Translations under genes and position numbers: made by a program
Source of the DNA: a virus
Reading direction: 5' to 3' (one strand)
Virus record (IMG/VR): IMGVR_UViG_3300043436_003269
Coordinates: 1 to 64,000 of that record
Length of the DNA stretch: 64,000 nucleotides
In this document: positions 1 through 64,000 of the stretch, in pieces
Position numbering within the stretch: the stretch's first letter is position 1
How the letters are laid out: each line of letters opens with the position of its first letter
Notes under the pieces: generated by a model
Told to the model about the DNA's origin: nothing
Databases searched by the model: none
What the model saw: the letters and a program-made list of their open reading frames with translations, nothing else

Positions 1-127
1 CCATGCTTAATGGTTTATTTGTAAAGTTGAGTTTAGCCTTCTCGAAATAAAGGAGACCTATTTCTTTATCGTCATTAGAGATGGTCACTCTAATCCTGTC
101 ATCTATTTCTGTCAGTACATACTTCAT
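1..127 (-). CDS. Partial unknown protein, N-terminal part only
   Basis: The 42 N-terminal residues are visible on the minus strand, starting at the ATG at 125-127 and running off the left edge. They begin MKYVLTEIDDRIRVTIS and look like a small beta-rich soluble protein. The MKYVLTE start loosely resembles the ITEEQ leaders of other proteins here, but the match is weak. No function can be named. Confidence 0.6.
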   Translation of the reverse strand, partial: MKYVLTEIDDRIRVTISNDDKEIGLLYFEKAKLNFTNKPLSM

Positions 128-612
128 GACGTTAATTATAGTTGGGGAACATATAAAAATAAAGTTATTAACAATTAAGTTATCCACATGACACTATGTC
201 AGGGGGGAAAATAAATGTCGATTGTTGATAACTTTAGGGGTAAAAATTTGGAAATGTCAAAATGTCAGGGGACTCGTTGCATTGGGGATAATCCCTTGAC
301 GGGTTTTTGGTTCCCCACCTATGTACTAATTCCCCCCACTTTCTACCACCATTTCCTTTATTACGATAGTATTAAGACCACTTTTTTCCCCCTGACACTA
401 TCAGGAGGACCATTTTTTTACTATATACGATTTCCAGATAAAAAAGGAACACTAAGTGTAGAGGGCGGGGAAACGACCGTAGGGAGTGTTTCAGAGGGAT
501 TTTATCCCCCTTCAACGAGGGAACCGACTTGTTATTAAACCCCCTCGTTAGGTGGACAATCTATGTCCCTTCGTAGTGGAGACAACTCGTAGTGGAGGAA
601 AGTGGGAGAATA

Positions 613-658
613 ATGGACTCTCTAATTATAGACCGTAGGTCTTATCTTACGAGTCCAT
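613..658. repeat. Stem-loop 1 with shared loop motif
   Basis: The arms ATGGACTC (613-620) and GAGTCCAT (651-658) are exact complements. The loop carries ACCGTAGGTCTTATCTTA, in which GACC/GGTC can form a small apical helix. The next hairpin carries nearly the same loop sequence. Confidence 0.65.
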
Positions 659-677
659 CCCTGACCCACACTCTATG

Positions 678-742
678 GATTATATCTTATTACATATAAT
701 TCTTACCGAAGGTCTTATCTTATATGTAATCTCATATAATCC
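678..742. repeat. Stem-loop 2, 20-bp stem with shared loop motif
   Basis: The arms at 678-700 and 720-742 pair over 9 + 11 bases with a three-base internal mismatch. The loop contains ACCGAAGGTCTTATCTTA, 17/18 identical to the loop of the hairpin at 613-658. Two long hairpins with a conserved loop suggest selected structure. Confidence 0.7.
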
Positions 743-802
743 ACTACATCACATCTCACCTGTCTATTCGTTTAGGTGGGGACCCGACTATTAGGCGGGG
801 GA

Positions 803-882
803 AATAATACAATACATGAGTGAACGAAAAAGGAGACCCGAATGGAGTCTCCCTTTGTAGTGAGTGAATGGAATGTATTATT
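803..882. repeat. 80-bp repeat element, copy 1
   Basis: 78 of 80 bases match the copy at 3157-3236. The ends are inverted (AATAATACA... / ...TGTATTATT). The middle has a GGAGAC/GTCTCC stem flanked by A and T tracts, so it can serve as a terminator for the HNH gene whose stop codon lies in its right end. It could also be a small non-autonomous mobile element. Confidence 0.85.
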
Positions 883-1786
883 TCACAATAAGTTTATTAA
901 GACATTCTTCTTTAATATGTAGTTTAATATTATCATAATAATCAATAGTAATTGGGTCGGCAAACTTATTACTTTTATTTTGATTATATTTAATGGTGGT
1001 TAATTGTAAATTACATAATGAATTAATGATACTTGGGTGAGTTCCTAATTTAAAATAACTAATAGGTACTTTGTGGTCAACTTCATATCCACCCTCATAA
1101 TATAAATCAAAAGTTTTTAAATAATCAAGAAGTTGTTTAGGTGAATACCCTAATAATTTGTTAGTGGTATCATTTTTAGTTAAACCCATTTTAGATAAAG
1201 CTCTTTTTAATATAGAACGACATTTACTATCCCACTTACCAATCTCACTGTTTAAGTAATTTTTTTTAGCGGTTTTTCTCCACTTTTTAAAGGTCTCAGG
1301 ATTTTCTTCTTTCATTCGTTTTGAATATTCCTTTGTAGATTTTAACACTCGTTCAAGATTTTTATCTTTATAATCATTTGATTTCTCACACATACATTTT
1401 TTACACTTGGTTACCAATCCATCTCTAGTGTTATTGTTTTTATGAAAGTCATCAAAGACATAAAAAGATTTACATCCATGACACCTTTTTTTACCTTCTT
1501 TTTCCATAATAATATCGTAATCTCGTCTGTTTATTTTATTATGGTTGGCATAATTTTTAACAGTGCTAGGTAACACTTCAAAGTGTTTTGCAATATCCTC
1601 CACACTTCTACGTTCTTCGCTATAGAGTCTAAAAAATGTATTTATGTCCGTAATAGTTTTTCTACCGTGTTTCTCTGCCTCGGCACACTTTTTACACAAA
1701 CTACCTTTTTTATTGGCACTATTAAAATTATCCTTATTAGAATATGTGATATTACTATTACATGATGGACACTCGCGAACTAACAT
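878..1786 (-). CDS. HNH homing endonuclease with zinc fingers and HTH
   Basis: This encodes a 302-aa DNA endonuclease, probably a free-standing homing enzyme. Order: an N-terminal CPSC...CKKC zinc knuckle; a helix-turn-helix-like segment (about residues 40-85, RSVEDIAKHFEVLPSTVKNY); a second zinc ribbon (CHGCK...CKKCMC, about 105-135); a basic linker; and a C-terminal HNH core (VDHKVPIS ... LCNLQLTT ... NQNKS). I start at 1784-1786 because a TATATTTG box lies exactly 4 nt upstream; the longer frame would place its start inside the promoter. It follows a terminator at 1803-1829 and ends in the 80-bp repeat. Confidence 0.88.
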   Translation of the reverse strand: MLVRECPSCNSNITYSNKDNFNSANKKGSLCKKCAEAEKHGRKTITDINTFFRLYSEERRSVEDIAKHFEVLPSTVKNYANHNKINRRDYDIIMEKEGKKRCHGCKSFYVFDDFHKNNNTRDGLVTKCKKCMCEKSNDYKDKNLERVLKSTKEYSKRMKEENPETFKKWRKTAKKNYLNSEIGKWDSKCRSILKRALSKMGLTKNDTTNKLLGYSPKQLLDYLKTFDLYYEGGYEVDHKVPISYFKLGTHPSIINSLCNLQLTTIKYNQNKSNKFADPITIDYYDNIKLHIKEECLNKLIVK

Positions 1787-1790
1787 AATA

Positions 1791-1798
1791 CAAATATA
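1791..1798 (-). promoter_or_regulatory. Class A promoter box (TATATTTG)
   Basis: The box lies 4 nt before the HNH start and matches the Bacteroidota -7 element TAnnTTTG, implying a leaderless or nearly leaderless mRNA. Confidence 0.7.
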
Positions 1799-1802
1799 CA
1801 AA

Positions 1803-1829
1803 AAAACCTCACCATTACAGTGAGGTTTT
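1803..1829 (-). terminator. Intrinsic terminator
   Basis: The arms AAAACCTCAC and GTGAGGTTTT are perfect complements around a 7-base loop. It ends the small gene at 1840-2016, and its U tract runs straight into the promoter of the HNH gene. Confidence 0.85.
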
Positions 1830-1839
1830 AAATATTTTT

Positions 1840-2016
1840 TTACTTACCTTGTTCTAAAAGTTCGTAATAGTCAAACAGGTGTTGGGTATCTCCATCCCCG
1901 CACAAATAATTCCATAGTGCTATGTCGGATTCTTTAATCTGTTCTCGTTTGGAATTAAAACGTTCCTTGTTCTTAATCGCCTGTTCTTCTGTCATGGAGT
2001 GTATTGTAGTCATCAT
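1840..2016 (-). CDS. Small unknown protein, 58 aa
   Basis: This short reading frame translates as MMTTIHSMTEEQAIKNKERF... and ends ...YYELLEQGK. It is charged, soluble and probably helical. It is believable because a TATATTTG box lies 4 nt upstream of the first ATG (2014-2016) and a strong terminator follows the stop. ATG 2011-2013 is an alternative start. No family recognised. Confidence 0.7.
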   Translation of the reverse strand: MMTTIHSMTEEQAIKNKERFNSKREQIKESDIALWNYLCGDGDTQHLFDYYELLEQGK

Positions 2017-2020
2017 AGTA

Positions 2021-2028
2021 CAAATATA
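2021..2028 (-). promoter_or_regulatory. Class A promoter box (TATATTTG)
   Basis: It lies 4 nt before the ATG of the 58-aa gene. Confidence 0.7.
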
Positions 2029-2067
2029 GTATAAATATTGTTAAGACAAAACATTCTTATTTTAATA

Positions 2068-2295
2068 TTATTCTTCCTCTTTAGTTAATTCAATATATCG
2101 TAATGCCATATCAATCAATCCGTTCATGTATTGCCATCTTGGTCCTGCGTTTTCATGTCCGAATATCTCAATCAGTTTTTGTTTTTGCCATTCCCTTTCA
2201 GTTTTGACCAATGATAACCATTGACCATCAATCGTATCCGCTTTGTGGAATGCACTTGATTCATCAAATGGTGGTAAAGTAATCTCTATACTCAT
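2068..2295 (-). CDS. Unknown protein, 75 aa
   Basis: This acidic soluble protein (MSIEITLPPFDESSAFHKAD...) has a Trp-rich helical C-terminal half (EREWQKQKL, RWQYMNGL, ending LTKEEE). It has no signal peptide or membrane segment and no recognised family. Unlike its neighbours it has a class A box about 24 nt upstream (2320-2327), so it has a short leader. Confidence 0.7.
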   Translation of the reverse strand: MSIEITLPPFDESSAFHKADTIDGQWLSLVKTEREWQKQKLIEIFGHENAGPRWQYMNGLIDMALRYIELTKEEE

Positions 2296-2319
2296 TGTTC
2301 TTATTGTTAGTTAATGATA

Positions 2320-2327
2320 CAAATATA
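2320..2327 (-). promoter_or_regulatory. Class A promoter box (TATATTTG)
   Basis: TATATTTGTATC lies upstream of the 75-aa gene and leaves a leader of about 20 nt. Confidence 0.6.
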
Positions 2328-2592
2328 TTAATATTTTTTATATCTTCAAATATTTTACCGTCAGATTTAGAGTAAACGGTAAAATCATTTAAATTTACCG
2401 TATGTAAACTTTCTATACATGAGAACCGTATCATGTAAAACAATTATACATTACTGTTTAGGATATGTCCTAATTATTACCACATATCCTTTATAGAGAT
2501 GTAATTGTATTATACCGAACGGTATTATACCTGAAAGTATAACTGTAATCTGAAAGAATATTACCGTAAGGGAATATAAGGTTGTTGACCTA
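2328..2592. other. Intergenic region rich in ACCGT inverted repeats
   Basis: This stretch has no gene. It holds several TTACCGT / ACGGTAA pairs: TTTTACCGT near 2351 facing ACGGTAAAA near 2380, ATTTACCGT near 2395, an ATACCG-AA-CGGTAT palindrome near 2515-2530, and TTACCGTAA near 2570. Such clustering in a divergent promoter region suggests operator sites or a structured leader. Confidence 0.45.
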
Positions 2593-2600
2593 TATTTATT
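2593..2600 (+). promoter_or_regulatory. Class B promoter box (TATTTATT)
   Basis: It lies 4 nt before the ATG at 2605. Confidence 0.55.
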
Positions 2601-2604
2601 TTAT

Positions 2605-3042
2605 ATGAAAGTAACTATCTCAGAATCTAAACTTACTAAAGTTATTCACAACTACATTGATATTTCTTTTGAGGGATTTGATAATTGTTATTATAATTGG
2701 GCTGATTTTAATTGTGGTATGGGTGTATGTTGTGACCCTTATGCCATAGGGTTTGTTCTACCTGATAGGGAATACGATGACTACCTATTTAAATTGGTTA
2801 ATAGACAGTATTACGATGATAATGGTGATTATCCTCAGGAACTTAAAGATGAGTTACCTGAACCTTGCCAAAATAGTCCTGACGTAAGTGACGAGGAGTT
2901 TGACCTCATCGTATTATCTGAGGAAATGTATGAAAGACTTGAAAGTTTATTCGGTGATATCAATATTTGGAGTAAACCTTTATTGAATATTATTAATGGA
3001 GTATTCAATACGAATGCTCGTACTGTTTCATACCCTTATTAA
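2605..3042 (+). CDS. Unknown protein with leader-like N-terminus, 145 aa
   Basis: The N-terminus (MKVTISESKLTKVIHNYI) resembles the ITEEQ-type leader found on several other proteins here: a short beta-like stretch, then ExKLxxxI. The rest is acidic and rich in Tyr, Cys and Asp, with a CCDPYAIGF segment near residue 40 and an acidic EELYERLESLF-like helix near the C-terminus. No family recognised. A class B box 4 nt upstream agrees with expression alongside the other leader-bearing genes. Confidence 0.75.
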   Translation: MKVTISESKLTKVIHNYIDISFEGFDNCYYNWADFNCGMGVCCDPYAIGFVLPDREYDDYLFKLVNRQYYDDNGDYPQELKDELPEPCQNSPDVSDEEFDLIVLSEEMYERLESLFGDINIWSKPLLNIINGVFNTNARTVSYPY

Positions 3043-3156
3043 TCCCCACCCCTCATTTAACTTAATGTGTCTTATAAGGGACAAAGTATATATGTTTTGT
3101 TCCTTTTATGACGCATTATTATCGTAATGTGGATTACCGTAATGGCCGTTACGATA

Positions 3157-3236
3157 AATAATACAATACATGAGTGAACGAAAAAGGAGACCCGAATGGA
3201 GTCTCCCTTTGTAGTGAGTGAATGAATTGTATTATT
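3157..3236. repeat. 80-bp repeat element, copy 2
   Basis: This is the second copy, with perfect 11-bp inverted ends (AATAATACAAT / ATTGTATTATT). As in copy 1, its right end supplies the stop codon region of a minus-strand gene, here the one at 3235-3546. Confidence 0.85.
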
Positions 3237-3546
3237 AATTATGATAAATATGATATAACCGTTTAATTGTTTTCTCGAATGCATCCGAAAGTTTAGTCAC
3301 GTATTCTATTTCTTCTTGTTCAGGTAAATCTTCCCAACCAAGTTCATACTTATTCCACATAATTGCTTCCACAACCCTTAAAGTTAATTCATATTTGAAT
3401 TGCTCATAACTTTCAGTTTCATGGTATACTTGTTCTGCATTAATTGGAAGCATGTCTTTAGCTAAATCTAAATCAACTCTTCTAATAAAGAATTTCGATT
3501 TAAATTCTTCTCTTATTATTCTTCTTATGGATTCTTTTAGATTCAT
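3235..3546 (-). CDS. Unknown protein with NLKESIR leader, 103 aa
   Basis: It begins MNLKESIRRIIREEF, nearly identical to the start of the unrelated protein at 7644 and related to those at 10876 and 14472. After the leader come about 85 residues of mostly helical, charged sequence (LPEQEEIEYVTKLSDAFEKT). I infer a cleaved capsid-targeting leader with a small cargo. A TATTTATT box is 3 nt upstream. The stop lies in the 80-bp repeat. Confidence 0.8.
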   Translation of the reverse strand: MNLKESIRRIIREEFKSKFFIRRVDLDLAKDMLPINAEQVYHETESYEQFKYELTLRVVEAIMWNKYELGWEDLPEQEEIEYVTKLSDAFEKTIKRLYHIYHN

Positions 3547-3549
3547 ATT

Positions 3550-3557
3550 AATAAATA
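3550..3557 (-). promoter_or_regulatory. Class B promoter box (TATTTATT)
   Basis: AAAGTATTTATTAATATG matches, base for base, the sequence before the leader gene at 10876; the spacing to ATG is 3 nt. Confidence 0.65.
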
Positions 3558-3573
3558 CTTTAATAATGAAAAA

Positions 3574-3595
3574 CCCCCACCATTATAGTGATGGT
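3574..3595 (-). terminator. Probable terminator
   Basis: On the minus strand a small ACCAT/ATGGT hairpin is followed by GGGGG and a T run, just after the GIY-YIG gene. Confidence 0.5.
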
Positions 3596-4950
3596 CATTT
3601 CTTTCTCGGAAAAAACTTATCTAATAATCCTCTCTTTTTAGAAGTATAATATGCGCTCGTACTTCCCCTTGCAAAATGAGTTCTAGTTTTATAATTTTGG
3701 GATTCTTCTCTTAAAAGTTCTTCGGTCCAAACTGTAGTTCGTTTCATATGAGAAATAATTTTTTTATAAAAGTCTTCACCTATTTTTTTGGCGGCGACAG
3801 TTACTGCGCGTGAATTTTTATAAAATTCAGTTAGTGTATCATACTTAAGTGCTTCTTTTTCTATGTTTTCGGGTGTCCAACGTCTTGTAAATCCACCCAA
3901 CCCTCCAGTTTTAGTACGATTTAAAATTTTCCATCCTTCATTACGGTATTTGTTCAGTATTTCAGTTTCCATCTCAGATGCATCATCTTTATTTAAAAAA
4001 TCGGTCATTATTTTTTTTATAGGTACTAACCCTGTTTTTTCCATATAAAGGAAAACCGCAGAATTTTTTTTGCTCATGTGGTCACTATGTCTTTGAGATG
4101 GTTTGTAGGTCAATCCTACGTAAACACTATTATCGGAAAATTCATACGTATAAATAATTCTTGAGTATTTGCTACCTATTTTTTCCATGTGTGTACAAAT
4201 ATCATTTAATATCTTTCTTTCTTTTGAAACTTGATATGCATTCCTATTGTTTTTTCGGAAGTCTGACTTTGTGGTATATTTCAAGGCTTCATTTTTTAAT
4301 TCTTCGTAGGTCCACCTTTTAGGTTGTGGCATATGTGAAGTTATTAAATTAAAGAAATCGATACCTATTTTTTTTGCAGCACTATGAGCACCTTTACTTT
4401 TTTGCTTAAAATCAGTTAAAGTATTATGTTTCAAAGCTTCTTGTGTTAATAATTCTTTGGTCCATCTTGTAAAATGACTATTATCCATATGAGATGTTAC
4501 ATCATACCAAAAATTTTTACCTTTAGACATTGCAGCCTGATACGCTTTAAAATTGTTTTTTTTGAATTCAAGTTTCGTTTGGTATTTAAGTACTTCATTT
4601 CTTAAAATCTCATCAGTCCAATAATTTAACTTATTTTTCATGTGAGAAGTAATGTCGTTAAAAAATTCACGTCCTCTTCTTAACGCCGAAAGATATGCCG
4701 CTTTATCATATTTTTGAAATTCTCCTTTATATTCATATCTCAAAGCAATTTGTTTTAATTCATTTTTAGAAAGATTCGCACATTTTCTTGTTATGTGAGA
4801 TGTTATGTTATCAAAAAATTCTTTACCCCTTTTTAAAGATTGCCTATACTGTGAACTAGCGTTATTTTTGAAATCCGATAATGTTGAATACTTTAACGCT
4901 TCTTTTTTTAAGTCTTCATCAGACCATCTATTGTAATGACGTTTATCCAT
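3595..4950 (-). CDS. GIY-YIG endonuclease with seven DNA-binding repeats
   Basis: This 451-aa protein is a probable homing endonuclease. A GIY-YIG nuclease core lies at about residues 265-350 (IIYTYEF ... VYVGLT ... RHSDH ... ETEILNKY ... LNRTKTGG). It is flanked by seven copies of a ~46-residue repeat, five before and two after, of the form RWTxExLxxEALKYxTxxDFxxxxxxAYxxAxxxGxxFxxxITSHM. Such W/ALKY/SHM repeats accompany phage GIY-YIG enzymes and probably read DNA. The seventh repeat is degenerate. Confidence 0.85.
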   Translation of the reverse strand: MDKRHYNRWSDEDLKKEALKYSTLSDFKNNASSQYRQSLKRGKEFFDNITSHITRKCANLSKNELKQIALRYEYKGEFQKYDKAAYLSALRRGREFFNDITSHMKNKLNYWTDEILRNEVLKYQTKLEFKKNNFKAYQAAMSKGKNFWYDVTSHMDNSHFTRWTKELLTQEALKHNTLTDFKQKSKGAHSAAKKIGIDFFNLITSHMPQPKRWTYEELKNEALKYTTKSDFRKNNRNAYQVSKERKILNDICTHMEKIGSKYSRIIYTYEFSDNSVYVGLTYKPSQRHSDHMSKKNSAVFLYMEKTGLVPIKKIMTDFLNKDDASEMETEILNKYRNEGWKILNRTKTGGLGGFTRRWTPENIEKEALKYDTLTEFYKNSRAVTVAAKKIGEDFYKKIISHMKRTTVWTEELLREESQNYKTRTHFARGSTSAYYTSKKRGLLDKFFPRKK

Positions 4951-4982
4951 AAGGTCTTTCTCTCCTTCCTAACCGAGTTTTC

Positions 4983-5300
4983 TCAAACCTTAAAAATAGG
5001 ATTTAAAAACTCCATAAGGTCTTCACCGTACTGATAATGCTCAGGGTCAGTAATACTACCATTGATTAGTTCTATTCTTCTCGGATTTTCCAAATACCAC
5101 TTGGCTAATAATATGGATGAAGTCATTGTATCTAATACATCCCCAAACTCGTGGTTGTCATTATACCATCCTGTTTGAGTTTTGTATTTACGAAACTCTA
5201 TTGAAAAGTTTAGATTGGTACCATCATTATAATGTTCAGGAATGTAATGAATATACACACCGTTCTCTTCTAACTCCTTATATGTTTCTAAACTAATCAT
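4983..5300 (-). CDS. Unknown protein, 105 aa
   Basis: This soluble acidic protein (MISLETYKELEENGVYIHYI...) has aromatic-rich mixed alpha/beta sequence and a C-terminal HYQYGEDLMEFLNP. It forms a run with the next three minus-strand genes (5293-6605), overlapping the upstream one by 8 bases, so they are probably co-transcribed. No family recognised. Confidence 0.7.
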   Translation of the reverse strand: MISLETYKELEENGVYIHYIPEHYNDGTNLNFSIEFRKYKTQTGWYNDNHEFGDVLDTMTSSILLAKWYLENPRRIELINGSITDPEHYQYGEDLMEFLNPIFKV

Positions 5301-5931
5301 TATCTTGTTCTTTTGTAAATTCTGTCATATATGAATAATCAGTTGAGTGATATGTTTTATTCTCCACCGAATAAATATTCAAATCTATTTCGTATCCAGG
5401 ATTCTTATCTATCCTATTAAATGTCCAAGCTCTATCAAACCAAATTATCCTGTTGTTAGGATATATAAAATAATTCCCATTATCCATTTTAAATACGTGC
5501 CCACATTTGTGTTCAGGTGTTTCAGAAAACCCCAAATCAAGATTGTTTCTATTTTCGTGAGACCAATCAAGCGTGAATAGATATGTCCCCTGTCTTTTAA
5601 CCCCTGTGATGGATATTAAATCTGCTCTTAACCCCGATAGTCTCTCCCTAACTTTTACGTCAATGTAAGGACTAAAACAATCCCAATAGATGTATTCAGT
5701 TAAATCTAATACTTCAGCATCTTCTTTCCATACAAATGCATGTATTGGTCTTCTTGTCCAATTAACTCCGTTTTCCAAGAACGCCTCAAATAAAGGTGTC
5801 CTACCTTGAATTGATGCCACCGAATGAACATCACATGGTGTGAACTCACCAATTCCTTTTTTATGGTTAAATAAAAATTCGTTCCTTATTAAACAGTTTA
5901 TTATTGGTAAGTTTGCGTTTAAAAATGCCAT
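5293..5931 (-). CDS. Conserved-looking phage protein, 212 aa
   Basis: This soluble protein starts MAFLNANLPIINCLIRNEFL and has a Trp-rich C-terminal half (IYWDCFSPYIDVKVRERL, HKCGHVFKMDNGNYFIYPNNRIIWFDRAW). The many Asp/Trp/Tyr residues and even length suggest a globular enzyme-like fold, but no catalytic signature is recognised. It overlaps both neighbours (start at 5931 within the stop of the next gene), consistent with translational coupling. Confidence 0.75.
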   Translation of the reverse strand: MAFLNANLPIINCLIRNEFLFNHKKGIGEFTPCDVHSVASIQGRTPLFEAFLENGVNWTRRPIHAFVWKEDAEVLDLTEYIYWDCFSPYIDVKVRERLSGLRADLISITGVKRQGTYLFTLDWSHENRNNLDLGFSETPEHKCGHVFKMDNGNYFIYPNNRIIWFDRAWTFNRIDKNPGYEIDLNIYSVENKTYHSTDYSYMTEFTKEQDND

Positions 5932-6212
5932 TATGTTTTCTTGTTAAAATCTAATATTGTTGATACTTCCGATACCCACCCTTCAGGTATGTTTCCGTTT
6001 TGTAATTTCTTTATTGCTGATATAGCATCCGATTCATTATCAAATGTTATGTTATATGTACTGGAATATTCATGATGAGAATCTGTTCCACTAATAGTTC
6101 TCCACCATTTAAACCACAAAACATTTACCTGTTTTTGTATGGTAAAATACTCATATTTCAAATTACACTTTTCATATAATTTATGTCTAACAACTCTATA
6201 TATTGGTTCCAT
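5931..6212 (-). CDS. Unknown protein, 93 aa
   Basis: This small soluble protein (MEPIYRVVRHKLYEKCNLKYEYF...) has a Trp-rich centre (VLWFKWWRTISG) and a C-terminal helix. It lies one base from the 6213-6605 gene and overlaps the 5293-5931 gene at ATG/TAA, in the same operon. No family recognised. Confidence 0.7.
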   Translation of the reverse strand: MEPIYRVVRHKLYEKCNLKYEYFTIQKQVNVLWFKWWRTISGTDSHHEYSSTYNITFDNESDAISAIKKLQNGNIPEGWVSEVSTILDFNKKT

Positions 6213-6605
6213 CTATTTAATTAAGCTAATAAAATCATTTATCTCCATCACCCCATCCATTCCCTCTAATAAGTTTACGGTCTTTGGTTTACCGTTCTCC
6301 ACTAATGATTTGATTACCATGTAGAACTTACAGTTCACATTCACTTCATTCTTCATCATTAATGCGTTGTATGCTTTTTGTTTCTGTCTGTCACTTCTAT
6401 ATGTTGTTGTGACATCTATATATACTTTGGTACCGTTAATCTCTGTGGCGAAGTCAAAATCAATTAATTGGTGTATTCCGTGAGAGTTAATGAAACTTGG
6501 TTTGTCCTTCTTCTTCATCTTGGTAATCCCCGTCCTTTCGGTGAATACCTTCTCGAAATCGTTTCCGTTTCTTGACCGTGATTGATTTGATGACTGATGT
6601 TCCAT
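6213..6605 (-). CDS. Possible PD-(D/E)XK-like nuclease, 130 aa
   Basis: The pattern resembles small restriction-endonuclease-fold proteins: GNDFEKVFTE helix (about 14-25), then LIDFDFAT (about 47-55), then KVYIDVTTTYRSDRQKQK (about 60-78). The usual ExK is replaced by IDVTTT, so catalytic activity is uncertain. It heads the four-gene minus-strand run down to 4983. Confidence 0.5.
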   Translation of the reverse strand: MEHQSSNQSRSRNGNDFEKVFTERTGITKMKKKDKPSFINSHGIHQLIDFDFATEINGTKVYIDVTTTYRSDRQKQKAYNALMMKNEVNVNCKFYMVIKSLVENGKPKTVNLLEGMDGVMEINDFISLIK

Positions 6606-6684
6606 TCCTACAAACTTAAAACTTATTTACCGTAAAATCAATAGGATGTTGGATGTTATATATTTTATCATTATCATTATCCAT

Positions 6685-7023
6685 ATGGAAACCGAAACTA
6701 AAATGTTGGACAAATATATGAGGAAGATGTTCCCATTTATTATTAACGTATCGGAGGTTGAACCTGTTAGAGTTCGTAGGTATTCTAAAGATAGGGATTT
6801 TAATCTTGAGTTACGTATTTCCATATATGTTTCCCCATCACATTTCTGTGAACTCATGGACAATAGAGTTGATGTTAAAATGAATAGTTATATGCTGAGG
6901 GAAACCTCATCCATGATTAAATCTATTATTCCTGATGCTGATGAAAGTAGAATTAAATTCTTATTCTACCCCGACATTGATTCCGTTACCATTTTTGACA
7001 ACTTAACAATTCCCATAAATTAA
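6685..7023 (+). CDS. Unknown protein, 112 aa
   Basis: I start at the ATG at 6685; the longer frame begins with a non-credible Ile run. METETKMLDKYMRKMF is followed by alternating hydrophobic/charged strands (ELRISIYVSPSHFCEL) and a C-terminal FYPDIDSVTIFDNLT. Soluble; no family recognised. It is divergent from the 6213-6605 gene. Confidence 0.65.
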   Translation: METETKMLDKYMRKMFPFIINVSEVEPVRVRRYSKDRDFNLELRISIYVSPSHFCELMDNRVDVKMNSYMLRETSSMIKSIIPDADESRIKFLFYPDIDSVTIFDNLTIPIN

Positions 7024-7038
7024 ATTGTAGTATTAAGA

Positions 7039-7054
7039 TATTTTTGTATCTTTG
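7039..7054 (+). promoter_or_regulatory. Tandem class A boxes (TATTTTTG + TATCTTTG)
   Basis: Two abutting TAnnTTTG octamers, end to end, lie 7 nt before the ATG at 7062. Confidence 0.6.
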
Positions 7055-7061
7055 CTTTATT

Positions 7062-7574
7062 ATGACGAAGGAGGAATTTACAATAAAGGAACTTGTTAAA
7101 ATGCGAGACGAAATTGATTGTCGCATTCACAATTATAAGGATGGGTATTTCTATCTCTGTAATGTTCGCTCTTATGGTCGTAATTGGAAAGAGAATTATA
7201 TCTACAATACCTACACTCTTCAGGATTTGTGTTACCAATACAATGGTGATGAAGGGATTGTCGATGTGGTTTCTAACAATCCTAATTTGGGCGACATTGA
7301 TAACTATGGTGATGTTATGTATGTTCCCACCGTTGAGGACCATGAAAAATGGTTGTCTCACAATCGTTTGGTAAGAACAATACCCGAATATGAGGAAGCT
7401 TGGAGGGTTTGGGATAACCGTGATAATGTTCCGTTTAACCAACGACCGTACTTCGCACCATTCTATTCTAAAGAAGAAATAGAAGAAATGAAATTGGAGT
7501 TGGAGAACTTCGATATGTCATTTGTCGCACCTGTTCGTGTTAAGTATACCGAACCTGTTGAGGAAGAACAGTAA
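7062..7574 (+). CDS. Unknown acidic protein, 170 aa
   Basis: The ATG at 7062 follows tandem class A boxes. MTKEEFTIKELVKMRDEI leads into a Tyr/Asn/Asp-rich body (DGYFYLCNVRSYGRN) and an acidic C-terminus ending EPVEEEQ. Soluble; no membrane segment; no family recognised. Confidence 0.75.
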   Translation: MTKEEFTIKELVKMRDEIDCRIHNYKDGYFYLCNVRSYGRNWKENYIYNTYTLQDLCYQYNGDEGIVDVVSNNPNLGDIDNYGDVMYVPTVEDHEKWLSHNRLVRTIPEYEEAWRVWDNRDNVPFNQRPYFAPFYSKEEIEEMKLELENFDMSFVAPVRVKYTEPVEEEQ

Positions 7575-7631
7575 ATCTGTCGTTGTGTGGCTGGCATCAA
7601 ATCCCCCAACCCCCTTTTTTATTTATTATAG

Positions 7632-7639
7632 TATTTATC
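7632..7639 (+). promoter_or_regulatory. Class B promoter box (TATTTATC)
   Basis: GTATTTATC lies 4 nt before the ATG at 7644. Confidence 0.6.
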
Positions 7640-7643
7640 ATAT

Positions 7644-8144
7644 ATGAACCTAAAAGAATCCATCAGAAAAGTATTAAAAGAAGAGACCGAAGACTTTATT
7701 ACCTGTCTTCCGTTGTTTAAGGATTTCAAACTACCTGATGATAATGTTAAAATTAGAGACGAAAAATGGTACGCAGTTCATATGGACAAATTCTTTTGGC
7801 AAGTTATTGATTTTGTGGACTATCCATCAGATAATGATTATCAAAGGATAAGAAATATATTCTTGAATCTAAATCGTTATTGTGGTATAGATTCAGATGT
7901 ACTTCTCGCACTTAAAACATGCTTCTATTCAAAAATAGAAGCTCTTGAGAAAAAATGGGGTGATGACATTTATAATGTTGGTGATGATAGTTGGGGTGAC
8001 TTGAGGTCTGAGATTGTATCACGAGGTAAAGATTTCTACAACAGAGCTATGTCTGATTTTGATATGGTTCAGAGAATGGCAAATAATGAAGATTATACAG
8101 AATCTTTTCAATATGCATTTCCATATCACAACGAGTTATCTTAG
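7644..8144 (+). CDS. Unknown protein with NLKESIR leader, 166 aa
   Basis: It begins MNLKESIRKVLKEETED, the same leader as the 3235-3546 protein. The remainder is a helical, Asp/Trp-rich domain (EKKWGDDIYNVGDDSWGDLRSE) unlike that protein. A shared leader on unrelated bodies is the basis for inferring a targeting peptide. The class B box supports the same timing as the other leader genes. Confidence 0.8.
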   Translation: MNLKESIRKVLKEETEDFITCLPLFKDFKLPDDNVKIRDEKWYAVHMDKFFWQVIDFVDYPSDNDYQRIRNIFLNLNRYCGIDSDVLLALKTCFYSKIEALEKKWGDDIYNVGDDSWGDLRSEIVSRGKDFYNRAMSDFDMVQRMANNEDYTESFQYAFPYHNELS

Positions 8145-8153
8145 TAAAAACCA

Positions 8154-8432
8154 TTATACGGTTTTAAGAACCACTTCCAACATTTGAATCTTTTCTCGGT
8201 CAGCTTTGGTCTTTGTTTCTTTATTCTTGAGGAACTGAATGGCGTCCAAAACTTCTTGTCTTTTGTTGTTCGGTGGTGTCATAACATTTTTAGTCTCACC
8301 TTTCATCACAACAACCTTATTGTCTTTGGTTATTGTTGTTGTTTGGTCGTATAGGATATCGATAATCATCTGAGCCTTTCTCTCATTTCTAACGATTGCA
8401 AGTATGATTATGTGTTTAAGTAGTTTCTTCAT
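8154..8432 (-). CDS. Unknown basic protein, 92 aa
   Basis: I start at 8430-8432, since TATATTTG ends 4 nt upstream; the longer frame overlaps the promoter. MKKLLKHIIILAIVRNERKA could be a weak membrane anchor, followed by a Lys/Asp-rich stretch and a C-terminal helix (KADREKIQMLEVVLK). No family recognised. Confidence 0.65.
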   Translation of the reverse strand: MKKLLKHIIILAIVRNERKAQMIIDILYDQTTTITKDNKVVVMKGETKNVMTPPNNKRQEVLDAIQFLKNKETKTKADREKIQMLEVVLKTV

Positions 8433-8436
8433 ACTA

Positions 8437-8444
8437 CAAATATA
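8437..8444 (-). promoter_or_regulatory. Class A promoter box (TATATTTG)
   Basis: It is fused to the U tract of the terminator at 8450-8474 and lies 4 nt before the ATG. Confidence 0.7.
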
Positions 8445-8449
8445 CAAAA

Positions 8450-8474
8450 AAACCCCCACTTTATGTGAGGGTTT
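8450..8474 (-). terminator. Intrinsic terminator
   Basis: A hairpin AAACCCTCAC / GTGGGGGTTT is followed by a T run on the minus strand, just after the 586-aa gene. Confidence 0.85.
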
Positions 8475-8476
8475 GG

Positions 8477-10237
8477 TTAATAAAAAGTTTTCACATTCAT
8501 GTATTTTGATAAATCGTATTTGTCAATTATCTGTTTGAAGATTTGTTGCCTATATCTTACACCTAATATGTTTTTTTTATTAATAAAACTATAACCAAAT
8601 CCTGAATCACCACTTGTTCCAACAACTCTATAATAGTTTTGGTTATGAAGTCTTGGAAGTCTTGTTGGAGCTAATGTAGCGTTGAATGCGTATCTCAGAC
8701 CATTCTTGGAACCATATGCGAATTTACCTAATTCTTTTTCATTACGACCAGCCCACCCTATGTCTTTTAGTCCAAGTTCATCAACTAACGCCTTATGTAT
8801 ATATAAATTCATTCTGTCTGTAGACATATAAGCAAGTGGAGTAGTTGTGTCTTCACTGAACTTAATTATGTCGCCATCATAAGCAATTTTAATTATATTT
8901 TCAATACCCATTACTTTAACCATTGTTTCAAATTGGTTAGGGTCTTTTATTAATTGTCTGATGTTTTCAATTTTGGATTCTCTATCTTCACTAATAAATT
9001 TAAAATTAGTTTCTATTGGTCGTTTCCCGTGTTTCTTCTCCATCAGTTGTCTGTGAAGTTCCCAATCAATAATCGATTCTGTCATTTCTGTATCGTCTTT
9101 TGCCATCGCATATAGTTTACTTATTCTTTTCATTGCTTGGTCTGAAACTCTATGGAATCGGTCTATTTCACTCTTAAAGAATTGTATTGGATTATCTCTA
9201 TATTTTAAAACGTGATTTTGAAATTTTGTTTTAATCTTGTTAAGTTTAATCTCTTCTTCATCATCGGCAATACCTAGTTGTCCCATCGCTCTAAGAAATT
9301 GTGCGAACATATTTTCACTACTACCAACATAATCTTCAAATGTACGCAATTTCATATTGGAAAGATTGACATAAATTATTTTCAAGAACTTTTCCACCTT
9401 ATCTTTATCAGACATTCCATCAGTATCCACATCAATAGCATCAAAGATTTTATCAACTGTGTCAAGATTATTGTAAATCCCTTTGATTAATTTTTCAAAG
9501 GTAAAGTTTTTAATATCGACCAAAGTTTTAAAGGTTTTATTGTTTTGTAAGAATTCTCTAAATTGAGATTTACTAATACCTTCACTTCTCATGTTGGAAG
9601 CAACCTCTGTTGTTCTAACTAAATCCTCAGTTCCATCTGTAAAATACAAATAACGAACAAATTGGTCATCAACCTCAGGGACGTGAAACGATGGTAGTTT
9701 ATCTACCGCACTATATTCAGCGTCTTTACCAATTAAATCAATTCGTTTGGCTTGTTTATCGTATTTGTGTTTTAATTCATGGGCTAAAGAACCAATACTT
9801 TTACTTTTCTCTCTAATGAATTCATCATACAAATCTTGAGGTTCCCATTCAGGTGAAGCATAATAAACAATATTGAATCCAGCACTTGTTGATGGTTGTA
9901 TTTCTTTCATCATGGTGTCACGGTTAAATCTAAATTGTTGTGACATACCCATTGAAGATATTGTTACGTTTCTATCAGGAGTAACTCTTTCGTGGAAATC
10001 ATCAACTTCTTCAATTTCAACCTCTAAAGTATATCCATCAATTGTAATCTTCTTCTTGTCACCCAATACCACATCAATATCATCTCTAAATTCATAAGAT
10101 GATTCTTTATCTGTAATGCTCTTTAAGTTATCCGCAAATACATCATATAGTTCTTCCGCAGCATCTAAAATTGAATCAGGAACACCTAACGCCTCCTTAA
10201 TAATATTATGCTGTTCCTTGGTGACAATAATCTTCAT
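8477..10237 (-). CDS. Large leader-bearing protein with HExxH zincin motif
   Basis: This 586-aa protein begins MKIIVTKEQHNIIKEALG, an ITEEQ-type leader with an IKE|A step that fits the T4 prohead protease rule. Residues about 120-180 hold SLAHELKHKYDK, an HExxH zinc-metalloprotease motif. The rest is largely helical, with no recognised domain; the C-terminus has Gly/Tyr-rich GTSGDSGFGYSF. I infer a packaged or injected protease-like protein. No third zinc ligand was identified, so activity is uncertain. A TATTTAA-type box precedes the ATG and a strong terminator follows. Confidence 0.75.
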   Translation of the reverse strand: MKIIVTKEQHNIIKEALGVPDSILDAAEELYDVFADNLKSITDKESSYEFRDDIDVVLGDKKKITIDGYTLEVEIEEVDDFHERVTPDRNVTISSMGMSQQFRFNRDTMMKEIQPSTSAGFNIVYYASPEWEPQDLYDEFIREKSKSIGSLAHELKHKYDKQAKRIDLIGKDAEYSAVDKLPSFHVPEVDDQFVRYLYFTDGTEDLVRTTEVASNMRSEGISKSQFREFLQNNKTFKTLVDIKNFTFEKLIKGIYNNLDTVDKIFDAIDVDTDGMSDKDKVEKFLKIIYVNLSNMKLRTFEDYVGSSENMFAQFLRAMGQLGIADDEEEIKLNKIKTKFQNHVLKYRDNPIQFFKSEIDRFHRVSDQAMKRISKLYAMAKDDTEMTESIIDWELHRQLMEKKHGKRPIETNFKFISEDRESKIENIRQLIKDPNQFETMVKVMGIENIIKIAYDGDIIKFSEDTTTPLAYMSTDRMNLYIHKALVDELGLKDIGWAGRNEKELGKFAYGSKNGLRYAFNATLAPTRLPRLHNQNYYRVVGTSGDSGFGYSFINKKNILGVRYRQQIFKQIIDKYDLSKYMNVKTFY

Positions 10238-10250
10238 AGTATTAAATACT

Positions 10251-10496
10251 TTAATCTTCTAAATCAAGATTAGCCTGATTCAAAATCTTTCTCATCTCTT
10301 CCCTGATTTTTTCGGCAATTTTGTATTCCTCTTCAGATGCTTCGTAATTACCAAACATACTGACATCGTTCCTTACCACAGAACGTAATACTTGGTCTAA
10401 GTCCCACATTGCGAGTCTCCACTTAGTACCGTTGAGTGCATCGTTTGCCTCAACTTTTTCTTCAAATGAATCAAATTCTAATATTATCTTTCCCAT
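10251..10496 (-). CDS. Conserved-type phage protein, 81 aa
   Basis: The start at 10494-10496 is set by a TAACTTTG box 6 nt upstream. MGKIILEFDSFEEKVEANDA then ALNGTKWRLAMWDLDQVLRS and a helical C-terminus. The WxLAMWDLDQxLR pattern is one I associate with small phage proteins of unknown function; it is soluble and acidic. Confidence 0.75.
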   Translation of the reverse strand: MGKIILEFDSFEEKVEANDALNGTKWRLAMWDLDQVLRSVVRNDVSMFGNYEASEEEYKIAEKIREEMRKILNQANLDLED

Positions 10497-10502
10497 AGTG
10501 TA

Positions 10503-10510
10503 CAAAGTTA
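10503..10510 (-). promoter_or_regulatory. Class A promoter box (TAACTTTG)
   Basis: It lies 6 nt before the ATG at 10494-10496. Confidence 0.6.
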
Positions 10511-10561
10511 AGTATAATTTTGATAAACAACAAACATTTTTTAAGGTCGATATTTTCGTTC

Positions 10562-10876
10562 TTAAACATCTTTGTCACCACAACGTTCTTTATAATAACC
10601 TTTGAGTTCTTCTTCTTTGAAATTTGTTATGTAATCATAGATATCTAACCATTCAACATCATCTAAACCAAAGTCCTTGTTTTTAACTAACCAACTGAGT
10701 TCATAAATAACTCCCTCATAAAACTCTTCCTCATTATCATAATCACATGGATACATTGAATCTTCAATCAAAGTATATATTAGTCGGTCAACAATATGCA
10801 TTTTTCGTTTGAATAGATTTGATACCTCAATACCCATTACCTCTTGAATTCTTTCTATGTCTTCTCGTAAGTTCAT
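10562..10876 (-). CDS. Unknown protein with IQEVMG leader, 104 aa
   Basis: I start at 10874-10876, 3 nt after TATTTATT. The leader MNLREDIERIQEVMGIE matches both the NLKESIR start and the RIKEVMGL start of the 13261-14472 protein, linking the two variants. The body is acidic (YPCDYDNEEEFYEGVIYELSWL) and helical. No family recognised. Confidence 0.78.
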   Translation of the reverse strand: MNLREDIERIQEVMGIEVSNLFKRKMHIVDRLIYTLIEDSMYPCDYDNEEEFYEGVIYELSWLVKNKDFGLDDVEWLDIYDYITNFKEEELKGYYKERCGDKDV

Positions 10877-10879
10877 ATT

Positions 10880-10887
10880 AATAAATA
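10880..10887 (-). promoter_or_regulatory. Class B promoter box (TATTTATT)
   Basis: It lies 3 nt before the ATG and is identical in context to the box at 3550-3557. Confidence 0.65.
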
Positions 10888-10901
10888 CTTTACTAAATAA
10901 A

Positions 10902-10925
10902 AACCCCCACATTTCTGTGAGGGTT
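10902..10925 (-). terminator. Intrinsic terminator
   Basis: A hairpin AACCCTCACA / TGTGGGGGTT with a T-rich tail on the minus strand follows the 739-aa gene. Confidence 0.8.
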
Positions 10926-10929
10926 AAGA

Positions 10930-13149
10930 TTATTTTAAAACATTCAAACTACCTGACAATATCTGTCTATAATCGGTCTTTAACGCCTTGAGTTGTACCG
11001 TCCAAACATATGAACCAACAGGAACTATACTATTATTATAAGTTCCATCCCATCCTTCGTTGATGTCTTGAGATTCCCATATAATTTCACCCCATCTATT
11101 ATATAACGTCATTCGGTATTCTGTGTTATCAAACCCTGAAGTAATTATGGGTCTCCATGTATTATTAAACTCATTACCATCAGGTGTAAATGAATTTGGA
11201 ATGTATAATAATTCTTGAGGACATTGAGCAATTGTGATTGTTGTTTGTTGTTGTGGTGATGCACATCCATTAACATAACTTACAACTGATAATACAAATG
11301 TTCCAAATGCATCCCAAGCAATGTTAAAGTTATCCGACTCAGTTGTGTTACCCAATAATGTCCATTCATTATATCCACCAAGAACGGTTGAAGTTACACT
11401 ATATATACTTGGTATTGAATCACCGTCACAAACTTCAAAGAACTCGTTGTATGGAGTGATTTGAGATAAGATTGGTTGCTCATATACTATGATGTCCGTA
11501 GTGGTATCAAAGATACATCCACTTTGAGTATAGGTGTAGGTGATAATATTGTTTAATGTGTCCGCATTAGACGGATAAAAGTCATTACCCATTACCCCTG
11601 TTCCACTGAATACTCCGCCTATTGGTGTTGCATTTAACGTAGTGAACTCATCGTTAGAACAGAATGGTCCAACAGGTGTTATCACAGGAAGTACATTGAA
11701 TATTGTGATGTCAAACGATACGGGGAAACTTAAACATCCATTTGGACTGACGGCAATCATGTCAACAGCATTTGGTATAAACCCCGCAGGTAATACTGAC
11801 CAATCAACAACAACCGTATCATTCCCTTGACCTGACACAATATTACCAACAGATGACCATTGATATGTATATCCCACACCTAAATCAGTTGTAGTATATA
11901 CCATATTGTTTGACTGATAACATACCGTATCTGACGCAATGATTGGATTTGCGATTACAGGTGGTGGATTAACTAAAGTTGCCGTACCTGAAACATTACA
12001 ACCTGCCGCATCCACAATAGTAAATGAATAAATTCCCGAACATAAGTTGGTTAATGTAAATAATGGTGGTTGTCCATTCCAAGAAATGGTACTTACACCT
12101 GTTCCTCCATTTGAAACCACATTGATTGCACCATCACAACTACCCTCACAATTTGGGTTGAATGTCGTAACAATTGGTGGTGGTAAGTTTGGTGGACCTG
12201 GCACAACAAAGACCGTATCGGGTCCTAAGTTACCTGTACTTAAATTACAATTTGACCATCCCGCGTTACAAATAGGATAAACAAATTTACAAGTATATTG
12301 TGCTCCTGCCGCAGGTGGTGTCACCGTAATTGTTGGTCCCGTTCCTATTGGAGTTGGATTACCTACCTGATACCAAGTTAATGTTGGTGTAACTACAGGA
12401 CCACTTGGTGTCCATCTGTACGCATCGTTTGTTGCTGTCCACGCAGTTGAGTTTCTACCAGCAACCGCAATACCAATAGTACCTAATGAATTATGAATTC
12501 CTTGTGTCGCAGTCCCACCTTGCCACTGCAAACACGCAGGTTTATTTTGAATATAATTCTCAATATAGTTAGACGATTCATATATTACAATATGGAATGT
12601 ACCTTGATTACCTGTACATGAAAACATCGGCATGTTAATCCAACTAACTACAAGTTTTCTACATGGTGCAACTCCTTGAACTTGGTATTTTATTTGACCT
12701 CCAAGACCAGGATGCCAATCTTGCCAAGGACCCATGATACAATTTTTAGGTACCAAACCATTACCTGTTGGGATTGGTTGAGACGTAAAGGTTGTTGGTT
12801 GTCCCGCTCCGAATGAAATCCACCCGTTAGAGCCAACATAGAATTGAGTGTATGTCGTACCAAAGAAACAGAAGTTAAATCCAATACTGAACGGCCCTTG
12901 TTGGGAGTCATCCGTCATAAACAAATTTGTTCCTGTGTTTGTTTGAGCAACGTAAGGTATATTAGTTACACCGTAGTTTGTTGTTTGATTTGGGTTTGCC
13001 CCACCTCCACCACATTGGGATAGGTCAGCGGTTAATGTTGTTGTACCAACACCACATGGAAGTAATTGGTCAGGACCTAATGCAGGGCAATACTGTGTAT
13101 ACCCTATTGACGTTAATAGGGTCAAAAATAAAATAGTTAATAATCTCAT
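10930..13149 (-). CDS. Secreted protein with T9SS type B (CHU_C) C-terminal domain
   Basis: This 739-aa protein has a clear signal peptide (MRLLTILFLTLLTSIGYTQ, cleavage before YCP). An N-terminal Gly/Asn-rich beta domain (about 60-250, FNFCFFGTTYTQFYVGSNGW) is followed by Ig/SprB-like beta repeats (NPNCEGSCDGAINV...). The last ~90 residues (PNSFTPDGNEFNNTW ... YNRWGEIIWES ... GWDG ... VGSYVWTV) are a classic gliding-motility-associated C-terminal domain, which sends Bacteroidota proteins through the type IX system. In a phage this implies export by host T9SS to the host surface, or use of the fold in the virion. Confidence 0.9.
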   Translation of the reverse strand: MRLLTILFLTLLTSIGYTQYCPALGPDQLLPCGVGTTTLTADLSQCGGGGANPNQTTNYGVTNIPYVAQTNTGTNLFMTDDSQQGPFSIGFNFCFFGTTYTQFYVGSNGWISFGAGQPTTFTSQPIPTGNGLVPKNCIMGPWQDWHPGLGGQIKYQVQGVAPCRKLVVSWINMPMFSCTGNQGTFHIVIYESSNYIENYIQNKPACLQWQGGTATQGIHNSLGTIGIAVAGRNSTAWTATNDAYRWTPSGPVVTPTLTWYQVGNPTPIGTGPTITVTPPAAGAQYTCKFVYPICNAGWSNCNLSTGNLGPDTVFVVPGPPNLPPPIVTTFNPNCEGSCDGAINVVSNGGTGVSTISWNGQPPLFTLTNLCSGIYSFTIVDAAGCNVSGTATLVNPPPVIANPIIASDTVCYQSNNMVYTTTDLGVGYTYQWSSVGNIVSGQGNDTVVVDWSVLPAGFIPNAVDMIAVSPNGCLSFPVSFDITIFNVLPVITPVGPFCSNDEFTTLNATPIGGVFSGTGVMGNDFYPSNADTLNNIITYTYTQSGCIFDTTTDIIVYEQPILSQITPYNEFFEVCDGDSIPSIYSVTSTVLGGYNEWTLLGNTTESDNFNIAWDAFGTFVLSVVSYVNGCASPQQQTTITIAQCPQELLYIPNSFTPDGNEFNNTWRPIITSGFDNTEYRMTLYNRWGEIIWESQDINEGWDGTYNNSIVPVGSYVWTVQLKALKTDYRQILSGSLNVLK

Positions 13150-13189
13150 AATGATAAGTAGTTTTGTAAATTACACGATAGACGTAAAA

Positions 13190-13204
13190 ACACCATTTTG
13201 GTGT
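13190..13204 (-). terminator. Small terminator hairpin
   Basis: ACACCA AAA TGGTGT followed by TTTT on the minus strand lies after the 403-aa gene and before the 739-aa gene. Confidence 0.6.
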
Positions 13205-13260
13205 GGTCAATGAATAATACTAATAATATTTTTAGTATTCAACAGTTTTCACCGAATAAG

Positions 13261-14472
13261 TTAAGCATCCCCACCTGAACCACCCGCAGTTGTTAACATT
13301 GGTGCAATGTTACCACACTTAACATATAATTTCCATTTTGTTTGACCTATCAATCCAATGATAGTAACTTTGGCAGTATTCACACCAGCAACTTTATTAA
13401 TAGTTATACTTGATGGACCGTTCCAAGCATCAACTCCCGCCGCCATCGTTCTAATTGAATCGTAGCCTAATTTATATACTTTAAAATTCCCAACATATTC
13501 GTCAGGATTTTTAGTCATTGTTTGAAAAAAAGTAGTACTTAATTTAGGAGCCTTTGGATAGATGTGTGATAAATCATCAGGTGTCCAATCACCTGAATAT
13601 TTTTTTAAAACTTGGTCAGCGTGATATGGTTGTACTCCAACTAATTTAAGGTTTTTGAACCACCACGGTCTTGGGTTACCCCAATTATCGTAACGGTTAT
13701 AAATTATAGTCCCTAATAAAGTTTGGTATAATTCAGTATCACTACCAACAAATCCCGTAGTTTGTGTAACCCCATTATATTCAACAATCATAATATCAGG
13801 TACACTTATAGAATCAATAAAGAATTTAAATGTATTTTCACCTTCACCTAGTTCAATAGTTTTTACCTCGGAGATAAAACCATTACTTGGGTTTCCCTTT
13901 CCACCAGAACTTTCTATTTCTTGTGTACAAAATTTAGGGTCTGTTTTAGGCGTACTTGTTGTTGGTTGGGTAGTGTTAAGTTTTGCAAATAATTTAACAT
14001 ATTGTTTTTGAGTATATTTTTCAGCATCCGCATTCACGCCATCCCAAGTAGGTCCTTGAGCACCCTTGTCATTGATAACTATTTGAGCACTTTTAGGTAA
14101 TTTAGGTTTTAAATATGTTGATAAATTATTTGCCCTAATTTTTGATAGTGCTCCAACCACCATTTTTTTCTCTTTAGTAAAATCAACCTCATTATTCCCA
14201 GTTGATGGGAATTTTTCTCTGTCATAATTAGGTACTTTTGATTCCGATGATTCTATTGTAACTACAACAGGTTTACCTGGATTTTTAGTAATAAATGCTT
14301 TGATTTGATTAATAGCAGAATTAATTTTAGTACCAATTTCAGGTGTTATAATATATTTACCTGATTTAAATAAGTTACCAAGATTAATTTCAACACCTTG
14401 AGGATTTACTTCCGCCTCGGTAATCAATCCCATAACTTCCTTTATTCTAAGTATGTTTTCATCTAATCTCAT
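13261..14472 (-). CDS. Leader-bearing protein with OmpA-like domain
   Basis: This 403-aa protein opens with MRLDENILRIKEVMGLITEAE; LITE|AE closely matches the T4 capsid-leader cleavage pattern (hydrophobic-x-Glu | small). Residues about 30-165 resemble an OmpA-type peptidoglycan-binding domain: INSAINQIKAFITKNP, VVVTIES, then LSKIRANNLSTYL and a GPTWDGVNAD loop. The C-terminal half is beta-rich (EGENTFKFFIDSISVPDIMIVEY) and ends in a Gly-rich tail. A virion or injected cell-wall-binding protein fits. No signal peptide is seen, which argues against normal export. Confidence 0.7.
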   Translation of the reverse strand: MRLDENILRIKEVMGLITEAEVNPQGVEINLGNLFKSGKYIITPEIGTKINSAINQIKAFITKNPGKPVVVTIESSESKVPNYDREKFPSTGNNEVDFTKEKKMVVGALSKIRANNLSTYLKPKLPKSAQIVINDKGAQGPTWDGVNADAEKYTQKQYVKLFAKLNTTQPTTSTPKTDPKFCTQEIESSGGKGNPSNGFISEVKTIELGEGENTFKFFIDSISVPDIMIVEYNGVTQTTGFVGSDTELYQTLLGTIIYNRYDNWGNPRPWWFKNLKLVGVQPYHADQVLKKYSGDWTPDDLSHIYPKAPKLSTTFFQTMTKNPDEYVGNFKVYKLGYDSIRTMAAGVDAWNGPSSITINKVAGVNTAKVTIIGLIGQTKWKLYVKCGNIAPMLTTAGGSGGDA

Positions 14473-14475
14473 GAT

Positions 14476-14483
14476 AATAAATA
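14476..14483 (-). promoter_or_regulatory. Class B promoter box (TATTTATT)
   Basis: It lies 3 nt before the ATG at 14470-14472. Confidence 0.6.
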
Positions 14484-14527
14484 TATAGATATTTGTTTAA
14501 TAATGAATCTTTATTATCTTTAAAGTT

Positions 14528-14791
14528 ATGACAACAATTGAAAAACACATAGTGAAGTTCATTGAAGATAAGTTTAGTTTCCCTTATCTTTATTATGATA
14601 AAGTAGAACAGACGTGGGCGAATGAGTTCTTCCTGTTTGATATAAAAACATCGACCATGTATGTTAGTGATGAGGTTAAGTCAACTCTTAACAAAAAGTT
14701 TGGTAAAGAATTTATTGATAAAATTATGATTACAGTAATTAATGCGTGGTTCAGTAAAGCGTATAACCTTAAAATCCAAGAAATTGTATAA
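14528..14791 (+). CDS. Unknown protein, 87 aa
   Basis: This soluble charged protein (MTTIEKHIVKFIEDKFSFPY...) has a helical N-terminus, a strand (FFLFDIKTSTMYVSD) and a C-terminal helix. It has the same size and layout as the next gene, whose start is similar (IExVIKKLI), so the two may be distant paralogs. No family recognised. Confidence 0.7.
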   Translation: MTTIEKHIVKFIEDKFSFPYLYYDKVEQTWANEFFLFDIKTSTMYVSDEVKSTLNKKFGKEFIDKIMITVINAWFSKAYNLKIQEIV

Positions 14792-14799
14792 TTGAGTAG

Positions 14800-14807
14800 T
14801 ATTTATA
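14800..14807 (+). promoter_or_regulatory. Class B promoter box (TATTTATA)
   Basis: GTATTTATA lies 6 nt before the ATG at 14814. Confidence 0.55.
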
Positions 14808-14813
14808 ACTGAT

Positions 14814-15140
14814 ATGAGTCTTATTCCACAAATAGAAACTGTAATTAAAAAATTAATCATACCTCAATACCCTGAATTAACTGAATTTGAGGTTCGAGAT
14901 TTATTTGCCGATGAAAATATGGAACTATTTTTAGGTTATAGTTATGTTGTTGATTTTTACACATCAGAATGTTTATCAACAAAAAAACAAATGGAGATAG
15001 ATTCCGAGGTTAAAACTTTGTTTAAAATGTTGTCACCTGACAAACAAATGTACAATAAAGAACCTAAAGTATCTTCTTTCTTTGATTGTGGTGATGGTCA
15101 AGGATTTGTTTTTAGCTCAGAATATGGGTACAATCATTAA
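14814..15140 (+). CDS. Unknown protein, 108 aa
   Basis: MSLIPQIETVIKKLIIPQYP begins a small soluble protein with an acidic middle (LFADENMELFLGYSYVVDFY) and a C-terminal GDGQGFVFSSEYG. It may be a paralog of the preceding 87-aa protein. It converges with and overlaps by 4 bases the stop of the phosphatase gene at 15137. Confidence 0.7.
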   Translation: MSLIPQIETVIKKLIIPQYPELTEFEVRDLFADENMELFLGYSYVVDFYTSECLSTKKQMEIDSEVKTLFKMLSPDKQMYNKEPKVSSFFDCGDGQGFVFSSEYGYNH

Positions 15141-15853
15141 CCCATATTAATTATCGACCATTTACCTTCAAAATCCTCAACCAAACAAGTTGAGTTCTCA
15201 CAGAAATCACCTGAATTCATATAATCTTCAGTTAACTTTGGTTGGTGTATGTGACCGCAAACCGCAACATCACAGCCCTTACTTTTTGTTAATCCTTTAG
15301 CATTTTCTTCAAAGTCAGAAACAAAATTAATCGCACCCTTAACACTTTGCTTAATATCATTCGCCAAAGAATGATAAGGTAGATTAAACTTCCTCCTGAT
15401 GAAATTATACATCGTATTCAATTTGATTACAAAGTCATAAGATATACCGCCAAGTACCGCTAACCATCTTACTTTCATAATCACAAAGTCAAGAACGTCT
15501 CCATGGAAACAGTAGTACTTTCTACCATCAGCTCCGATGTGTGTATATTTTCTTACAATTTGAATGTTATTCATGAAGAACGGAACAAATGGTTTTAAAA
15601 AGTCATCGTGATTACCTCTGAGGTAAACCACCTTTGTACCCATTTCACTCCTTTTCATAAATCTTCGGAATATCTTGGAACATTCTTTTTTCCATTTTCC
15701 TCCACTTTTAAGTGCCCATCCGTCAATGATGTCACCATTTAAAATTAATGTCTCAGATTCATTTTCTTCCAAGAATTTGATAATCTTATCTGTTTGTGAT
15801 TGTCGTGCACCAAGATGCAAATCACTCATTATTATTGTTCTCCATGTGTTCAT
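15137..15853 (-). CDS. LpxH-like metallophosphoesterase
   Basis: This calcineurin-like phosphoesterase has the motifs SDLHLGA (about 11), NGDIIDGW (about 40), RGNHDDF (about 78), HGDVLDF (about 112) and CGHIHQP (about 196), a complete di-metal site. Length and spacing fit the UDP-2,3-diacylglucosamine pyrophosphatase-like subgroup. The ATG at 15853 is preferred over an upstream TTG; it overlaps the stop of the glycosyltransferase gene, showing coupling. With the adjacent GT2 and nucleotidyltransferase it suggests lipid or glycan chemistry, though the substrate is unproven. Confidence 0.85.
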   Translation of the reverse strand: MNTWRTIIMSDLHLGARQSQTDKIIKFLEENESETLILNGDIIDGWALKSGGKWKKECSKIFRRFMKRSEMGTKVVYLRGNHDDFLKPFVPFFMNNIQIVRKYTHIGADGRKYYCFHGDVLDFVIMKVRWLAVLGGISYDFVIKLNTMYNFIRRKFNLPYHSLANDIKQSVKGAINFVSDFEENAKGLTKSKGCDVAVCGHIHQPKLTEDYMNSGDFCENSTCLVEDFEGKWSIINMG

Positions 15854-16572
15854 GACCAATAACTCTTACTATCTTTAAAATATTCTTTATTGTTTTTATT
15901 TAGGACTGACCCAATCATTAATTTGGTCATATACCACAAACCTTTATTGTGGAATCTTCGTGGCGGTGTATATACAAAAGCATTATGTATTTTAAACATA
16001 TTACTTTTTATTTGTTTGGAATAAACATAATCCTCAGCAACTTTAACTTCTTCATCAAATCCACCAATCTCTTTAAACTTCGATGATTTGGTTAACATGA
16101 ATCCACCCAAACAGAATGGTGAAATTAACATTGATAGTTTTTGTAGAATATCAAAAACTTTATAAACGTAATTGTAGTCTCCGTTGTCAGTTCTAAACCT
16201 AACACTGACTAAATCTAAATCTTCGTCTTTTATTTTTGAAACAGTATTAACCAAAAGATTACTGTCCAACAGGAATATATCAGCGTCCATAAATAAAACA
16301 TATGGTGTAGTAACTAAGTTAAATCCATTGTTTCTTGCTTTAGCAGGTAAACCACCTTCAATTACTTCTAATTTAAAATCATACTCATTTGAGTTATATT
16401 CTGATTTATTAAATAAAACTAATTTGGTATATAAATCATCAGATGAATCACAAACAATAACTTTAACCCCTTTAATATTTGTTTGATGATTTAATAAATC
16501 TAATGTTTTAGATATAATATCCTTCTCGTTTTTACAAGGGATTACAATAGTTAATAAATCATTTAATTTCAT
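15850..16572 (-). CDS. Family 2 glycosyltransferase
   Basis: This GT-A fold enzyme has LTIVIPCKNEKDIISKTLD at the N-terminus (nucleotide-sugar entry), IVCDSSDD, a GGLPAKARNNGF segment and the metal-binding FMDADIFLLD (about 92-101). GGFDEEVKVAEDYVYSKQ (about 178-190) supplies the general ED acceptor region. A hydrophobic segment near 150-170 could rest on the membrane. It sits second from last in a compact operon with a nucleotidyltransferase and a phosphatase. Confidence 0.87.
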   Translation of the reverse strand: MKLNDLLTIVIPCKNEKDIISKTLDLLNHQTNIKGVKVIVCDSSDDLYTKLVLFNKSEYNSNEYDFKLEVIEGGLPAKARNNGFNLVTTPYVLFMDADIFLLDSNLLVNTVSKIKDEDLDLVSVRFRTDNGDYNYVYKVFDILQKLSMLISPFCLGGFMLTKSSKFKEIGGFDEEVKVAEDYVYSKQIKSNMFKIHNAFVYTPPRRFHNKGLWYMTKLMIGSVLNKNNKEYFKDSKSYWS

Positions 16573-16573
16573 A

Positions 16574-16750
16574 TTACTCTCTTATAATTAAATCCTTTAT
16601 TGAGTCCAATATCACATTCATCCTTGACTTACCATCATACAATTCAACATATAAATTTGGATTGTTTGGCACGTAATATAATTCAGTTATGACCCAATTT
16701 GTGTCCATGTAGTTTATCTCTTTACCTTTAATTATAAATGCATCTCTCAT
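16574..16750 (-). CDS. Unknown small protein, 58 aa
   Basis: MRDAFIIKGKEINYMDTNWV begins a small beta-rich protein (TELYYVPNNPNLYVELYDG). I use the ATG at 16748-16750, 4 nt past the previous stop. It lies between the nucleotidyltransferase and the glycosyltransferase with 1-4 base spacing, so it is probably in the operon. No family recognised. Confidence 0.6.
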   Translation of the reverse strand: MRDAFIIKGKEINYMDTNWVITELYYVPNNPNLYVELYDGKSRMNVILDSIKDLIIRE

Positions 16751-16754
16751 GTAA

Positions 16755-17150
16755 TTAAATACCACCGAGACGTTTTCTTAATTCTGTTGAACTATATTTG
16801 TGGGTTCTTTTATTGAAGTAGTATTCCATTTCTAAGTTGCAACCCGTGAAAACTTTGTTTCGATATTCATCACCTAATATTCGAATATCAATATTATTAT
16901 TTTGAAGGATTGTCATAAGTTCTTTTTCCGATTCATATGGTATAATTTCATCCACATATTTCACCGCAGATAATTGAGTCCATCTCTCATAAAAAGATTG
17001 AATTGGTTTATTCTTATCAGGTCTATCTAATGTTGGATTTACTTGTAAAGCGACAATCAGGTGGTCACACACCGATTTTGCCTCTTTTAACATTAAAACG
17101 TGTCCCGCATGTAATAAATCAAATGCACTTGCAGTTATTCCTATTTTCAT
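16755..17150 (-). CDS. TagD/RfaE2-like nucleotidyltransferase
   Basis: This 131-aa cytidylyltransferase-like enzyme has GITASAFDLLHAGHVLMLKEAK (HxGH at about residues 14-17), then VALQVNP, and a C-terminal YSSTELRKR, the IST-type signature. Glycerol-3-phosphate cytidylyltransferases and the RfaE C-terminal domain have this length. It probably activates a sugar- or polyol-phosphate with CTP or ATP, feeding the downstream glycosyltransferase. The gene follows the repeat protein by 2 bases. Confidence 0.85.
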   Translation of the reverse strand: MKIGITASAFDLLHAGHVLMLKEAKSVCDHLIVALQVNPTLDRPDKNKPIQSFYERWTQLSAVKYVDEIIPYESEKELMTILQNNNIDIRILGDEYRNKVFTGCNLEMEYYFNKRTHKYSSTELRKRLGGI

Positions 17151-17152
17151 AT

Positions 17153-18301
17153 TTAAAATTTTTCTCCGTTTTCAATTACATCATTCACATATTGAGTATG
17201 AGGTTTGGTTATATCTTCTTTTCTATAATAATAAATCCCCCAATCTCTGTTGCCATCTTGTGCTGGTAATGGTTGAACTTCTTTAATTCCATTTTTAATC
17301 ACACCTTCAATTCGGGCAGTATGAGGATAAACATCATCATGAGTTTCTTTGACACCATTCTTAACCGTTTGAACTACTTCTCGTAATCGATGATGTTCTT
17401 CCATGTTAGTTTCTTTTATCCCTTCCTCAACCACTCTTTCTACTACAGCATCTATTGAGGGAATCTGAGCACAGGTTTGTTTAACCCCATTCTTAATGAT
17501 ATCATCCAATCTCTCATCACCATCCTCCCAATCACCATACTCAGTATGTTTCACTCCTTCCTTTATAACATCTTCAATAACACAAGAACCATCAATTTGT
17601 AGTGATTTTTCGGTGTGTTTCACACCAGTCTCAATAACTTCTTTAACATCAAATTGGTCAGTCCAATCATATTCATGAGGAATTTTATCTGAGTAGGTAT
17701 TTTTCACCCCATTTTGAATAGCGCTTTCAACTACTGTATCTCTGGTATTTAACCAAAGTTGGGTGTTCTTCACCCCATTTTGAATGGTATCTTCAACTTC
17801 CTCAAGTTGAGAGTTAACCAATTCAATGGTTTCTTTAACACCTGTTTCAATCATGTATTCAATAACATCTTCGTCATCCATCTCAAGGTCAATAGTTTCC
17901 TTCACCCCATTATGTATGGTGTCTTCAACTCTATACGGACCATAATTTCTACCCCCAGAGGTATGCTTCACCCCATTTTGAATGGTGTCTTCAACCTGTT
18001 GGACCAAATGACGCTTCCGCACTTCAGTGTCTTTCACCTCATTTTTGACAGGTTTTTTCTTATTGATGACATTGTTCTCAACCCACTTTGTAATATAATG
18101 TTGGTTTTCAATTACATCCATTGAGGTATATGCAAATAAACTATTAAAGAAATTGTAGTTATACCATAACGTACCATCTTTGGTAAGTTCAATAACCCAT
18201 CTTTTATCATCTGTAAAAATGAGCCAAGTTGAACCATTATTAGTATATGTATCGACTTTCTGTACTGCCTCGTCGATTAATGTGTTGACAATTTTCTCCA
18301 T
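17153..18301 (-). CDS. Protein with 12 degenerate NGVK repeats
   Basis: This 382-aa protein has an N-terminal domain (about 1-80, STWLIFTDDKRWVIELTKDGTLWYNYNFF) followed by about 12 repeats of roughly 22 residues with core VxDxIxNGVKxT (QNGVKHT, HNGVKET, ETGVKET, KEGVKHT, EEGIKET and so on), with variable charged linkers. It ends in a Trp/Tyr segment and NDVIENGEKF. At DNA level several repeat units are nearly identical (about 28 bases around TTCACCCCATTTTGAATGG), so expansion is recent. The start is fixed by TACATTTG 4 nt upstream. Function unknown; a solenoid or binding scaffold is likely. Confidence 0.8.
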   Translation of the reverse strand: MEKIVNTLIDEAVQKVDTYTNNGSTWLIFTDDKRWVIELTKDGTLWYNYNFFNSLFAYTSMDVIENQHYITKWVENNVINKKKPVKNEVKDTEVRKRHLVQQVEDTIQNGVKHTSGGRNYGPYRVEDTIHNGVKETIDLEMDDEDVIEYMIETGVKETIELVNSQLEEVEDTIQNGVKNTQLWLNTRDTVVESAIQNGVKNTYSDKIPHEYDWTDQFDVKEVIETGVKHTEKSLQIDGSCVIEDVIKEGVKHTEYGDWEDGDERLDDIIKNGVKQTCAQIPSIDAVVERVVEEGIKETNMEEHHRLREVVQTVKNGVKETHDDVYPHTARIEGVIKNGIKEVQPLPAQDGNRDWGIYYYRKEDITKPHTQYVNDVIENGEKF

Positions 18302-18305
18302 AATA

Positions 18306-18313
18306 CAAATGTA
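18306..18313 (-). promoter_or_regulatory. Class A promoter box (TACATTTG)
   Basis: It lies 4 nt before the ATG at 18299-18301. Confidence 0.65.
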
Positions 18314-18340
18314 GAAAATTAAATAACAAGAAACAATAAA

Positions 18341-18529
18341 TTAAGATTTTTTTCCTTTGGGAATGATTCTAAAAGCAAGAACTCTCTTACCATTAACAGT
18401 TGGCATTCCGTATTCATCCTTACCAATACTCTTAACGGTTGTTTTTTTGTTTTTAAATCTACCTGTATAGATTGTGTCCCCAATCTTTAATGGGACATAT
18501 ATTCCGTCAATTCTATTATTGTCTTCCAT
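18341..18529 (-). CDS. Small SH3-like protein, 62 aa
   Basis: MEDNNRIDGIYVPLKIGDTIYTGRF begins a small basic beta protein: KIGDTIYTGRFKNKKTTVKSIG, then a turn and NGKRVLAFRIIPKGKK. The spacing of short strands and GD/NG turns suggests an SH3- or KOW-like barrel. It starts one base after the next gene's stop, in the leader-gene operon. No family assigned. Confidence 0.6.
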   Translation of the reverse strand: MEDNNRIDGIYVPLKIGDTIYTGRFKNKKTTVKSIGKDEYGMPTVNGKRVLAFRIIPKGKKS

Positions 18530-18530
18530 T

Positions 18531-18842
18531 TTATTCTATAGTATCTTCTTCCATACAATCTTGAGACGTATTAACTAAAACCATTGGTCTAATACCAATA
18601 TAATCTTCAATATATTTGGCGATTCTAGTTTCGATACTATTACCAATATATTTGGGAGTTAATACTAAAACAATATAGTCAGATGTTTTTGTGGCAACTA
18701 CATCACAAATAGGAATTTTGTTTTCAAAAAAACGTAAAACAAGTTCTTCCATAATGACACTTAATTTATCTCGTTCAATATGTTCTCTATTGAATTTTTT
18801 AATCGTATTTCGTAATTGTTCTTCTGTTATAATGTATTTCAT
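18531..18842 (-). CDS. Unknown protein with ITEEQ leader, 103 aa
   Basis: The leader MKYIITEEQLRNTIKKFNRE is followed by a small alpha/beta domain (SVIMEELVLRFF, DYIVLVLTPKYIGNSIETRIAKYIEDYIG). It shares the leader with the next two upstream genes (18846 and 19432) but not the body. The three lie in tandem, spaced by 3 and 13 bases, and form one transcription unit. A packaged small protein is inferred. Confidence 0.78.
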   Translation of the reverse strand: MKYIITEEQLRNTIKKFNREHIERDKLSVIMEELVLRFFENKIPICDVVATKTSDYIVLVLTPKYIGNSIETRIAKYIEDYIGIRPMVLVNTSQDCMEEDTIE

Positions 18843-18845
18843 ATA

Positions 18846-19418
18846 CTATTTGTCTCTATAAAGAATATCTGCGTACATCACATCAAGGTCTCTACCACCT
18901 TCAAGTTGTCGTATAACATCCTGTCTTTTAAATAAAGTGTGTGCCACAATATAATCAATCATTTCATCATCCGTTAAATCATCAGGTCTGACAAATTTAG
19001 GTTTACAAGGACTATCTATATTTGTACTAATCATAATTTCATCGATACTTAATCCTTTTTCATCAACCAACTCCTCAAATTTTGGAACCATTACGTCTTC
19101 ATACCACTCTTCAATAACATGGAGAGCATATGATTTTTTGATACTGAATATATTTCTAATTTGGTCAACAATCGTCATAGACACAATTAACTTACCAACA
19201 TTAAACTTACCATCTTCAAAATAATAATTTATCATGAAATGATTTTTACCATCTATACACCAATTTTCTGAAAGACTACCAAGATTGTTGTTTTTAGTAC
19301 TAAAAGTCCTTTCACCCTCTGAGAATAAAAGATTCAAATATTTAATAATCCCATTCTGTAACGCACCGCTACTTCTATTGAATCGATTGAATTGTTCTTC
19401 TGTGATTATTATCTTCAT
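18846..19418 (-). CDS. Unknown protein with ITEEQ leader, 190 aa
   Basis: The leader MKIIITEEQFNRFNRSSG matches the neighbour at 19432-20727 for its first 15 residues except position 2. The body has a strand-rich middle (GKNHFMINYYFEDGKFNVGKLIVSM), a helix (HVIEEWYEDVMVPKFEELV) and an acidic C-terminal region. No family recognised. Confidence 0.78.
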   Translation of the reverse strand: MKIIITEEQFNRFNRSSGALQNGIIKYLNLLFSEGERTFSTKNNNLGSLSENWCIDGKNHFMINYYFEDGKFNVGKLIVSMTIVDQIRNIFSIKKSYALHVIEEWYEDVMVPKFEELVDEKGLSIDEIMISTNIDSPCKPKFVRPDDLTDDEMIDYIVAHTLFKRQDVIRQLEGGRDLDVMYADILYRDK

Positions 19419-19431
19419 TATTAATTACTTA

Positions 19432-20727
19432 TTACATTGCAATGTTAACTTGTGATTTTAGATAGTTAGCTTGTTTAGCTATCTTGGTTAAAACATTACG
19501 GTAAGTTTTTTTATCATTTTTATAATATAATATTAATTGGTCTAATCCATCTTTACCAATCATTTTTAAGCTATTCGCATCAAAAACTTTTTCACCTTTT
19601 GTATATCTAAGAATATCATCTAAATAACCCATTAATTGCTCTTTAGGTAAATACTTCATCCAACTTTTAGTTGTGTTAGTTAAAGTTTGAAGTGCTGCCG
19701 ATGTAACCGCATTTATCTCATATGGGTGTAAGTTATAGTTTTTAACACTACTGGTATTATATGTTTTATTTAATTTACTACTAACCATTGATGGGTCTTT
19801 AATATGAGCCAACTCATGTCCTATTAATTCATCTAAATCGGCTTTCCCAACAATGTTTTTATTTACAAAAATACCATCACCTTTAGCAAACGCATCAATA
19901 TTTTTTAATTCAGGTCTAGTTTTGGCATACATATTTGGGTCAAAAACATTTATTTTAACTTGTTTTACACCATTCTTGGTATTAATTGACACAATTTGGG
20001 TTGTTTTACCTGTTTTAATTCCATTTGTCATGGCTTTAATACTCTGTAACTCTTCTTGTGAAAATTTCACTCCAAATTTTGTAGCAAAATTAGATAACTT
20101 GGGGGACGCAACTTTACCCTTTTTCAAAGTACCAATAAACTGTTCTTTAGTTATTTTTTTTGATACCAATTTCTTTAATAAATCATCATAAGCACTTTTA
20201 CCAAATCTTTGAACATAGCTTGGTTTAAATTGACTAACACTACCTTTTAAACTATTTAATATACTACTAGTCGCCTTTAATTCATTCGTCACAAGTGATT
20301 TATTGGCGTTGATTGATTTTAAAACTTGTGCTTCAGTTTGTGTAAATTTGGAGGTTTTTCCAACTTTTGATGCCAACGCAGCCATACCCTTCGCACCTAA
20401 TTGCTTAACTCCTGGTATTTTAGATACTACAGGACCTATAAATGGGAGTAATGAAAATCCTGTGGCAATAGCTGCGCTTTTATTATCACCTTCTTGATAA
20501 TATTGGAGAGCATCTAACGCTCCAATTCCAGCACTAATAAAAGGTCCTATAACAGGTATAAAGGCGGTTGCCAATCCTAAAATAGCATTTAATTCATGAG
20601 TTGGCATTTTAACAATTTTAGACATTTCCATTGCATGATATTGAGGTGTGAACATTGTGCCCATACCTTGCTCAGACAACTGTAAATTAAATCGGTTGAA
20701 TTGCTCTTCTGTGATTATTATTCTCAT
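19432..20727 (-). CDS. ITEEQ-leader protein: toxin-like hydrophobic module and HExxH
   Basis: This 431-aa protein starts MRIIITEEQFNRFNLQLSEQ. Residues about 40-115 form paired hydrophobic helices separated by a charged loop (GLATAFIPVIGPFISAGIGALD ... DNKSAAIATGFSLLPFIGPVV), the layout of the pre-toxin segment of polymorphic toxins and of colicin-like pores. About residues 290-310 hold LIGHELAHIKDP, an HExxH zinc site with a trailing Asp. So it may be a packaged toxin-like protein with a zincin domain. The class B box lies 4 nt upstream. Its relative at 44576-45619 has the same hydrophobic layout without the HExxH. Confidence 0.72.
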   Translation of the reverse strand: MRIIITEEQFNRFNLQLSEQGMGTMFTPQYHAMEMSKIVKMPTHELNAILGLATAFIPVIGPFISAGIGALDALQYYQEGDNKSAAIATGFSLLPFIGPVVSKIPGVKQLGAKGMAALASKVGKTSKFTQTEAQVLKSINANKSLVTNELKATSSILNSLKGSVSQFKPSYVQRFGKSAYDDLLKKLVSKKITKEQFIGTLKKGKVASPKLSNFATKFGVKFSQEELQSIKAMTNGIKTGKTTQIVSINTKNGVKQVKINVFDPNMYAKTRPELKNIDAFAKGDGIFVNKNIVGKADLDELIGHELAHIKDPSMVSSKLNKTYNTSSVKNYNLHPYEINAVTSAALQTLTNTTKSWMKYLPKEQLMGYLDDILRYTKGEKVFDANSLKMIGKDGLDQLILYYKNDKKTYRNVLTKIAKQANYLKSQVNIAM

Positions 20728-20731
20728 TCCC

Positions 20732-20739
20732 TATAAATA
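20732..20739 (-). promoter_or_regulatory. Class B promoter box (TATTTATA)
   Basis: AAAGTATTTATAGGGAATG; spacing 4 nt. It drives the three-gene ITEEQ operon. Confidence 0.65.
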
Positions 20740-20763
20740 CTTTGGTAGTGTAAAGATTTTGAG

Positions 20764-20771
20764 TATATTTG
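20764..20771 (+). promoter_or_regulatory. Class A promoter box (TATATTTG)
   Basis: It lies 4 nt before the ATG at 20776, divergent from the class B box 25 bases away. Confidence 0.7.
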
Positions 20772-20775
20772 TAAA

Positions 20776-21450
20776 ATGATTGACAATTTAGAAATAATCA
20801 AACCACTTTTGAACTTCGATGATGAAGGTGACTTCTACATGCTCTATGTGTTTAAGAGAAAGAAAGACCAACCTGAAGGTGAAAGAGATAACCACCAATC
20901 GGTAAGGACCATTAAAACTTATTGTATTGAAAGTATTGACCACCTTGAACGTAGGTATGATGAGATTAAACAACTTTGTGAGATGTTTAAGGCTCGTGCA
21001 TATATCCATGTTCAGAAACAAAACCATAAAGATGTTTCTTTGAATATGATGGTTGAATTGGCTCAAAGAATACAGAGTGGTCAAACTAACCAAAAAGGTT
21101 TATTCGATTCAGTTGTTGGTCAAATCAAAACCTCAGAGAAAAGATGGATTGTTGATGTGGATATTAAAGATGAAGATGTATTAATGAAAATAATTACCAT
21201 CATTAATAAGTTTTGTCGTCCATTTGTTACAAAATCAGAAAACCACTTTCATCGGTCGGATGGAACTGTTGAGATTACTTATGACTATGTTCCAAAAGTT
21301 ATTGAGGTTATTCCAACCAAAAGTGGTTACCATGTAATCACTGAACGATTTGATGTTATGGAATTCAAGAAAACTTTTTTAGGCGGAGATGTTCCTGATA
21401 TTCAAAAGAAGAACCCAACTTTATTATATTACCCCAACTCTTTAGATTAA
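20776..21450 (+). CDS. Conserved-type phage protein, possibly primase-like, 224 aa
   Basis: MIDNLEIIKPLLNFDDEGDFYMLYVFKRKK starts this soluble protein. It has a central RAYIHVQKQNHKDVSLNMM, then EKRWIVDVDIKDED and IPTKSGYHVITERFD. The DVD motif followed by a TKSGxHVI strand loosely recalls archaeo-eukaryotic primase-like enzymes, but I would not assign that without profile support. It heads a four-gene plus-strand run (20776-22322). Confidence 0.6.
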   Translation: MIDNLEIIKPLLNFDDEGDFYMLYVFKRKKDQPEGERDNHQSVRTIKTYCIESIDHLERRYDEIKQLCEMFKARAYIHVQKQNHKDVSLNMMVELAQRIQSGQTNQKGLFDSVVGQIKTSEKRWIVDVDIKDEDVLMKIITIINKFCRPFVTKSENHFHRSDGTVEITYDYVPKVIEVIPTKSGYHVITERFDVMEFKKTFLGGDVPDIQKKNPTLLYYPNSLD

Positions 21451-21454
21451 AATT

Positions 21455-21724
21455 ATGACAGTAAGTATGGACGGATTGAGGAGACAGTTGTTAAGGAACT
21501 ACAACTCCCTCACAGAAAAATTAAATAGTAAAATTACTGATTCAGGTAGTGACTCACAAATCACTATTGATGCTGACTATATCCAAAGAGAGTTGGATGG
21601 TTTAAGGAGTTGTATCGTAACATTAGCCTTCACTTATATGGATGGTGAAGATGGATGGAAAGAAATGGATGAGAACACACATTTTACCCAATTCAATCCC
21701 GAAGAAGATGATGAAGAAAATTAA
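21455..21724 (+). CDS. Unknown acidic protein, 89 aa
   Basis: This helical protein (GLRRQLLRNYNSLTEKLNSKI ... DADYIQRELDGLRSCIVTL) has an acidic, aromatic C-terminus ending EEDDEEN. It follows the 20776 gene by 4 bases and is part of the same run. No family recognised; the C-terminal acidic tail is common in phage accessory proteins. Confidence 0.65.
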   Translation: MTVSMDGLRRQLLRNYNSLTEKLNSKITDSGSDSQITIDADYIQRELDGLRSCIVTLAFTYMDGEDGWKEMDENTHFTQFNPEEDDEEN

Positions 21725-21736
21725 AAAATAGAACAA

Positions 21737-21958
21737 ATGAATGACGGTACAATAGTATTAGACCACATAGATTATGAGGGTTATAGATATATCTATAAAA
21801 AACAACCAGGTAAAAATGGTGATATCTGTTTAGCAACTAAAGACCCAAAAAAATACTGTAACGGGTTTTACTCATTCTCAAGTAAAGACCCTGGTAGTGG
21901 GATGTCATTTGTGGTTATAGCACACAATAACCCCAACGAAAATTGGTATGAAAATTAA
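21737..21958 (+). CDS. Unknown protein, 73 aa
   Basis: A small beta-rich soluble protein: LDHIDYEGYRYIYKKQPGKNGD, KKYCNGFYSFSSKDPGSGMSF. It overlaps the HNH gene start by 11 bases. No family recognised. Confidence 0.6.
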   Translation: MNDGTIVLDHIDYEGYRYIYKKQPGKNGDICLATKDPKKYCNGFYSFSSKDPGSGMSFVVIAHNNPNENWYEN

Positions 21959-22322
21959 TAGAGAAGAGGTTTATAATAAGTGTGGAGGACATTGTGCTTA
22001 TTGTGGAAATGAAATCACAATAAAACAAATGCAAATCGACCACATAGAACCTTTATTTAGAAATCATACCGATAGTCAGTTGGAACATTACAAAAGGGAG
22101 AGAGGTACAAATGAAATATATAACCTTCTCCCTTCTTGTGGTAGATGTAATAAGTGGAAGAGCACATTCAGATTAGAAGACTTTAGAAAGGTCGTTAAAA
22201 CCTCAATAAATAGATTAGAAAGAGATACACCCAACTTTAATTTGGCTAGAGATTTTGGATTAATTACCGTAAATGATGTTGAAGTTGTTTTTTATTTTGA
22301 AAACAAAAATGGGAGTCAGTGA
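21948..22322 (+). CDS. HNH endonuclease
   Basis: This 124-aa HNH nuclease has CGGHCAYCGNEITI (first Cys pair, about 9-18), IDHIEPL (about 30-36, the catalytic His) and NLLPSCGRCNKWKST (about 62-76, the second Cys pair and N). Length and layout fit the small zinc-bound HNH family found in phages, as homing or DNA-cleaving enzymes. Its stop lies inside the bidirectional terminator at 22307-22331. Confidence 0.85.
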   Translation: MKINREEVYNKCGGHCAYCGNEITIKQMQIDHIEPLFRNHTDSQLEHYKRERGTNEIYNLLPSCGRCNKWKSTFRLEDFRKVVKTSINRLERDTPNFNLARDFGLITVNDVEVVFYFENKNGSQ

Positions 22323-22331
22323 CTCCCATTT
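22307..22331. terminator. Bidirectional terminator between convergent genes
   Basis: Near-perfect palindrome AAATGGGAGTCA / TGACTCCCATTT between the HNH and endolysin genes. Confidence 0.8.
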
Positions 22332-22333
22332 CA

Positions 22334-23164
22334 TTATTTAAGTAAGTTGTAATACTCTTTGAAGTGTTTGATTCTATCAGGTAACCCGATAGTTCCACCG
22401 TTCACTCTTTTTGTAACCGCAGTTACGGTAGCGTCATCAGCACCTTTATCACAAATAGCCCATAACTTATTTGAATCGAAGAAGAATGCTGCAGAAGCCA
22501 ATGGGTATTTTGTAGCAACCAAATCAGGATTAGCAACAGTATCTTCACCAATGAACTTAGCGAAGTTTGTGTAGTTTGCCTTACCTGTCAATTGGATGTA
22601 ACCTCTACCTCTAAATTTGAAACCTTCTTTTGTTGTTTCATCACCATTACCCATTCTACCACCATATACTTTGGAAGCAATTTTCTCAGGGTTTCTTGCG
22701 TATGACTCAGCAAGATTACCAGGGAAATATTTAGGGAAGATTTTTTTCAATCCATCAGCAGAATAGTTTAAGTTTTCAGACACAGCTTTAAAACCACCTG
22801 ACTCGTGACCACATTGTGATAAGAAGTGAGCTAACCTTAAATTGTTTGTAATGTTGAACTTTGCCGCAGTTTCAGGAATCTGAGCAATTACCGCATCAGG
22901 AATGTGACCTTTCAACTTGTCTATGTTTAATGGTCCCGCTTTCGCAATTACTACATCTTCTTTAATAACTGATGGAGCAACTCCACCAAACATTTTGGAC
23001 CAAGTACCGTCACCTACAATACCATCTGCAGTTAAACCATTTGCTGCTTGCCATTCTTTAACTTTAGTTTCAGTACCAGCACCGAAAATACCATCAGCCG
23101 CCAATCCTAATTTTTCTTGTAATTTCTTTACGTCATCACTTTTTGAACCTTTTTTTAATAACAT
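22334..23164 (-). CDS. Endolysin: peptidoglycan-binding + GH19 lysozyme
   Basis: This 276-aa cell-wall hydrolase has an N-terminal PG_binding_1 domain (about 1-60: VKKLQEKLGLAADGIFGAGTE, WQAANGLTADGIVGDGTW) and a GH19 catalytic domain (about 85-276). The GH19 shows AHFLSQCGHESGGF with catalytic Glu, NLNYSADGLKKIFP, and FRGRGYIQLTGKANY. There is no signal peptide, so release probably needs the holin candidates at 27400-28802. A class B box lies upstream, as expected for a late lysis gene. Confidence 0.92.
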   Translation of the reverse strand: MLLKKGSKSDDVKKLQEKLGLAADGIFGAGTETKVKEWQAANGLTADGIVGDGTWSKMFGGVAPSVIKEDVVIAKAGPLNIDKLKGHIPDAVIAQIPETAAKFNITNNLRLAHFLSQCGHESGGFKAVSENLNYSADGLKKIFPKYFPGNLAESYARNPEKIASKVYGGRMGNGDETTKEGFKFRGRGYIQLTGKANYTNFAKFIGEDTVANPDLVATKYPLASAAFFFDSNKLWAICDKGADDATVTAVTKRVNGGTIGLPDRIKHFKEYYNLLK

Positions 23165-23195
23165 TTTTTTTAATTTTTATTTAGTTTATTTTATA

Positions 23196-23203
23196 TATAA
23201 ATA
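23196..23203 (-). promoter_or_regulatory. Class B promoter box (TATTTATA)
   Basis: TATTTATA lies about 31 nt before the endolysin ATG and supports late expression. Confidence 0.5.
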
Positions 23204-23205
23204 GT

Positions 23206-24882
23206 TCAGTAACTAACTACTGAACCATTTGAATATCCTGTATTAATCAAATAATAACTTGAACTAGCACCACTCGTTGGGCTAGTAATTGTGATTGAAG
23301 TAGTACCAGGTAATGTACTTCTTAAATCCGAAGTTGAGGTGTTAATTGTATTATATTGGCTTGAAGTAAATAATCTTGTGTTAGGTAAAGACCCTCCCCA
23401 AGTTGAGAATCTACCGCTAATTCTCATATAAATTCGGTATACATCCGTTATATTAATATTCCCATCATTATTAACATCATATCGATAATAATCCAATGAG
23501 TTAAATGTTCTACTTATTACTTTATTGTTGGCGGAAATCGCATCATTATTACTAATAGTCGTTGTTGGTGTTGGTATGTCAATTTGAATATACCATTCAG
23601 TTGATGGATTTGTTGATTGAGAAAAAGAATAATACCCTAATGAATTAGTATAAACTGTTTGGTGTAATACCCATGCAGTGAAACCGACAACATAATCAAA
23701 CTCTATCACGTATGGTAGTGATGTGTTTGCCAAGTCATTCCATTTACCTCCACTTACAAACTGAGTATAATCTTCAGTCCCCGAATTGTTAGGTTCTCCA
23801 GGATTCCAATTAACATATTGGTTAGACCTATATCTATAATTGTATAGATTAAATGTTCTATCAATTTCATCAACAGTAATTGCTCTATTAAAGAATTGGA
23901 TGTCTCCCAATCTAAACGCACCATAACCACCATGTCCCATGTTAGTAGCATCTTGTAAACCAAAGGCAAAATGTTGTTGTCCTGTACCACTATGTAAAAA
24001 CGCCGCTTGACGAGTAAAGTTGGTACTACCAAAGTTTACGTTATTTAAATAACCTCTCATTGTTGTACCATCGTATGTGACGCATACTAAATTCCAAGTG
24101 TTTAAAGTAATTGAAGTACTTAATTGAGTAATCCCCGCACCGTTCCAAAATCCAACTCTTAATGTGTTTGAACCAGTAATTTCCATAATTGATTCATGCC
24201 AACCTGAAGAAGGACTTGCTACACCTAATTCAGATGCAATTACACCATTCCCTGTTGGGTAAATCCAAGCAACTACAGATATTGAAGTACTTGAAAACTT
24301 AGAAGCCAAATTATTCGTTATTGCGTATTGGTTAGTCCCATTAAATGTTAGATACTTACCACCTGTACTTGAATAAGTTGGTGTATTATATAGTGTGGAG
24401 TTAATTGAAGATTTAATGTCGGTCAAAACCGTTCCTGAAGAATATGAAGAAACGTCATAGTCTGCAGATAATCCATCGGTAACTTGTACCTCAGTCCAAC
24501 GATAACCACCAGCAGGTTCAGAATATGTGTATCCCGCAACCTTATCTTGATAATACCCAATCCAACCTGATGGCCATGTGTTGAATAAGAAATTATTCTC
24601 ACTGATATTAGACACTGTTGCCAAGTGACCATTCATGGATTCACAAGTTGTTTTTGCTGAAGTCCAAGTCGCACTACCTGTTGAACGATAATATGAATGT
24701 CCGTTATAGTTTGTTTGTGACGTGAACCCAACCAAATTTGGTGTGGTTCTTTTATATAACTTAACGGGAACATTAGGTGCCGCTCCTCCTCCTGCATTAT
24801 AGATGTAACCAGAATACGTAAATGTTTGACCAAAAAGAATATTGGTAAAAATTAAAAATAATATGGTTACATATTTCCTCAT
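23206..24882 (-). CDS. Secreted adhesin: C-type lectin fold with LamG inserted
   Basis: This 558-aa exported protein starts MRKYVTILFLIFTNILFGQ (signal peptide). A C-type lectin domain begins around residue 60 (SYYRSTGSATWTSAKTTCES, GHLATVSNISENNFLF, GWIGYYQDK) but is interrupted by a LamG/concanavalin-like domain (about 150-355: LTFNGTNQYAI, SISVVAWIYPTGNG, WNLVCVTYDGT, GDIQFFNRAITVDEI). The lectin then resumes with NWNPGEPNNSGTEDYTQF and KWNDL. A dockerin-like YYRYDVNNDGNINITDVY follows (about 470). There is no T9SS tail. It overlaps the upstream gene by 4 bases (ATGA). Confidence 0.82.
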   Translation of the reverse strand: MRKYVTILFLIFTNILFGQTFTYSGYIYNAGGGAAPNVPVKLYKRTTPNLVGFTSQTNYNGHSYYRSTGSATWTSAKTTCESMNGHLATVSNISENNFLFNTWPSGWIGYYQDKVAGYTYSEPAGGYRWTEVQVTDGLSADYDVSSYSSGTVLTDIKSSINSTLYNTPTYSSTGGKYLTFNGTNQYAITNNLASKFSSTSISVVAWIYPTGNGVIASELGVASPSSGWHESIMEITGSNTLRVGFWNGAGITQLSTSITLNTWNLVCVTYDGTTMRGYLNNVNFGSTNFTRQAAFLHSGTGQQHFAFGLQDATNMGHGGYGAFRLGDIQFFNRAITVDEIDRTFNLYNYRYRSNQYVNWNPGEPNNSGTEDYTQFVSGGKWNDLANTSLPYVIEFDYVVGFTAWVLHQTVYTNSLGYYSFSQSTNPSTEWYIQIDIPTPTTTISNNDAISANNKVISRTFNSLDYYRYDVNNDGNINITDVYRIYMRISGRFSTWGGSLPNTRLFTSSQYNTINTSTSDLRSTLPGTTSITITSPTSGASSSYYLINTGYSNGSVVSY

Positions 24883-25328
24883 ATTTTATTAACACCATCC
24901 ATTAAAGATTTCTTTAATGCTGCGGAGAATGATGATTTTTCAAATGGTATGTTCTCATCTTGTAGTTCAATAAAAGTTGACTTAACATCAATCTTACTCT
25001 CACCTACTCCGACATATTCCTTACCATTAATAATTATTTTGGTAGTTACAATTGTTACCTTTCTTTTCATTTCAAATGGACCAATTGCAATCCCTGTTGT
25101 TGGAGCTTCAATACTTTCAACAATAACAGAAACACTATCCCCATCCTCACAGATAGAATACTTCTCTGATATTACTTCTTCAGTAATCTGTTTAACACCA
25201 AGTGTGAATCTCTTTGGACTAATACCTTCAATATTAGCACGACTCTCAACATGTTTAACTGAATAACAGTTCTGAGCGTAAGTTAAAGACGCTAAGAACA
25301 TCACGGGAATTAATAATAGTTTTCTCAT
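24879..25328 (-). CDS. Secreted protein, 149 aa
   Basis: The signal peptide (MRKLLLIPVMFLASLTYAQ) is cleaved before NCY. The mature part is a beta-sandwich-like domain (FTLGVKQITEEVISEK, VTIVTTKIIINGKEYVGVGE) ending in a short helix. No family recognised. It overlaps both neighbours by ATGA, in a tightly packed secretion operon with the nuclease and the adhesin. Confidence 0.75.
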   Translation of the reverse strand: MRKLLLIPVMFLASLTYAQNCYSVKHVESRANIEGISPKRFTLGVKQITEEVISEKYSICEDGDSVSVIVESIEAPTTGIAIGPFEMKRKVTIVTTKIIINGKEYVGVGESKIDVKSTFIELQDENIPFEKSSFSAALKKSLMDGVNKI

Positions 25329-25912
25329 TTTATTTTGTATTTGGTATAATCTGTTGTTAATGGTTTCTCGTTCTTGAAGTAATACACTTCAGTAGTTTTA
25401 CCGTATTTGATTGTCTTGTAGTATGCATCAGGTATTGTTGCACCTGTTGGTAACACAATTGACTTTGGTGAATACACACATCTAATCTCAACAACAACTT
25501 TCTGTGTCTTTGATAAATCCCTTTCTCTTACCTCTAACAATCTCCAAGTGGTTCTGTTAAGGTTCTCTTGTTGTAGGGAACAATTAAGGTATGTGAAGGT
25601 CTTAAATAACATTTCACTTGTACAGTTAAAATCAGCTGCAGGTGCCAAATGTCCTTTATCATATGGATTGTTTGCATAGTCCTTGTCATCTGAGGTTAGG
25701 ATTGAATCACAAACGTAAAAGTCCATACCCTTTCTTGGTGCGGTTCCATTTGGACATTGAACCGTGTATCTAATAAATTTAGGTTGTTGTAATTTCTCTG
25801 AATACACCAACTCAAACATGTCAGTCTTGACATAAATTGAATCTCTTAATGTTTTTTGCCCGTAAACGAATAATGGTAAAATAAATCCTAATGTTAGTAA
25901 TAGTTTTTTCAT
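25325..25912 (-). CDS. Exported DNA/RNA non-specific endonuclease (NUC1 type)
   Basis: This 195-aa nuclease has a signal peptide (MKKLLLTLGFILPLFVYGQ). The catalytic motif DKGHLAPAADF (about residues 100-110) matches the D(R/K)GH core of the EndA/NucA family; LNCSLQQENLNRTTW supplies the metal-binding Asn. The Arg to Lys change in DRGH is known in some active family members. Start 25912 is chosen because the signal peptide begins there. It acts outside the cytoplasm: host defence, scavenging of DNA or killing of rival phage DNA are all possible. Confidence 0.88.
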   Translation of the reverse strand: MKKLLLTLGFILPLFVYGQKTLRDSIYVKTDMFELVYSEKLQQPKFIRYTVQCPNGTAPRKGMDFYVCDSILTSDDKDYANNPYDKGHLAPAADFNCTSEMLFKTFTYLNCSLQQENLNRTTWRLLEVRERDLSKTQKVVVEIRCVYSPKSIVLPTGATIPDAYYKTIKYGKTTEVYYFKNEKPLTTDYTKYKIK

Positions 25913-25913
25913 G

Positions 25914-27398
25914 TTATAATAATGCCTTTGCCCCAAGTAATACTTGGTAATTTATTGTGGTACTTTTTATTTGTTGAACCCCACTGAAGCTCAAGTTAAG
26001 TTTAAATTTCTTTGTTAATCTATAATCAAATGCTGTGAATGGAACCATTAACCAACCTGACTTATACCATAAACCTTCGTAGTAATAAACGAAAGGTGAA
26101 TAAACCACAACCATCATGGTTGTATTGGTTATCTTCTTACTTACTTTGAATGTTCCAACTCCACCACCAAGTGCAGATAAACTTTGGAATCTTGATTCAC
26201 CCAATTTACCCGTAGTAAAATTAACCCCAAGTGTTGATGTAATTGATTTATACTTGTATGAAGTCATTAAAGAAGTAGTATTGAACAAATCTCTCTCAAA
26301 GTTTAACATTGATGAATTAGCAACAATCCCTGTAAAACTTTTAACTTTCCTACCCATGAATAAAGTTAAACTTGAGTTGTTAATACTGGTTGTATAGTTA
26401 AGTAACGCACCTTTAACAACTGTGTTGTTGGTATTACTTTTAACAACACTCATATTCATTCTAAATTGTTGTGGTTCTCCTTGTGTCGCACTATTAATTA
26501 CAACTATATCACCATTCAATACAATCCCTCCTTGTTTTGCATTAGCAACTTTCTCTTTTGCACTTGATGTACTTCTCGCATTATCTGTACTTTGATTTTG
26601 TTGTGTTTCGTCAGGAGTTTGTGTATTACTATTCTGACCATTACCCTGAGGATTTGAACCGTTCCCTCCTACAGTCGACCCAGTCTGTTGACCTCCTCCT
26701 TGAGTTGTTGTATTCGGATTTCCTGTGTTTCCTCCTGATGTCTGTGACGTTTCTCCACTTCCTTGAGTTTGTCCTCCACCATTTGGATTAGTGTTTCCGC
26801 CTGTTTGGTTTGGTTGATTTGTCTGAGTTCCTCCAGAGCTACCATTATTTCCCTCGTTAGTTTGCCCATTTCCTTGTTTTTGATTGTTAATGGTTTGACT
26901 ACCCTGACCATTAGTGGTAGGATTACTATTTGATGTCGTATTATTATTATTCGATGAGTTGTTGTTCTTTTTTTTGTTGTCCTCTGATGCTGATTTTTCT
27001 TTCGCCTCGACAATTCCACCAACACTCGCTCCCCCAATTGAACTTATGTCGGTTAATGCTGACATCACATTAGTCAATACCGCAATATTATTTTGAGTTA
27101 TTAACACATTCATATTTGTATTTTGGGCTAAACCAACACCACTACATGGTCCGTTGGGATTTTGTGAATTAACTTGATTAACCCACTGTTCCATCGCCCC
27201 TGATTGTAATTCAGCTGCGGTAAAACTCTGTATCGAACCATTATAGGTAAGTAACACATTACCCGATGGATTGTCGATATAAATTTGTTTCTGTTTAAAG
27301 GTACAGGGGTCCGTAAATGTATACGAGAACCCCTGTCCTAAAACCATTATCGTGTTGAACAGAAAACTTAAAGTAAATAAAATTTTCTTAATATTCAT
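25914..27398 (-). CDS. Secreted outer-membrane-type protein with N/Q/G-rich linker
   Basis: This 494-aa protein has a signal peptide (MNIKKILFTLSFLFNTIMVLGQ), an N-terminal domain (about 25-130), a very long low-complexity Asn/Gln/Gly/Ser/Thr linker (about 140-275) and a C-terminal ~200-residue region of alternating strands (MNMSVVKSNTNNTVVKGALL ... FKLNLSFSGVQQIKSTTINY) typical of an outer-membrane beta-barrel. It neighbours the nuclease and the CsgG-like gene, suggesting a shared envelope function. The linker probably spans the periplasm or extends outward. Confidence 0.75.
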   Translation of the reverse strand: MNIKKILFTLSFLFNTIMVLGQGFSYTFTDPCTFKQKQIYIDNPSGNVLLTYNGSIQSFTAAELQSGAMEQWVNQVNSQNPNGPCSGVGLAQNTNMNVLITQNNIAVLTNVMSALTDISSIGGASVGGIVEAKEKSASEDNKKKNNNSSNNNNTTSNSNPTTNGQGSQTINNQKQGNGQTNEGNNGSSGGTQTNQPNQTGGNTNPNGGGQTQGSGETSQTSGGNTGNPNTTTQGGGQQTGSTVGGNGSNPQGNGQNSNTQTPDETQQNQSTDNARSTSSAKEKVANAKQGGIVLNGDIVVINSATQGEPQQFRMNMSVVKSNTNNTVVKGALLNYTTSINNSSLTLFMGRKVKSFTGIVANSSMLNFERDLFNTTSLMTSYKYKSITSTLGVNFTTGKLGESRFQSLSALGGGVGTFKVSKKITNTTMMVVVYSPFVYYYEGLWYKSGWLMVPFTAFDYRLTKKFKLNLSFSGVQQIKSTTINYQVLLGAKALL

Positions 27399-27399
27399 A

Positions 27400-27747
27400 T
27401 TAGATTTCTGTCACGTCAGACATAACATTACCGTCTTCTTCGTCAACTTTTTGGATTAACATTTTATCACGGTCTTCTGAATTGAACCAGTAATCAACCA
27501 CTTTGTTTAAGTTACCAACGAACGCACCTAAAAGGATAAGTAACATCTCTTTCCAATCTTCTTTGATTTCAATTCCAAAGAACACCGCTGAGTTGATACC
27601 CAAGATAATGAAGAAAAATAACCCCAATACGATTGCGGTAATTCTCCAACGATTTGATTGCATTTGTTGTAACATGTAGTAGAAACGATTCTTATCGTCT
27701 ACCTTTGTGTAACCTGTTTCACCCATTAATAATTTTTTTAAATTCAT
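27400..27747 (-). CDS. Two-helix membrane protein, holin candidate
   Basis: This 115-aa protein has two hydrophobic segments (WRITAIVLGLFFFIILGINSA at about 33-53 and WKEMLLILLGAFVGNLNKVV at about 65-84) with a short connecting loop and a charged C-terminus. Two segments and the neighbouring lysis genes make a holin plausible, but sequence alone does not prove it. It is adjacent to the CsgG-like lipoprotein. Confidence 0.5.
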   Translation of the reverse strand: MNLKKLLMGETGYTKVDDKNRFYYMLQQMQSNRWRITAIVLGLFFFIILGINSAVFFGIEIKEDWKEMLLILLGAFVGNLNKVVDYWFNSEDRDKMLIQKVDEEDGNVMSDVTEI

Positions 27748-27753
27748 TTGTTT

Positions 27754-28470
27754 TTAAGATTTAAAGACACCCTTTTTTATTAATTTTGACACAACTCTTG
27801 ACGATGCCGTTTCGAGAGCCTTTTTGGTCGAAATACCTATTGTTGATTGATTAAACTTAATGTCTTCCACATCAGACAAAATTGAAGATGTCTTAACAGT
27901 TGAGGACTCACCTAAACCACTACCTGTGATAATCTCACCTGTTTCAGCATCAACAAATCTAACTTGTAATCCCAAACGAGTTGTCTGTGTCGCCTTAGCT
28001 CCGTCAACCGCTTTAACCACTTCGTCTTCAGAAACTGAAAAGTCATATACCTCGATGTAAACAAAATACTTAGCTAAGATAACGTTACCCTTAACTTCAA
28101 TTTTATTACTCGAAATACCTTTATCAGATGCTTTGTCTTGTGCAATCATCTTTTGTTTAATTTCTTCTCGGTCTTCAGTGAACTTAAATCTATCTGTTGA
28201 CTCCAAGTACTCTAACACAATGTTTGCAACCCCTAACCCAACTCTTTTATCTTTAAGTTCAGGGTACATTTCATAAAGTTCCTCGTTGATACCAATTTTA
28301 AGAACTTGAATAGGAATAACGATTGTGTCGGTGTAATCCGACACGACCGCCATAGATTGTTTCTTTTCGAAATCTGCTTGATACTCTTCAGTTTTTACCG
28401 TACCAATTTGTCCACTTACTTTACAAGAGAACAAAAATAATGGTAGTGTAATCAATAACAACTTTCTCAT
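27754..28470 (-). CDS. CsgG-like outer-membrane lipoprotein
   Basis: This protein of about 238 aa has a lipoprotein signal (LPLFLFSCKV; Cys at about 16). The body matches the CsgG/HfaB secretion-channel fold: SDYTDTIVIPIQVLKIGIN, GVANIVLEYLESTDRFKFTE, FVYIEVYDFSV, and the domain ending in ISTKKALETASSRVVSKLIKKG. CsgG forms a nonameric outer-membrane pore that exports curli subunits. A phage copy is unusual. I start at the ATG 28468-28470; its start overlaps the preceding stop by 1 base. Confidence 0.8.
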   Translation of the reverse strand: MRKLLLITLPLFLFSCKVSGQIGTVKTEEYQADFEKKQSMAVVSDYTDTIVIPIQVLKIGINEELYEMYPELKDKRVGLGVANIVLEYLESTDRFKFTEDREEIKQKMIAQDKASDKGISSNKIEVKGNVILAKYFVYIEVYDFSVSEDEVVKAVDGAKATQTTRLGLQVRFVDAETGEIITGSGLGESSTVKTSSILSDVEDIKFNQSTIGISTKKALETASSRVVSKLIKKGVFKS

Positions 28471-28802
28471 TACCAACTTTCTTCTTCCTTTTTAGGTTGT
28501 GCTTGTGCTGGTTGTGAAGCTGCAGGTTTTTCAACTACTCGTTCAATAACATGAGTTCCACCATTCTCAACCTTTTGTTTGTTTTCTTGATTTTGTTGTA
28601 CATTCAAGTTGATAACAGGTTGTGATGCAGGTGCAGCTTGTTCAGTTTTAGGTTCTTCTTTGTCATCAGAACTTTCACCACCGAAAAGTGTTGTTGTAAA
28701 CCAAGTACCACCAGCTAAAACCGCTGTTGATATTGTTCCGATTAGGGTCTTTTTAAGGCCAGACCAAGTTCCGTCGTTTGTTTCTTGTGTTTCTTCACTC
28801 AT
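28470..28802 (-). CDS. Single-pass membrane protein with Pro/Gln-rich tail, 110 aa
   Basis: A short N-terminal polar region leads to one hydrophobic segment (LIGTISTAVLAGGTWFTTTLF, about 20-40), then a long acidic, Ala/Pro/Gln-rich tail (EPKTEQAAPASQPVINLNVQ...QAQPKKEEE). It could be a spanin- or holin-accessory-like lysis protein or a TonB-like arm. Located between the T9SS cargo and the CsgG-like gene. Confidence 0.55.
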   Translation of the reverse strand: MSEETQETNDGTWSGLKKTLIGTISTAVLAGGTWFTTTLFGGESSDDKEEPKTEQAAPASQPVINLNVQQNQENKQKVENGGTHVIERVVEKPAASQPAQAQPKKEEESW

Positions 28803-28868
28803 TTTTGTTTTGTTTTTGTTTTGGTTTATTATTTTGGCTAAGAGGTCACCGAAGTGACCTCATTATAA

Positions 28869-30782
28869 TTATTGTACAACTATTTTTGTTGCGATGTTTG
28901 TGTCAACTCTTCTTAACATTGCCACGTAAACTCCTGGTGATAAGTTACCTAAATCAACCATGTAAGAATATTCTCCTTTTGGAACTGAACCATCCAAAAC
29001 AACTTCATATTCTCTACCCATTAAATCTTTAACTGAAAGTTTAACAGGACCGTATTCTTTAACTTTAAATGTAATTGTTGTGAAATCATCTGTTGGATTT
29101 GGTGAAACTGTAATCTCATCATTACCTGTTAAATCACCACCGAAAGCCATCTTATATACTTGAACGATTCCGTTTGTTGGTGTGATTTCCAAATCTTTAC
29201 ATTGGTTGTTTCCTGCGAATTTGTTTGTTGTCCATAAAGGACTAACTGTCCATTCCGCTTGTGGTTTTTTTGCAACGAATTGTAAAGTCACAACCTCAGC
29301 ACCATCAACAAGTGGTTTGGTGTGGTTGTTCACATCGAATCCACCCCAATCAATTTGGTTGTCGTTTGTGTTCAAGTATGATACCCAACTTGAAGTTGCT
29401 GATTTTGTTTCAACACCTTTGAACTCAAGTAATGTATCGTTGTATTTTAATCCGAACTGTAATGAACCTAACTCAGTACCGTTAGTTAAAACTTTAACAG
29501 GTACATTAACCAAGTTACCTTCTTGTACTGATAACCTTGGTACGTTAACTTCGATAGTTGTTGTTGGGAAATCATATTCAACTCTACTATCAATCACATT
29601 ATAGATTTGATGTTCAACACCTGGTTGAGGTGCGATTAACACTTCGATTGGTGTCATACGTGCCATGTTATAACCTGTTCCATTAGCATCACCTGGTACT
29701 AAAACATAGTAAGTAACTGAGTCAGGTTGACCTGCGATGATATCATAAGTGAAGTTGGTTACACCTGCAATTGATGAAGTATAGTTAGTGGATGAACCGT
29801 TGATAGTTCCGTATTGTGATACTGTAAAGAACTTAACATCTTTTACGTTGTTAGGCCATACAGAGAATCTACCTGAGATTCTACCAAATGTACCCCAAGC
29901 ATCCGAGATAGTTAAGTTATTGTCACCATTAACATCAGCAGCATAGTAATCAAAACCTGTTGGTGTTTGTGTACCTAATACATAGTCCTGTACTTTTTGA
30001 GCATCTGCTGTGGATATTACGTTACCTACACCCATAGTATCACCTTGTACTTTAATTCTTACAAAATAACCTGTAGTATCTATTGCCACGTTTGCAAAAT
30101 TAAACTTACCTTGTGTGTTTGTAAGTTGACTGGTAACTTGAACCCACGAACCACTTGGTTTAAGTTTCTTCTCCAAAGCAACTGTAAGGTTTTTAGCCCC
30201 TGAACCTGTCACGTTGGTAAAAGTACCTTTGAATGACATTGTTTGAGGAGCAATTACACCACCGTAGTTTTGTAGAGTTAATGTATTATCTGTACCATCT
30301 TGTTTAGCTGCAACTGCAGGATATGTAGATACTGTTCCAAATGTCATATTCGCAATTGAAGTAAGTGATGCGAAGTTTGATACATGGTCTAGTTTTAATC
30401 TAACAATCGGACCTGACGGTAATTCAAATGTTGATAAACTACCTGTATAAGTGAAAGTGATTGTTGCCGAACCAGATGCCTGAGCAACAGAATATTTCAA
30501 GTTTTGAGCGAATGAAGTATTCAGTGAAGTTATGGTATCGATACCTGAAAAAGCCGAGTTATCGTAGAAAACTCTAAATTGGAAAGCGGTAATCTTTGTC
30601 GAGGTATTGTTGTAGAAACATAAATCTACATTGGTAAAACCTTGAGCAACGGTACCTGCTAAGTACGAGGTGTCCAAGTTAATGTAAACACCTGCGGTCG
30701 ATGGTATTGGACAAGTTGTGGTTTGCCCAAAACCAAAAATGGTTAATAACGAGAACGTTAGGGAAAGGAGAATTTTTTTCAT
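28869..30782 (-). CDS. Secreted multidomain protein with T9SS type A sorting domain
   Basis: The signal peptide (MKKILLSLTFSLLTIFGFGQ) precedes an N-terminal cohesin-like beta domain, a dockerin-like pair (YYAADVNGDNNLTISDAW, about 285-300), a second cohesin-like domain (RLSVQEGNLVNVPVKVLTNG ... LKYNDTLLEFKG), and a C-terminal ~85 residues (EITVSPNPTDDFTTITFKV ... LSVKDLMGREYEV ... GNLSPGVYVAML), the Por_Secre_tail that directs type IX secretion. It is the second T9SS-tailed protein in the window. Start is at the signal peptide ATG 30780-30782; ATG 30788 is the alternative. Confidence 0.85.
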   Translation of the reverse strand: MKKILLSLTFSLLTIFGFGQTTTCPIPSTAGVYINLDTSYLAGTVAQGFTNVDLCFYNNTSTKITAFQFRVFYDNSAFSGIDTITSLNTSFAQNLKYSVAQASGSATITFTYTGSLSTFELPSGPIVRLKLDHVSNFASLTSIANMTFGTVSTYPAVAAKQDGTDNTLTLQNYGGVIAPQTMSFKGTFTNVTGSGAKNLTVALEKKLKPSGSWVQVTSQLTNTQGKFNFANVAIDTTGYFVRIKVQGDTMGVGNVISTADAQKVQDYVLGTQTPTGFDYYAADVNGDNNLTISDAWGTFGRISGRFSVWPNNVKDVKFFTVSQYGTINGSSTNYTSSIAGVTNFTYDIIAGQPDSVTYYVLVPGDANGTGYNMARMTPIEVLIAPQPGVEHQIYNVIDSRVEYDFPTTTIEVNVPRLSVQEGNLVNVPVKVLTNGTELGSLQFGLKYNDTLLEFKGVETKSATSSWVSYLNTNDNQIDWGGFDVNNHTKPLVDGAEVVTLQFVAKKPQAEWTVSPLWTTNKFAGNNQCKDLEITPTNGIVQVYKMAFGGDLTGNDEITVSPNPTDDFTTITFKVKEYGPVKLSVKDLMGREYEVVLDGSVPKGEYSYMVDLGNLSPGVYVAMLRRVDTNIATKIVVQ

Positions 30783-30822
30783 TAGCATTTTGTTTTTGGT
30801 TTATTTTTATTTTAGTATTGAC

Positions 30823-30830
30823 TATAAATA
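30823..30830 (-). promoter_or_regulatory. Class B promoter box (TATTTATA)
   Basis: It lies about 40 nt upstream of the T9SS cargo ATG, giving a leader, unlike most class B genes. Confidence 0.5.
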
Positions 30831-30861
30831 TTATTGGTTTATCATTCGACCTTATTTTTAC

Positions 30862-30869
30862 TATTTATA
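30862..30869 (+). promoter_or_regulatory. Class B promoter box (TATTTATA)
   Basis: It lies 8 nt before the ATG at 30878, divergent from the previous box. Confidence 0.55.
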
Positions 30870-30877
30870 ATTAAATT

Positions 30878-31333
30878 ATGAGACTATTTTTTTTGTTATT
30901 ATTCGTTGTGTTATTCACCCCAATTTACTCACAAGTTAAGATTGATGATGTCGGAGATGGGTGGAAATTAAGAGTTGATAGTGCCGTCGCACTAATAAGA
31001 AATACCGATTCAGATAAGTACGAACTGTTGATAGAAGTTTGTGACCACATATCTTATTGGAATGGTGGGTTTTCAACTATTGAGGACTCCTCCACGATTC
31101 TAATTACTCAGAGGGATATGTTGTACGGTTCAATAAATAATATTGCTGCAATCATCATTCATGAATCCAAACATTTATTCTATTTAAGAAATAAAGTAAA
31201 ACTTCCTCCACATGAAGAAGAGCTAAGGTGTTATAAATATGAATTGGATTTCCTCAATAAGATTCCAAATGTCGAACCTTGGTTAATCGGTAATGCAAAA
31301 GATAAGATAAGATTATATTCTTCTTTGGATTAA
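30878..31333 (+). CDS. Secreted zincin-like protein
   Basis: This 151-aa protein has a signal peptide (MRLFFLLLFVVLFTPIYSQ) and IIHESKHLFYLRN (about 105-117) with an HExxH motif, followed by an acidic EEELRCYKYELDFL helix. The size and layout suggest a minimal metallopeptidase acting outside the cytoplasm. The third ligand is not obvious. It is transcribed opposite to the T9SS gene from its own class B box. Confidence 0.7.
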   Translation: MRLFFLLLFVVLFTPIYSQVKIDDVGDGWKLRVDSAVALIRNTDSDKYELLIEVCDHISYWNGGFSTIEDSSTILITQRDMLYGSINNIAAIIIHESKHLFYLRNKVKLPPHEEELRCYKYELDFLNKIPNVEPWLIGNAKDKIRLYSSLD

Positions 31334-31347
31334 CATATTTTTTTATT

Positions 31348-31355
31348 TACCTTTG
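31348..31355 (+). promoter_or_regulatory. Class A promoter box (TACCTTTG)
   Basis: It lies 15 nt before the ATG at 31371. Confidence 0.5.
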
Positions 31356-31370
31356 TACAAATTGAATATT

Positions 31371-31577
31371 ATGACAGAAGAAGAATACGAAAATTGGGAA
31401 ATGGTTAGATACCGAATTGATAATGAAGGTATGGAATACTGTTTTGAACATTACAGCTCATTCGAAGAAATCGAAGATGAGGATTTTCACAAATTAAGAA
31501 AAGAACTTTTGGAAAAAATGAGAGAAATGCGTACCTTTGTAACTGAAAAATTAGAAAGTTATGAAGAAGAGTATTAA
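31371..31577 (+). CDS. Unknown acidic helical protein, 68 aa
   Basis: MTEEEYENWEMVRYRIDNEGME begins a strongly acidic, helical protein with a GMEYCFEHYSSFEEIEDED centre. It overlaps the start of the lipoprotein gene at 31561. Many such acidic small proteins in phages act as inhibitors or DNA mimics, but nothing specific points to that here. Confidence 0.6.
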   Translation: MTEEEYENWEMVRYRIDNEGMEYCFEHYSSFEEIEDEDFHKLRKELLEKMREMRTFVTEKLESYEEEY

Positions 31578-31815
31578 TTTATTATTGGTCTTAGGTTTAA
31601 TTTCGTCTTGTACTATGAAACCTGATGTCCTTGAAACAAAAATGAAACTTGTTGTAGACTCTGTCGAATATCATGGGATTGGTCAGGACCATTCATTACA
31701 GACAACTCCTTATTGGAGAATACATTTAAAAGAAAATAATTTGTGGACGAAGGTTATTAAACCTCAGGAGGTTGGAGATACTGTAGAGTTTACAATTCGT
31801 AAATCTACCTACTAA
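31561..31815 (+). CDS. Small lipoprotein, 84 aa
   Basis: The N-terminus MKKSINLLLVLGLISSCTMK carries a lipobox (LISSC; lipidated Cys at about 17). The short mature part (LETKMKLVVDSVEYHGIG ... VIKPQEVGDTVEFTIRK) is beta-rich. It overlaps the preceding gene by 17 bases in another frame. Superinfection exclusion is one role for phage surface lipoproteins, but this is speculative. Confidence 0.75.
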   Translation: MKKSINLLLVLGLISSCTMKPDVLETKMKLVVDSVEYHGIGQDHSLQTTPYWRIHLKENNLWTKVIKPQEVGDTVEFTIRKSTY

Positions 31816-32216
31816 TCCTGTTCGTAAATTACACTACTATATTGGGGATTTTCTTTATCGAATTGTTTAACGAAAATTCCCGATAAAGTATTTGCCATGT
31901 TTTCTTCAGGACCACCGATGTTCTGTATCTTATCGGTATCTTTAAGTCCCATCTTTTGATGTTGGAATTCATGAACCCACTCGTGTGCAACGGTTCTAAA
32001 AATATCAATCAACAATCTTTTGTTCGCCAATACATATATCTTATGTCCTGGCATTCTAACCCCTGTGGTCATCTTAATATCTCTATTACCTGTGAATGTA
32101 ATGTAGACATCATCTGTAAGAGGTAATTGAGAATGTAAGAACTTTACAAACTCTTTCGTAACTTCGATTTGTTCTGTGGTGAAAAATTTATTAATATCTT
32201 TGAAACATGCTTTCAT
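31812..32216 (-). CDS. SprT-like zincin metalloprotease-like protein
   Basis: I start at 32214-32216, 4 nt after a TATTTATT box. The 134-aa protein has VAHEWVHEFQHQ (HExxH at about residues 90-94), preceded by strands (VYITFTGN, MTTGVRMPG) and followed by an acidic GGPEENMANTLSGIF helix, a SprT/wss-like minimal zincin layout. No signal peptide, so cytoplasmic or packaged. Confidence 0.72.
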   Translation of the reverse strand: MKACFKDINKFFTTEQIEVTKEFVKFLHSQLPLTDDVYITFTGNRDIKMTTGVRMPGHKIYVLANKRLLIDIFRTVAHEWVHEFQHQKMGLKDTDKIQNIGGPEENMANTLSGIFVKQFDKENPQYSSVIYEQD

Positions 32217-32220
32217 TATT

Positions 32221-32228
32221 AATAAATA
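32221..32228 (-). promoter_or_regulatory. Class B promoter box (TATTTATT)
   Basis: It lies 4 nt before the ATG at 32214-32216. Confidence 0.6.
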
Positions 32229-32237
32229 CAATAAAAA

Positions 32238-32407
32238 GGGTTAAGTGAAAAAAGTTAGATAAAATGTCTAAAAGAATTTTAACATTTGAGGGTTTAACAA
32301 GTTTGACGCTTTGAAGACTGAGATTTGAATTCTTATCAGTTCATGTATCAAAGTTTCCAGATATGTTTTGTACGTGACGTATTACCTTCCCTCTCTCAAC
32401 TTAACCC
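32238..32407 (-). ncRNA. Candidate small structured RNA, 170 nt
   Basis: Exact 9-base inverted arms GGGTTAAGT / ACTTAACCC close a 170-nt non-coding stretch. On the minus strand the closing arm is followed at once by TTTTTATT, a terminator-like end. It lies just after the 32414 gene. It could be a 3'-UTR-derived or independent small RNA, or simply a large terminator loop. Confidence 0.4.
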
Positions 32408-32413
32408 AATATC

Positions 32414-32854
32414 TTAGATGGATGTGGTAGCGTTATGCTCATCCAATTCTTCTTGGATTCTTTCGATTTCTTCTTCAATAATTGAAACCATTTGGTCTCT
32501 TTCCAAGATACCAATTTGTGCGGTTTTGACGATTGGAGAATCTCCACTCATTCTACCATAACGGTCAGAGTATTTACCCTCAACACAATCCAATGATTTT
32601 AGATTCGACAATTGAGATTTCAACTCAGACATACGGAAAATTTTACCGTATACAGGTGCATTTGCCAAGTGTAATTTGGTTTTTAATTCAACCAATTCTT
32701 CACTCATGGTCAACCAATTTTTCATTGATTCTTTAACATCATAAACTCGTGTTGAACCTTCCTCAACAGAATTATACATTTGAACTTTACCGAACTCTTG
32801 GTTCATCTTTGAAGCTAATTTCTTCTTGTACTTTAATGCTTGTTTTACTTTCAT
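32414..32854 (-). CDS. Coiled-coil protein, DIP1984-like, 146 aa
   Basis: This highly charged helical protein (MKVKQALKYKKKLASKMNQE ... ELVELKTKLHLANAPVYGKIFR ... RDQMVSIIEEEIERIQEELD) is reminiscent of the DIP1984 family, which I only partly recall. No enzymatic motif is visible. Function unknown; coiled-coil oligomer likely. Confidence 0.6.
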   Translation of the reverse strand: MKVKQALKYKKKLASKMNQEFGKVQMYNSVEEGSTRVYDVKESMKNWLTMSEELVELKTKLHLANAPVYGKIFRMSELKSQLSNLKSLDCVEGKYSDRYGRMSGDSPIVKTAQIGILERDQMVSIIEEEIERIQEELDEHNATTSI

Positions 32855-32906
32855 AATCTTGTTTTGTTGTTTGTATATTATAAGTGTTTTTATTCAAAAG
32901 TCAAAT

Positions 32907-33245
32907 TTAATCATCCCCTGCATCCCATTCAGTCAATATAAATTCCAATTTAATGAATGTTATTTGATTGTAACGGTTCTTAAATACTGTCGCCTTCAAA
33001 CCACCACTTGATGACCCGTAGGACTCATTTACAGTCATTCTACCCGCTTCTTTAATCCCTTTAATAGCAGATTCAATTCTATCTTTAGCAGCTTCGATTA
33101 AATCGTGTTTCGTTGGGATTCTAAACCCGTCATTTCTCAACCATAACCAACCCATATATTCCATCATTAGTTGGCACTTATAGAAGTCGAAGTTTTGGAT
33201 TACTTCATCAATTAATTCTTGTTCTTTTTTGTTAATGGTCATCAT
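32907..33245 (-). CDS. Unknown protein, 112 aa
   Basis: MMTINKKEQELIDEVIQNFDF starts a helical protein (CQLMMEYMGWLWLRNDGFRI, HDLIEAAKDRIESAIKGIKEAG) with a Gly/Ser turn (SSSGGLKATVF) and a C-terminal strand. The ATG pair at 33240-33245 overlaps the next gene's stop. No family recognised. Confidence 0.65.
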   Translation of the reverse strand: MMTINKKEQELIDEVIQNFDFYKCQLMMEYMGWLWLRNDGFRIPTKHDLIEAAKDRIESAIKGIKEAGRMTVNESYGSSSGGLKATVFKNRYNQITFIKLEFILTEWDAGDD

Positions 33246-33435
33246 GGTGTTCACCTATTTTTTTAACTCTATATTTGTACCCTGAATCAGAGTTAACTTC
33301 AAATCGAAGTCTCATTTCTTCAGCTTCTTCTTTAGTGTTGAATTCTAACACATCATCTTCGCTGTCTAAAATAACGACAGGTAATTCTTTCTCTTTGGTA
33401 ATGTCTTTCACCATCTTGATTATAATATAGCTCAT
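33232..33435 (-). CDS. Small unknown protein, 67 aa
   Basis: MSYIIIKMVKDITKEKELPVVIL begins a small acidic protein with EFNTKEEAEEMRLRFEVNSDSGY and a His-rich end (GEHHDDH). The His/Asp tail could bind metal. It overlaps the following gene by 14 bases in another frame. Confidence 0.55.
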   Translation of the reverse strand: MSYIIIKMVKDITKEKELPVVILDSEDDVLEFNTKEEAEEMRLRFEVNSDSGYKYRVKKIGEHHDDH

Positions 33436-33453
33436 GATGAAATAATAAGAAAA

Positions 33454-33485
33454 GAATCCCCAACTTTCAAGGTCAGGGATTTCTT
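33454..33485. terminator. Intrinsic terminator (bidirectional)
   Basis: GAATCCC ... GGGATT stem around about a 15-base loop, flanked by A and T runs; it ends the 245-aa gene on the minus strand. Confidence 0.7.
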
Positions 33486-33490
33486 TTTTT

Positions 33491-34228
33491 TTAGATGGAT
33501 TGGACCATCATTTCGGTCATACCATTCCATTTTTTGATTTGGGATTTTGGAACCCAAAACTCCATCTCTCCAATTTCCTCAACTCGTTTCAAGTAATCGT
33601 TACGGAAACGTTCAACCTCAGACTTGTTCTTGATGTACTCCACCTTCATGTGTTTAGAACATGTCTTACCCATTTTAGTCAACATAGAGAACTCATCGGT
33701 CAACTCACGTCCGCAACACATACAGATGTTACCACGTTTTACGGTCATTTTACCTGCGAACTTAACCGCTTTTGGACTAACACCCAACAAACGAGTGATG
33801 TCAATCAACACAGGGTTAAACTCTAAACCGTAGGTCTCTTTCAATTGTTGACCGATTTTACGAGCCAAGATGATTGATTCACCTTCGGTTGGCCAGTTCA
33901 TACTGATAGTCTTCTCTTTGTTCTCCTCTTTTACGATTTGAGCAACCGCTGCTGACACTTGTTTGTCAGTCAACTTACCATACTTCTCAAGTTTAGATTG
34001 AATTTCTTTCACAAAGTTGTTCTCACCTTTGTAGGCTTGGATTTTCTTCATGTCTTCAGTCAACTCGACTTGTTTTGCTTCAACAGGAGCGTTGAGGATT
34101 TTCTCTACTGCGTTTGATTGTGCCATAGTTAATGAACCGTATTTAGATACTGCGTCCTTCATCTTAAGGATGAAAGAGTTTTGACCTTTGTAATTTTGAA
34201 CTTTTTGGGTGGTGGAGATAGTTGTCAT
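33491..34228 (-). CDS. Unknown protein with Cys4 zinc site and internal repeat
   Basis: This 245-aa protein has a duplicated N-terminal unit (YKGQNSFILKMKDAVSKYGSLT at about 13 and YKGENNFVKEIQSKLEKYGKLT at about 69), then a four-Cys zinc-binding site (CMCCGRELTDEFSMLTKMGKTC at about 168-190) and a C-terminal helix. The Cys arrangement recalls small phage zinc-binding proteins (DUF6011-like). Class A promoter upstream, strong terminator downstream. A nucleic-acid-binding role is likely. Confidence 0.65.
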   Translation of the reverse strand: MTTISTTQKVQNYKGQNSFILKMKDAVSKYGSLTMAQSNAVEKILNAPVEAKQVELTEDMKKIQAYKGENNFVKEIQSKLEKYGKLTDKQVSAAVAQIVKEENKEKTISMNWPTEGESIILARKIGQQLKETYGLEFNPVLIDITRLLGVSPKAVKFAGKMTVKRGNICMCCGRELTDEFSMLTKMGKTCSKHMKVEYIKNKSEVERFRNDYLKRVEEIGEMEFWVPKSQIKKWNGMTEMMVQSI

Positions 34229-34251
34229 ATGTCTTAGTGTTTTTGTTGATA

Positions 34252-34259
34252 CAAAGATA
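34252..34259 (-). promoter_or_regulatory. Class A promoter box (TATCTTTG)
   Basis: It lies about 23 nt upstream of the ATG at 34228, so this gene has a leader. Confidence 0.6.
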
Positions 34260-34294
34260 AGACAATTATTGGAACCTCCAAAACATTTTTTCGG

Positions 34295-35197
34295 TTATGA
34301 CAACATTTTTTTTAACCAGGCTTCTAATGTGATGGTTGTAATTGGTCCGAATTTTTCAATGTACTTCTCACAGTGTAATCCGTACATCCTGTCGTGCCCC
34401 AATCTATCCGTCACATATTCGTATTTGGGTGTGTTTCCAATCACTTCTCCAACCTTCGCGATAAGTTGGTTGTTTGTAATTCTATAACCACTCCCTATAT
34501 TAAATACTTCATTTTTGATATCCGACATTAACAAATTGTAAATTGCTAATGAATTATCATCGGCATGAATCCATTCCCTAACTTGTTCTCCATCACCATA
34601 AACAGGTATCGTATCTCCGTTATTAACACATTGGATAATTTTAGGTAACATCTTCTCAGGGTGTTGGTTTTCACCGAAGTTATTACAAGTCCTGGTAATG
34701 ATGTAAGGTAACCCAAATGTTCTTCCCGCCGCTTCAACAATCATGTCTGAACCAATCTTGGATGACGAATAATAAGAACTTCCATGTAGGTTAGATTCTT
34801 CTGTTGCCAAAACCAATTTACCATTAATCAAACGGTCACCATAAACCTCATCAGTTGAAACGTGAATGAACTTCTTAAGTTTCTTAAGGTTCTTAGCCAA
34901 CTCAACCAAGTTGAATGTTCCCTCCACATTTGTTCTCATGAAAGGTCTACCGTCTTTAATTGAATTATCTACGTGGGTCTCAGCTGCGAAGTGAACAATA
35001 TAATCAGAATCAGGTAGATATTGAATCTCCCAAATATCCTCTTGGATGAACTTAACATCACACTTAATGTTATCTTTATTCGCTGCGTAGGTTAACTTAT
35101 CAATTATCGTTATCTCACACTCAGGATGTAACTCCTTCAACTTATTCACAAAATGGGAACCTATGAATCCATAGGCTCCCGTAACGACTACCTTCAT
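34295..35197 (-). CDS. dTDP-glucose 4,6-dehydratase-like SDR (RmlB family)
   Basis: This 300-aa extended SDR enzyme shows GAYGFIGSHFV (NAD-binding GxxGxxG), THVDNSI, STDEVYG, YSSSKIGSDM (YxxxK), and CNNFGE motifs. It probably converts dTDP-glucose or a related nucleotide sugar to the 4-keto-6-deoxy form. The next genes are a lytic transglycosylase and a small membrane protein, so it may feed surface glycosylation. Length is shorter than typical RmlB (~350), so it could be a related epimerase. Confidence 0.85.
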   Translation of the reverse strand: MKVVVTGAYGFIGSHFVNKLKELHPECEITIIDKLTYAANKDNIKCDVKFIQEDIWEIQYLPDSDYIVHFAAETHVDNSIKDGRPFMRTNVEGTFNLVELAKNLKKLKKFIHVSTDEVYGDRLINGKLVLATEESNLHGSSYYSSSKIGSDMIVEAAGRTFGLPYIITRTCNNFGENQHPEKMLPKIIQCVNNGDTIPVYGDGEQVREWIHADDNSLAIYNLLMSDIKNEVFNIGSGYRITNNQLIAKVGEVIGNTPKYEYVTDRLGHDRMYGLHCEKYIEKFGPITTITLEAWLKKMLS

Positions 35198-35199
35198 AC

Positions 35200-35742
35200 T
35201 TAATATTTAATCCAATTATTTTTATAATTCTTGTTTGACGCTGCAAACACTGCATATGAGTTTCTAACAGGTGAACCAGTGTTGTACCCACCACAAGCCA
35301 ACATCCAATCACGAGTCATATCATATCTTGTTCTCAACATCTTCATACTAACCTTAACATTTAAGTCAATGTTATTACGTAACTCTTTTTCACTAACTCT
35401 TCTTTCAGCATAACTGTGAGCCCATCTTGTAATGATTTGCATTGGTCCCTGAGCTCCTGCTGAAGACACTTTCCTGTGGTCATAATTCCAATGGAATGGT
35501 CCCTGATAACGTGTTTCAAGGTATGCCACGTTGTACGCAATATACTTAGGTACCTTGTACATCTCACTGTATTTCTCAATTGAGGTGTACATCTGTAAAC
35601 AGAATGGTGAGTTTGGTTTCCCACCTAATTCACTTAAACTATATTCGTCCTGGCGAACATACTTGTTTGTGAGACTCATGGTAGCCATTATGACCGCCAT
35701 GAGACACAAGACATACAGGAATTTAAGTCCTCTCTTCAACAT
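35200..35742 (-). CDS. Lytic transglycosylase (SLT-type)
   Basis: This 180-aa exported protein has an N-terminal hydrophobic segment (LKFLYVLCLMAVIMATMS) then the SLT core: VAYLETRYQG with the catalytic Glu, HRKVSSAGAQGPMQI, and GGYNTGSPVRNSY. It cleaves the peptidoglycan backbone, possibly in genome entry or lysis. Its ATG overlaps the next gene's TAA, so the pair is coupled. Confidence 0.85.
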   Translation of the reverse strand: MLKRGLKFLYVLCLMAVIMATMSLTNKYVRQDEYSLSELGGKPNSPFCLQMYTSIEKYSEMYKVPKYIAYNVAYLETRYQGPFHWNYDHRKVSSAGAQGPMQIITRWAHSYAERRVSEKELRNNIDLNVKVSMKMLRTRYDMTRDWMLACGGYNTGSPVRNSYAVFAASNKNYKNNWIKY

Positions 35743-36071
35743 TATTTCTCAGTTTTAGGAGTTGATGGAGCGGAAGCTTGACCCCAAATGTTCTTGGCAT
35801 ATAGACCAAAGATTGTATATCCAACTGAGTCTTGATAAACCGTATAAGACCCGTCACTCTCTTTGATGATTAACAAGTTGTTGTTCTCGTCAATCGCCAA
35901 CTTGATATCCGATTTTCTAACCGATGTGAACTTAGGTTCTTTCTTATAACTTTGTTTCACAAAATCATAGTAGTATCCGATTGAGAAACCAACGATAAGG
36001 CTGATGGTGATTACTGTGTAGAATGAAACTTGCTTCATTACTTGTCCGATTTTTTCTTTTAGATTTTCCAT
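35742..36071 (-). CDS. Single-pass membrane protein, 109 aa
   Basis: The N-terminus is charged (MENLKEKIGQVMKQVSF), with one TM helix (YTVITISLIVGFSIGYYYDFV, about 18-38). The soluble C-terminal part is beta-rich (DIKLAIDENNNLLIIKESDG) and ends in a Pro-rich tail. It is co-transcribed with the lytic transglycosylase. Confidence 0.6.
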   Translation of the reverse strand: MENLKEKIGQVMKQVSFYTVITISLIVGFSIGYYYDFVKQSYKKEPKFTSVRKSDIKLAIDENNNLLIIKESDGSYTVYQDSVGYTIFGLYAKNIWGQASAPSTPKTEK

Positions 36072-36116
36072 AGTTTTTTTTTTAAATGGTTCGACTTATA
36101 TTTTTAAAGGTATAAA

Positions 36117-36142
36117 AAACCCCTCGTATTATCAAGGGGTTT
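36117..36142 (-). terminator. Intrinsic terminator
   Basis: AAACCCCT / AGGGGTTT hairpin followed by T run on the minus strand, after the 36153 gene. Confidence 0.8.
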
Positions 36143-36152
36143 GGATTGTTTT

Positions 36153-36629
36153 TTAGTTTTGGGTGAAAGCTTTGTCCGCCCAAGTCTTCGCTCCCATTCG
36201 GTCCCAGATGTTCATGTCACACATATCAGGGAATGAACTTCTCATATCACCAACGGTCAATACATCCAAGAAAGCTTTATCGATTCCGTGCCACTTGTTT
36301 CCTTTAGTAGTGAAAACATTGTGCCAATATTCAACTCCGTTGTCGTAAGTCACCTTAACTTGGATGTTTACCAAAGTGTTTTTCTTGTAACCTGCGATTA
36401 CAGAATGAGCAGTTCCTTTCTTGTCGTGGATATTAATGAACCCCGCCTGACATTTTCCTGCGATACGGAATTCATATTCTTTATTAAGGTCTTTGATGTG
36501 GTTAGAAACCATTACAGAGGTAGTTTTACCCTTGATTTGGGTATTGAATGAGCCGTAGAATACGTCTCCTGACATTGTTCCTTCTGTTACTTTGATGATT
36601 GTGCTGGTGTTGGTGGTTGTGTTTGTCAT
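36153..36629 (-). CDS. Unknown soluble protein, 158 aa
   Basis: I start at 36627-36629 (MTNTTTNTSTIIKVTEGTMS); the longer frame enters the promoter. Beta-rich body (GKTTSVMVSNHIKDLNKEYEF) with a C-terminal Trp-rich region (DVLTVGDMRSSFPDMCDMNI, KTWADKAF). TATCTTTG lies about 21 nt upstream. Confidence 0.65.
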   Translation of the reverse strand: MTNTTTNTSTIIKVTEGTMSGDVFYGSFNTQIKGKTTSVMVSNHIKDLNKEYEFRIAGKCQAGFINIHDKKGTAHSVIAGYKKNTLVNIQVKVTYDNGVEYWHNVFTTKGNKWHGIDKAFLDVLTVGDMRSSFPDMCDMNIWDRMGAKTWADKAFTQN

Positions 36630-36650
36630 ATCTTTATCGTTTTGTGAATA

Positions 36651-36658
36651 CAAAGATA
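36651..36658 (-). promoter_or_regulatory. Class A promoter box (TATCTTTG)
   Basis: It lies 21 nt before the ATG at 36627-36629. Confidence 0.6.
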
Positions 36659-36674
36659 CAACTATAATCGAATA

Positions 36675-36851
36675 TTACAAATCTTTTTTACAATTTTCTT
36701 CTTCAGGAGTGCATTTTTTTTCTGCCCCACATATCGGGCATTCTTTGTTTTCCTTTGATTTGATATATTTCATTCTAACAAGTTTACCCAATTCAAAATC
36801 ATTTGGGTGGTTGTTAATTTCTTCTTCGGTGATGATTAAGTATTGTCCCAT
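36675..36851 (-). CDS. Small zinc-ribbon protein, 58 aa
   Basis: This short protein starts MGQYLIITEEEINNHPNDFE, and has a C-terminal zinc knuckle (CPICGAEKKC ... C). The LIITEEE start resembles the ITEEQ leader, and a class B box is upstream, so it may belong to the leader family. Below the length usually annotated; support is the leader match and promoter. Confidence 0.6.
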   Translation of the reverse strand: MGQYLIITEEEINNHPNDFELGKLVRMKYIKSKENKECPICGAEKKCTPEEENCKKDL

Positions 36852-36869
36852 ATTGTTATTTCTTTACAT

Positions 36870-36877
36870 TATAAATA
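36870..36877 (-). promoter_or_regulatory. Class B promoter box (TATTTATA)
   Basis: It lies about 18 nt upstream of the small zinc-ribbon ATG. Confidence 0.5.
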
Positions 36878-36904
36878 TAATAGTTCATTTTTATAAAATA
36901 AACC

Positions 36905-36912
36905 TATTTATA
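36905..36912 (+). promoter_or_regulatory. Class B promoter box (TATTTATA)
   Basis: It lies 3 nt before the ATG at 36916, divergent from the previous box. Confidence 0.6.
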
Positions 36913-36915
36913 GTT

Positions 36916-37323
36916 ATGGAGTTAGATAAGGAGAAATTAAAACGTCTTGAAGATAAATTAAAATATCTATACAAGATGGAGCTTGAACAGAAAAAGTTTG
37001 TAGTTAGTGCCATAGACATTGATTTTGAGCAAGACCAACTTGAAACTGGTGAGTGGATTCTTGAAAGGGTTGTTATTCAAGTGGATTTTGAATACGACGG
37101 GAGACTTGATGGGGATGACGTATATTACTTTACCCGTGACTTAAAAATTATGTGTGATAAGTTTACTTCAGCACTTTCACAATATACCCCAACTCAAGAA
37201 GGTAAAATTGTTAGTGGTACTTCAGATAATATTGTTTCAGACCCAATGGTAATCAGAGTTGATTACAAATATGAGGACACCCACAATTTTACATTAGCAA
37301 CTTATATCACATTCCCAAGATAA
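36916..37323 (+). CDS. Unknown acidic protein, 135 aa
   Basis: MELDKEKLKRLEDKLKYLYK begins an N-terminal coiled coil, followed by a beta-rich acidic domain (VVSAIDIDFEQDQLETGEWI ... IVSDPMVIRVDYKYEDTHNF). Its stop overlaps the ATG of the zinc-finger gene at 37323 (TAATG). No family recognised. Confidence 0.7.
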   Translation: MELDKEKLKRLEDKLKYLYKMELEQKKFVVSAIDIDFEQDQLETGEWILERVVIQVDFEYDGRLDGDDVYYFTRDLKIMCDKFTSALSQYTPTQEGKIVSGTSDNIVSDPMVIRVDYKYEDTHNFTLATYITFPR

Positions 37324-38108
37324 TGAACGATAAATTAAAAAGATTAGCCAAAAATGTTTCAGAGTTATTACCTGAAGACCTAAGAGACCCTCAAGATGTA
37401 TATGACGCGTTTTCAGTAGTATATAGTAATCAAGCGGACTACTTCCGTAATTTAGGTCCTGAAAATATCATCAAAATGGTTTTCTACATTTACTCACTTA
37501 AAGATACAGGTAGTTTCGCATTAGGAGATAAAATAATTAATAATCTCTCATTCGCATCACTATTCACAACCAGTGGTAATTACGCAGATGAGGAATGCCC
37601 TGCATGTGAAGGTTCTGCCACAGTAAGTTGCGATAATTGTGATTTTAACGGTAGAGTAGAATGTCCGACATGTGATGGAACTGGTTATGAATCAGAGGAT
37701 GAACCATGTAATGACTGTCAAGGTAACGGTGATGTATATTGTGACCAATGTGGCGGTGATGGTGATATAAGATGCGATGAATGTTCTGGTACAGGAGAAG
37801 TTGAAACCGATAGATTCCACTTCGAACATTATTATATATGTACTTGGAGTGAAGAGATTAAAAGTGCTTGTGAATTAGAATCAGGTACAAAAGAACCTGC
37901 AATGTCTGAATACGATTTTGACCGTTTACGTGGTGACAACTATCTTACATTATTTTATCAGGGAGACGAATCCGAATTAAGAAGTTTTGTTGACATAAAT
38001 GAAATGTATTGTATCACCTACGAAGATGAACCAAGATTATTGATTGCGAATAATAACCTAATCATTCATTGGGATGATAGTCAATCATTTGATATTTATA
38101 GATTATAA
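37323..38108 (+). CDS. DnaJ-type cysteine-rich zinc protein
   Basis: This 261-aa protein has five CxxC knuckles in the middle (about 95-160: CPACEG, CDNCDF, CPTCDG, CNDCQG, CDQCGG, CDECSG), the CxxCxGxG pattern of the DnaJ zinc region, but there is no J domain. The N- and C-terminal parts are helical. The zinc region can bind unfolded proteins or nucleic acids. It is co-transcribed with flanking genes (36916-38616). Confidence 0.75.
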   Translation: MNDKLKRLAKNVSELLPEDLRDPQDVYDAFSVVYSNQADYFRNLGPENIIKMVFYIYSLKDTGSFALGDKIINNLSFASLFTTSGNYADEECPACEGSATVSCDNCDFNGRVECPTCDGTGYESEDEPCNDCQGNGDVYCDQCGGDGDIRCDECSGTGEVETDRFHFEHYYICTWSEEIKSACELESGTKEPAMSEYDFDRLRGDNYLTLFYQGDESELRSFVDINEMYCITYEDEPRLLIANNNLIIHWDDSQSFDIYRL

Positions 38109-38109
38109 T

Positions 38110-38616
38110 ATGAACTTTAAATCTTATCTAAAATATCTTAACAAAATTGATTACCCAAATCAAACTGAAAGCTTATTACAAGTTTCAAGATATATTAGCT
38201 ATAGCCCCGAAGAATTTCAAAATGATTTGTTGTCAAACTTGGGAGTAGTTGGTACCGCAGATTTTGTTCAGAGAACTTTTTCCAAATTAGGTTTAATGTC
38301 AAGTCCAGGATTTAAAGTAATGTTGAGTTCCGATAATGGTGATTATGTTCACATTATAATCCATTCAATTGATATTATTCAAACGGATGAAGAAGGTGAC
38401 TTCCCATTTCATGTATGGGTTAATTATAGTTGGGGAGATAGTCGATTAGTTTGGGGTGAGGATGATGAGCATGTTACTCTTGAAGACGCCTATGAAGAAG
38501 TAGGTTTAGGTGAAATTGGTGAATGGGATGAACTAATAGATTCAATTCAAGATGATGTAAAATACGAAGTATACAAACAAACAGAGTTTATGATACACTT
38601 CGACGCACAACAATAA
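38110..38616 (+). CDS. Unknown acidic protein, 168 aa
   Basis: I start at 38110, 1 base after the preceding stop. MNFKSYLKYLNKIDYPNQTE, then a helical N-terminal half and an acidic beta-rich C-terminal half (VWVNYSWGDSRLVWGEDDEH). No family recognised; last gene of the run. Confidence 0.65.
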   Translation: MNFKSYLKYLNKIDYPNQTESLLQVSRYISYSPEEFQNDLLSNLGVVGTADFVQRTFSKLGLMSSPGFKVMLSSDNGDYVHIIIHSIDIIQTDEEGDFPFHVWVNYSWGDSRLVWGEDDEHVTLEDAYEEVGLGEIGEWDELIDSIQDDVKYEVYKQTEFMIHFDAQQ

Positions 38617-38618
38617 AA

Positions 38619-38642
38619 AAAGAGAGACCGAAGCCTCTCTTT
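38619..38642 (+). terminator. Intrinsic terminator
   Basis: AAAGAGAG / CTCTCTTT stem (8 bp) with a 8-base loop at the end of the 36916-38616 operon. Confidence 0.7.
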
Positions 38643-38698
38643 CTGGGACCGACAGGATGTGTCAGACTTCCACCACCTTGTTTTTCTAAACAAGGAAA

Positions 38699-39013
38699 CT
38701 ATACCTCAATACTCAGGTCTTCTCGTTTAATCACAGAGTTTACAAGGTTTTCAACCTCATCTGAACTCATGTAAGAAATTACATCATCACTAGTTTCAGG
38801 ATAAAAAAATCGAGTAATAAAGTTCCTCGACTCCATGTCAAAGATTGCAACCTCAAAGGTACTTTCAAAATCACCATACAATCCAATGTCCCCACCAACA
38901 ATTGAAAACTCAACTTTTCCATTACCAAATCGGGATTGTTTACCATTACCGCTACGGAATACAGTAGCGGGATGTGGTTTAGCCCATTTCTTAATATCTT
39001 TAATTGTTATCAT
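38699..39013 (-). CDS. Unknown protein, 104 aa
   Basis: MITIKDIKKWAKPHPATVFR begins a small beta-rich protein (KVEFSIVGGDIGLYGDFEST ... FITRFFYPETSDD) with a C-terminal helix. Its ATG overlaps the stop of the next gene (ATGA), so it is translated with the 39010 gene. No family recognised. Confidence 0.65.
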   Translation of the reverse strand: MITIKDIKKWAKPHPATVFRSGNGKQSRFGNGKVEFSIVGGDIGLYGDFESTFEVAIFDMESRNFITRFFYPETSDDVISYMSSDEVENLVNSVIKREDLSIEV

Positions 39014-39291
39014 TTTGTCTCTACTGCCTCCATTTTTGATTTGGCAACCAAGTGGTCCGCCAAGGTGTATAAATCTACGTTAGTTGTGATGATTGAATTC
39101 ACCAAGTGTTTGTATGGGATATGAACAAAGAACTCCACACCATTGAAGAATGTTAAATCATTCTTCAATTCAATACAACCGTGAACCATTTTCAAAAATA
39201 ATTTGAACTGAGTTGGGTTGACGAATGTCTCGTCTAACAATACTCCGAATGTTTCGTGTTGAATCTTGATGTTGTGCGATGCTGTGTTCAT
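39010..39291 (-). CDS. Unknown protein, 93 aa
   Basis: A small mixed protein (MNTASHNIKIQHETFGVLLD ... FFNGVEFFVHIPYKHLVNS) with a C-terminal helix. Class A box upstream at 39311, overlapping pair with the 38699 gene. No family recognised. Confidence 0.65.
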   Translation of the reverse strand: MNTASHNIKIQHETFGVLLDETFVNPTQFKLFLKMVHGCIELKNDLTFFNGVEFFVHIPYKHLVNSIITTNVDLYTLADHLVAKSKMEAVETK

Positions 39292-39310
39292 ATCCCTTCG
39301 ATTTAGATTA

Positions 39311-39318
39311 CAAAGATA
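39311..39318 (-). promoter_or_regulatory. Class A promoter box (TATCTTTG)
   Basis: It lies about 19 nt upstream of the ATG at 39291. Confidence 0.55.
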
Positions 39319-39341
39319 GTGATTAATTCGTAACTACCAAA

Positions 39342-40217
39342 TCAAACTTTGTATTTCTCCAAACTTTTTTCAACCGTACTAACAAAAGCGTTTACAACAT
39401 TTTTAACATCTTTGAACTCATTCTCACCTCGGTTTTCAAGATATTTTAAATTTGTATAAAGTTCGTCAAGGTCAAGGTTCTTCATAGCGTCAATAAGAGA
39501 TTCAACTTTACTCTTTGCTCTTTTGACTGCTTCCTTATCTACATGATAAGCACGATATCTTAACATCAACTCAGCTAATTTCTCAGGTTTCCAACCATTA
39601 TTAACTAAACTCGTCTCACTAGTCTGGTTATCATTTTGAGTGTAGATTTCAATTTCACCTGATAAACTTTTTCCAGTGTTATTATAAAACGCAATTTTTT
39701 GATAATTCTTTTTCGTTGATTCTGTCTTATCCACCAGATAAACCAAACATCCGTTTTTGGAATATCTCTTGAACGTATCAGCATTACTCTTAGAAGCAGT
39801 ACACCATGTGGTACCAGCACCATATTTCAAAGAACCTCTATGAGTCTTAGGTGAAACCATAATGACATTATCATCTTCGTAAAGTACGTCAACATGTTCT
39901 GATTTAACAAATGTTTTGTCATCTTTCACAGTTTGAGCCTTCTCGTTCATTTGAATCAATTTACGATAATGATTAAAGTCCTCAGAATAAATGTCTTTAT
40001 TTGTATGATATGGTAGTAACTCATCAAATTTTTTGACCTCCTCCATAAGTCGATTAAGAGTATAATTCATACCACGTTGAGTGCGTTCGTATGCCCAATT
40101 TTTTAACATATACTCCAAATATTTATGAGTACCTGTAAAATCAAACTGAACCATTTTGATGAATGTTCCGTTAGTTACTTGAGGGAATTTTGTTCTTAGT
40201 TCGTCTACTTTTGACAT
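39342..40217 (-). CDS. WCT-domain protein 1, 291 aa
   Basis: This soluble protein has a central domain with VSPKTHRGSLKYGAGTTWCT then FKRYSKNGCLVYLVD and a trailing strand (KNYQKIAFY), at about residues 120-185. The same YGxGTxWCTAS ... FxRYxxxG-LxYxxD pattern occurs in the proteins at 50819 and 57691, with unrelated flanks. N- and C-terminal parts are helical and charged. I do not recognise a named family; conserved Trp-Cys-Thr suggests an active or metal-binding site. No leader. Confidence 0.6.
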   Translation of the reverse strand: MSKVDELRTKFPQVTNGTFIKMVQFDFTGTHKYLEYMLKNWAYERTQRGMNYTLNRLMEEVKKFDELLPYHTNKDIYSEDFNHYRKLIQMNEKAQTVKDDKTFVKSEHVDVLYEDDNVIMVSPKTHRGSLKYGAGTTWCTASKSNADTFKRYSKNGCLVYLVDKTESTKKNYQKIAFYNNTGKSLSGEIEIYTQNDNQTSETSLVNNGWKPEKLAELMLRYRAYHVDKEAVKRAKSKVESLIDAMKNLDLDELYTNLKYLENRGENEFKDVKNVVNAFVSTVEKSLEKYKV

Positions 40218-40222
40218 AATTT

Positions 40223-40648
40223 TTATTTTAATGTTCTACTTATTTCTTTTTGAATATCCTTTTCCTTCAAGGTCTGTCTCTTGTCATGTAATTTTTTACC
40301 ACGAGCAAGAACGATATCAACCTTGAGGGTGTTTTTCTTTTGGTAAATACGGTAAGGGATAATACTCAAACCTTTGTCCAAACTCTTTTGAAGTTTAACC
40401 AATTCACGTTTCCTGAGTAACAACTTACGGTCTCTTTTGATATTGTCTGTACCAATACCAGAGATGGATACATTTTTCATAAACAACTCACCATCATGGA
40501 ACATACAATAAGAATCAACAAAAGATAACTTACCATCACGAATGAATTTAACCTCAACACCAGTCAAGACCATACCCGCTTGATACGTGTCCAAGAACTC
40601 GTATTCGTGCTTCGCTCTTCTGTTCACTATGTTGACTCCCTCTTTCAT
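40223..40648 (-). CDS. smpB: SmpB (SsrA-binding protein)
   Basis: This 141-aa protein matches SmpB throughout: NRRAKHEYEFLDTYQAGMVL, TGVEVKFIRDGKLSFVDSYC, then RKLLLRKRELVKLQKSLDKG, YRIYQKKNTLKVDIVLARGKK and a basic C-terminal tail (DKRQTLKEKDIQKE). SmpB binds tmRNA and enters the ribosomal A site to rescue stalled ribosomes. A phage copy could direct host rescue or bind another RNA. The start at 40646-40648 is set by TATCTTTG 5 nt upstream. No tmRNA tag sequence is seen in the window. Confidence 0.88.
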   Translation of the reverse strand: MKEGVNIVNRRAKHEYEFLDTYQAGMVLTGVEVKFIRDGKLSFVDSYCMFHDGELFMKNVSISGIGTDNIKRDRKLLLRKRELVKLQKSLDKGLSIIPYRIYQKKNTLKVDIVLARGKKLHDKRQTLKEKDIQKEISRTLK

Positions 40649-40653
40649 GGGAA

Positions 40654-40661
40654 CAAAGATA
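40654..40661 (-). promoter_or_regulatory. Class A promoter box (TATCTTTG)
   Basis: It lies 5 nt before the smpB ATG and just downstream of the terminator of the long RNA. Confidence 0.65.
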
Positions 40662-40686
40662 ATACAAAAAATGATATAAAACAAAA

Positions 40687-40712
40687 AACCCCAACAATTT
40701 CTTGTCGGGGTT
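40687..40712 (-). terminator. Strong terminator with GAAA tetraloop
   Basis: On the minus strand CCCCGACAA GAAA TTGTTGGGG followed by T6. It ends the candidate ~950-nt RNA. Confidence 0.9.
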
Positions 40713-41644
40713 CTTGGCTTCAGGTTGAGAATACACCTTCGTATGAGAATCTTTACAGGAGATTATTTTTTCCTCCGATTTCCACTATCTTTTGAATAGT
40801 AATTCTCAGTCACGGTCAATTAGATTAACCAATCCTTAAGTCGTAATCTACTCTGTTTTTACTCGTTGCTCTTCAAGGTTGCCACCCTGATTCGGTCTTG
40901 CGGACTTAGAGAACTTTCACAACAATCGTATTGGGCTTGGGACCCTTTACGGCCATGAACATCTCATGACTATGTAGTGACCTGTCAATCACGACTGGCG
41001 AACGCTTTTCCTTGTATCTTTTAGTTGTTAAACCTTAATTAACAAAGTTTGCGGTTGTGGATGATGAAAGTAGCGGTTCGCCGACCAAGCCATGTCATCT
41101 TTTGAACGACACGATACTTAACTACTCCCTAAGATATCCCTATCTTCATACTTCAAGTTTGTTTCATCCTAACTCTCTTGGTAGAGAAATTAAGAAGGAG
41201 ACAACAGCACCACCTGTACGACCTCTTACCTTTCGGTTTTAAACCCACTCTTGTAATGAATCACACAATTGTACGGTTGGATGACCGTATGTCTTGTAAT
41301 AATTCTACGAGTTATTCTTATTGATGTTCCCATCTCAACCAAACGACCCACATCGCTTGGTCATCAAACCAGTTTCCCTACAGTGTCACCCTCGGTACTC
41401 AAGGTCTAACGATATCTCGCTTGTCTACTCGAGCTCTCTTTCGAAAGCCGCAAACCACTTAACCAAATGATTCACTTTATACCACTTTCATGGTTTATTT
41501 TATGGACTATAGACCGCCCAATATCTTTATCAGTTACACTCAAGCTGCGGACTTTCTGCCATTTACTCGGTGGATAATATCACCGACACTTTTGTGTTTC
41601 CTGAACGGATAATATCTTTAATTCAAAGAACGTTTTCTTAATTG
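40687..41644 (-). ncRNA. Candidate large structured non-coding RNA, about 950 nt
   Basis: Between smpB and the tRNA gene lies about 950 bases with no credible gene on either strand (the 61-codon plus-strand frame at 41057-41242 is atypical). On the minus strand it starts just after a TATCTTTG box (41650-41657) and ends at a strong GAAA-tetraloop terminator (40687-40712). Local pairing is evident, for example a GAGAAT / ATTCTC closing helix near 40740-40810 enclosing ACTATT...GATAGT and GGAG...CTCC hairpins. Length, promoter, terminator and adjacency to a tRNA resemble phage-borne giant RNAs (GOLLD, ROOL), but no family match can be shown here. It is not a recognisable tmRNA, RNase P or rRNA. 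Confidence 0.6.
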
Positions 41645-41649
41645 TTTTA

Positions 41650-41657
41650 CAAAGATA
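41650..41657 (-). promoter_or_regulatory. Class A promoter box (TATCTTTG)
   Basis: It stands at the 5' side of the candidate long RNA; the transcript would start near 41644. Confidence 0.65.
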
Positions 41658-41707
41658 AGTATACTTTTTCGATTTTCCAAATCTTTTGTAAACTTTTTTT
41701 TGTTTAG

Positions 41708-41781
41708 TAGCGAGAGAAGGATTCGAACCTCCGACCTTCAGGTTATGAGCCTGACGAGCTGACCACTGCTACTACCTCGCG
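41708..41781 (-). tRNA. tRNA-Met(CAU), initiator-like
   Basis: The sense strand starts CGCGAGG, has anticodon loop CTCATAA in a 5-bp stem (TCAGG/CCTGA), and a T arm GGAGG TTCGAAT CCTTC. The acceptor pairs positions 2-7, while position 1 (C) faces U at 72, an unpaired end like the initiator tRNA; the D-arm and anticodon region also follow the initiator pattern (AGCAG, GCTCGTC, GGCTCATAACC). Departures: two single-base insertions in the D arm and A-U in place of one of the three anticodon-stem G-C pairs. CCA is not encoded. Confidence 0.85.
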
Positions 41782-41820
41782 ATATATTTTATGTTAAAGA
41801 ACTTTCAAAGTAATGTCCCA

Positions 41821-41828
41821 CAAAGATA
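41821..41828 (-). promoter_or_regulatory. Class A promoter box (TATCTTTG)
   Basis: It lies 39 bases upstream of the tRNA 5' end. Confidence 0.6.
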
Positions 41829-41898
41829 AAACTATTTTTTCGAATAATCAAATGCCTGTGGGACATTTTTTTTTGAGACTCTCATCTCAATTGTTTCA

Positions 41899-41906
41899 CA
41901 AAGTTA
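41899..41906 (-). promoter_or_regulatory. Class A promoter box (TAACTTTG)
   Basis: A second leftward box upstream of the tRNA; whether both are used cannot be told. Confidence 0.5.
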
Positions 41907-42078
41907 AAACAAAATTCTCATCTTGTCAAATATATATTATGAAACTTTTTGGGGATGTCCGTCATTTCTGACTGAAACTATAAATATCTCCAACACTTAC
42001 AAAAGTACTACATTACTTAATAAAAGTCAAATTTTTTTATAAAAAAGTTTAAAATAAGTCATATTCCACTATTATTTG

Positions 42079-42086
42079 TATTTATA
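42079..42086 (+). promoter_or_regulatory. Class B promoter box (TATTTATA)
   Basis: GTATTTATA lies 3 nt before the ATG at 42090. Confidence 0.65.
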
Positions 42087-42089
42087 GAT

Positions 42090-42437
42090 ATGCAAGTTAG
42101 AATCAACGACAATATATTTAATGTTAAAACTTTAATAGACCGAAAATCAAAAGCAATCGGAATGATGGGTAAAAGGTTTGATTCTACTTTTGATGGTTTA
42201 CTATTTTTGATGGGTGGTGATAAACAATCTTTTTGGATGAAAAACTGTATCATCCCATTGGATATCATAATCATTAGAAATAATGTAATTGTAAATATTC
42301 ATCACGACTGTCCTCCATGTCGTGGAAATGAATGTCCTAGTTACGGTGGAAATGGAAATATAGTATTGGAACTTGAAGGTGGTACCTGTGATTATTTAGG
42401 TATCGAAGCTGGTGATACTATTGAGTACTTATTTTGA
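42090..42437 (+). CDS. DUF192 protein, 115 aa
   Basis: This protein matches the DUF192 family: KAIGMMGKRFDSTFDGLLF at the N-terminal side, then SFWMKNCIIPLDIIII (about 50-64), the family hallmark, and VLELEGGTCDYLGIEAGDTI near the C-terminus. It also has a CPPCRGNEC insertion. Family function is uncertain. It lacks the usual signal peptide. Class B box 3 nt upstream. Confidence 0.87.
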   Translation: MQVRINDNIFNVKTLIDRKSKAIGMMGKRFDSTFDGLLFLMGGDKQSFWMKNCIIPLDIIIIRNNVIVNIHHDCPPCRGNECPSYGGNGNIVLELEGGTCDYLGIEAGDTIEYLF

Positions 42438-43826
42438 TTCGGCAATCTTTTCTTTAAGTTTCTTTTCAAACTCATTTGCAATCATCTTCGTAAACTTAAC
42501 TGAAGGTGAGTCATCTTTTTCAGAATCATATCTGTATTGTCCTTGAGGTGGTCTTTTACCTCTACCTAAATAATTTAAACCTGAAATGTTTGTGATACAT
42601 TTGTGTCCACCTGAATTTGATTGAATTAAATCCCAAGCGTTAATCCCAATTTTATCTAACATCTCTTTGTGTTCTTCAGTTAAATCTTTGAATGGTGTTT
42701 CCATCATATCGTGAATGTGGTTCAATACTTTTTCACCACCTTCCATAGTTGTAAACTTATCCCCATACAACGCTTCGAAATCTTTGAATGTGAACCCAAT
42801 ACTTTCAGGACCAACAGAGGTTTCACTTACCCATTTAATAGTTGATAAAGGAATTGTTCTTTGTTTTAATTGGTCTTCCCATTTACCCACAACTTCTTGA
42901 GCTATTTCACCCAAGTTAACACCTTTTAACTCTCTTTCTTTTTTGAATGGGTTACAAGATGCTTGAACTAATCCCATTGGCCAAGCCATGATAAGAAAAT
43001 CGGCATCAGGATTGTTTCTAAATGGTGTATATCTATCATAAGAACCAGGTTTGAACATACTACCACCACCATATTGGAAAATGATACTATCACTGACTCT
43101 TGGATAATTCTTCATACTTTCTTTATATCCCTCAGCGTTTTTCTGCATTTCTTCAGGAGTTGCCGCGTTTGTTCTTTTCATCCAATCTTTAATATTATTT
43201 AAGATAGACATTAAAGAAGGTTCTGAATCCATCACTAAAGATTCTAAAAACCCTGGTTTGTTTTTAAACGCCAACAATAACTTGTTAATAACCAAACCTA
43301 ATAACATTTTGTTTTTTTGGAGTGGTTTGTCTTTATCTAAACGATAAATGTAATTAACCACCTCATCAGGTGTAATGTCATGTTTAGCATAATCGGCAGA
43401 ATCAACAGTATTGATTAATAAGATATCTGAAGATGGGAATAAATCTTTTGGAGAAACTACTTGAGAAATAGTTTCGACATTTGAACGTGCACCTCTAAAT
43501 TGTTTTGAAGTTCCTTTTTCCACACCAACTTGTTTGTCGTGGTGGTCAGTATGAATTACGAACATTGGCTTACCGTGAGCAAAGTCCACAAGAACTGGCA
43601 TCACGTCTCCCTGTGCATCGTTCTTTTTAACTGAGAATTCTTTGTCACCGTATTGGATTATGTGAGCACCTACTACATCAATACCATTGTCTTCAAGGTA
43701 CCTTTTCATCGCGATTGCAGTCGTCACTCCATCCAAATCTTGGTGGAAGTATATTTCCGCCTTTGGGTATCTTTTAGCCAAGGCATTAATATCTCTTAAT
43801 CCTGTCTCTTTGAGTATTTTTTTCAT
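42429..43826 (-). CDS. DHH/DHHA1 phosphoesterase
   Basis: This 465-aa protein has the DHH core: YFHQDLDGVTTAIAMKRYL (motif I, about 27-45), VLVDFAH (motif II), VIHTDHHDKQVG (motif III DHH, about 90-100) and NTVDSADYAKHD (motif IV). A C-terminal DHHA1-like SGGHKCITNISGLNYLG region (about 405-421) is present. Relatives are RecJ nucleases, NrnA oligoribonucleases and cyclic dinucleotide phosphodiesterases. Substrate unknown; degradation of signalling nucleotides or DNA processing are both possible. Confidence 0.82.
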   Translation of the reverse strand: MKKILKETGLRDINALAKRYPKAEIYFHQDLDGVTTAIAMKRYLEDNGIDVVGAHIIQYGDKEFSVKKNDAQGDVMPVLVDFAHGKPMFVIHTDHHDKQVGVEKGTSKQFRGARSNVETISQVVSPKDLFPSSDILLINTVDSADYAKHDITPDEVVNYIYRLDKDKPLQKNKMLLGLVINKLLLAFKNKPGFLESLVMDSEPSLMSILNNIKDWMKRTNAATPEEMQKNAEGYKESMKNYPRVSDSIIFQYGGGSMFKPGSYDRYTPFRNNPDADFLIMAWPMGLVQASCNPFKKERELKGVNLGEIAQEVVGKWEDQLKQRTIPLSTIKWVSETSVGPESIGFTFKDFEALYGDKFTTMEGGEKVLNHIHDMMETPFKDLTEEHKEMLDKIGINAWDLIQSNSGGHKCITNISGLNYLGRGKRPPQGQYRYDSEKDDSPSVKFTKMIANEFEKKLKEKIAESK

Positions 43827-43828
43827 CC

Positions 43829-44194
43829 TTAATCGAGTCCAAGCCAGTGAGCACCTTTATCAAAGATATCACCGTAATCAGAAACACATTGTTTGAACAT
43901 TTCTTTATCCTTATTTGGCATCTTTCTCATTGTATCTTCTCCCCAAACTCCGTCAGCAGGATATACACCAATTTTGGATTGATAACTATGTATTGCCTGA
44001 GCACTTTTAGAATTTGGATAATTACCAATACTACCATCAATTTTTAATGATTGACCTGAGTCATCTTTAATCCCTCTTTTATTAAGGAAACATTGAATAC
44101 CCCTTTTATAATCACCTTCTTCTTGTTCGGCAATAACTCGTTTAACGATTCTTGTTAAATCTGATTCGGTTAATTTTATAATTTTCTTCGCCAT
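43829..44194 (-). CDS. Leader protein with peptidoglycan-binding-like domain, 121 aa
   Basis: MAKKIIKLTESDLTRIVKRVIAEQ is a leader of the same kind as the others (KIIKLTESDL..). The following sequence (GSIGNYPNSKSAQAIHSYQS, KIGVYPADGVWGEDTMRKM) matches the PG_binding_1 fold seen in the endolysin. A packaged wall-binding protein is inferred. It lies next to the ferritin-like gene (overlap by 1 base). Confidence 0.75.
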   Translation of the reverse strand: MAKKIIKLTESDLTRIVKRVIAEQEEGDYKRGIQCFLNKRGIKDDSGQSLKIDGSIGNYPNSKSAQAIHSYQSKIGVYPADGVWGEDTMRKMPNKDKEMFKQCVSDYGDIFDKGAHWLGLD

Positions 44195-44565
44195 TAGTAT
44201 TTTAGTGTTAATAAGTATTTTAATTTATTTATTAAAAGTAACATTTCATCTCGTAAATTTAATAAATCAGTATCCATAGTGGGATTCAATTGCTCTGTTA
44301 GTGAAATTAAAAATTCACAAGTACCATCAATGAAGTTCTGTAATTTCATTGACTCTAAATCTTGGAACATTATTCCGAATTCGCTATCGAACACAGGTCT
44401 TCCATATTTACCCATCATAGCCTCAACAAAATCGTCTATTAAGTCTCCCATCTTATCGTAAACTTTACCATACGCCCTATGTTTGGCATCATAAGTAGTT
44501 TGCCAATGCACAAATCTAAATTGTGTTTGAATTTGTACTAATTTTATAATAATTTCTTCTTTCAT
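44194..44565 (-). CDS. DPS/ferritin-like protein (DUF5856-like), 123 aa
   Basis: This protein is four-helix-like: IQTQFRFVHWQTTYDAKHRA, AYGKVYDKMGDLIDDFVEAM, QDLESMKLQNFIDGTCEFLI, a pattern of His/Asp/Glu in helices common to DPS-like proteins, and similar to a phage family I know as DUF5856. Iron binding cannot be confirmed. Start chosen at 44563-44565. Confidence 0.6.
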   Translation of the reverse strand: MKEEIIIKLVQIQTQFRFVHWQTTYDAKHRAYGKVYDKMGDLIDDFVEAMMGKYGRPVFDSEFGIMFQDLESMKLQNFIDGTCEFLISLTEQLNPTMDTDLLNLRDEMLLLINKLKYLLTLKY

Positions 44566-44575
44566 AATAATATAA

Positions 44576-45619
44576 TTATATTGCCAACATAGCTGCATTT
44601 TTTAATTGTCCTCCAAATATATCGGACATGAATCCTTGAATCGGGTCTGATTGTGATGATGAACTTGGCATATCCATACTTGAACTACCTGAACTTGATT
44701 GTGATGGTGTATCACCTTGATATTGAGCGTTACCAAAATCCGCCTCAGCATTTCTTATACCTTGAGGTGTTCTTGCATATTCCGCCATTTTATTTTGAAT
44801 ATTTGCTTGTCCCATTTTTTTAGATAGTTCTTCAGGTCCCACAAAATTTCCAACATTAATATAATCTAAGAAACCTAACCAAAATTTAGTTCTTCTCATT
44901 AGTATTCTCATTTCTCTGTTACCGAATAGTCTTGGTGCTCCACCAAGAAAGATTTTAGCCATTGGTCCTTTTTTAGTTAAACCTGTCATTATCTTTTCAT
45001 TCTTTAACATAGATTGTAAGGCTTTGATATTTTCTGCAGGTTTTGCTGCAAGTCCAATATATTTTGAGAGGTTCCCAACATTTTTTTGGAACTTAAGACT
45101 CTTTGCACCAGCGTTTTCAAGTAATTTCAAATAATCCAATATTGTATTCTTAAAACCTTTCAATAGTCCTCCAGGCATTTTTTCAACATATGAGGCAGCC
45201 TTTGGTGCCCATGATTTAGCTCCTTGTAAAAATCTACCAACCATACCAGGTTTTTCTGCCAATTTAGCCAAAGCAACACTAGCTTCGGCAGTTTTACCTG
45301 CTTTAGCTAATTTCATAGCCGCAGATAATCCTTTAGTTGCTCCACCACCAATTTTTAAGGAACCCATAATAGTTTTTCCAACCGCATCACCAGCATATGG
45401 TATTGCAGATATTAAACTTAATAAACCAAAAAGATGGTCTCCTTGTGAAAAATAAGATATTCCATTAATGATATCAATTGTAGGTGTAGGGTCAACAATA
45501 CCTAAAATATCTCCAACAGTATTATACCACTCCGCTTCTTGAAGTAATTCAGTTCCTTGTGATTTTTGTTCTTTCACAATCAACTCAAGTTGTTTTTCGG
45601 TTATTATTATTGACGCCAT
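44576..45619 (-). CDS. ITEEQ-type leader protein with toxin-like hydrophobic module
   Basis: This 347-aa protein starts MASIIITEKQLELIVKEQKS and continues ELLQEAEW, an LQE|AE step like a prohead-protease site. Residues about 35-85 show ILGIVDPTPTIDIINGISYF then a charged loop and LLSLISAIPYAGDAVGKTIM, the pre-toxin layout of polymorphic toxins. The rest is Ala/Lys-rich helices (LKIGGGATKGLSAAMKLAKAG) and a Ser-rich tail (SSSGSSSMDMPSSSSQSD). No catalytic domain is seen. It is a relative of the 19432-20727 protein in layout, and may be a packaged pore- or membrane-acting protein. Confidence 0.7.
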   Translation of the reverse strand: MASIIITEKQLELIVKEQKSQGTELLQEAEWYNTVGDILGIVDPTPTIDIINGISYFSQGDHLFGLLSLISAIPYAGDAVGKTIMGSLKIGGGATKGLSAAMKLAKAGKTAEASVALAKLAEKPGMVGRFLQGAKSWAPKAASYVEKMPGGLLKGFKNTILDYLKLLENAGAKSLKFQKNVGNLSKYIGLAAKPAENIKALQSMLKNEKIMTGLTKKGPMAKIFLGGAPRLFGNREMRILMRRTKFWLGFLDYINVGNFVGPEELSKKMGQANIQNKMAEYARTPQGIRNAEADFGNAQYQGDTPSQSSSGSSSMDMPSSSSQSDPIQGFMSDIFGGQLKNAAMLAI

Positions 45620-45656
45620 TAAAAATGATTTATTAATAAATATCCATAAAACAAAA

Positions 45657-45678
45657 AAAAGGGTTGTTAAACCCTTTT
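45657..45678 (-). terminator. Intrinsic terminator
   Basis: AAAAGGGTT / AACCCTTTT stem with GTTA loop; it overlaps the stop codon of the methyltransferase and ends in a T run on the minus strand. Confidence 0.85.
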
Positions 45679-46528
45679 ATTTAAATTCCATTTCCATTTG
45701 TTTATTTTGGTCGACAAAATGTTGAACTCGTTCTTTCGCAACTTTACTGTAGTTTTCACTCAATTCAATTCCAATCCATCGTCTTCCACTAATCTCAGCT
45801 GCAACCAAACTAGTTCCGCTACCAGCAAAAGGGTCAAGAACGACATCGTTCTTATAGGTAAGAATCTTAATCGCTTTCATTGGGATATCCATTGAAAAGG
45901 TTGCCTTAGTTTGTTGTTTGGTGTCCGCAAAGTATTCCCACTGACCATAAACCAAAGACATAAATTCTTTCTTATCTTCATCCTGATATACTGCTTTGGT
46001 TTTTACGGTACCATCCTCCTGTTCCATGTCAACCATATCCGCTTTCCATTGAGGTTCACCCTTAATTTTCTTGATACGGTCTTTCTTGTAAGCCAAGATA
46101 ACACATTCCTTTGGGTTGTAGATGTAAGGACTTGACGGACTCATCCATGAACCCCAAGCCGTGGTCTTACTTCTGTGTGGCGAATTTTCATCAAGGTCAA
46201 CAAGTCCATAGAACTTAAATCCAACTTGTTTCATGATGGTCCAAAACTCTGACATGAACAATACTCGTCCACCTCTGTCCTGTACGTTTACTTCGTATGG
46301 AATGTTTACCGCAATACGACCATCGTCTTTTAATCGATTGTACGCTTCGGTTAACCACTGTCGGGTAAACTCCCAATAATCTTCCATACTCATACGGTCA
46401 TTATGACTATCATAGTCAATCCCTACGTTGTATGGTGGAGACGTTACAACCAAATCAACACAACCCTCAGGTAATGTCTTCATCACCTCAATACAATCTC
46501 CGTTTAATATTTTTCCTGTTTCTATCAT
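45677..46528 (-). CDS. DNA methyltransferase (N4/N6, beta class)
   Basis: This 283-aa enzyme has TSPPYNVGIDYD (motif IV, about 30-40; the SPPY form favours N4-cytosine) and, at the C-terminal side, DPFAGSGTSLVAAEISGRRW (motif I, about 235-255), the order of beta-class enzymes. It probably protects phage DNA from host restriction. Co-transcribed with the P-loop gene (stop and start 2 bases apart). Confidence 0.9.
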   Translation of the reverse strand: MIETGKILNGDCIEVMKTLPEGCVDLVVTSPPYNVGIDYDSHNDRMSMEDYWEFTRQWLTEAYNRLKDDGRIAVNIPYEVNVQDRGGRVLFMSEFWTIMKQVGFKFYGLVDLDENSPHRSKTTAWGSWMSPSSPYIYNPKECVILAYKKDRIKKIKGEPQWKADMVDMEQEDGTVKTKAVYQDEDKKEFMSLVYGQWEYFADTKQQTKATFSMDIPMKAIKILTYKNDVVLDPFAGSGTSLVAAEISGRRWIGIELSENYSKVAKERVQHFVDQNKQMEMEFK

Positions 46529-46529
46529 C

Positions 46530-46967
46530 TTAATCGATTACGTCAGTTAGGTACTGACCTGGACCTAATTTAACTTTATATAATGTTTGACCTTTTGGAG
46601 CTTCCATTCCATCCATCTCGTCCATCCAAGTATCCCAATTTTTTTCCAATAAGTCAACAAACGCATCGTTGTTCCCTCTATCTTTATATCGTTGGATATA
46701 TTCATCTTTAATATCTCTATTAGGATATACCAATACGAATGGGATTCCTCTCTTCAATAGGGCATCTCTCACATCTTTATGTGATGATACCAAAATCTTA
46801 TCAACCTTTGGGTCTTGAATATTTCTTTCAATATGTTGGATGTAATTGTCAGGAAAAAGTTTCTTATCGAACTTTGAACTATCACTATCCAATACGTTTC
46901 TATCTGTGGTGTTAAAGTAAGTTGTTTTCCCTACACCAGGGAATGCTGAGTACACTTTTGTTTTCAT
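46530..46967 (-). CDS. P-loop kinase-like protein, 145 aa
   Basis: MKTKVYSAFPGVGKTTYFNT carries a Walker A motif (about 10-17), followed by an LDSDSSKF segment that resembles an acidic catalytic pair, and a C-terminal helix. Small phage nucleotide kinases look like this. Substrate not identified. It may serve nucleotide metabolism with the flanking methyltransferase. Confidence 0.65.
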   Translation of the reverse strand: MKTKVYSAFPGVGKTTYFNTTDRNVLDSDSSKFDKKLFPDNYIQHIERNIQDPKVDKILVSSHKDVRDALLKRGIPFVLVYPNRDIKDEYIQRYKDRGNNDAFVDLLEKNWDTWMDEMDGMEAPKGQTLYKVKLGPGQYLTDVID

Positions 46968-46970
46968 AAT

Positions 46971-47156
46971 TTAATAATTTTTAGGCCAACCCAATCTTCT
47001 ACTTTCTTGAGCTTTAAGTTCTCCTGCCATTTGGTCCCATCGACCTTTTGATGTTGGTTTTAATGATTCGGGAATTTGATTCCACTCACGTTCCATTTTG
47101 ACTTCAATCTCCAAATGACGAAGTCTTTCTTCTAATTGTCTTTCTCTTCTATCCAT
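46971..47156 (-). CDS. Unknown helical protein, 61 aa
   Basis: A strongly charged helix-rich protein (MDRRERQLEERLRHLEIEVK ... QMAGELKAQESRRLGWPKNY). Coiled coil likely; no family recognised. It starts 3 bases after the next gene's expected stop. Confidence 0.5.
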   Translation of the reverse strand: MDRRERQLEERLRHLEIEVKMEREWNQIPESLKPTSKGRWDQMAGELKAQESRRLGWPKNY

Positions 47157-47158
47157 GT

Positions 47159-47248
47159 TTAGTTACTTTTAAATTTTGATTTAATTTTCATCCAAACTAT
47201 TTCAGGATAATTCCACACCCACCAAAAAAACCAATATATTTTTTTCAT
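47159..47248 (-). CDS. Possible tiny Trp-rich membrane peptide, 29 aa
   Basis: A short frame encodes MKKIYWFFWWVWNYPEIVWM followed by a basic tail. The density of Trp and Phe suggests a membrane-active peptide. Support is only the hydrophobic-basic pattern and its fit into the 100-base gap between genes. Confidence 0.3.
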   Translation of the reverse strand: MKKIYWFFWWVWNYPEIVWMKIKSKFKSN

Positions 47249-47257
47249 AGTTTGTTC

Positions 47258-47956
47258 TTATTGTATATTTTTTCTATTGTCAATGTAAATTAACACTTCA
47301 GTATAATATTGAATAAAATGTTCGTTCCACAAATCCCATTTTATATTAACTCCATCGATAGAATAAACTTGTACATTATCAAATTTAGTTAAAATATTAT
47401 CCCTAAACCATCTGAATTTACATTGATGTAAATTCTCATCATTTGCCATGTGAAATTCAGTCACAATCTTTGGAATTGTCTTTAAAAATTCAACATTATC
47501 TAGTTGGAATACTTCATACTCCCCACCTTCACAATCACATTTTAAAAAGTCAATTTTTTCAATACCATTCTCTTCTAAAAATTCCTTAAATGTAAATGTC
47601 GGAACACTTTCAATTATATCGTCTGAACTAATTTCAAATTTCTTTTTATCTGTAATGGCTCCTTGAATAATTTTAACATTATCTCTACCAACATTTTTAT
47701 AAAGAATATCAATATGATATGATAAAGGTTCAACAACATAACATTGTTTTGGATTTTTTGGTAAAATACTATAAGTGAAAGGTCCTAATGATGCACCTAA
47801 ATCTACAACGACATCATTTTCCTCAACCTCAAAACATCTCTCATAGATATTATCTTCAAATATCTCTTTCTCTAACACTAATTTCATGTTAACTGCGTCA
47901 TCAATACGCAACTCATTTTTTTTACCCCAATCAAATTGAGTATTATTATTTTCCAT
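47258..47956 (-). CDS. FkbM-family methyltransferase
   Basis: This 232-aa SAM-dependent enzyme has VVDLGASLGPFTYSILPKNP (SAM motif I, about 50-68), VVEPLSYHIDIL (motif II region), and IDFLKCDCEGGEYEVFQLDN (about 130-149), the FkbM hallmark. FkbM enzymes usually methylate sugars or polyketides; with the neighbouring nucleotide sugar genes it may modify a surface glycan. Confidence 0.87.
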   Translation of the reverse strand: MENNNTQFDWGKKNELRIDDAVNMKLVLEKEIFEDNIYERCFEVEENDVVVDLGASLGPFTYSILPKNPKQCYVVEPLSYHIDILYKNVGRDNVKIIQGAITDKKKFEISSDDIIESVPTFTFKEFLEENGIEKIDFLKCDCEGGEYEVFQLDNVEFLKTIPKIVTEFHMANDENLHQCKFRWFRDNILTKFDNVQVYSIDGVNIKWDLWNEHFIQYYTEVLIYIDNRKNIQ

Positions 47957-48224
47957 TTTTTTCTAAAATTTCAATCTTTCTTTTCAAATACCAAAGAGCC
48001 TTGTTAAGGTCTTGGAGTTCTTTATCTGTACCTTTTTTTCCCGCTCTTGATACATACTTAACGGTATTCCCAAGATGGAAATCCAAGTCCCAAGCTTCAA
48101 TTACTTTAATTGCTTCATATGGATTATCTTGTCCACCGTAATGTTGGGGGTGGTTCACTTGTTCTCTTTCAGGTGGTAGTGGTGGATTTCTATGTCCAGG
48201 CATATTGTTTACTTGTTCACTCAT
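47946..48224 (-). CDS. DUF3310 protein, 92 aa
   Basis: The sequence VNHPQHYGGQDNPYEAIKVI, then FHLGNTVKYVSRAGKKGTDK, then DLNKALWYLKRKIEIL is the full DUF3310 signature, a common phage family with a suggested nucleotide-kinase-associated role. The N-terminal ~25 residues are a polar extension. It overlaps the FkbM start by 11 bases. Confidence 0.88.
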   Translation of the reverse strand: MSEQVNNMPGHRNPPLPPEREQVNHPQHYGGQDNPYEAIKVIEAWDLDFHLGNTVKYVSRAGKKGTDKELQDLNKALWYLKRKIEILEKNGK

Positions 48225-48399
48225 AGTCTTCTTGTTTTAATTCTTCGTAAAAACCAATCTTTGGTTGTTGATGAATAACCTCTTTTAAATCTTCGTTTTC
48301 TTGATGAAGTGGTCGAATAATCATTAGATACATCATCATTGCACCTAACCACATTCCAACACAACCTGTGAGTATTAACTCTACTACTGTACTTTTCAT
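48217..48399 (-). CDS. Small membrane protein, 60 aa
   Basis: One hydrophobic helix near the N-terminus (VVELILTGCVGMWLGAMMMYLMIIR, about 5-29), followed by a charged helix (HQENEDLKEVIHQQ). An N-in, single-pass arrangement is likely. It overlaps the DUF3310 gene start by 8 bases. Function unknown. Confidence 0.6.
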   Translation of the reverse strand: MKSTVVELILTGCVGMWLGAMMMYLMIIRPLHQENEDLKEVIHQQPKIGFYEELKQEDYE

Positions 48400-48400
48400 A

Positions 48401-49609
48401 TTAATTTTGATTTACATTAAATTTTATTTCCTCTGAAGGAATATTCGCCTTTGATTCCATTAAGTCAACCATGTTGTCAAATTCAGTTTCAGCATCTTTG
48501 CGATATTGGTCCAATAAATCCTCATTAGACATTGCACCAAATTTCTCACTAAGTTTGGTTGTGTCAACATCATCATCATACATAATATGAAGTGTTTCGT
48601 CCAACTCTTCAGCTAAAGATAAAGATTCACAAATCACATTTAAGATTTTATAAGGATTGGCGTTTGATGATGGTCGTCTGTCCTCTAAATAACCTTTCCA
48701 TGTTTCACCAACACTTCTTGGAACTCTGATTGATGCACCTCTGTCTGAAATACCCCAACTAAATTTGTCAATTGCCTGAGTCTCATGTTTACCAGTCAAT
48801 CTCAAGTGATTGTCTGAACCATAGTTATCGATATGTTCTTTAGTTCTTGAGCCAAATACTTTGAAAATTGATTTGAAGTATTCTTCTCCGCCCTGTTCTC
48901 TCATTCTATTGTTTGAGAAGTTTGTGTGAAGTCCTGAGCCATTCCAATCACCGAATACCATAGGTTTAGGGTGAAATTCAATTTGTAATCCATGTTTCTC
49001 AGCAATTTTGTAAAGGAAATAACGAGACATCCATAAATCGTCAGAAGCGGTTAACTTACCTTTAGAAAATACTTGATACTCCCACTGACCTAAAGCAACT
49101 TCAGCATTGGTACCTTCAATACCAATATGGTATGCCAAACACATATCCAAATGTTCTTCAGTCAAACTTCTTCCAACCATTTGTCCACCAACACCACAAT
49201 AATATTTTCCTTGTGGGTCAATCGCACCTCCTCTATTAAATCCAAGGATTTCTTTATTATGAGCTGAGCGAATAAAATATTCTTGTTCAAATCCAACCCA
49301 AAAATCATTGTCTTCTTTACCTAATTTAGCTCTGTCATTTGTTTGGTGTGGTTTCCCATTACTACCCATTACCTCACACAGAACATAAATTCTGTCTGAG
49401 TTGTTAGAATACAACTTAACAGGTTTAAGGAAACAATCTGATGAGTATCCTTCTGCTTGCATAGTTGATGAGCCATCAAAACCCCATTCAGGAATATCGG
49501 TCAATAAAATAAGGTTTTCATATTTGAAATCCAATATTCTAACTTTACTTCTTAAGTTCGGCTCAGGTTTATATCCGTCGAGCCACACGTATTCTACTTT
49601 TCTTTTCAT
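48401..49609 (-). CDS. Glutamine synthetase, GSII-type
   Basis: This 402-aa enzyme condenses glutamate and ammonia using ATP. It has WGFDGSSTMQ (about 42-52), the Glu-binding GFEQEYFI (about 106-113), GDWNGSGLHTNFS (about 220-232, catalytic core), DRGASIRVPR (about 286-295) and DRRPSSNANPY (about 307-317), all hallmarks of eukaryotic-type GSII. The C-terminal ~60 acidic residues extend beyond the usual ~350. It is unusual in a phage; candidate auxiliary metabolic gene that could shift host nitrogen metabolism to nucleotide synthesis. Confidence 0.9.
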   Translation of the reverse strand: MKRKVEYVWLDGYKPEPNLRSKVRILDFKYENLILLTDIPEWGFDGSSTMQAEGYSSDCFLKPVKLYSNNSDRIYVLCEVMGSNGKPHQTNDRAKLGKEDNDFWVGFEQEYFIRSAHNKEILGFNRGGAIDPQGKYYCGVGGQMVGRSLTEEHLDMCLAYHIGIEGTNAEVALGQWEYQVFSKGKLTASDDLWMSRYFLYKIAEKHGLQIEFHPKPMVFGDWNGSGLHTNFSNNRMREQGGEEYFKSIFKVFGSRTKEHIDNYGSDNHLRLTGKHETQAIDKFSWGISDRGASIRVPRSVGETWKGYLEDRRPSSNANPYKILNVICESLSLAEELDETLHIMYDDDVDTTKLSEKFGAMSNEDLLDQYRKDAETEFDNMVDLMESKANIPSEEIKFNVNQN

Positions 49610-49620
49610 ACTGAAATTAT

Positions 49621-49809
49621 TTACACTGCTTTGACCACATAATAATCGTTTGCATATTTTGATTCTTCAATAATACCATCTTCCATGAGTTTGTCGAGGA
49701 TGGTTCTTGCCTCACTTTCGGGAACTCGAAGAATGTGAGATGCGATGTAGTTTATGTGAATGGGTTGTCTCAATTTAGACATCAAGGTTTTAGTTATTTT
49801 ATCTTCCAT
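49621..49809 (-). CDS. Small winged-helix-like protein, 62 aa
   Basis: The pattern MEDKITKTLMSKLRQPIHIN, YIASHILRVPESEARTILDK, LMEDGIIEESKYANDYYVVK is the three-helix plus wing shape of small wHTH domains. It could be a transcription regulator. It overlaps the next gene's stop by 1 base. Confidence 0.6.
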   Translation of the reverse strand: MEDKITKTLMSKLRQPIHINYIASHILRVPESEARTILDKLMEDGIIEESKYANDYYVVKAV

Positions 49810-49994
49810 TATCTTATTATTAGTTCCAAAATTTCTTTATCAGTTTTACCTTCCTCATGAAGTTTAAATATCTCACGACTTTTTTGGTCCATAAAAAAAA
49901 GAGCATCACTCTTACCGTAATACTCTTTCAGTTTATTGTTCTCAAGTGCCGACAAGCTTCTGTCGTAATTAATAAGTCGTTTATTGAATCCCAC
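49809..49994 (-). CDS. Unknown protein with GTG start, 61 aa
   Basis: The start codon is GTG at 49992-49994, supported by a TATATTTG box 4 nt upstream, which matches the spacing for other genes. (M)GFNKRLINYDRSLSALEN then a helical C-terminus (REIFKLHEEGKTDKEILELI). A DNA-binding helical protein is possible. Ends overlapping the wHTH gene. Confidence 0.65.
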   Translation of the reverse strand: MGFNKRLINYDRSLSALENNKLKEYYGKSDALFFMDQKSREIFKLHEEGKTDKEILELIIR

Positions 49995-49998
49995 GACA

Positions 49999-50006
49999 CA
50001 AATATA
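49999..50006 (-). promoter_or_regulatory. Class A promoter box (TATATTTG)
   Basis: It lies 4 nt before the GTG start, which is the reason to accept the GTG. Confidence 0.65.
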
Positions 50007-50012
50007 GGAAAA

Positions 50013-50792
50013 TTAAATTTCAGAGTCAAAGTTTTTTATCTTAGCCATATTAACAATTTGAAAAATATATGACATTATTTTTCTTTTCATAATTGGTACC
50101 ACGGTTTGTTCCATTGGGAAATCTTGGTTGCACGTCATTTCAAAGACAGGTAATGATATATAATTCTTTAATTTATTAAATGTTGAATGGTTTTCGATAA
50201 TTGTAAGTAGGGTTGTGTCATCAGGTTCACTCTGATAAATCTTGGTAAGAATCGTTTTGTTTGAATCCACACCACCTCTTCTTTTCTTGATTTGGTATTC
50301 CCAAACATAGATGTTGTTATTGAATTTTCTATAATAGAAAACATAACCACGCCCTGAAGCCAAGTTCTCTCGGTTCTTTTTAATTGAGATTTCAACACTA
50401 TCAAACACCATGTTCCAAATTGATTTGGCGGTGTTGAAAGCATCGTACAATTTGTGGTTGGAGTATTTTAAGGTCTTGTCCAATTCACCTTCCTCTTCTT
50501 TGGAAAGTTCTCTTGGTTTCTTTGGGTATAAATCTTTTAACAGGATTTCATCGTCACAAGATTGGAATTTCTTGTCTGTCAATAATATTGTATTCTCTTT
50601 GAATAAAGATTGGACGTTGGCTAAGTGTAATGATATTTCAACAAAGTCTGGGTAGATTTCAAAGTTCTCTAAGTTTTTCTCGCATTTTTGAATGTAATCC
50701 AATAAAGTATATTTGTTATATTCAAAGTCCAAAGGTTCTTTTAACATCCACTCTGGATTTAGCTTAAACGCCATTTTCTTTCTTCTCCCCAT
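50013..50792 (-). CDS. Unknown protein, 259 aa
   Basis: A soluble protein with a basic N-terminus (MGRRKKMAFKLNPEW), a conserved-looking LDFEYNKYTLLDYIQKCEKN, and a strand-rich C-terminal half (GYVFYYRKFNNNIYVWEYQI). No catalytic motif recognised. ATG 50792 used; ATG at 50774 (MAFKLNPEWML) is an alternative. Confidence 0.6.
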   Translation of the reverse strand: MGRRKKMAFKLNPEWMLKEPLDFEYNKYTLLDYIQKCEKNLENFEIYPDFVEISLHLANVQSLFKENTILLTDKKFQSCDDEILLKDLYPKKPRELSKEEEGELDKTLKYSNHKLYDAFNTAKSIWNMVFDSVEISIKKNRENLASGRGYVFYYRKFNNNIYVWEYQIKKRRGGVDSNKTILTKIYQSEPDDTTLLTIIENHSTFNKLKNYISLPVFEMTCNQDFPMEQTVVPIMKRKIMSYIFQIVNMAKIKNFDSEI

Positions 50793-50818
50793 ATAACAAT
50801 TATAACCAAATAAAAATC

Positions 50819-52576
50819 TTAATCAATTCTCATAACATAAAATAACTCATCTTGAATAGTAACTTCATCGGCACTTCCATCATATCCGTTTAATGTGTGA
50901 CCGTAACCATCTTCATCAATAACCGCTTTAATGAATGCATCTTTATCTACATATTCATTCCATTCCAATCCCCACTCATTCATAAACCCTTCTATATCAT
51001 TGTTTGCTTCTCGAACTCTATCTGAGATAATTTCTTCAATTAATTCATCAGGGAAGTCACCTTCTGGGTCCTCCTTAATTTCTTCAATCTCTTGTTCCAT
51101 CTCATCAATCGATTCTTGTAGTTCATCAATTTTTTCTTGGATTTCTTCATCATCTTCACCATCCATGTCACTTTCCAATCTTGAAATGTACTCACTCAAT
51201 CTTTGGATTTTATCTTCCCTAACTTTAACGTCTTCTTCTTGTTTTCTTGACAATTCCCTTTCCGATTCTTCGATGTAAATCTCAGGATTTTGATAAACAT
51301 CTTGATTAAATAAATCTTCGGCATATGCAATAACTGCATCATAATCAAGGTGTTGTCTCACGAAATTAGAATTGAATCCCTCATAACCTACATCATCAAT
51401 CAATTGTTCTACATATTCCTCAGCACTTGATTGCATTTCACGTTCGTTTCCAACTGCATATCTACGGTCTTCCAAGTCAGGAACTCCAATCACTTCAAAT
51501 TCATCTGTATCATAATAAGAACCTGTTGGGATGATATTGTAAACATCAATCTTTTGGTCCAATTCTTCCAACTCATCTTCAAGTTCACCAATCTCCGCCA
51601 ACAAATCATTTCTTACTTCATCATCATTATCAAATTCTGCTTGAAGTTGGTCAATCTCAGTTTCGATTCTGGCAATCTCACCTCGGTCCAAGTTGGTTAA
51701 TATCTCAGCATCTCCATTATCAGATAAAAACTCCAATAAGGCATGAGCCCTTAAACCTTCATCAGGACAATTAGGACCCAAAGCCCATTCATTATCAATA
51801 CGTCTTTCTTGAGCTTCCTCTTCTCGTTGTCTTAATATTTGAGCTTGTCTTGCTCTTTCCAATCGGTCTCTTTCTTTACGAGCCAACTCTTTATCCTTAA
51901 AAATCTTAACTTGTTCAGGATATTCTGAATTAAGATAGTCGTCAACAGAACTTAATATTTCATTCAATTTGTTTGTTCCGATAATCCACCCACTATTAAC
52001 CGTAGCATCCAATGCATCATAATATGTTTTATCCCCATCAAATTTTTGAAGTAATGCAACTTTATAGAACTTATTGTCAGATGGTGCTTGTCGGTCTAAT
52101 ATATAAAACAACTTACCATCTTCATTATACCTTTTGAACTGATGGTCAGTAGATGCTGCAGTACACCACTTAGTACCCTTACCATAATAACAAGACGTAT
52201 CATAAGTTAATGGATTAACAACAAAAAATCTACCGTCATCATATACAACATTACCTCCCTCAACTTTCTTAACAATTCGTCTTTGTCTTGTTTGGTAATC
52301 GGTTAAGGCTGAAAATAATTGACCGATACTCTTATATTGATATAGGTCAGTGATTGGAAGGTTGCTTGAAATCTTTTGGAACGCATTAAGAGCAGTTTCA
52401 ATCTTTGAAAGGTTCTCGTCAAAGTTAACCCCATCCATATGTTTACCAACCCAGTCCAAATATTTCTGTGGGACTGACTTTAATATCTTCTTTATATTCT
52501 CCTCACCAAACTTTTGTGAGTACTTGGCTTTGAAATCGTCAATTCTACCTTCTTGTATTAATTTTAAAAAATCCAT
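50819..52576 (-). CDS. WCT-domain protein 2 with long acidic coiled coil
   Basis: This 585-aa protein (start MDFLKLIQEGRIDDFKAKYS) has an N-terminal helical domain, then the shared domain (about 125-200: VVNPLTYDTSCYYGKGTKWC, FKRYNEDGKLFYILD, KFYKVALLQ), and a very acidic coiled-coil C-terminal half (QAEFDNDDEVRNDLLAEIGE and on to SDRVREANND). A TATTTATC box lies 13 nt upstream of the chosen ATG, with a class A box at 52620-52627. The extension between these boxes is treated as leader. A regulator or scaffold role is possible. Confidence 0.65.
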   Translation of the reverse strand: MDFLKLIQEGRIDDFKAKYSQKFGEENIKKILKSVPQKYLDWVGKHMDGVNFDENLSKIETALNAFQKISSNLPITDLYQYKSIGQLFSALTDYQTRQRRIVKKVEGGNVVYDDGRFFVVNPLTYDTSCYYGKGTKWCTAASTDHQFKRYNEDGKLFYILDRQAPSDNKFYKVALLQKFDGDKTYYDALDATVNSGWIIGTNKLNEILSSVDDYLNSEYPEQVKIFKDKELARKERDRLERARQAQILRQREEEAQERRIDNEWALGPNCPDEGLRAHALLEFLSDNGDAEILTNLDRGEIARIETEIDQLQAEFDNDDEVRNDLLAEIGELEDELEELDQKIDVYNIIPTGSYYDTDEFEVIGVPDLEDRRYAVGNEREMQSSAEEYVEQLIDDVGYEGFNSNFVRQHLDYDAVIAYAEDLFNQDVYQNPEIYIEESERELSRKQEEDVKVREDKIQRLSEYISRLESDMDGEDDEEIQEKIDELQESIDEMEQEIEEIKEDPEGDFPDELIEEIISDRVREANNDIEGFMNEWGLEWNEYVDKDAFIKAVIDEDGYGHTLNGYDGSADEVTIQDELFYVMRID

Positions 52577-52619
52577 CGTATCTTTAATTGATAAATATTC
52601 TTTTAGTCTTATATTTCCA

Positions 52620-52627
52620 CAAAGATA
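52620..52627 (-). promoter_or_regulatory. Class A promoter box (TATCTTTG)
   Basis: It is 43 nt upstream of the WCT protein 2 start; a class B box (52590-52597) lies between. Confidence 0.5.
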
Positions 52628-52672
52628 GTATTTATTATCAGGAAACAAATAAACTAACTAAAATACAATACC

Positions 52673-52834
52673 ATGGGATGCGGATGCAAAAATAATGGAA
52701 ACCAATCACAACAGCCTTCACCTCAACAGGTTCAACAGGCTGCGGCTCAGAGACAACAAACTAACGAAAGTGTCAAAGCAGCTATCAAAAAAACGGTTGA
52801 AAAGTACTACAACGTAAACAAAACTAGTAAGTAA
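52673..52834 (+). CDS. Small Cys-rich, Gln-rich protein, 53 aa
   Basis: MGCGCKNNGNQSQQPSPQQV begins this protein, which ends with a basic helix (VKAAIKKTVEKYYNVNKTSK). Similar Cys-rich start is seen in the 60132-60275 protein ([12 protein letters not shown]). A strong terminator follows. Expressed small structural or membrane-associated protein is plausible. Confidence 0.65.
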   Translation: MGCGCKNNGNQSQQPSPQQVQQAAAQRQQTNESVKAAIKKTVEKYYNVNKTSK

Positions 52835-52860
52835 TTAACTAAGTTTAAAGAAATTAAGGA

Positions 52861-52887
52861 GGGGACAATGAAAATTGTCCCTTTTTT
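52861..52887 (+). terminator. Strong terminator with GAAA tetraloop
   Basis: GGGACAAT GAAA ATTGTCCC followed by T6, a textbook intrinsic terminator. Confidence 0.93.
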
Positions 52888-52889
52888 CG

Positions 52890-52897
52890 TATTTATA
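52890..52897 (+). promoter_or_regulatory. Class B promoter box (TATTTATA)
   Basis: It lies 4 nt before the ATG at 52902, directly after the terminator U tract. Confidence 0.65.
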
Positions 52898-52901
52898 TTA
52901 T

Positions 52902-53903
52902 ATGGAAATTGAAGACCTAATAGATGATTATAATAATGGTAATGAATCCGAATGGATGAAATACTTTAATGATGAACTTAATGTGTTTTTCAAATATGCC
53001 CATAGACGAGGATTTTTCGATAAATTAGATATTTTAGATGAACATCAAAATGAATATCTATTATTCTTATATTCAATAGACAAGCCTGAATTTTATAGAT
53101 TAATTACCGAAGAATATTTACACGATGTTGATATGATTGACGGTAAACCTTATTTGACAACTAACGACAAAGGTGGTAATTTATCCAAATTGTTTTGTGA
53201 TAATAGACGTAATGATTTATCTCGTGGTACCGTGGAATCCATTCTTAATGGTGATAATGATTTGGACGGATGGAATGGTTATGACCTTACAGATAATGTC
53301 TATAGAGATGTAATTCAAGAATTAACCAAAGCCAACTTAACAAGATTAAAAGAATACATTGTAGATACACTTAATGGTTCTCAAATTGAACCTCAAACAG
53401 AATTACTTCAATCAATTGCCGAAACTCAAGGAACTGATTACTCAACCATCAATAATGATAATATAGATGAAGTTGTTGATGATGAAGAAACAATGAAGGA
53501 AATCATGAATGATGAGTTATCTGATTTGAAAAATGAATTGTATTATATCTACGAGACTTCATATAATAACGCATACGAAGACAAATTATATAAAGAGGTT
53601 ACAGGTGAATTAGAAAAATATTTTGACATGCCAAATGGGAAATGGTCAAGTAGACCACACCAGTATAAAAAGGAAACCCAAGTTGAAATCTTCCAAGTCC
53701 CAATACATAACTTTGAAAGTAATATATTAGATTACTTGAATAGGAGCAAAGGGTGGGGTTATAATAGTACTCTCGAATATTGGGGGAGTTACATAGATGT
53801 ATTAACCGAGGATGACGAATGTTTGAGTGTTTACCCATCGGATTACGCCGACTCAAGAGAGGTAGATAAAAATATCAATATATACTTTAACGATTACATT
53901 TAA
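52902..53903 (+). CDS. Unknown acidic protein, 333 aa
   Basis: Start 52902 chosen (4 nt after class B box). An acidic helical protein (MEIEDLIDDYNNGNESEWMK, HDVDMIDGKPYLTTNDKGGN, DELSDLKNELYYIYE), with a C-terminal strand-rich part. No family recognised. It is followed by a second unknown gene (53966) on the same strand. Confidence 0.65.
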   Translation: MEIEDLIDDYNNGNESEWMKYFNDELNVFFKYAHRRGFFDKLDILDEHQNEYLLFLYSIDKPEFYRLITEEYLHDVDMIDGKPYLTTNDKGGNLSKLFCDNRRNDLSRGTVESILNGDNDLDGWNGYDLTDNVYRDVIQELTKANLTRLKEYIVDTLNGSQIEPQTELLQSIAETQGTDYSTINNDNIDEVVDDEETMKEIMNDELSDLKNELYYIYETSYNNAYEDKLYKEVTGELEKYFDMPNGKWSSRPHQYKKETQVEIFQVPIHNFESNILDYLNRSKGWGYNSTLEYWGSYIDVLTEDDECLSVYPSDYADSREVDKNINIYFNDYI

Positions 53904-53965
53904 TATTCTTTTTGTGAATTTAATTGTTTATACTTAAACAAGAATAAATTTCAAAAGAAATACCA

Positions 53966-54727
53966 ATGATATTAAAATCACCAACAAGCAAACTATCAAT
54001 AGTTAATTTATTTGCAGATTTCATATTAAATCAAATTCCAAAAGACGAGGAAAGTATTATCCAAGTCGCCGACTGTTTAAACTTTTATGTAATCAAAGGT
54101 AAAACCACATACAAAGAACCTTTAGACATTGCAAAAATAAAGGACGAATTCATAACAAAATTTGAAGAATTAATGGGTGATTTAAAGTTATCTCATACGA
54201 TAGATTTGATTGAGTACGATTCAAAGTTAAGACCATCAGAAAGTTTAACCTTCTCTTACCATAACAATTCGACCAATTGTTCATACCATAAAACACAATG
54301 TGAAGAATTTTTGTTAGATAATACCAACTCATACGATTATAACTTCCACTTAAAACAAATCTCAGAAGATAATAATTTAATTTTTTGTTCTGAGTTTCCT
54401 CATGGTTATTCTTTGAAACAGGGACGGTTGATGTATTATTATGGGAAACATATTTTCTACAACATACCATACAATTACCCATTTTCAACTCTGACATTTA
54501 CAATGTCAACAACCAAAGATGAATATGGCGATGTATCATTCTCAGTTAAAAACGCAAATCAAAAAGAAGATGAGACTTTAAGGTCTGCCATATTAGATGT
54601 ATTTGACTTTGACATGTCCTCATTAGATAAAGACATAAAAAAAGTGGATTGGTCTATTGAAGTTACCAACCCACTTGAGGATTATGACTTTCTTAAACAG
54701 AAAGTTAAAGATTTTGTAATTTTTTAA
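53966..54727 (+). CDS. Unknown protein, 253 aa
   Basis: A soluble protein with a Ser/Asn-rich beta middle (PSESLTFSYHNNSTNCSYHK) and a C-terminal helix. It converges with the glutaredoxin gene (overlap of 4 bases at the ends). No family recognised. Confidence 0.65.
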   Translation: MILKSPTSKLSIVNLFADFILNQIPKDEESIIQVADCLNFYVIKGKTTYKEPLDIAKIKDEFITKFEELMGDLKLSHTIDLIEYDSKLRPSESLTFSYHNNSTNCSYHKTQCEEFLLDNTNSYDYNFHLKQISEDNNLIFCSEFPHGYSLKQGRLMYYYGKHIFYNIPYNYPFSTLTFTMSTTKDEYGDVSFSVKNANQKEDETLRSAILDVFDFDMSSLDKDIKKVDWSIEVTNPLEDYDFLKQKVKDFVIF

Positions 54728-55023
54728 ATCAGACCAACTTTTTTTCTGTGTTCTTGGATGATTGAGAGAGCCTCTCTCAACTCATCATAATTTCTTTCAG
54801 GCGCATATAAGAAAGATTCATGTTTTTCATTATCAGTTTCAATAATTAATAACGCAGGAATCATATCGTTATCGGTGACTTCAGTAAACAACTGATATTC
54901 CTCATCGTAATCGTCAATATCTCTATCAAAGAATTCAATTCCTTCATTAGTTAACATTTCTTTGAAGTCTGTACAAAAAGGACATCCCTTCATTGTATAC
55001 ACTATTACATTTAAATCTTTCAT
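54724..55023 (-). CDS. Glutaredoxin-like protein
   Basis: This 99-aa thiol-disulfide protein has a CPFC active site (about residues 14-17, in YTMKGCPFCTDF), the thioredoxin-fold strand order, and a cis-Pro loop (MIPALLII). It may supply reductant for phage ribonucleotide reductase; the reductase gene is not in the window. It precedes, by 5 bases, the thioredoxin gene. Confidence 0.88.
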   Translation of the reverse strand: MKDLNVIVYTMKGCPFCTDFKEMLTNEGIEFFDRDIDDYDEEYQLFTEVTDNDMIPALLIIETDNEKHESFLYAPERNYDELREALSIIQEHRKKVGLI

Positions 55024-55028
55024 ATTAA

Positions 55029-55349
55029 TTAGTTAAGTAATCCAAGGACTTCTGCTGGTGACATAACACCCGCTCTTGAATATACTTCAGAACCTTCCTT
55101 GAAAATTTTTATTGTCGGTACGCTTCTAATACCCAACTCTCTCATGTAATCCATGTCGCTATCGACATCGAATTTATAAATATTATATTTAGGTCTGTCA
55201 GTTGATTCACTAATCAACGATTCGTTTACTTTACCTAAGTTGTTTAACATTACCTTACACGGTCCACACCAAGTGGCATATAAGTCCAATACGAAGTTTT
55301 CTCCGTTGCTAATTTTTTTTCTTAATTCATTTGCTGTTAGTTGTTCCAT
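55029..55349 (-). CDS. Thioredoxin-like protein
   Basis: This 106-aa protein has the CGPC active site (about residues 26-32, in LYATWCGPCKVM), cis-Pro region (IRSVPTIKIFKEG) and C-terminal helix, i.e. full thioredoxin. It is next to the glutaredoxin gene, so redox supply is the likely role. Overlaps the upstream gene by 23 bases. Confidence 0.92.
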   Translation of the reverse strand: MEQLTANELRKKISNGENFVLDLYATWCGPCKVMLNNLGKVNESLISESTDRPKYNIYKFDVDSDMDYMRELGIRSVPTIKIFKEGSEVYSRAGVMSPAEVLGLLN

Positions 55350-55662
55350 TCTTATATGTTTTTAATAATTGTCCTATAAATAATTTTAATTCGTTTAATT
55401 GTTCTTCTCGATAATAAATAGCCAAACTTTTATCATCCATAGCACTTTTAAATAAATATAAATAAAATGATTGTTTGGTTAAATATATTTTACTTCTTGT
55501 TTTAAATTCACCTGTCTTGAACTCCATCCAATTATCACTATAAACTGTGGTGAATGTACGACCATCCAAGAACTTTTGAAAATCGTCAGGAACATCAAGT
55601 TCCAAAGTTGAAAATGGTTTCCCATCTTCAATACCTATTATATATTCAGGTTTACTTACCAT
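55327..55662 (-). CDS. Unknown protein, 111 aa
   Basis: A beta-rich protein (MVSKPEYIIGIEDGKPFSTL, TFTTVYSDNWMEFKTGEFKT) with a C-terminal helix. It lies between the thioredoxin and PcfJ-like genes and overlaps both. No family recognised. Confidence 0.6.
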   Translation of the reverse strand: MVSKPEYIIGIEDGKPFSTLELDVPDDFQKFLDGRTFTTVYSDNWMEFKTGEFKTRSKIYLTKQSFYLYLFKSAMDDKSLAIYYREEQLNELKLFIGQLLKTYKNGTTNSK

Positions 55663-57308
55663 AGATTATAGTCATTAATTTCTTTTGTATCCCAAACCAA
55701 GCGGCCAGTAGTGTTCCAATTAGAAGAAGATTCAAGTTCCAAACCAGACTTGAGAACCTTTTTAATCTTAACCGTATCGAATTCTTTTTCATTTATATAA
55801 TATAACATACGTTCATCCAATTTCAATAGAACCTCATTCCAATTTTCAGGTAATCCCTTATTAAACCTACCCAAAGATTGGACTCTATTAATATGGACAT
55901 TTTCATTCATTAAACTTTTGGTCATATTATATTCAATCGTTGCCCTTTCTTCTGAGTCAACACCACCTTTACGGAGTGATACAATAATGGAACCAGCCTT
56001 GCCAACATATGTTTTAACACAATTGGATTGAACCGCACTCTCCTCGTTATAGTTATTACTATTATCAAGTACGACAGGGTAATACACCCCATCACCAAAT
56101 GTAATTGGTTTCGATATCACCGTATAGGTATAATCAGGATATTGTCGATAATACGTACCTTGTCGATACGATTGGAGCTTATCCGTCCAATCCAAGTGTT
56201 CGTGTCTGAAATCACTTCTATTATCGTCAGACGCCATCCATTTAACGTTAGGTTCATACAATTTTAAATCAGTGTAGAATCTAATGTGGTCAAAGAATGT
56301 TGACCCATCCAAAGTACCATTAATAATAACCTGTTTGAATAACTTAAACACACGTTTCAATTCTTCAGTGGTAACAAACTCCAAGAAGGTTTCATGAGGT
56401 GGGTAATACAAAATATCAGAATTTAAACATTTCAAGATTAACTCCTCATCTTGGTTCATCCAATCATCCCCAAACATATTACGTCCATATTCATACATAC
56501 GAAGATTCAAATCATCACAAGTATGTAGTGCCTTTTTAATCTTCTTACCTGAAAATTTATTTAAATCCATAATAGCGTCTACCATTCGATTACCATTTTT
56601 CTTCAAAGATTTTTTAATCTCAGGCCCAAACCAAGCACTAGTATATATATGGAAATTATTTGGGAATTTAACTCCCCTCTTGGTCAGATAAAATTTGAAT
56701 AACCTTTGGTTCCAAGTCAGGTCCCCAAAACCTTCATTTGGGTCAATCGCGTTGATGAACGCAGAAATAGCATCATTAGAAATTTCAACATCCTTATTAT
56801 GAATCCTGAGCCGATTTCTAATTAATGAAGCCAACACCATTAATGGTTCACCAAAAAAATAATTACGTCTTATTCGTTTTCTCGACTTTGTCTTTAAATG
56901 GTAATTATCAATCCCCCCAACATATACATCACCCGTTTTTGTATTCACACTAATAAACTGAACGTTCTTACTTTGTTTAAACCAAACAACACCAGGTCGT
57001 CTGTGTTTAAAATTATAAAACAATTTGATAGCAACTTTATCACCATCTCGTTCTACAACAACCGTACTATTAATTATATGAACAGAACACATTTGGTCTG
57101 CAAATCGAGCAACAAACTCCTCTTCAGTATCGTTAGTTTTTTTATGAATAAATAATGGGTGTTTTTTAGTAGGAACAGGACCAACCTCAGCATCAAAACC
57201 AAGTATCTCGTCTTTAATTTTTTTTCTAAAATAAGGGAAAGGACTATAAGGTTCGTGTTCAACCGTTTCATACTTTGAATACTCCTTTTTAAATAACACC
57301 TCTTTCAT
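55656..57308 (-). CDS. PcfJ-like protein, 550 aa
   Basis: The region around residues 425-470 (NNYNEESAVQSNCVKTYVGK, then GSIIVSLRKGGVDSEERATI) matches the PcfJ-like C-terminal pattern with a conserved Gln-x-x-Cys-Val and following Tyr. The N-terminal 400 residues are charged and mostly helical, with KKIKKALHTCDD. Homologs of this type occur in conjugative elements and phages; function is not known. The start is set by TATATTTG 4 nt upstream. Confidence 0.6.
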   Translation of the reverse strand: MKEVLFKKEYSKYETVEHEPYSPFPYFRKKIKDEILGFDAEVGPVPTKKHPLFIHKKTNDTEEEFVARFADQMCSVHIINSTVVVERDGDKVAIKLFYNFKHRRPGVVWFKQSKNVQFISVNTKTGDVYVGGIDNYHLKTKSRKRIRRNYFFGEPLMVLASLIRNRLRIHNKDVEISNDAISAFINAIDPNEGFGDLTWNQRLFKFYLTKRGVKFPNNFHIYTSAWFGPEIKKSLKKNGNRMVDAIMDLNKFSGKKIKKALHTCDDLNLRMYEYGRNMFGDDWMNQDEELILKCLNSDILYYPPHETFLEFVTTEELKRVFKLFKQVIINGTLDGSTFFDHIRFYTDLKLYEPNVKWMASDDNRSDFRHEHLDWTDKLQSYRQGTYYRQYPDYTYTVISKPITFGDGVYYPVVLDNSNNYNEESAVQSNCVKTYVGKAGSIIVSLRKGGVDSEERATIEYNMTKSLMNENVHINRVQSLGRFNKGLPENWNEVLLKLDERMLYYINEKEFDTVKIKKVLKSGLELESSSNWNTTGRLVWDTKEINDYNLW

Positions 57309-57312
57309 ATTA

Positions 57313-57320
57313 CAAATATA
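57313..57320 (-). promoter_or_regulatory. Class A promoter box (TATATTTG)
   Basis: It lies 4 nt before the PcfJ-like ATG and just after a terminator. Confidence 0.7.
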
Positions 57321-57332
57321 ATAAAATAAAAA

Positions 57333-57352
57333 TGGGAGACAAAATGTCCCCC
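57333..57352 (-). terminator. Intrinsic terminator
   Basis: TGGGGGACA / TGTCTCCCA stem with one mismatch, T tail on the minus strand; it ends the 57377 gene. Confidence 0.75.
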
Positions 57353-57376
57353 ACCTTTTTTATTAAATGAATAAAT

Positions 57377-57664
57377 TTAATTCAGGATAATGTTTCCAAA
57401 TTTTGTTTCCATAATGAAACTTTCCAATTTTTCCTTCTTGGGACTATTTGGGTCTTTACCATTCAAGACTACACAGATGTCAAGAATTTGTCTTTGAGTT
57501 AAAGAAACGTCATCACCTTTATTAATATTATTAAGTGAAGTCTCTCTAATCTTATCATAAAACTCATCTTCTTTCCCTCTCGGTATTAGCGTAAAAAGGT
57601 CATCAGGATTATTCTTGAAAAATTTGATAAATCCATTCATGTATATTTCAACATCAACATTCAT
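57377..57664 (-). CDS. Unknown protein, 95 aa
   Basis: MNVDVEIYMNGFIKFFKNNP begins a helix-rich, soluble protein (DDLFTLIPRGKEDEFYDKIR ... SLTQRQILDICVVLNGKDPN). It lies between the PcfJ-like gene and the WCT/LRR gene. No family recognised. Confidence 0.65.
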   Translation of the reverse strand: MNVDVEIYMNGFIKFFKNNPDDLFTLIPRGKEDEFYDKIRETSLNNINKGDDVSLTQRQILDICVVLNGKDPNSPKKEKLESFIMETKFGNIILN

Positions 57665-57690
57665 TAAAGTAAGTTTTAAAAGTTAAACAA

Positions 57691-59010
57691 TTAGTCTTGA
57701 AGGTCCCACATGCCTGGTCCCATTTCAGTACCCTTAGCTTTGATTGATTCAGGAACTTGTACGTTGTTACTACCTTTAAGATTCAAGAAGTATAAACTTG
57801 GTAAATCCGCAATACAATCAGGAATACTTGTAAGTTTTTCGTTGTTGTTCAATGCCAAGAATCTCAATTTAGGTAAAGTACAGATTGAATCAGGAACACT
57901 TGCAATACAGTTGTCCAAGATAATACCAGTCAAATCTTTGAACCTTCCAATTTCTTCAGGGATGTTGATGATTAAACCATTCTTATCTCTGTTTTGAATA
58001 TGGAATTCTTTCAATGTGTCAGGTAAATTACCAATCAAATCATCCAATCCGTATAATCCAATAAACTTGCCAATCGCACCATGACTGAAACTATCAATAA
58101 CTAATTTCTCACCGCCAGTTGTTAAACCTTTTGCAAATTCAGGTTTGAAGAAGTTTTTCAACTCTTTCATTGGTCCGTTCAATAACTGAACCAAATCTTG
58201 TTGACGGTCATCCTTATCCATGAACTGATTGGATGGGAAGTGGAACTGATATCTATTTACAGGTAATCCTGTTTCAGGTGCAACTTGTGTATCACTTGGA
58301 TTATATACAACATATAAAGGACCATCTTTAATATAACGATTAAACCATTGGTCTGTACCAGGTGTTGATGTACACCATCTTGTTTCTCTATTGTGCCCTC
58401 CGTAGAAACAAGCAGCTTCTTTACCTACAGGTCCTTTGTTTTCAATTTCAATAACTCTCCATGTTGGTCCGTCGAATACCAATTTAGCACCAGGGTGAAC
58501 AGGAGCTGATTGTCTCTCAGCCTTTGTAGTTGTTGCTAAAGTCAAGTCAAAGTCCTTAACTGCATCGTATAATGCATCGGGAGTTAACTTGTTAATATCT
58601 CTCATGTCTTGAGGAAGTTTACCCTTAAACTTTTCAAATTTTGCAAGGTCATCTGTAACCTTATATAAATCCTCCATGAAAGTTTCTTTCACTTGTTGAA
58701 CTTCACGTTCATATCCCGATTCACCAGGTTGTCTTTCGGTTTTTGGCATTAAGTATTGTTTAATCAACCACTGAACGTATTTACCAGCTTTAACCTTTTC
58801 AAGTTCCTTAGAATCCGCAGCGGTTAAATCAACATTATTTAATCTTGTTGTTGGGTCAGCCTGAACTAATTGGTTGAACTCTTCTTTACTCATTTTAGGT
58901 TTAACCTTATTACCTTCTTTGTCTTTTGATGGTTTGGTTAATGCGTCAGACAACAATTCAAATCTTGACTGCTCTAAAATGACTCTTTTTAAAATCGACG
59001 TGAACTTCAT
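57691..59010 (-). CDS. WCT-domain protein 3 with leucine-rich repeats and leader
   Basis: This 439-aa protein begins MKFTSILKRVILEQSRFE, a basic leader followed by an ILE|Q step. After a helical region comes the shared domain (about 175-240: LVFDGPTWRVIEIENKG, AACFYGGHNRETRWCTSTPG, FNRYIKDGPLYVVYNPSD), then a C-terminal leucine-rich region (about 340-425: FHIQNRDKNGLIINIPEEIG, FKDLTGIILDNC, LPKLRFLALNNN, LPSLYFLNLKGS). The LRR form suggests protein-protein recognition. A TATTTATA box lies upstream. Packaged effector is inferred. Confidence 0.7.
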   Translation of the reverse strand: MKFTSILKRVILEQSRFELLSDALTKPSKDKEGNKVKPKMSKEEFNQLVQADPTTRLNNVDLTAADSKELEKVKAGKYVQWLIKQYLMPKTERQPGESGYEREVQQVKETFMEDLYKVTDDLAKFEKFKGKLPQDMRDINKLTPDALYDAVKDFDLTLATTTKAERQSAPVHPGAKLVFDGPTWRVIEIENKGPVGKEAACFYGGHNRETRWCTSTPGTDQWFNRYIKDGPLYVVYNPSDTQVAPETGLPVNRYQFHFPSNQFMDKDDRQQDLVQLLNGPMKELKNFFKPEFAKGLTTGGEKLVIDSFSHGAIGKFIGLYGLDDLIGNLPDTLKEFHIQNRDKNGLIINIPEEIGRFKDLTGIILDNCIASVPDSICTLPKLRFLALNNNEKLTSIPDCIADLPSLYFLNLKGSNNVQVPESIKAKGTEMGPGMWDLQD

Positions 59011-59058
59011 TTTTCTTTTTGGTTTATACTATAAATATATTGACGGTACAAAAATAAC

Positions 59059-59898
59059 TTAATAATTCAATATTAACAACTCTTCACCCATATTTTGTTT
59101 TGTTCCTTTCTTCGCAGCCGCTGCTTTAGCAAACTCTTTCATCTCCCAACGGTATCTATCCTCAGGAAACCATTCATGTAATAAATCAAAATCATAATAA
59201 GATAAACTGAACTTACCTTTAACTTCATCTAACACATTCGCCAAACGTTCATGGTCATCTCTATCAAAATCATGATTACTATAATAGTTTTCAGTTTTCC
59301 AATATGGTGGGTCTAGATAAATGTATGTAGTTGGTGAATCATACTTAGCAATCACATCTGCAAAGTCCATATTCTCAACGTGAGTTATTTTGTTGAAATG
59401 TTCAACCCACTCAGGTTTAGATAACTTATCTCTGAATGTAAGGTACTTTGATTTATATTTACCTTTCAAATCAATAAACGAACTAGTTTCAGGTTTACTT
59501 CCACTAAACACCTGAGTAAGAACGTAAGCATACTTTGCAGCAACATCATAATCGTAAGGTTGTACGCTGAAACCATCTCCAAATATTTCAGCTTGGAACC
59601 TGATAAATTGTTCTTTATATATTGCAGGTGTGATTTCCTCACCAAATTGTTGACACGGAATCGCGTTAATTGATTTCAACAATCTTTCAGGATTTTTAAC
59701 ACATTGGAATAGATTGTAGTTGAGTGGGTTAAAGTCGTTGTACACGACCTTCTTAAGATTTGGGAATTGTTTCAAGTCCATGTTGAAGAAACACCAAAAC
59801 ATCCCTCCGAATGTTTCAACATAAGTCTCAATATCTTTATCATAGAAAGGGACAATCCACTTTCCAATTTTACTTTTACCTCCGATGTATGATAGCAT
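59059..59898 (-). CDS. DNA adenine methylase (Dam/D12 class)
   Basis: This 279-aa N6-adenine methyltransferase has SYIGGKSKIGKWIVP (motif I, N-terminal), VETFGGMFWCFFNM, and YIYLDPPYWKTENYY (motif IV DPPY, about 192-206). The order is alpha class, as in T4 Dam. It probably modifies phage DNA to avoid restriction. A second methyltransferase of different class is at 45677. Confidence 0.9.
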   Translation of the reverse strand: MLSYIGGKSKIGKWIVPFYDKDIETYVETFGGMFWCFFNMDLKQFPNLKKVVYNDFNPLNYNLFQCVKNPERLLKSINAIPCQQFGEEITPAIYKEQFIRFQAEIFGDGFSVQPYDYDVAAKYAYVLTQVFSGSKPETSSFIDLKGKYKSKYLTFRDKLSKPEWVEHFNKITHVENMDFADVIAKYDSPTTYIYLDPPYWKTENYYSNHDFDRDDHERLANVLDEVKGKFSLSYYDFDLLHEWFPEDRYRWEMKEFAKAAAAKKGTKQNMGEELLILNY

Positions 59899-59944
59899 AA
59901 TTTTTCTTTTTACAATAATAAGAAAAAAATATCAAAAGGCAAAT

Positions 59945-60121
59945 TTACTTGTAACAATTTTTGTATGGTCGACAGGATGCTTTCTGAGTGAATCCCATAT
60001 CTTTACATGAAGTAGATTCACAATATGATTTACTATACTTACGAGGTTTCTTATATTTCTCTTGTTCTTTCTCGTCAAGATACTGATAAAGAACTCTTTT
60101 AATAATTTGTTCAATTAACAT
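59945..60121 (-). CDS. Small Cys-rich phage protein, 58 aa
   Basis: This frame, not the longer one in another phase, is favoured: MLIEQIIKRVLYQYLDEKEQ then SKSYCESTSCKDMGFTQKAS and a Cys-containing end (SCRPYKNCY). Four Cys in a patterned C-terminal half suggest a zinc-binding or disulfide-bonded domain. Its start lies 10 bases from the divergent 60132 gene. Confidence 0.7.
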   Translation of the reverse strand: MLIEQIIKRVLYQYLDEKEQEKYKKPRKYSKSYCESTSCKDMGFTQKASCRPYKNCYK

Positions 60122-60124
60122 ACT

Positions 60125-60132
60125 TATAAATA
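60125..60132 (-). promoter_or_regulatory. Class B promoter box (TATTTATA)
   Basis: It lies 3 nt before the ATG at 60121, and overlaps the start codon of the divergent gene at 60132. Confidence 0.5.
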
Positions 60133-60275
60133 TGGCAGAAGGTTGTAAAACATGTAAACAAAAAGGTCCTGGTAAATTTCAGATTGGAGCGATAGTATTA
60201 GGATTCTACGTATTAGGGATGACCGTATACGGTACTTATACTCTAATTAACGACATTATTAGTTATTTTAAATAA
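60132..60275 (+). CDS. Small membrane protein with Cys pair, 47 aa
   Basis: [20 protein letters not shown] leads to one transmembrane helix ([20 protein letters not shown], about 20-39). The Cys pair near the N-terminus recalls the 52673 protein. It overlaps by 8 bases the stop of the DnaJ gene. Role unknown. Confidence 0.65.
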
Positions 60276-61200
60276 CCTTATTAAACTTAACGTTCAATTT
60301 AACGTACATATCCCCACCGTTAAATCCCTTACCCTTTAATCTTAAAGGTTTAGATGAATCAAAAATAGGTAGTGCATTTATAGTTAATTCTCCATTTGGA
60401 TGTGGTATTATAAACTTATCATCTTGTATCTCTTGTAAATTCAAGAACAAATTATAAATCAAATCATTATTCATTTTTTCAAACCCATCTTGGTTCACCA
60501 TTTCTATTTGGATAACCAAATCACCATATTGTCCGTTTCTAAAGTCTCCAAGACCAGCAAGTTTTAAATATTGACCATTATCAACACCAACAGGTAATTT
60601 AACATTAACTTCATGGGTTGTTGGTTTAACCCCTTTACCGTCACAACTATAACATCTATGAACTAAAGTGTATCCACGTCCTGCACATGTTTGACATGCG
60701 GTTCTAATCTGTTGAACCATGAACCCAGTCCCAAATGTTTTTATTTGGAATCCAGCACCTCCACAAGTATTACAGTTTTGTTGTTCTCCCCCACTACCAT
60801 TACAAGTATTACAATGGTTGTCTTTAACGTATTGGATATTCTTGTCTATACCGTTATATGATTCGATTGGGTTTATTCGAACTTTAATTATTTTGTCGGG
60901 TGCGGTTTTTTGTCTACCTCCAAATGGATTCTGTCCTTGGTTACCAAACATCTGATTAAACAAATCCTCGTACGACATACCTCCATTACCTGCAAACGGA
61001 TTGTTTAACTTATTATCATACTGAGCTCTTTTAGTTTCATCCCCAACAACATCATACGCAACTGAAATCTCTTTAAATTTTTCACCACCCTCAGGATTTA
61101 CATCGGGATGGTATTGTTTACTTAGCTTTCTATAAGCCTTCTTGATTTCATCTTGAGTGGCGTCTTTACTTACGCCCAAAGTTTCGTAATAATTATTCAT
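60268..61200 (-). CDS. DnaJ-like chaperone (J domain + zinc region)
   Basis: This 310-aa protein has a J domain ([34 protein letters not shown] with HPD), a Gly/Asn-rich linker, the zinc region with four CxxCxGxG-type motifs ([36 protein letters not shown]), and a substrate-binding C-terminal domain ([20 protein letters not shown]). It is shorter than host DnaJ (~375). It would recruit host DnaK for folding or assembly. The start is 2 bases from the start of the divergent 61203 gene. Confidence 0.92.
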
Positions 61201-61202
61201 AT

Positions 61203-61850
61203 ATGGAGAACTATTTGGTAGTCTTATTCAAAAATAAAAAAAGAAAACGAATAATAAAGAAGTTTGTTACTTTATCTCGTGCCAAATCGTTTTTTAACAA
61301 ATTAATTGGTGAATCTGATGAGGTAATCTTTGAAACTACCATCGAAAACGCCAAAGAATGTAAACTTGAATTGGGTTTAATTGAGATGAGGACTAACCAA
61401 TCCGCTCCTGTATATATTACTGATGAGTTTGGTAGAAACATTAAAGTTAAATTGGAAGATGATGGGATGTCTATACTACAAATGAAACCATACAAAGAAG
61501 AAGAATTGATATACGATGTACAGAAAAAGATAAAGATAACCACAAAAGACTTAATCAAGTCTTATCTTAAAGGTGATGGATTAAAAATGGTTTCGGTTTT
61601 AAATAATAAAATTGTTATACAAAAAGACGAGGACATTAAATTATTTTCATTGAAGAATGAAAAAGAATCTTCAAGATTTATTGATTGTTTATCATCTCAC
61701 TTCTTTAAAACAAAAAGAGGTGACTGTCTCTTTATTAAAGATTACTCGTCACCTCAAAGGAAGTATTTGTATAGTTTGTTGGAATCTAATGGATTCGATA
61801 AGAAAGTTCTTTATAGAAAGTTTACGACTTATCCTTCTCGTCCAAGATAA
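61203..61850 (+). CDS. Unknown phage protein, 215 aa
   Basis: A soluble, Lys-rich protein: [20 protein letters not shown], then [15 protein letters not shown] and [20 protein letters not shown], with a C-terminal [17 protein letters not shown]. It is transcribed away from the DnaJ gene, with starts two bases apart. No family recognised. Confidence 0.65.
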
Positions 61851-62055
61851 AATGGAACTCAGTTCCTGATATATCCATTGAAAATTGTTTGTGGTGTCTA
61901 TCCACTTCTCTGAAGTGATTAATCACACTAGTATATTCACCCTTAGGTAATTCAAATATAATTGTACCCTTACCACTAAATAACGTTTGGACTGATTCAG
62001 CAATCAATGCTAACTTTTCTATTGTCCCAAGAGTATTATCTTTATTTTCTTCCAT
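61822..62055 (-). CDS. Unknown protein, 77 aa
   Basis: Helical N-terminus (MEENKDNTLGTIEKLALIAE), Gly turn (SGKGTIIFELPKGEYTS), then a C-terminal acidic part ([16 protein letters not shown]). It overlaps at its 3' end the 61203 gene end and at its 5' end the next gene by 37 bases. No family recognised. Confidence 0.6.
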   Translation of the reverse strand: MEENKDNTLGTIEKLALIAESVQTLFSGKGTIIFELPKGEYTSVINHFREVDRHHKQFSMDISGTEFHFILDEKDKS

Positions 62056-62213
62056 ATACTTAATTTTTTTGGTTTAGGGAAAAGGTCGTCTTTAGTAAGA
62101 CCTTTAATCTCTTTGATTATTTTTTCTTTGCCCTTATCAAGCTCTTTTTGGTCCTTTAGTTTTTCACTGTTGAACCAATTCAGTAGCTGTTGACTCCTGT
62201 CCGTCTTGCTCAT
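62019..62213 (-). CDS. Small basic protein, 64 aa
   Basis: MSKTDRSQQLLNWFNSEKLK, then a Lys-rich helix and an end with a short hydrophobic segment (LSIWKKIKIILLGQ). It overlaps both neighbours (61822 by 37 bases, 62164 by 50 bases), as is common in this operon (61822-62985). Function unknown. Confidence 0.55.
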   Translation of the reverse strand: MSKTDRSQQLLNWFNSEKLKDQKELDKGKEKIIKEIKGLTKDDLFPKPKKLSIWKKIKIILLGQ

Positions 62214-62625
62214 CGTCTATATCTATTTCGGATTCTAAATCAGTATCTAATTCATCCTCCACATCAAAATCAAAATACAGATTTTGTAATTTATCTAAAT
62301 CAGTTTTTTCAAAAGTTTGTTTTAACTGTTCAACAGTTTGTTTAAACAATCGTTCCTTCAATTCTCGTTCTTTATTTAATTTAATAATTTTACCAATCTT
62401 AACGATTATTGTGGAAACTTCTTTTTCTCCAATTGGGCTAATAAATGTAATACCCTTCATATTAGGGTCTTCAACTTCAAATCCTATAACTTGACCTTCA
62501 TCCACAATACTTTTAGGTATTGACCACTTTGTTGGGAATTTCATATCAAAACTTAAATATGATTCCAATTTTCTAATTGAATGGATGTATTCAACGAATG
62601 GTACTATTTCTTTATAAAAACTCAT
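62164..62625 (-). CDS. Unknown phage protein, 153 aa
   Basis: A soluble protein: MSFYKEIVPFVEYIHSIRKL, then FDMKFPTKWSIPKSIVDEGQ and GFEVEDPNMKGITFISPIGE, followed by a long helix and acidic tail (DVEDELDTDLESEIDIDDEQ). It overlaps the start of the membrane protein at 62622 by 4 bases. No family recognised. Confidence 0.65.
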   Translation of the reverse strand: MSFYKEIVPFVEYIHSIRKLESYLSFDMKFPTKWSIPKSIVDEGQVIGFEVEDPNMKGITFISPIGEKEVSTIIVKIGKIIKLNKERELKERLFKQTVEQLKQTFEKTDLDKLQNLYFDFDVEDELDTDLESEIDIDDEQDGQESTATELVQQ

Positions 62626-62810
62626 GTTTGTGATAGATATGTTACTAAATAACTAATTGATACTCCTAAGAGGATAAGTTCCCTGTTACTAAGAACCAAG
62701 GGTTTTGGTTCTTTTTGTAACAGGGCTCTTAAAAATTTTAAGACATTCAACAATGTCACTAATATTGTAAAAACAAATATAAAAAGATATATTGTGTCAA
62801 TATTATGCAT
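62622..62810 (-). CDS. Small membrane protein, 62 aa
   Basis: Two hydrophobic stretches (IYLFIFVFTILVTLLNVLKF at about 7-26 and LILLGVSISYLVTYLSQT at the end) around a basic loop. Its start overlaps the histone-like gene's end by 8 bases. A holin-like or membrane-scaffold role cannot be excluded. Confidence 0.6.
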   Translation of the reverse strand: MHNIDTIYLFIFVFTILVTLLNVLKFLRALLQKEPKPLVLSNRELILLGVSISYLVTYLSQT

Positions 62811-62985
62811 TCTTGTCTGACTTATTGTGCTCTAAAATTTCTCCTCTTAATTGTTGAAGTAATGCTTTCAACTCTTGTGCTGATTTTCTTGCTCTAGTTC
62901 CTGCACTTTTGTTTCCTCCGAAAAATTTTGTAGTATCTACTGAAAGTAGCTCAGTCAATACCTTGATTTGTTCTAATGTTTCCAT
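62803..62985 (-). CDS. Histone H1-like (Bacteroidota Hc1-type) protein
   Basis: METLEQIKVLTELLSVDTTK, then the hallmark GNKSAGTRARKSAQELKALL and a basic tail (LRGEILEHNKSDKNA), typical of small Bacteroidota histone H1-like DNA-binding proteins of about 60 residues. It could compact phage or host DNA. It heads the operon running down to 61822. Confidence 0.75.
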   Translation of the reverse strand: METLEQIKVLTELLSVDTTKFFGGNKSAGTRARKSAQELKALLQQLRGEILEHNKSDKNA

Positions 62986-63061
62986 TTTGTTTTTGTTTCT
63001 AATAGTTTATTTATAATCCAAATTATAAGTTTTTCCCCTCTGGTGTAAATAGAATCAACAT

Positions 63062-63520
63062 TTATTCTGAATTTTTTTCAATTAATTTATATAACTCAGT
63101 TAGTAAATCTAAATCAGATTTTGAATACATGTTACCAACATCAAAAATTTCTCTAAGGAATTTTGGGATTGATTGTCTAACACTATCTTCTTTTTGATTG
63201 TAGAAAGTGTCCATGTAGAATGATTTAAAATATTCTTTGTGTTCCCCGTCATATTTTATCAATATGTTTTCACGTCTAAAATCATCTATCATTTTTTTCC
63301 AACACCATTCAAAATGAGATGTTTTATCTTCATCTGATAAAACTATCTTAGTTACGGATATATCATCCCCAAGATATGTATCAACTATAATTTGATTTAA
63401 TGATTTGAAGACATCACCATATAGTTCAATTTTTTCATAAGTCATGTTATGAACATTAAACCAAATTATGATTTCGTCTTTAGGTAAGGGCTTTGCCATC
63501 CAATTAAAAAAATTCTCCAT
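63062..63520 (-). CDS. Unknown protein, 152 aa
   Basis: MENFFNWMAKPLPKDEIIIW, then helices (HFEWCWKKMIDDFRRENILI) and a C-terminal KSDLDLLTELYKLIEK. Its ATG lies in the 3' arm of a 12-bp hairpin (63512-63542), so translation may depend on that structure. No family recognised. Confidence 0.65.
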   Translation of the reverse strand: MENFFNWMAKPLPKDEIIIWFNVHNMTYEKIELYGDVFKSLNQIIVDTYLGDDISVTKIVLSDEDKTSHFEWCWKKMIDDFRRENILIKYDGEHKEYFKSFYMDTFYNQKEDSVRQSIPKFLREIFDVGNMYSKSDLDLLTELYKLIEKNSE

Positions 63521-63542
63521 AGAGTATGAGTCTATGGAGAAT
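63512..63542 (-). terminator. Terminator/attenuator hairpin containing a start codon
   Basis: Perfect 12-bp inverted repeat ATTCTCCATAGA / TCTATGGAGAAT with a 7-base loop, followed on the minus strand by T7. It ends the 63571 gene, yet its 3' arm and U tract contain the ATG and first codons of the 63062-63520 gene. Read-through or internal initiation would be needed. Confidence 0.75.
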
Positions 63543-63570
63543 ATAATAAAAGTTTAATAAATGTGAATTT

Positions 63571-63996
63571 TTATTGAGTTTTTCTATTGTAAGAAATTAA
63601 ACCCATCATTTTTTGAAGGTCTTCTTTGATAACCTTTGTTGCTTTATCTTCAGTTGACTCTAATGTGTTAAGTATTTTAGTTGCCTTATTAATCGAACTT
63701 GATTTGTCAGCACCTTGTTGTTTAGATTTTAAAGTCCCACTTGATTTACCATTACCCGCAACATCTACTGGTTGTGATTGTCTTTTATATGAAGCCTTTT
63801 GTTGTTCCGCGCCATATAAATTCTCATCAAAGTTTTTCTTAAATCTCTCACCAACTTTTTCACTTCTTTTTGAAACATTACCAAGTGCTTTACCATCTTT
63901 ACCTGTTACTGCATTACCATTCTGTGAATCACCTTTGATTTGTTTTTCAATGTTTTTATCTTCAGGTTTAATCTCATCATAAACAAGATTTGTCAT
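63571..63996 (-). CDS. Unknown polar protein, 141 aa
   Basis: A polar, low-complexity, Lys/Gln/Asn/Ser-rich protein with no hydrophobic core (GVSKRSEKVGERFKKNFDEN-like middle, AEQQKASYKRQSQPVDVAGN, KSKQQGADKSSSINKATKIL), ending in a helix. Probably disordered, perhaps a virion or scaffold component. The start codon is 63994-63996, so the gene may be complete. Confidence 0.55.
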   Translation of the reverse strand: MTNLVYDEIKPEDKNIEKQIKGDSQNGNAVTGKDGKALGNVSKRSEKVGERFKKNFDENLYGAEQQKASYKRQSQPVDVAGNGKSSGTLKSKQQGADKSSSINKATKILNTLESTEDKATKVIKEDLQKMMGLISYNRKTQ

Positions 63997-64000
63997 ACCA

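Follow-up and report, generated by a model that had tools for sequence, protein, structure and literature searches.

Why would a phage keep, in one compact run, so many genes for exported and membrane proteins of the host envelope? The question is raised by a window of 64,000 nucleotides from an IMG/VR virus record of 81.6 kb (IMGVR_UViG_3300043436_003269), for which a preliminary description had listed nine genes on one strand with overlapping or closely spaced junctions, proposing that the phage rebuilds the outer surface of its host. The layout was borne out: nine ORFs, here called P1 to P9, all lie on the minus strand and form one packed unit, which spans 22334-30788 and does not, as first given, extend to 30830. 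The features of the block and its immediate surroundings are as follows.

28869..30788, minus strand: P9, putative surface scaffold with a signal peptide, a dockerin-like calcium-loop module, a Cohesin domain (aa 412-544) and a T9SS type A sorting tail (aa 562-638)
28470..28802, minus strand: P8, small single-pass protein; weak N-terminal transmembrane or anchor segment, tail rich in Pro/Gln/Asn, 7-nt overlap with P7
27754..28476, minus strand: P7, exported protein with a predicted CsgG fold, the most conserved member; lipobox Cys in the window copy
27400..27747, minus strand: P6, two-helix inner-membrane protein, candidate holin (alignment)
25914..27398, minus strand: P5, predicted outer-membrane beta-barrel protein (AF2 and Foldseek)
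25325..25936, minus strand: P4, exported NUC1-type DNA/RNA non-specific endonuclease (Endonuclease_NS, 4.9e-19)
24879..25328, minus strand: P3, small exported relative of P7 with the predicted CsgG fold (hhalign)
23206..24882, minus strand: P2, exported adhesin with C-type lectin and LamG domains (Pfam)
22334..23164, minus strand: P1, endolysin and last gene of the unit (PG_binding_1 and GH19 by Pfam; phrog_181 endolysin, 1.4e-66)
22306-22332: strong terminator-like hairpin of 12 pairs, directly 3' of P1, closing the unit
30878..31333, plus strand: P10, exported HExxH protein, probable metallopeptidase, divergent neighbor of the block in the window

Junctions range from -23 to +66 nt (P9/P8 +66, P8/P7 -7, P7/P6 +6, P6/P5 +1, P5/P4 -23, P4/P3 -4, P3/P2 -4, P2/P1 +41), and since the 12-pair hairpin follows right after the last gene, a single transcription unit is plausible for the whole nine-gene block. 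Purifying selection acts on every gene tested (dN/dS 0.03-0.26). Pfam matches over cut-off identify P1 (GH19 and PG_binding_1), P2 (Lectin_C and Laminin_G_3), P4 (Endonuclease_NS) and P9 (Cohesin and Por_Secre_tail), and PHROGs and NCBIfam confirm all four, upholding the initial calls of an endolysin, a lectin/LamG adhesin, an exported nuclease and a T9SS-tailed protein. P3, P5, P6, P7 and P8 have no over-cut-off match in Pfam, PHROGs or NCBIfam; among the profiles named at the outset, Por_Secre_tail, GH19 and NUC1 were thus recovered and CsgG (PF03783) was not. P9 and P8 are separated by 66 nt, and a stable 8-pair hairpin within this gap (28842-28861) could adjust how strongly the scaffold is expressed relative to the rest of the operon.

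Several other genes of the window deserve mention in their own right. Three neighboring proteins encoded at 18531-20727 on the minus strand have the N-terminal peptide M-[KR]-[IY]-I-I-T-E-E-Q-[FL] in common, perhaps a shared tag for capsid targeting, and a 382-aa protein (17153-18301, minus strand) consists of many degenerate VEDTIQNGVKNT-type repeats. About 4.4 kb upstream of the block, 35200-35742 on the minus strand encodes a signal-anchored, lytic transglycosylase-like protein and adjoins a single-pass protein (35742-36071), and the protein of 37323-38108 (plus strand) contains a DnaJ-like cysteine-rich zinc-binding stretch with repeated CxxCxGxG-type motifs.

Is the block a real genetic unit or an accident of assembly? 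The same block was found again in about 130 viral contigs and in an isolate, Flavobacterium phage immuto, which disposes of the concern that it might be an assembly join with host DNA; nor are its genes scattered in relatives, being syntenic and in the same order in immuto. We collected relatives with a P7 search (the best 80 of 199 relatives from one pattern scan), to which P9 and divergent-P5 searches added others, and built gene families across 137 loci, in which P7 defines 41 distinct lineages. The order of scaffold, single-pass protein, CsgG-fold protein and barrel (P9, P8, P7, P5) was present in 41/41 lineages, accompanied by P3 in 37, P2 in 36, P10 in 26, P1 in 25, P6 in 19 and P4 in 9; as the loci were fetched with P7, P9 or P5, these counts of co-occurrence depend on that choice, whereas gene order and companion genes do not. 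Five lineages miss P3 or P2; in four of them a contig end cuts the block, and in the fifth (L096) P2 alone is missing. Across the 137 loci the common order is P9, P8, [P6], P7, [P6], P5, then P2, P3, P4 and P10 in variable order. The endolysin gene is found at one end or the other, or on the opposite strand, and P9 is preceded by the lectin gene in the immuto branch. Core neighbors are separated by median gaps of -7 to +16 nt, and P7 and P5 adjoin, or have P6 alone between them, in nearly all cases. P10, divergent in the window, is in other lineages often the last gene on the same strand as the block, and the HExxH motif is present in 92/92 of its relatives. The anatomy of the block and its strong conservation are firm.

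The carriers are a large, mostly uncultured group of viruses infecting Bacteroidota-type bacteria. Block-bearing contigs reach 434 kb, so that phages of jumbo size are included. Members of the P7 family are 63-86% identical to the window protein; in 296 Bacteroidota genomes P7 was absent but for one, which holds a phage-like contig, and in genome contigs it was absent but for two MAG contigs. P7 appears to be a phage family. In some lineages the block is flanked by replication, metabolism/nucleotide and lysis genes, and no match to the capsid, portal, terminase or tail genes of immuto was found in the flanks from 40 lineages. We rejected a structural role in the virion in view of the signal peptides and of the lack of such structural genes in these flanks.

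The Por_Secre_tail of P9 scores 31.3 bits against a cut-off of 27 in Pfam and 24 against 23 in NCBIfam, recurs in 37/38 relatives and, together with the signal peptide, marks P9 as a type A cargo of the T9SS, whose sorting tail is common among Bacteroidota genomes. Beyond the tail, which had been recognized at the outset, P9 carries a Cohesin domain that had been overlooked (3e-11, 44.1 bits against a cut-off of 24.1; 33/38 relatives) and a dockerin-like stretch (23/38 relatives), in whose calcium loop D285, N287 and D296 are invariant. The same D, N and D are nearly invariant in P2, which has this dockerin-like calcium-loop module in common with P9 and no T9SS tail. In the immuto branch (L058, L070, L072-L076, L094 and relatives), P9 is represented by two adjacent genes, one for the N-terminal scaffold part and one for the cohesin and T9SS tail.

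The heads of P2 vary. In its family (n=53), Lectin_C occurs in 40/53, LamG in 16/53 and a dockerin-like match in 13/53 members, and other heads are of the Ig_7, GEVED, legume lectin or PA14 type. The window P2 has a LamG domain inserted into, and interrupting, its C-type lectin, an insert that is missing from P2 of a relative with a 93% identical P7. Most telling in the block is this pattern of a tailed scaffold that stays constant and lectin heads that are exchangeable and share one module. It recalls the scaffoldin-dockerin pairs of cellulosomes, in that partner proteins bear a Cohesin and a dockerin-like calcium loop and the heads change on a scaffold that does not; unlike in those pairs, the dockerin matches of the window (17.7 and 14.6 bits) lie below the Pfam cut-off of 22.9 with a single good, invariant loop, and P9 itself bears both module types. 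Cohesin-like and single-loop dockerin-like domains are also found in non-cellulosomal surface proteins, and for this reason docking of P2 on P9, suggested by the shared module, is not implied by the sequences. Among phages, Cryophage likewise equips proteins with host T9SS sorting tails and varies their content (PMC7468147), but its tailed proteins are variable genes, in contrast with the one tailed scaffold that is fixed here in a conserved operon.

The barrel with a linker that had been proposed for P5 was recovered by structure prediction. The AF2 model comprises an N-terminal domain (aa 24-85) with two invariant cysteines, a helix (aa 88-122), a disordered S/G/N/T/Q-rich linker (aa 123-279, low pLDDT), a short helix (280-288) preceding strand 1, and a barrel (aa 290-494) whose 12 strands span aa 291-492, mostly at pLDDT 70-90; in relatives the linker measures 59-388 aa. 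Foldseek retrieved outer-membrane barrels (NanC at 3.7e-5, KdgM, EspP, TamA and many FapF chains), and P5 is accordingly predicted to be a 12-strand outer-membrane barrel; sequence search against PDB returned low-complexity matches only. FapF, the Pseudomonas amyloid exporter, is a trimeric, plug-gated 12-strand channel with a linker and a periplasmic coiled coil (PMC5557850), a layout that the P5 model shares in its N-terminal, presumably periplasmic helical part, disordered linker and 12-strand barrel, helices 280-288 and 88-122 being compatible with, but no proof of, a plug and a coiled coil. P5 shows no detectable sequence relation to FapF and has the extra N-terminal domain with its two invariant cysteines; the match in layout is one of a predicted model, and Pfam recognized no Fap-like neighbors in the block. 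A fusion of CsgF to a barrel was also considered. The mature N-terminus of P5 (QGFSYTFTDPC) resembles that of CsgF (QQLVYTPVNP) by eye, but its score against CsgF, 15.7, is within 60 shuffles (maximum 16.4) and the spacing varies, and we rejected the idea.

P7 had been described as a CsgG-like lipoprotein, and the CsgG export pore had been carried over to it. The fold, though not the pore, is supported. With a low-confidence AF2 model (pLDDT 59.5), the top 18 Foldseek matches in PDB are CsgG/curli chains (best 4uv2, E 1.7e-7; TM-scores about 0.45), followed by FlgT, PelC, GNA1162 and LptE, and phage CsgG ranks first in the viral structure library BFVD. By sequence, P7 has no match to the CsgG profile PF03783 at E <= 0.1, a profile of 15 P7 relatives finds no CsgG chain in PDB up to E 10, and hhalign against E. 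coli CsgG gives a probability of 1%. The putative pore-hairpin regions have no signatures of the CsgG GARYFG and FRF..RLLE type and are more charged and less amphipathic than those of CsgG (median 1.39/1.44 versus 1.97/2.07); the two hydrophobic, membrane-spanning amphipathic hairpins of CsgG are missing. The lipobox cysteine present in the window copy is not conserved, 17/32 relatives having a Cys near the site. P7 is thus modeled on a CsgG scaffold, a CsgG pore is not supported and, given the missing hairpins and signatures and the unconserved lipobox, its role at the outer membrane is uncertain.

P3, first described as an exported beta protein, is indeed exported; what had escaped notice is its kinship with P7. 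The two align at E 8.6e-8 in hhalign, and their mature parts alone score 30.6 (P 3.4e-4) where 60 column shuffles reach at most 22.1. By profile comparison P3 is homologous to P7, which means that the block holds two proteins of the predicted CsgG fold. An identity of P3 as CsgE was rejected on comparison, and its matches to ribosomal protein S1 in PDB are taken as chance because they cover only ~49 residues of an exported protein. A CsgG/LptE-fold protein beside an outer-membrane barrel is also the arrangement of PelB-PelC and LptD-LptE, and the P7 model matches PelC and LptE; from gene adjacency, P7 may interact with P5. The remaining core protein, P8, has an N-terminal segment of moderate hydropathy only and an invariant terminal Trp (128/128 relatives).

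CsgG-type proteins are not new to phages. For the CsgG/CsgF sets of pelagimyophages and pelagipodophages, which infect SAR11, and of the OM43 phage Melnitz, published interpretations are a curli-like secretion, the capture of siblings or a pore that times lysis (PMC7029224, PMC9599517, PMC9004378). The present block resembles them in that a CsgG-type protein belongs to a conserved group of several genes directed at the host outer membrane. Those sets were recognized by CsgG/CsgF homology, with curlin-like repeat genes added in one study; here, P7 has no CsgG profile match, P5 is not CsgF above shuffles, and no curlin was recognized among the neighbors classified across the loci. The block differs from those sets, too, in its 12-strand barrel, its T9SS scaffold, its lectins and its second protein of the CsgG fold. 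In HTVC008M, neither csgG nor csgF turned up by name in 70000-147284.

Could the block be a module for lysis and egress? P6 would then act as holin and P1 as endolysin, P8 in the inner and P7 in the outer membrane would work like a pair of spanins or like a pore through the outer membrane, and the remaining exported proteins would help to dissolve envelope and debris. An endolysin lies near the block in 86/137 loci (25/41 lineages), and P6, whose position within the block varies, never co-occurs with the immuto-type holin (76 and 10 loci, respectively; both in 0), which fits P6 as a holin; a TIGR04370 match of P6 was far under its cut-off and was discarded. For the CsgG of Melnitz, moreover, a part in the timing of lysis has been proposed, as a pinholin or gated pore (PMC9004378). 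The P8/P7 overlap resembles that of spanin genes, but P7 relatives do not conserve the lipobox, and a spanin-like gene of its own lies elsewhere in immuto. Immuto, cultured on Flavobacterium sp. LMO8, has a genome of 160 kb and a gp23-type major capsid protein. Its block at 9.9-16.4 kb comprises NUC1, the lectin, the split P9, P8, P7, P5 and P3, without P6 and P1 (P8, P7, P5, P3 and the first P9 half being annotated as hypothetical), while its lysis set is located at 43.7-46.5 kb, about 28 kb from this intact core: endolysin and holin at 43732-44779, then an i-spanin-like protein at 45825-46175. Because immuto keeps this set apart from a core without P6 and P1, the core is probably not lysis machinery, and the lysis genes are probably frequent partners of the block and not its core function. 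Lysis would also leave the T9SS-tailed scaffold and the variable lectins unexplained, and we consider it unlikely as an overall account. In the immuto stretch 44779-46488 (L165:16779-18488), endolysin and holin are succeeded by a YneF-like protein with two helices, then by a protein of Ala-rich repeats and by a probable i-spanin whose gene overlaps another; the last three carry the annotation hypothetical.

We think that the block probably changes or coats the outside of the infected cell, and as its overall function we tentatively favor, at a little less than an even chance, a phage-encoded operon for surface export and display. P9 would be exported via host Sec and then host T9SS and become a scaffold attached to the cell surface, presenting its cohesin and calcium-loop dockerin-like module. 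P5 would form a 12-strand outer-membrane channel with a tethered periplasmic domain, P7 and P3 would be its periplasmic or outer-membrane partners, as LptE is for LptD or PelC for PelB, and P8 would tie the assembly to the inner membrane. We infer that P5, P7, P3 and P8 act as a complex which brings Sec-exported partners without a T9SS tail, chiefly the lectin P2, to the surface, where P2 would dock onto P9 through the shared module. The cell would thereby be coated with exchangeable lectins, the benefit most likely being adhesion to neighboring cells or glycans, or masking of receptors; endolysin and holin-like protein would share the transcript in many lineages. The most far-reaching form of this proposal, a self-contained secretion-and-display machine in which the phage's own channel (barrel, two CsgG-fold partners, inner-membrane link) and a cohesin scaffold placed by the host T9SS build an adhesive coat with exchangeable lectin heads, we regard as unlikely; no phage machine of that kind is described in the literature searched.

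Surface-directed products with exchangeable heads would also suit superinfection exclusion, in which the phage barrel and the coat of lectin and scaffold would keep other phages from their receptors by blocking or masking these, and the window also has a sugar-modifying gene, a nucleotide-sugar epimerase at 34295-35197. However, exclusion usually takes one or two genes, not such a set, and we hold this explanation to be quite unlikely. Very improbable, in our judgment, is a scavenging unit, whereby exported nuclease, protease and lectin together with an outer-membrane channel supply the infected cell with nucleotides or other outside polymers. It would make sense of a unit that combines an outer-membrane barrel with a NUC1 nuclease and an exported HExxH protein, and of the ribonucleotide reductase genes that adjoin the block in some lineages, yet the nuclease is optional (9/41 lineages) and no uptake machinery is seen besides the barrel. 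Of the preliminary proposal, then, the frame of an envelope and surface module stands, but its ranking of lysis, exclusion and export as equals does not, the immuto core being kept apart from the lysis set.

We found no description of this block in the open-access papers searched. Why phages carry incomplete curli-like gene sets is debated, the suggestions ranging from lysis timing to sibling capture, and the present block adds a separate, more elaborate case that has a cultured representative in immuto and is directly testable. If our reading is true, phages use two export routes to alter what the surface of an infected cell binds, and the block would define two new families, one of the CsgG fold and one of barrels, whose partners are clear.
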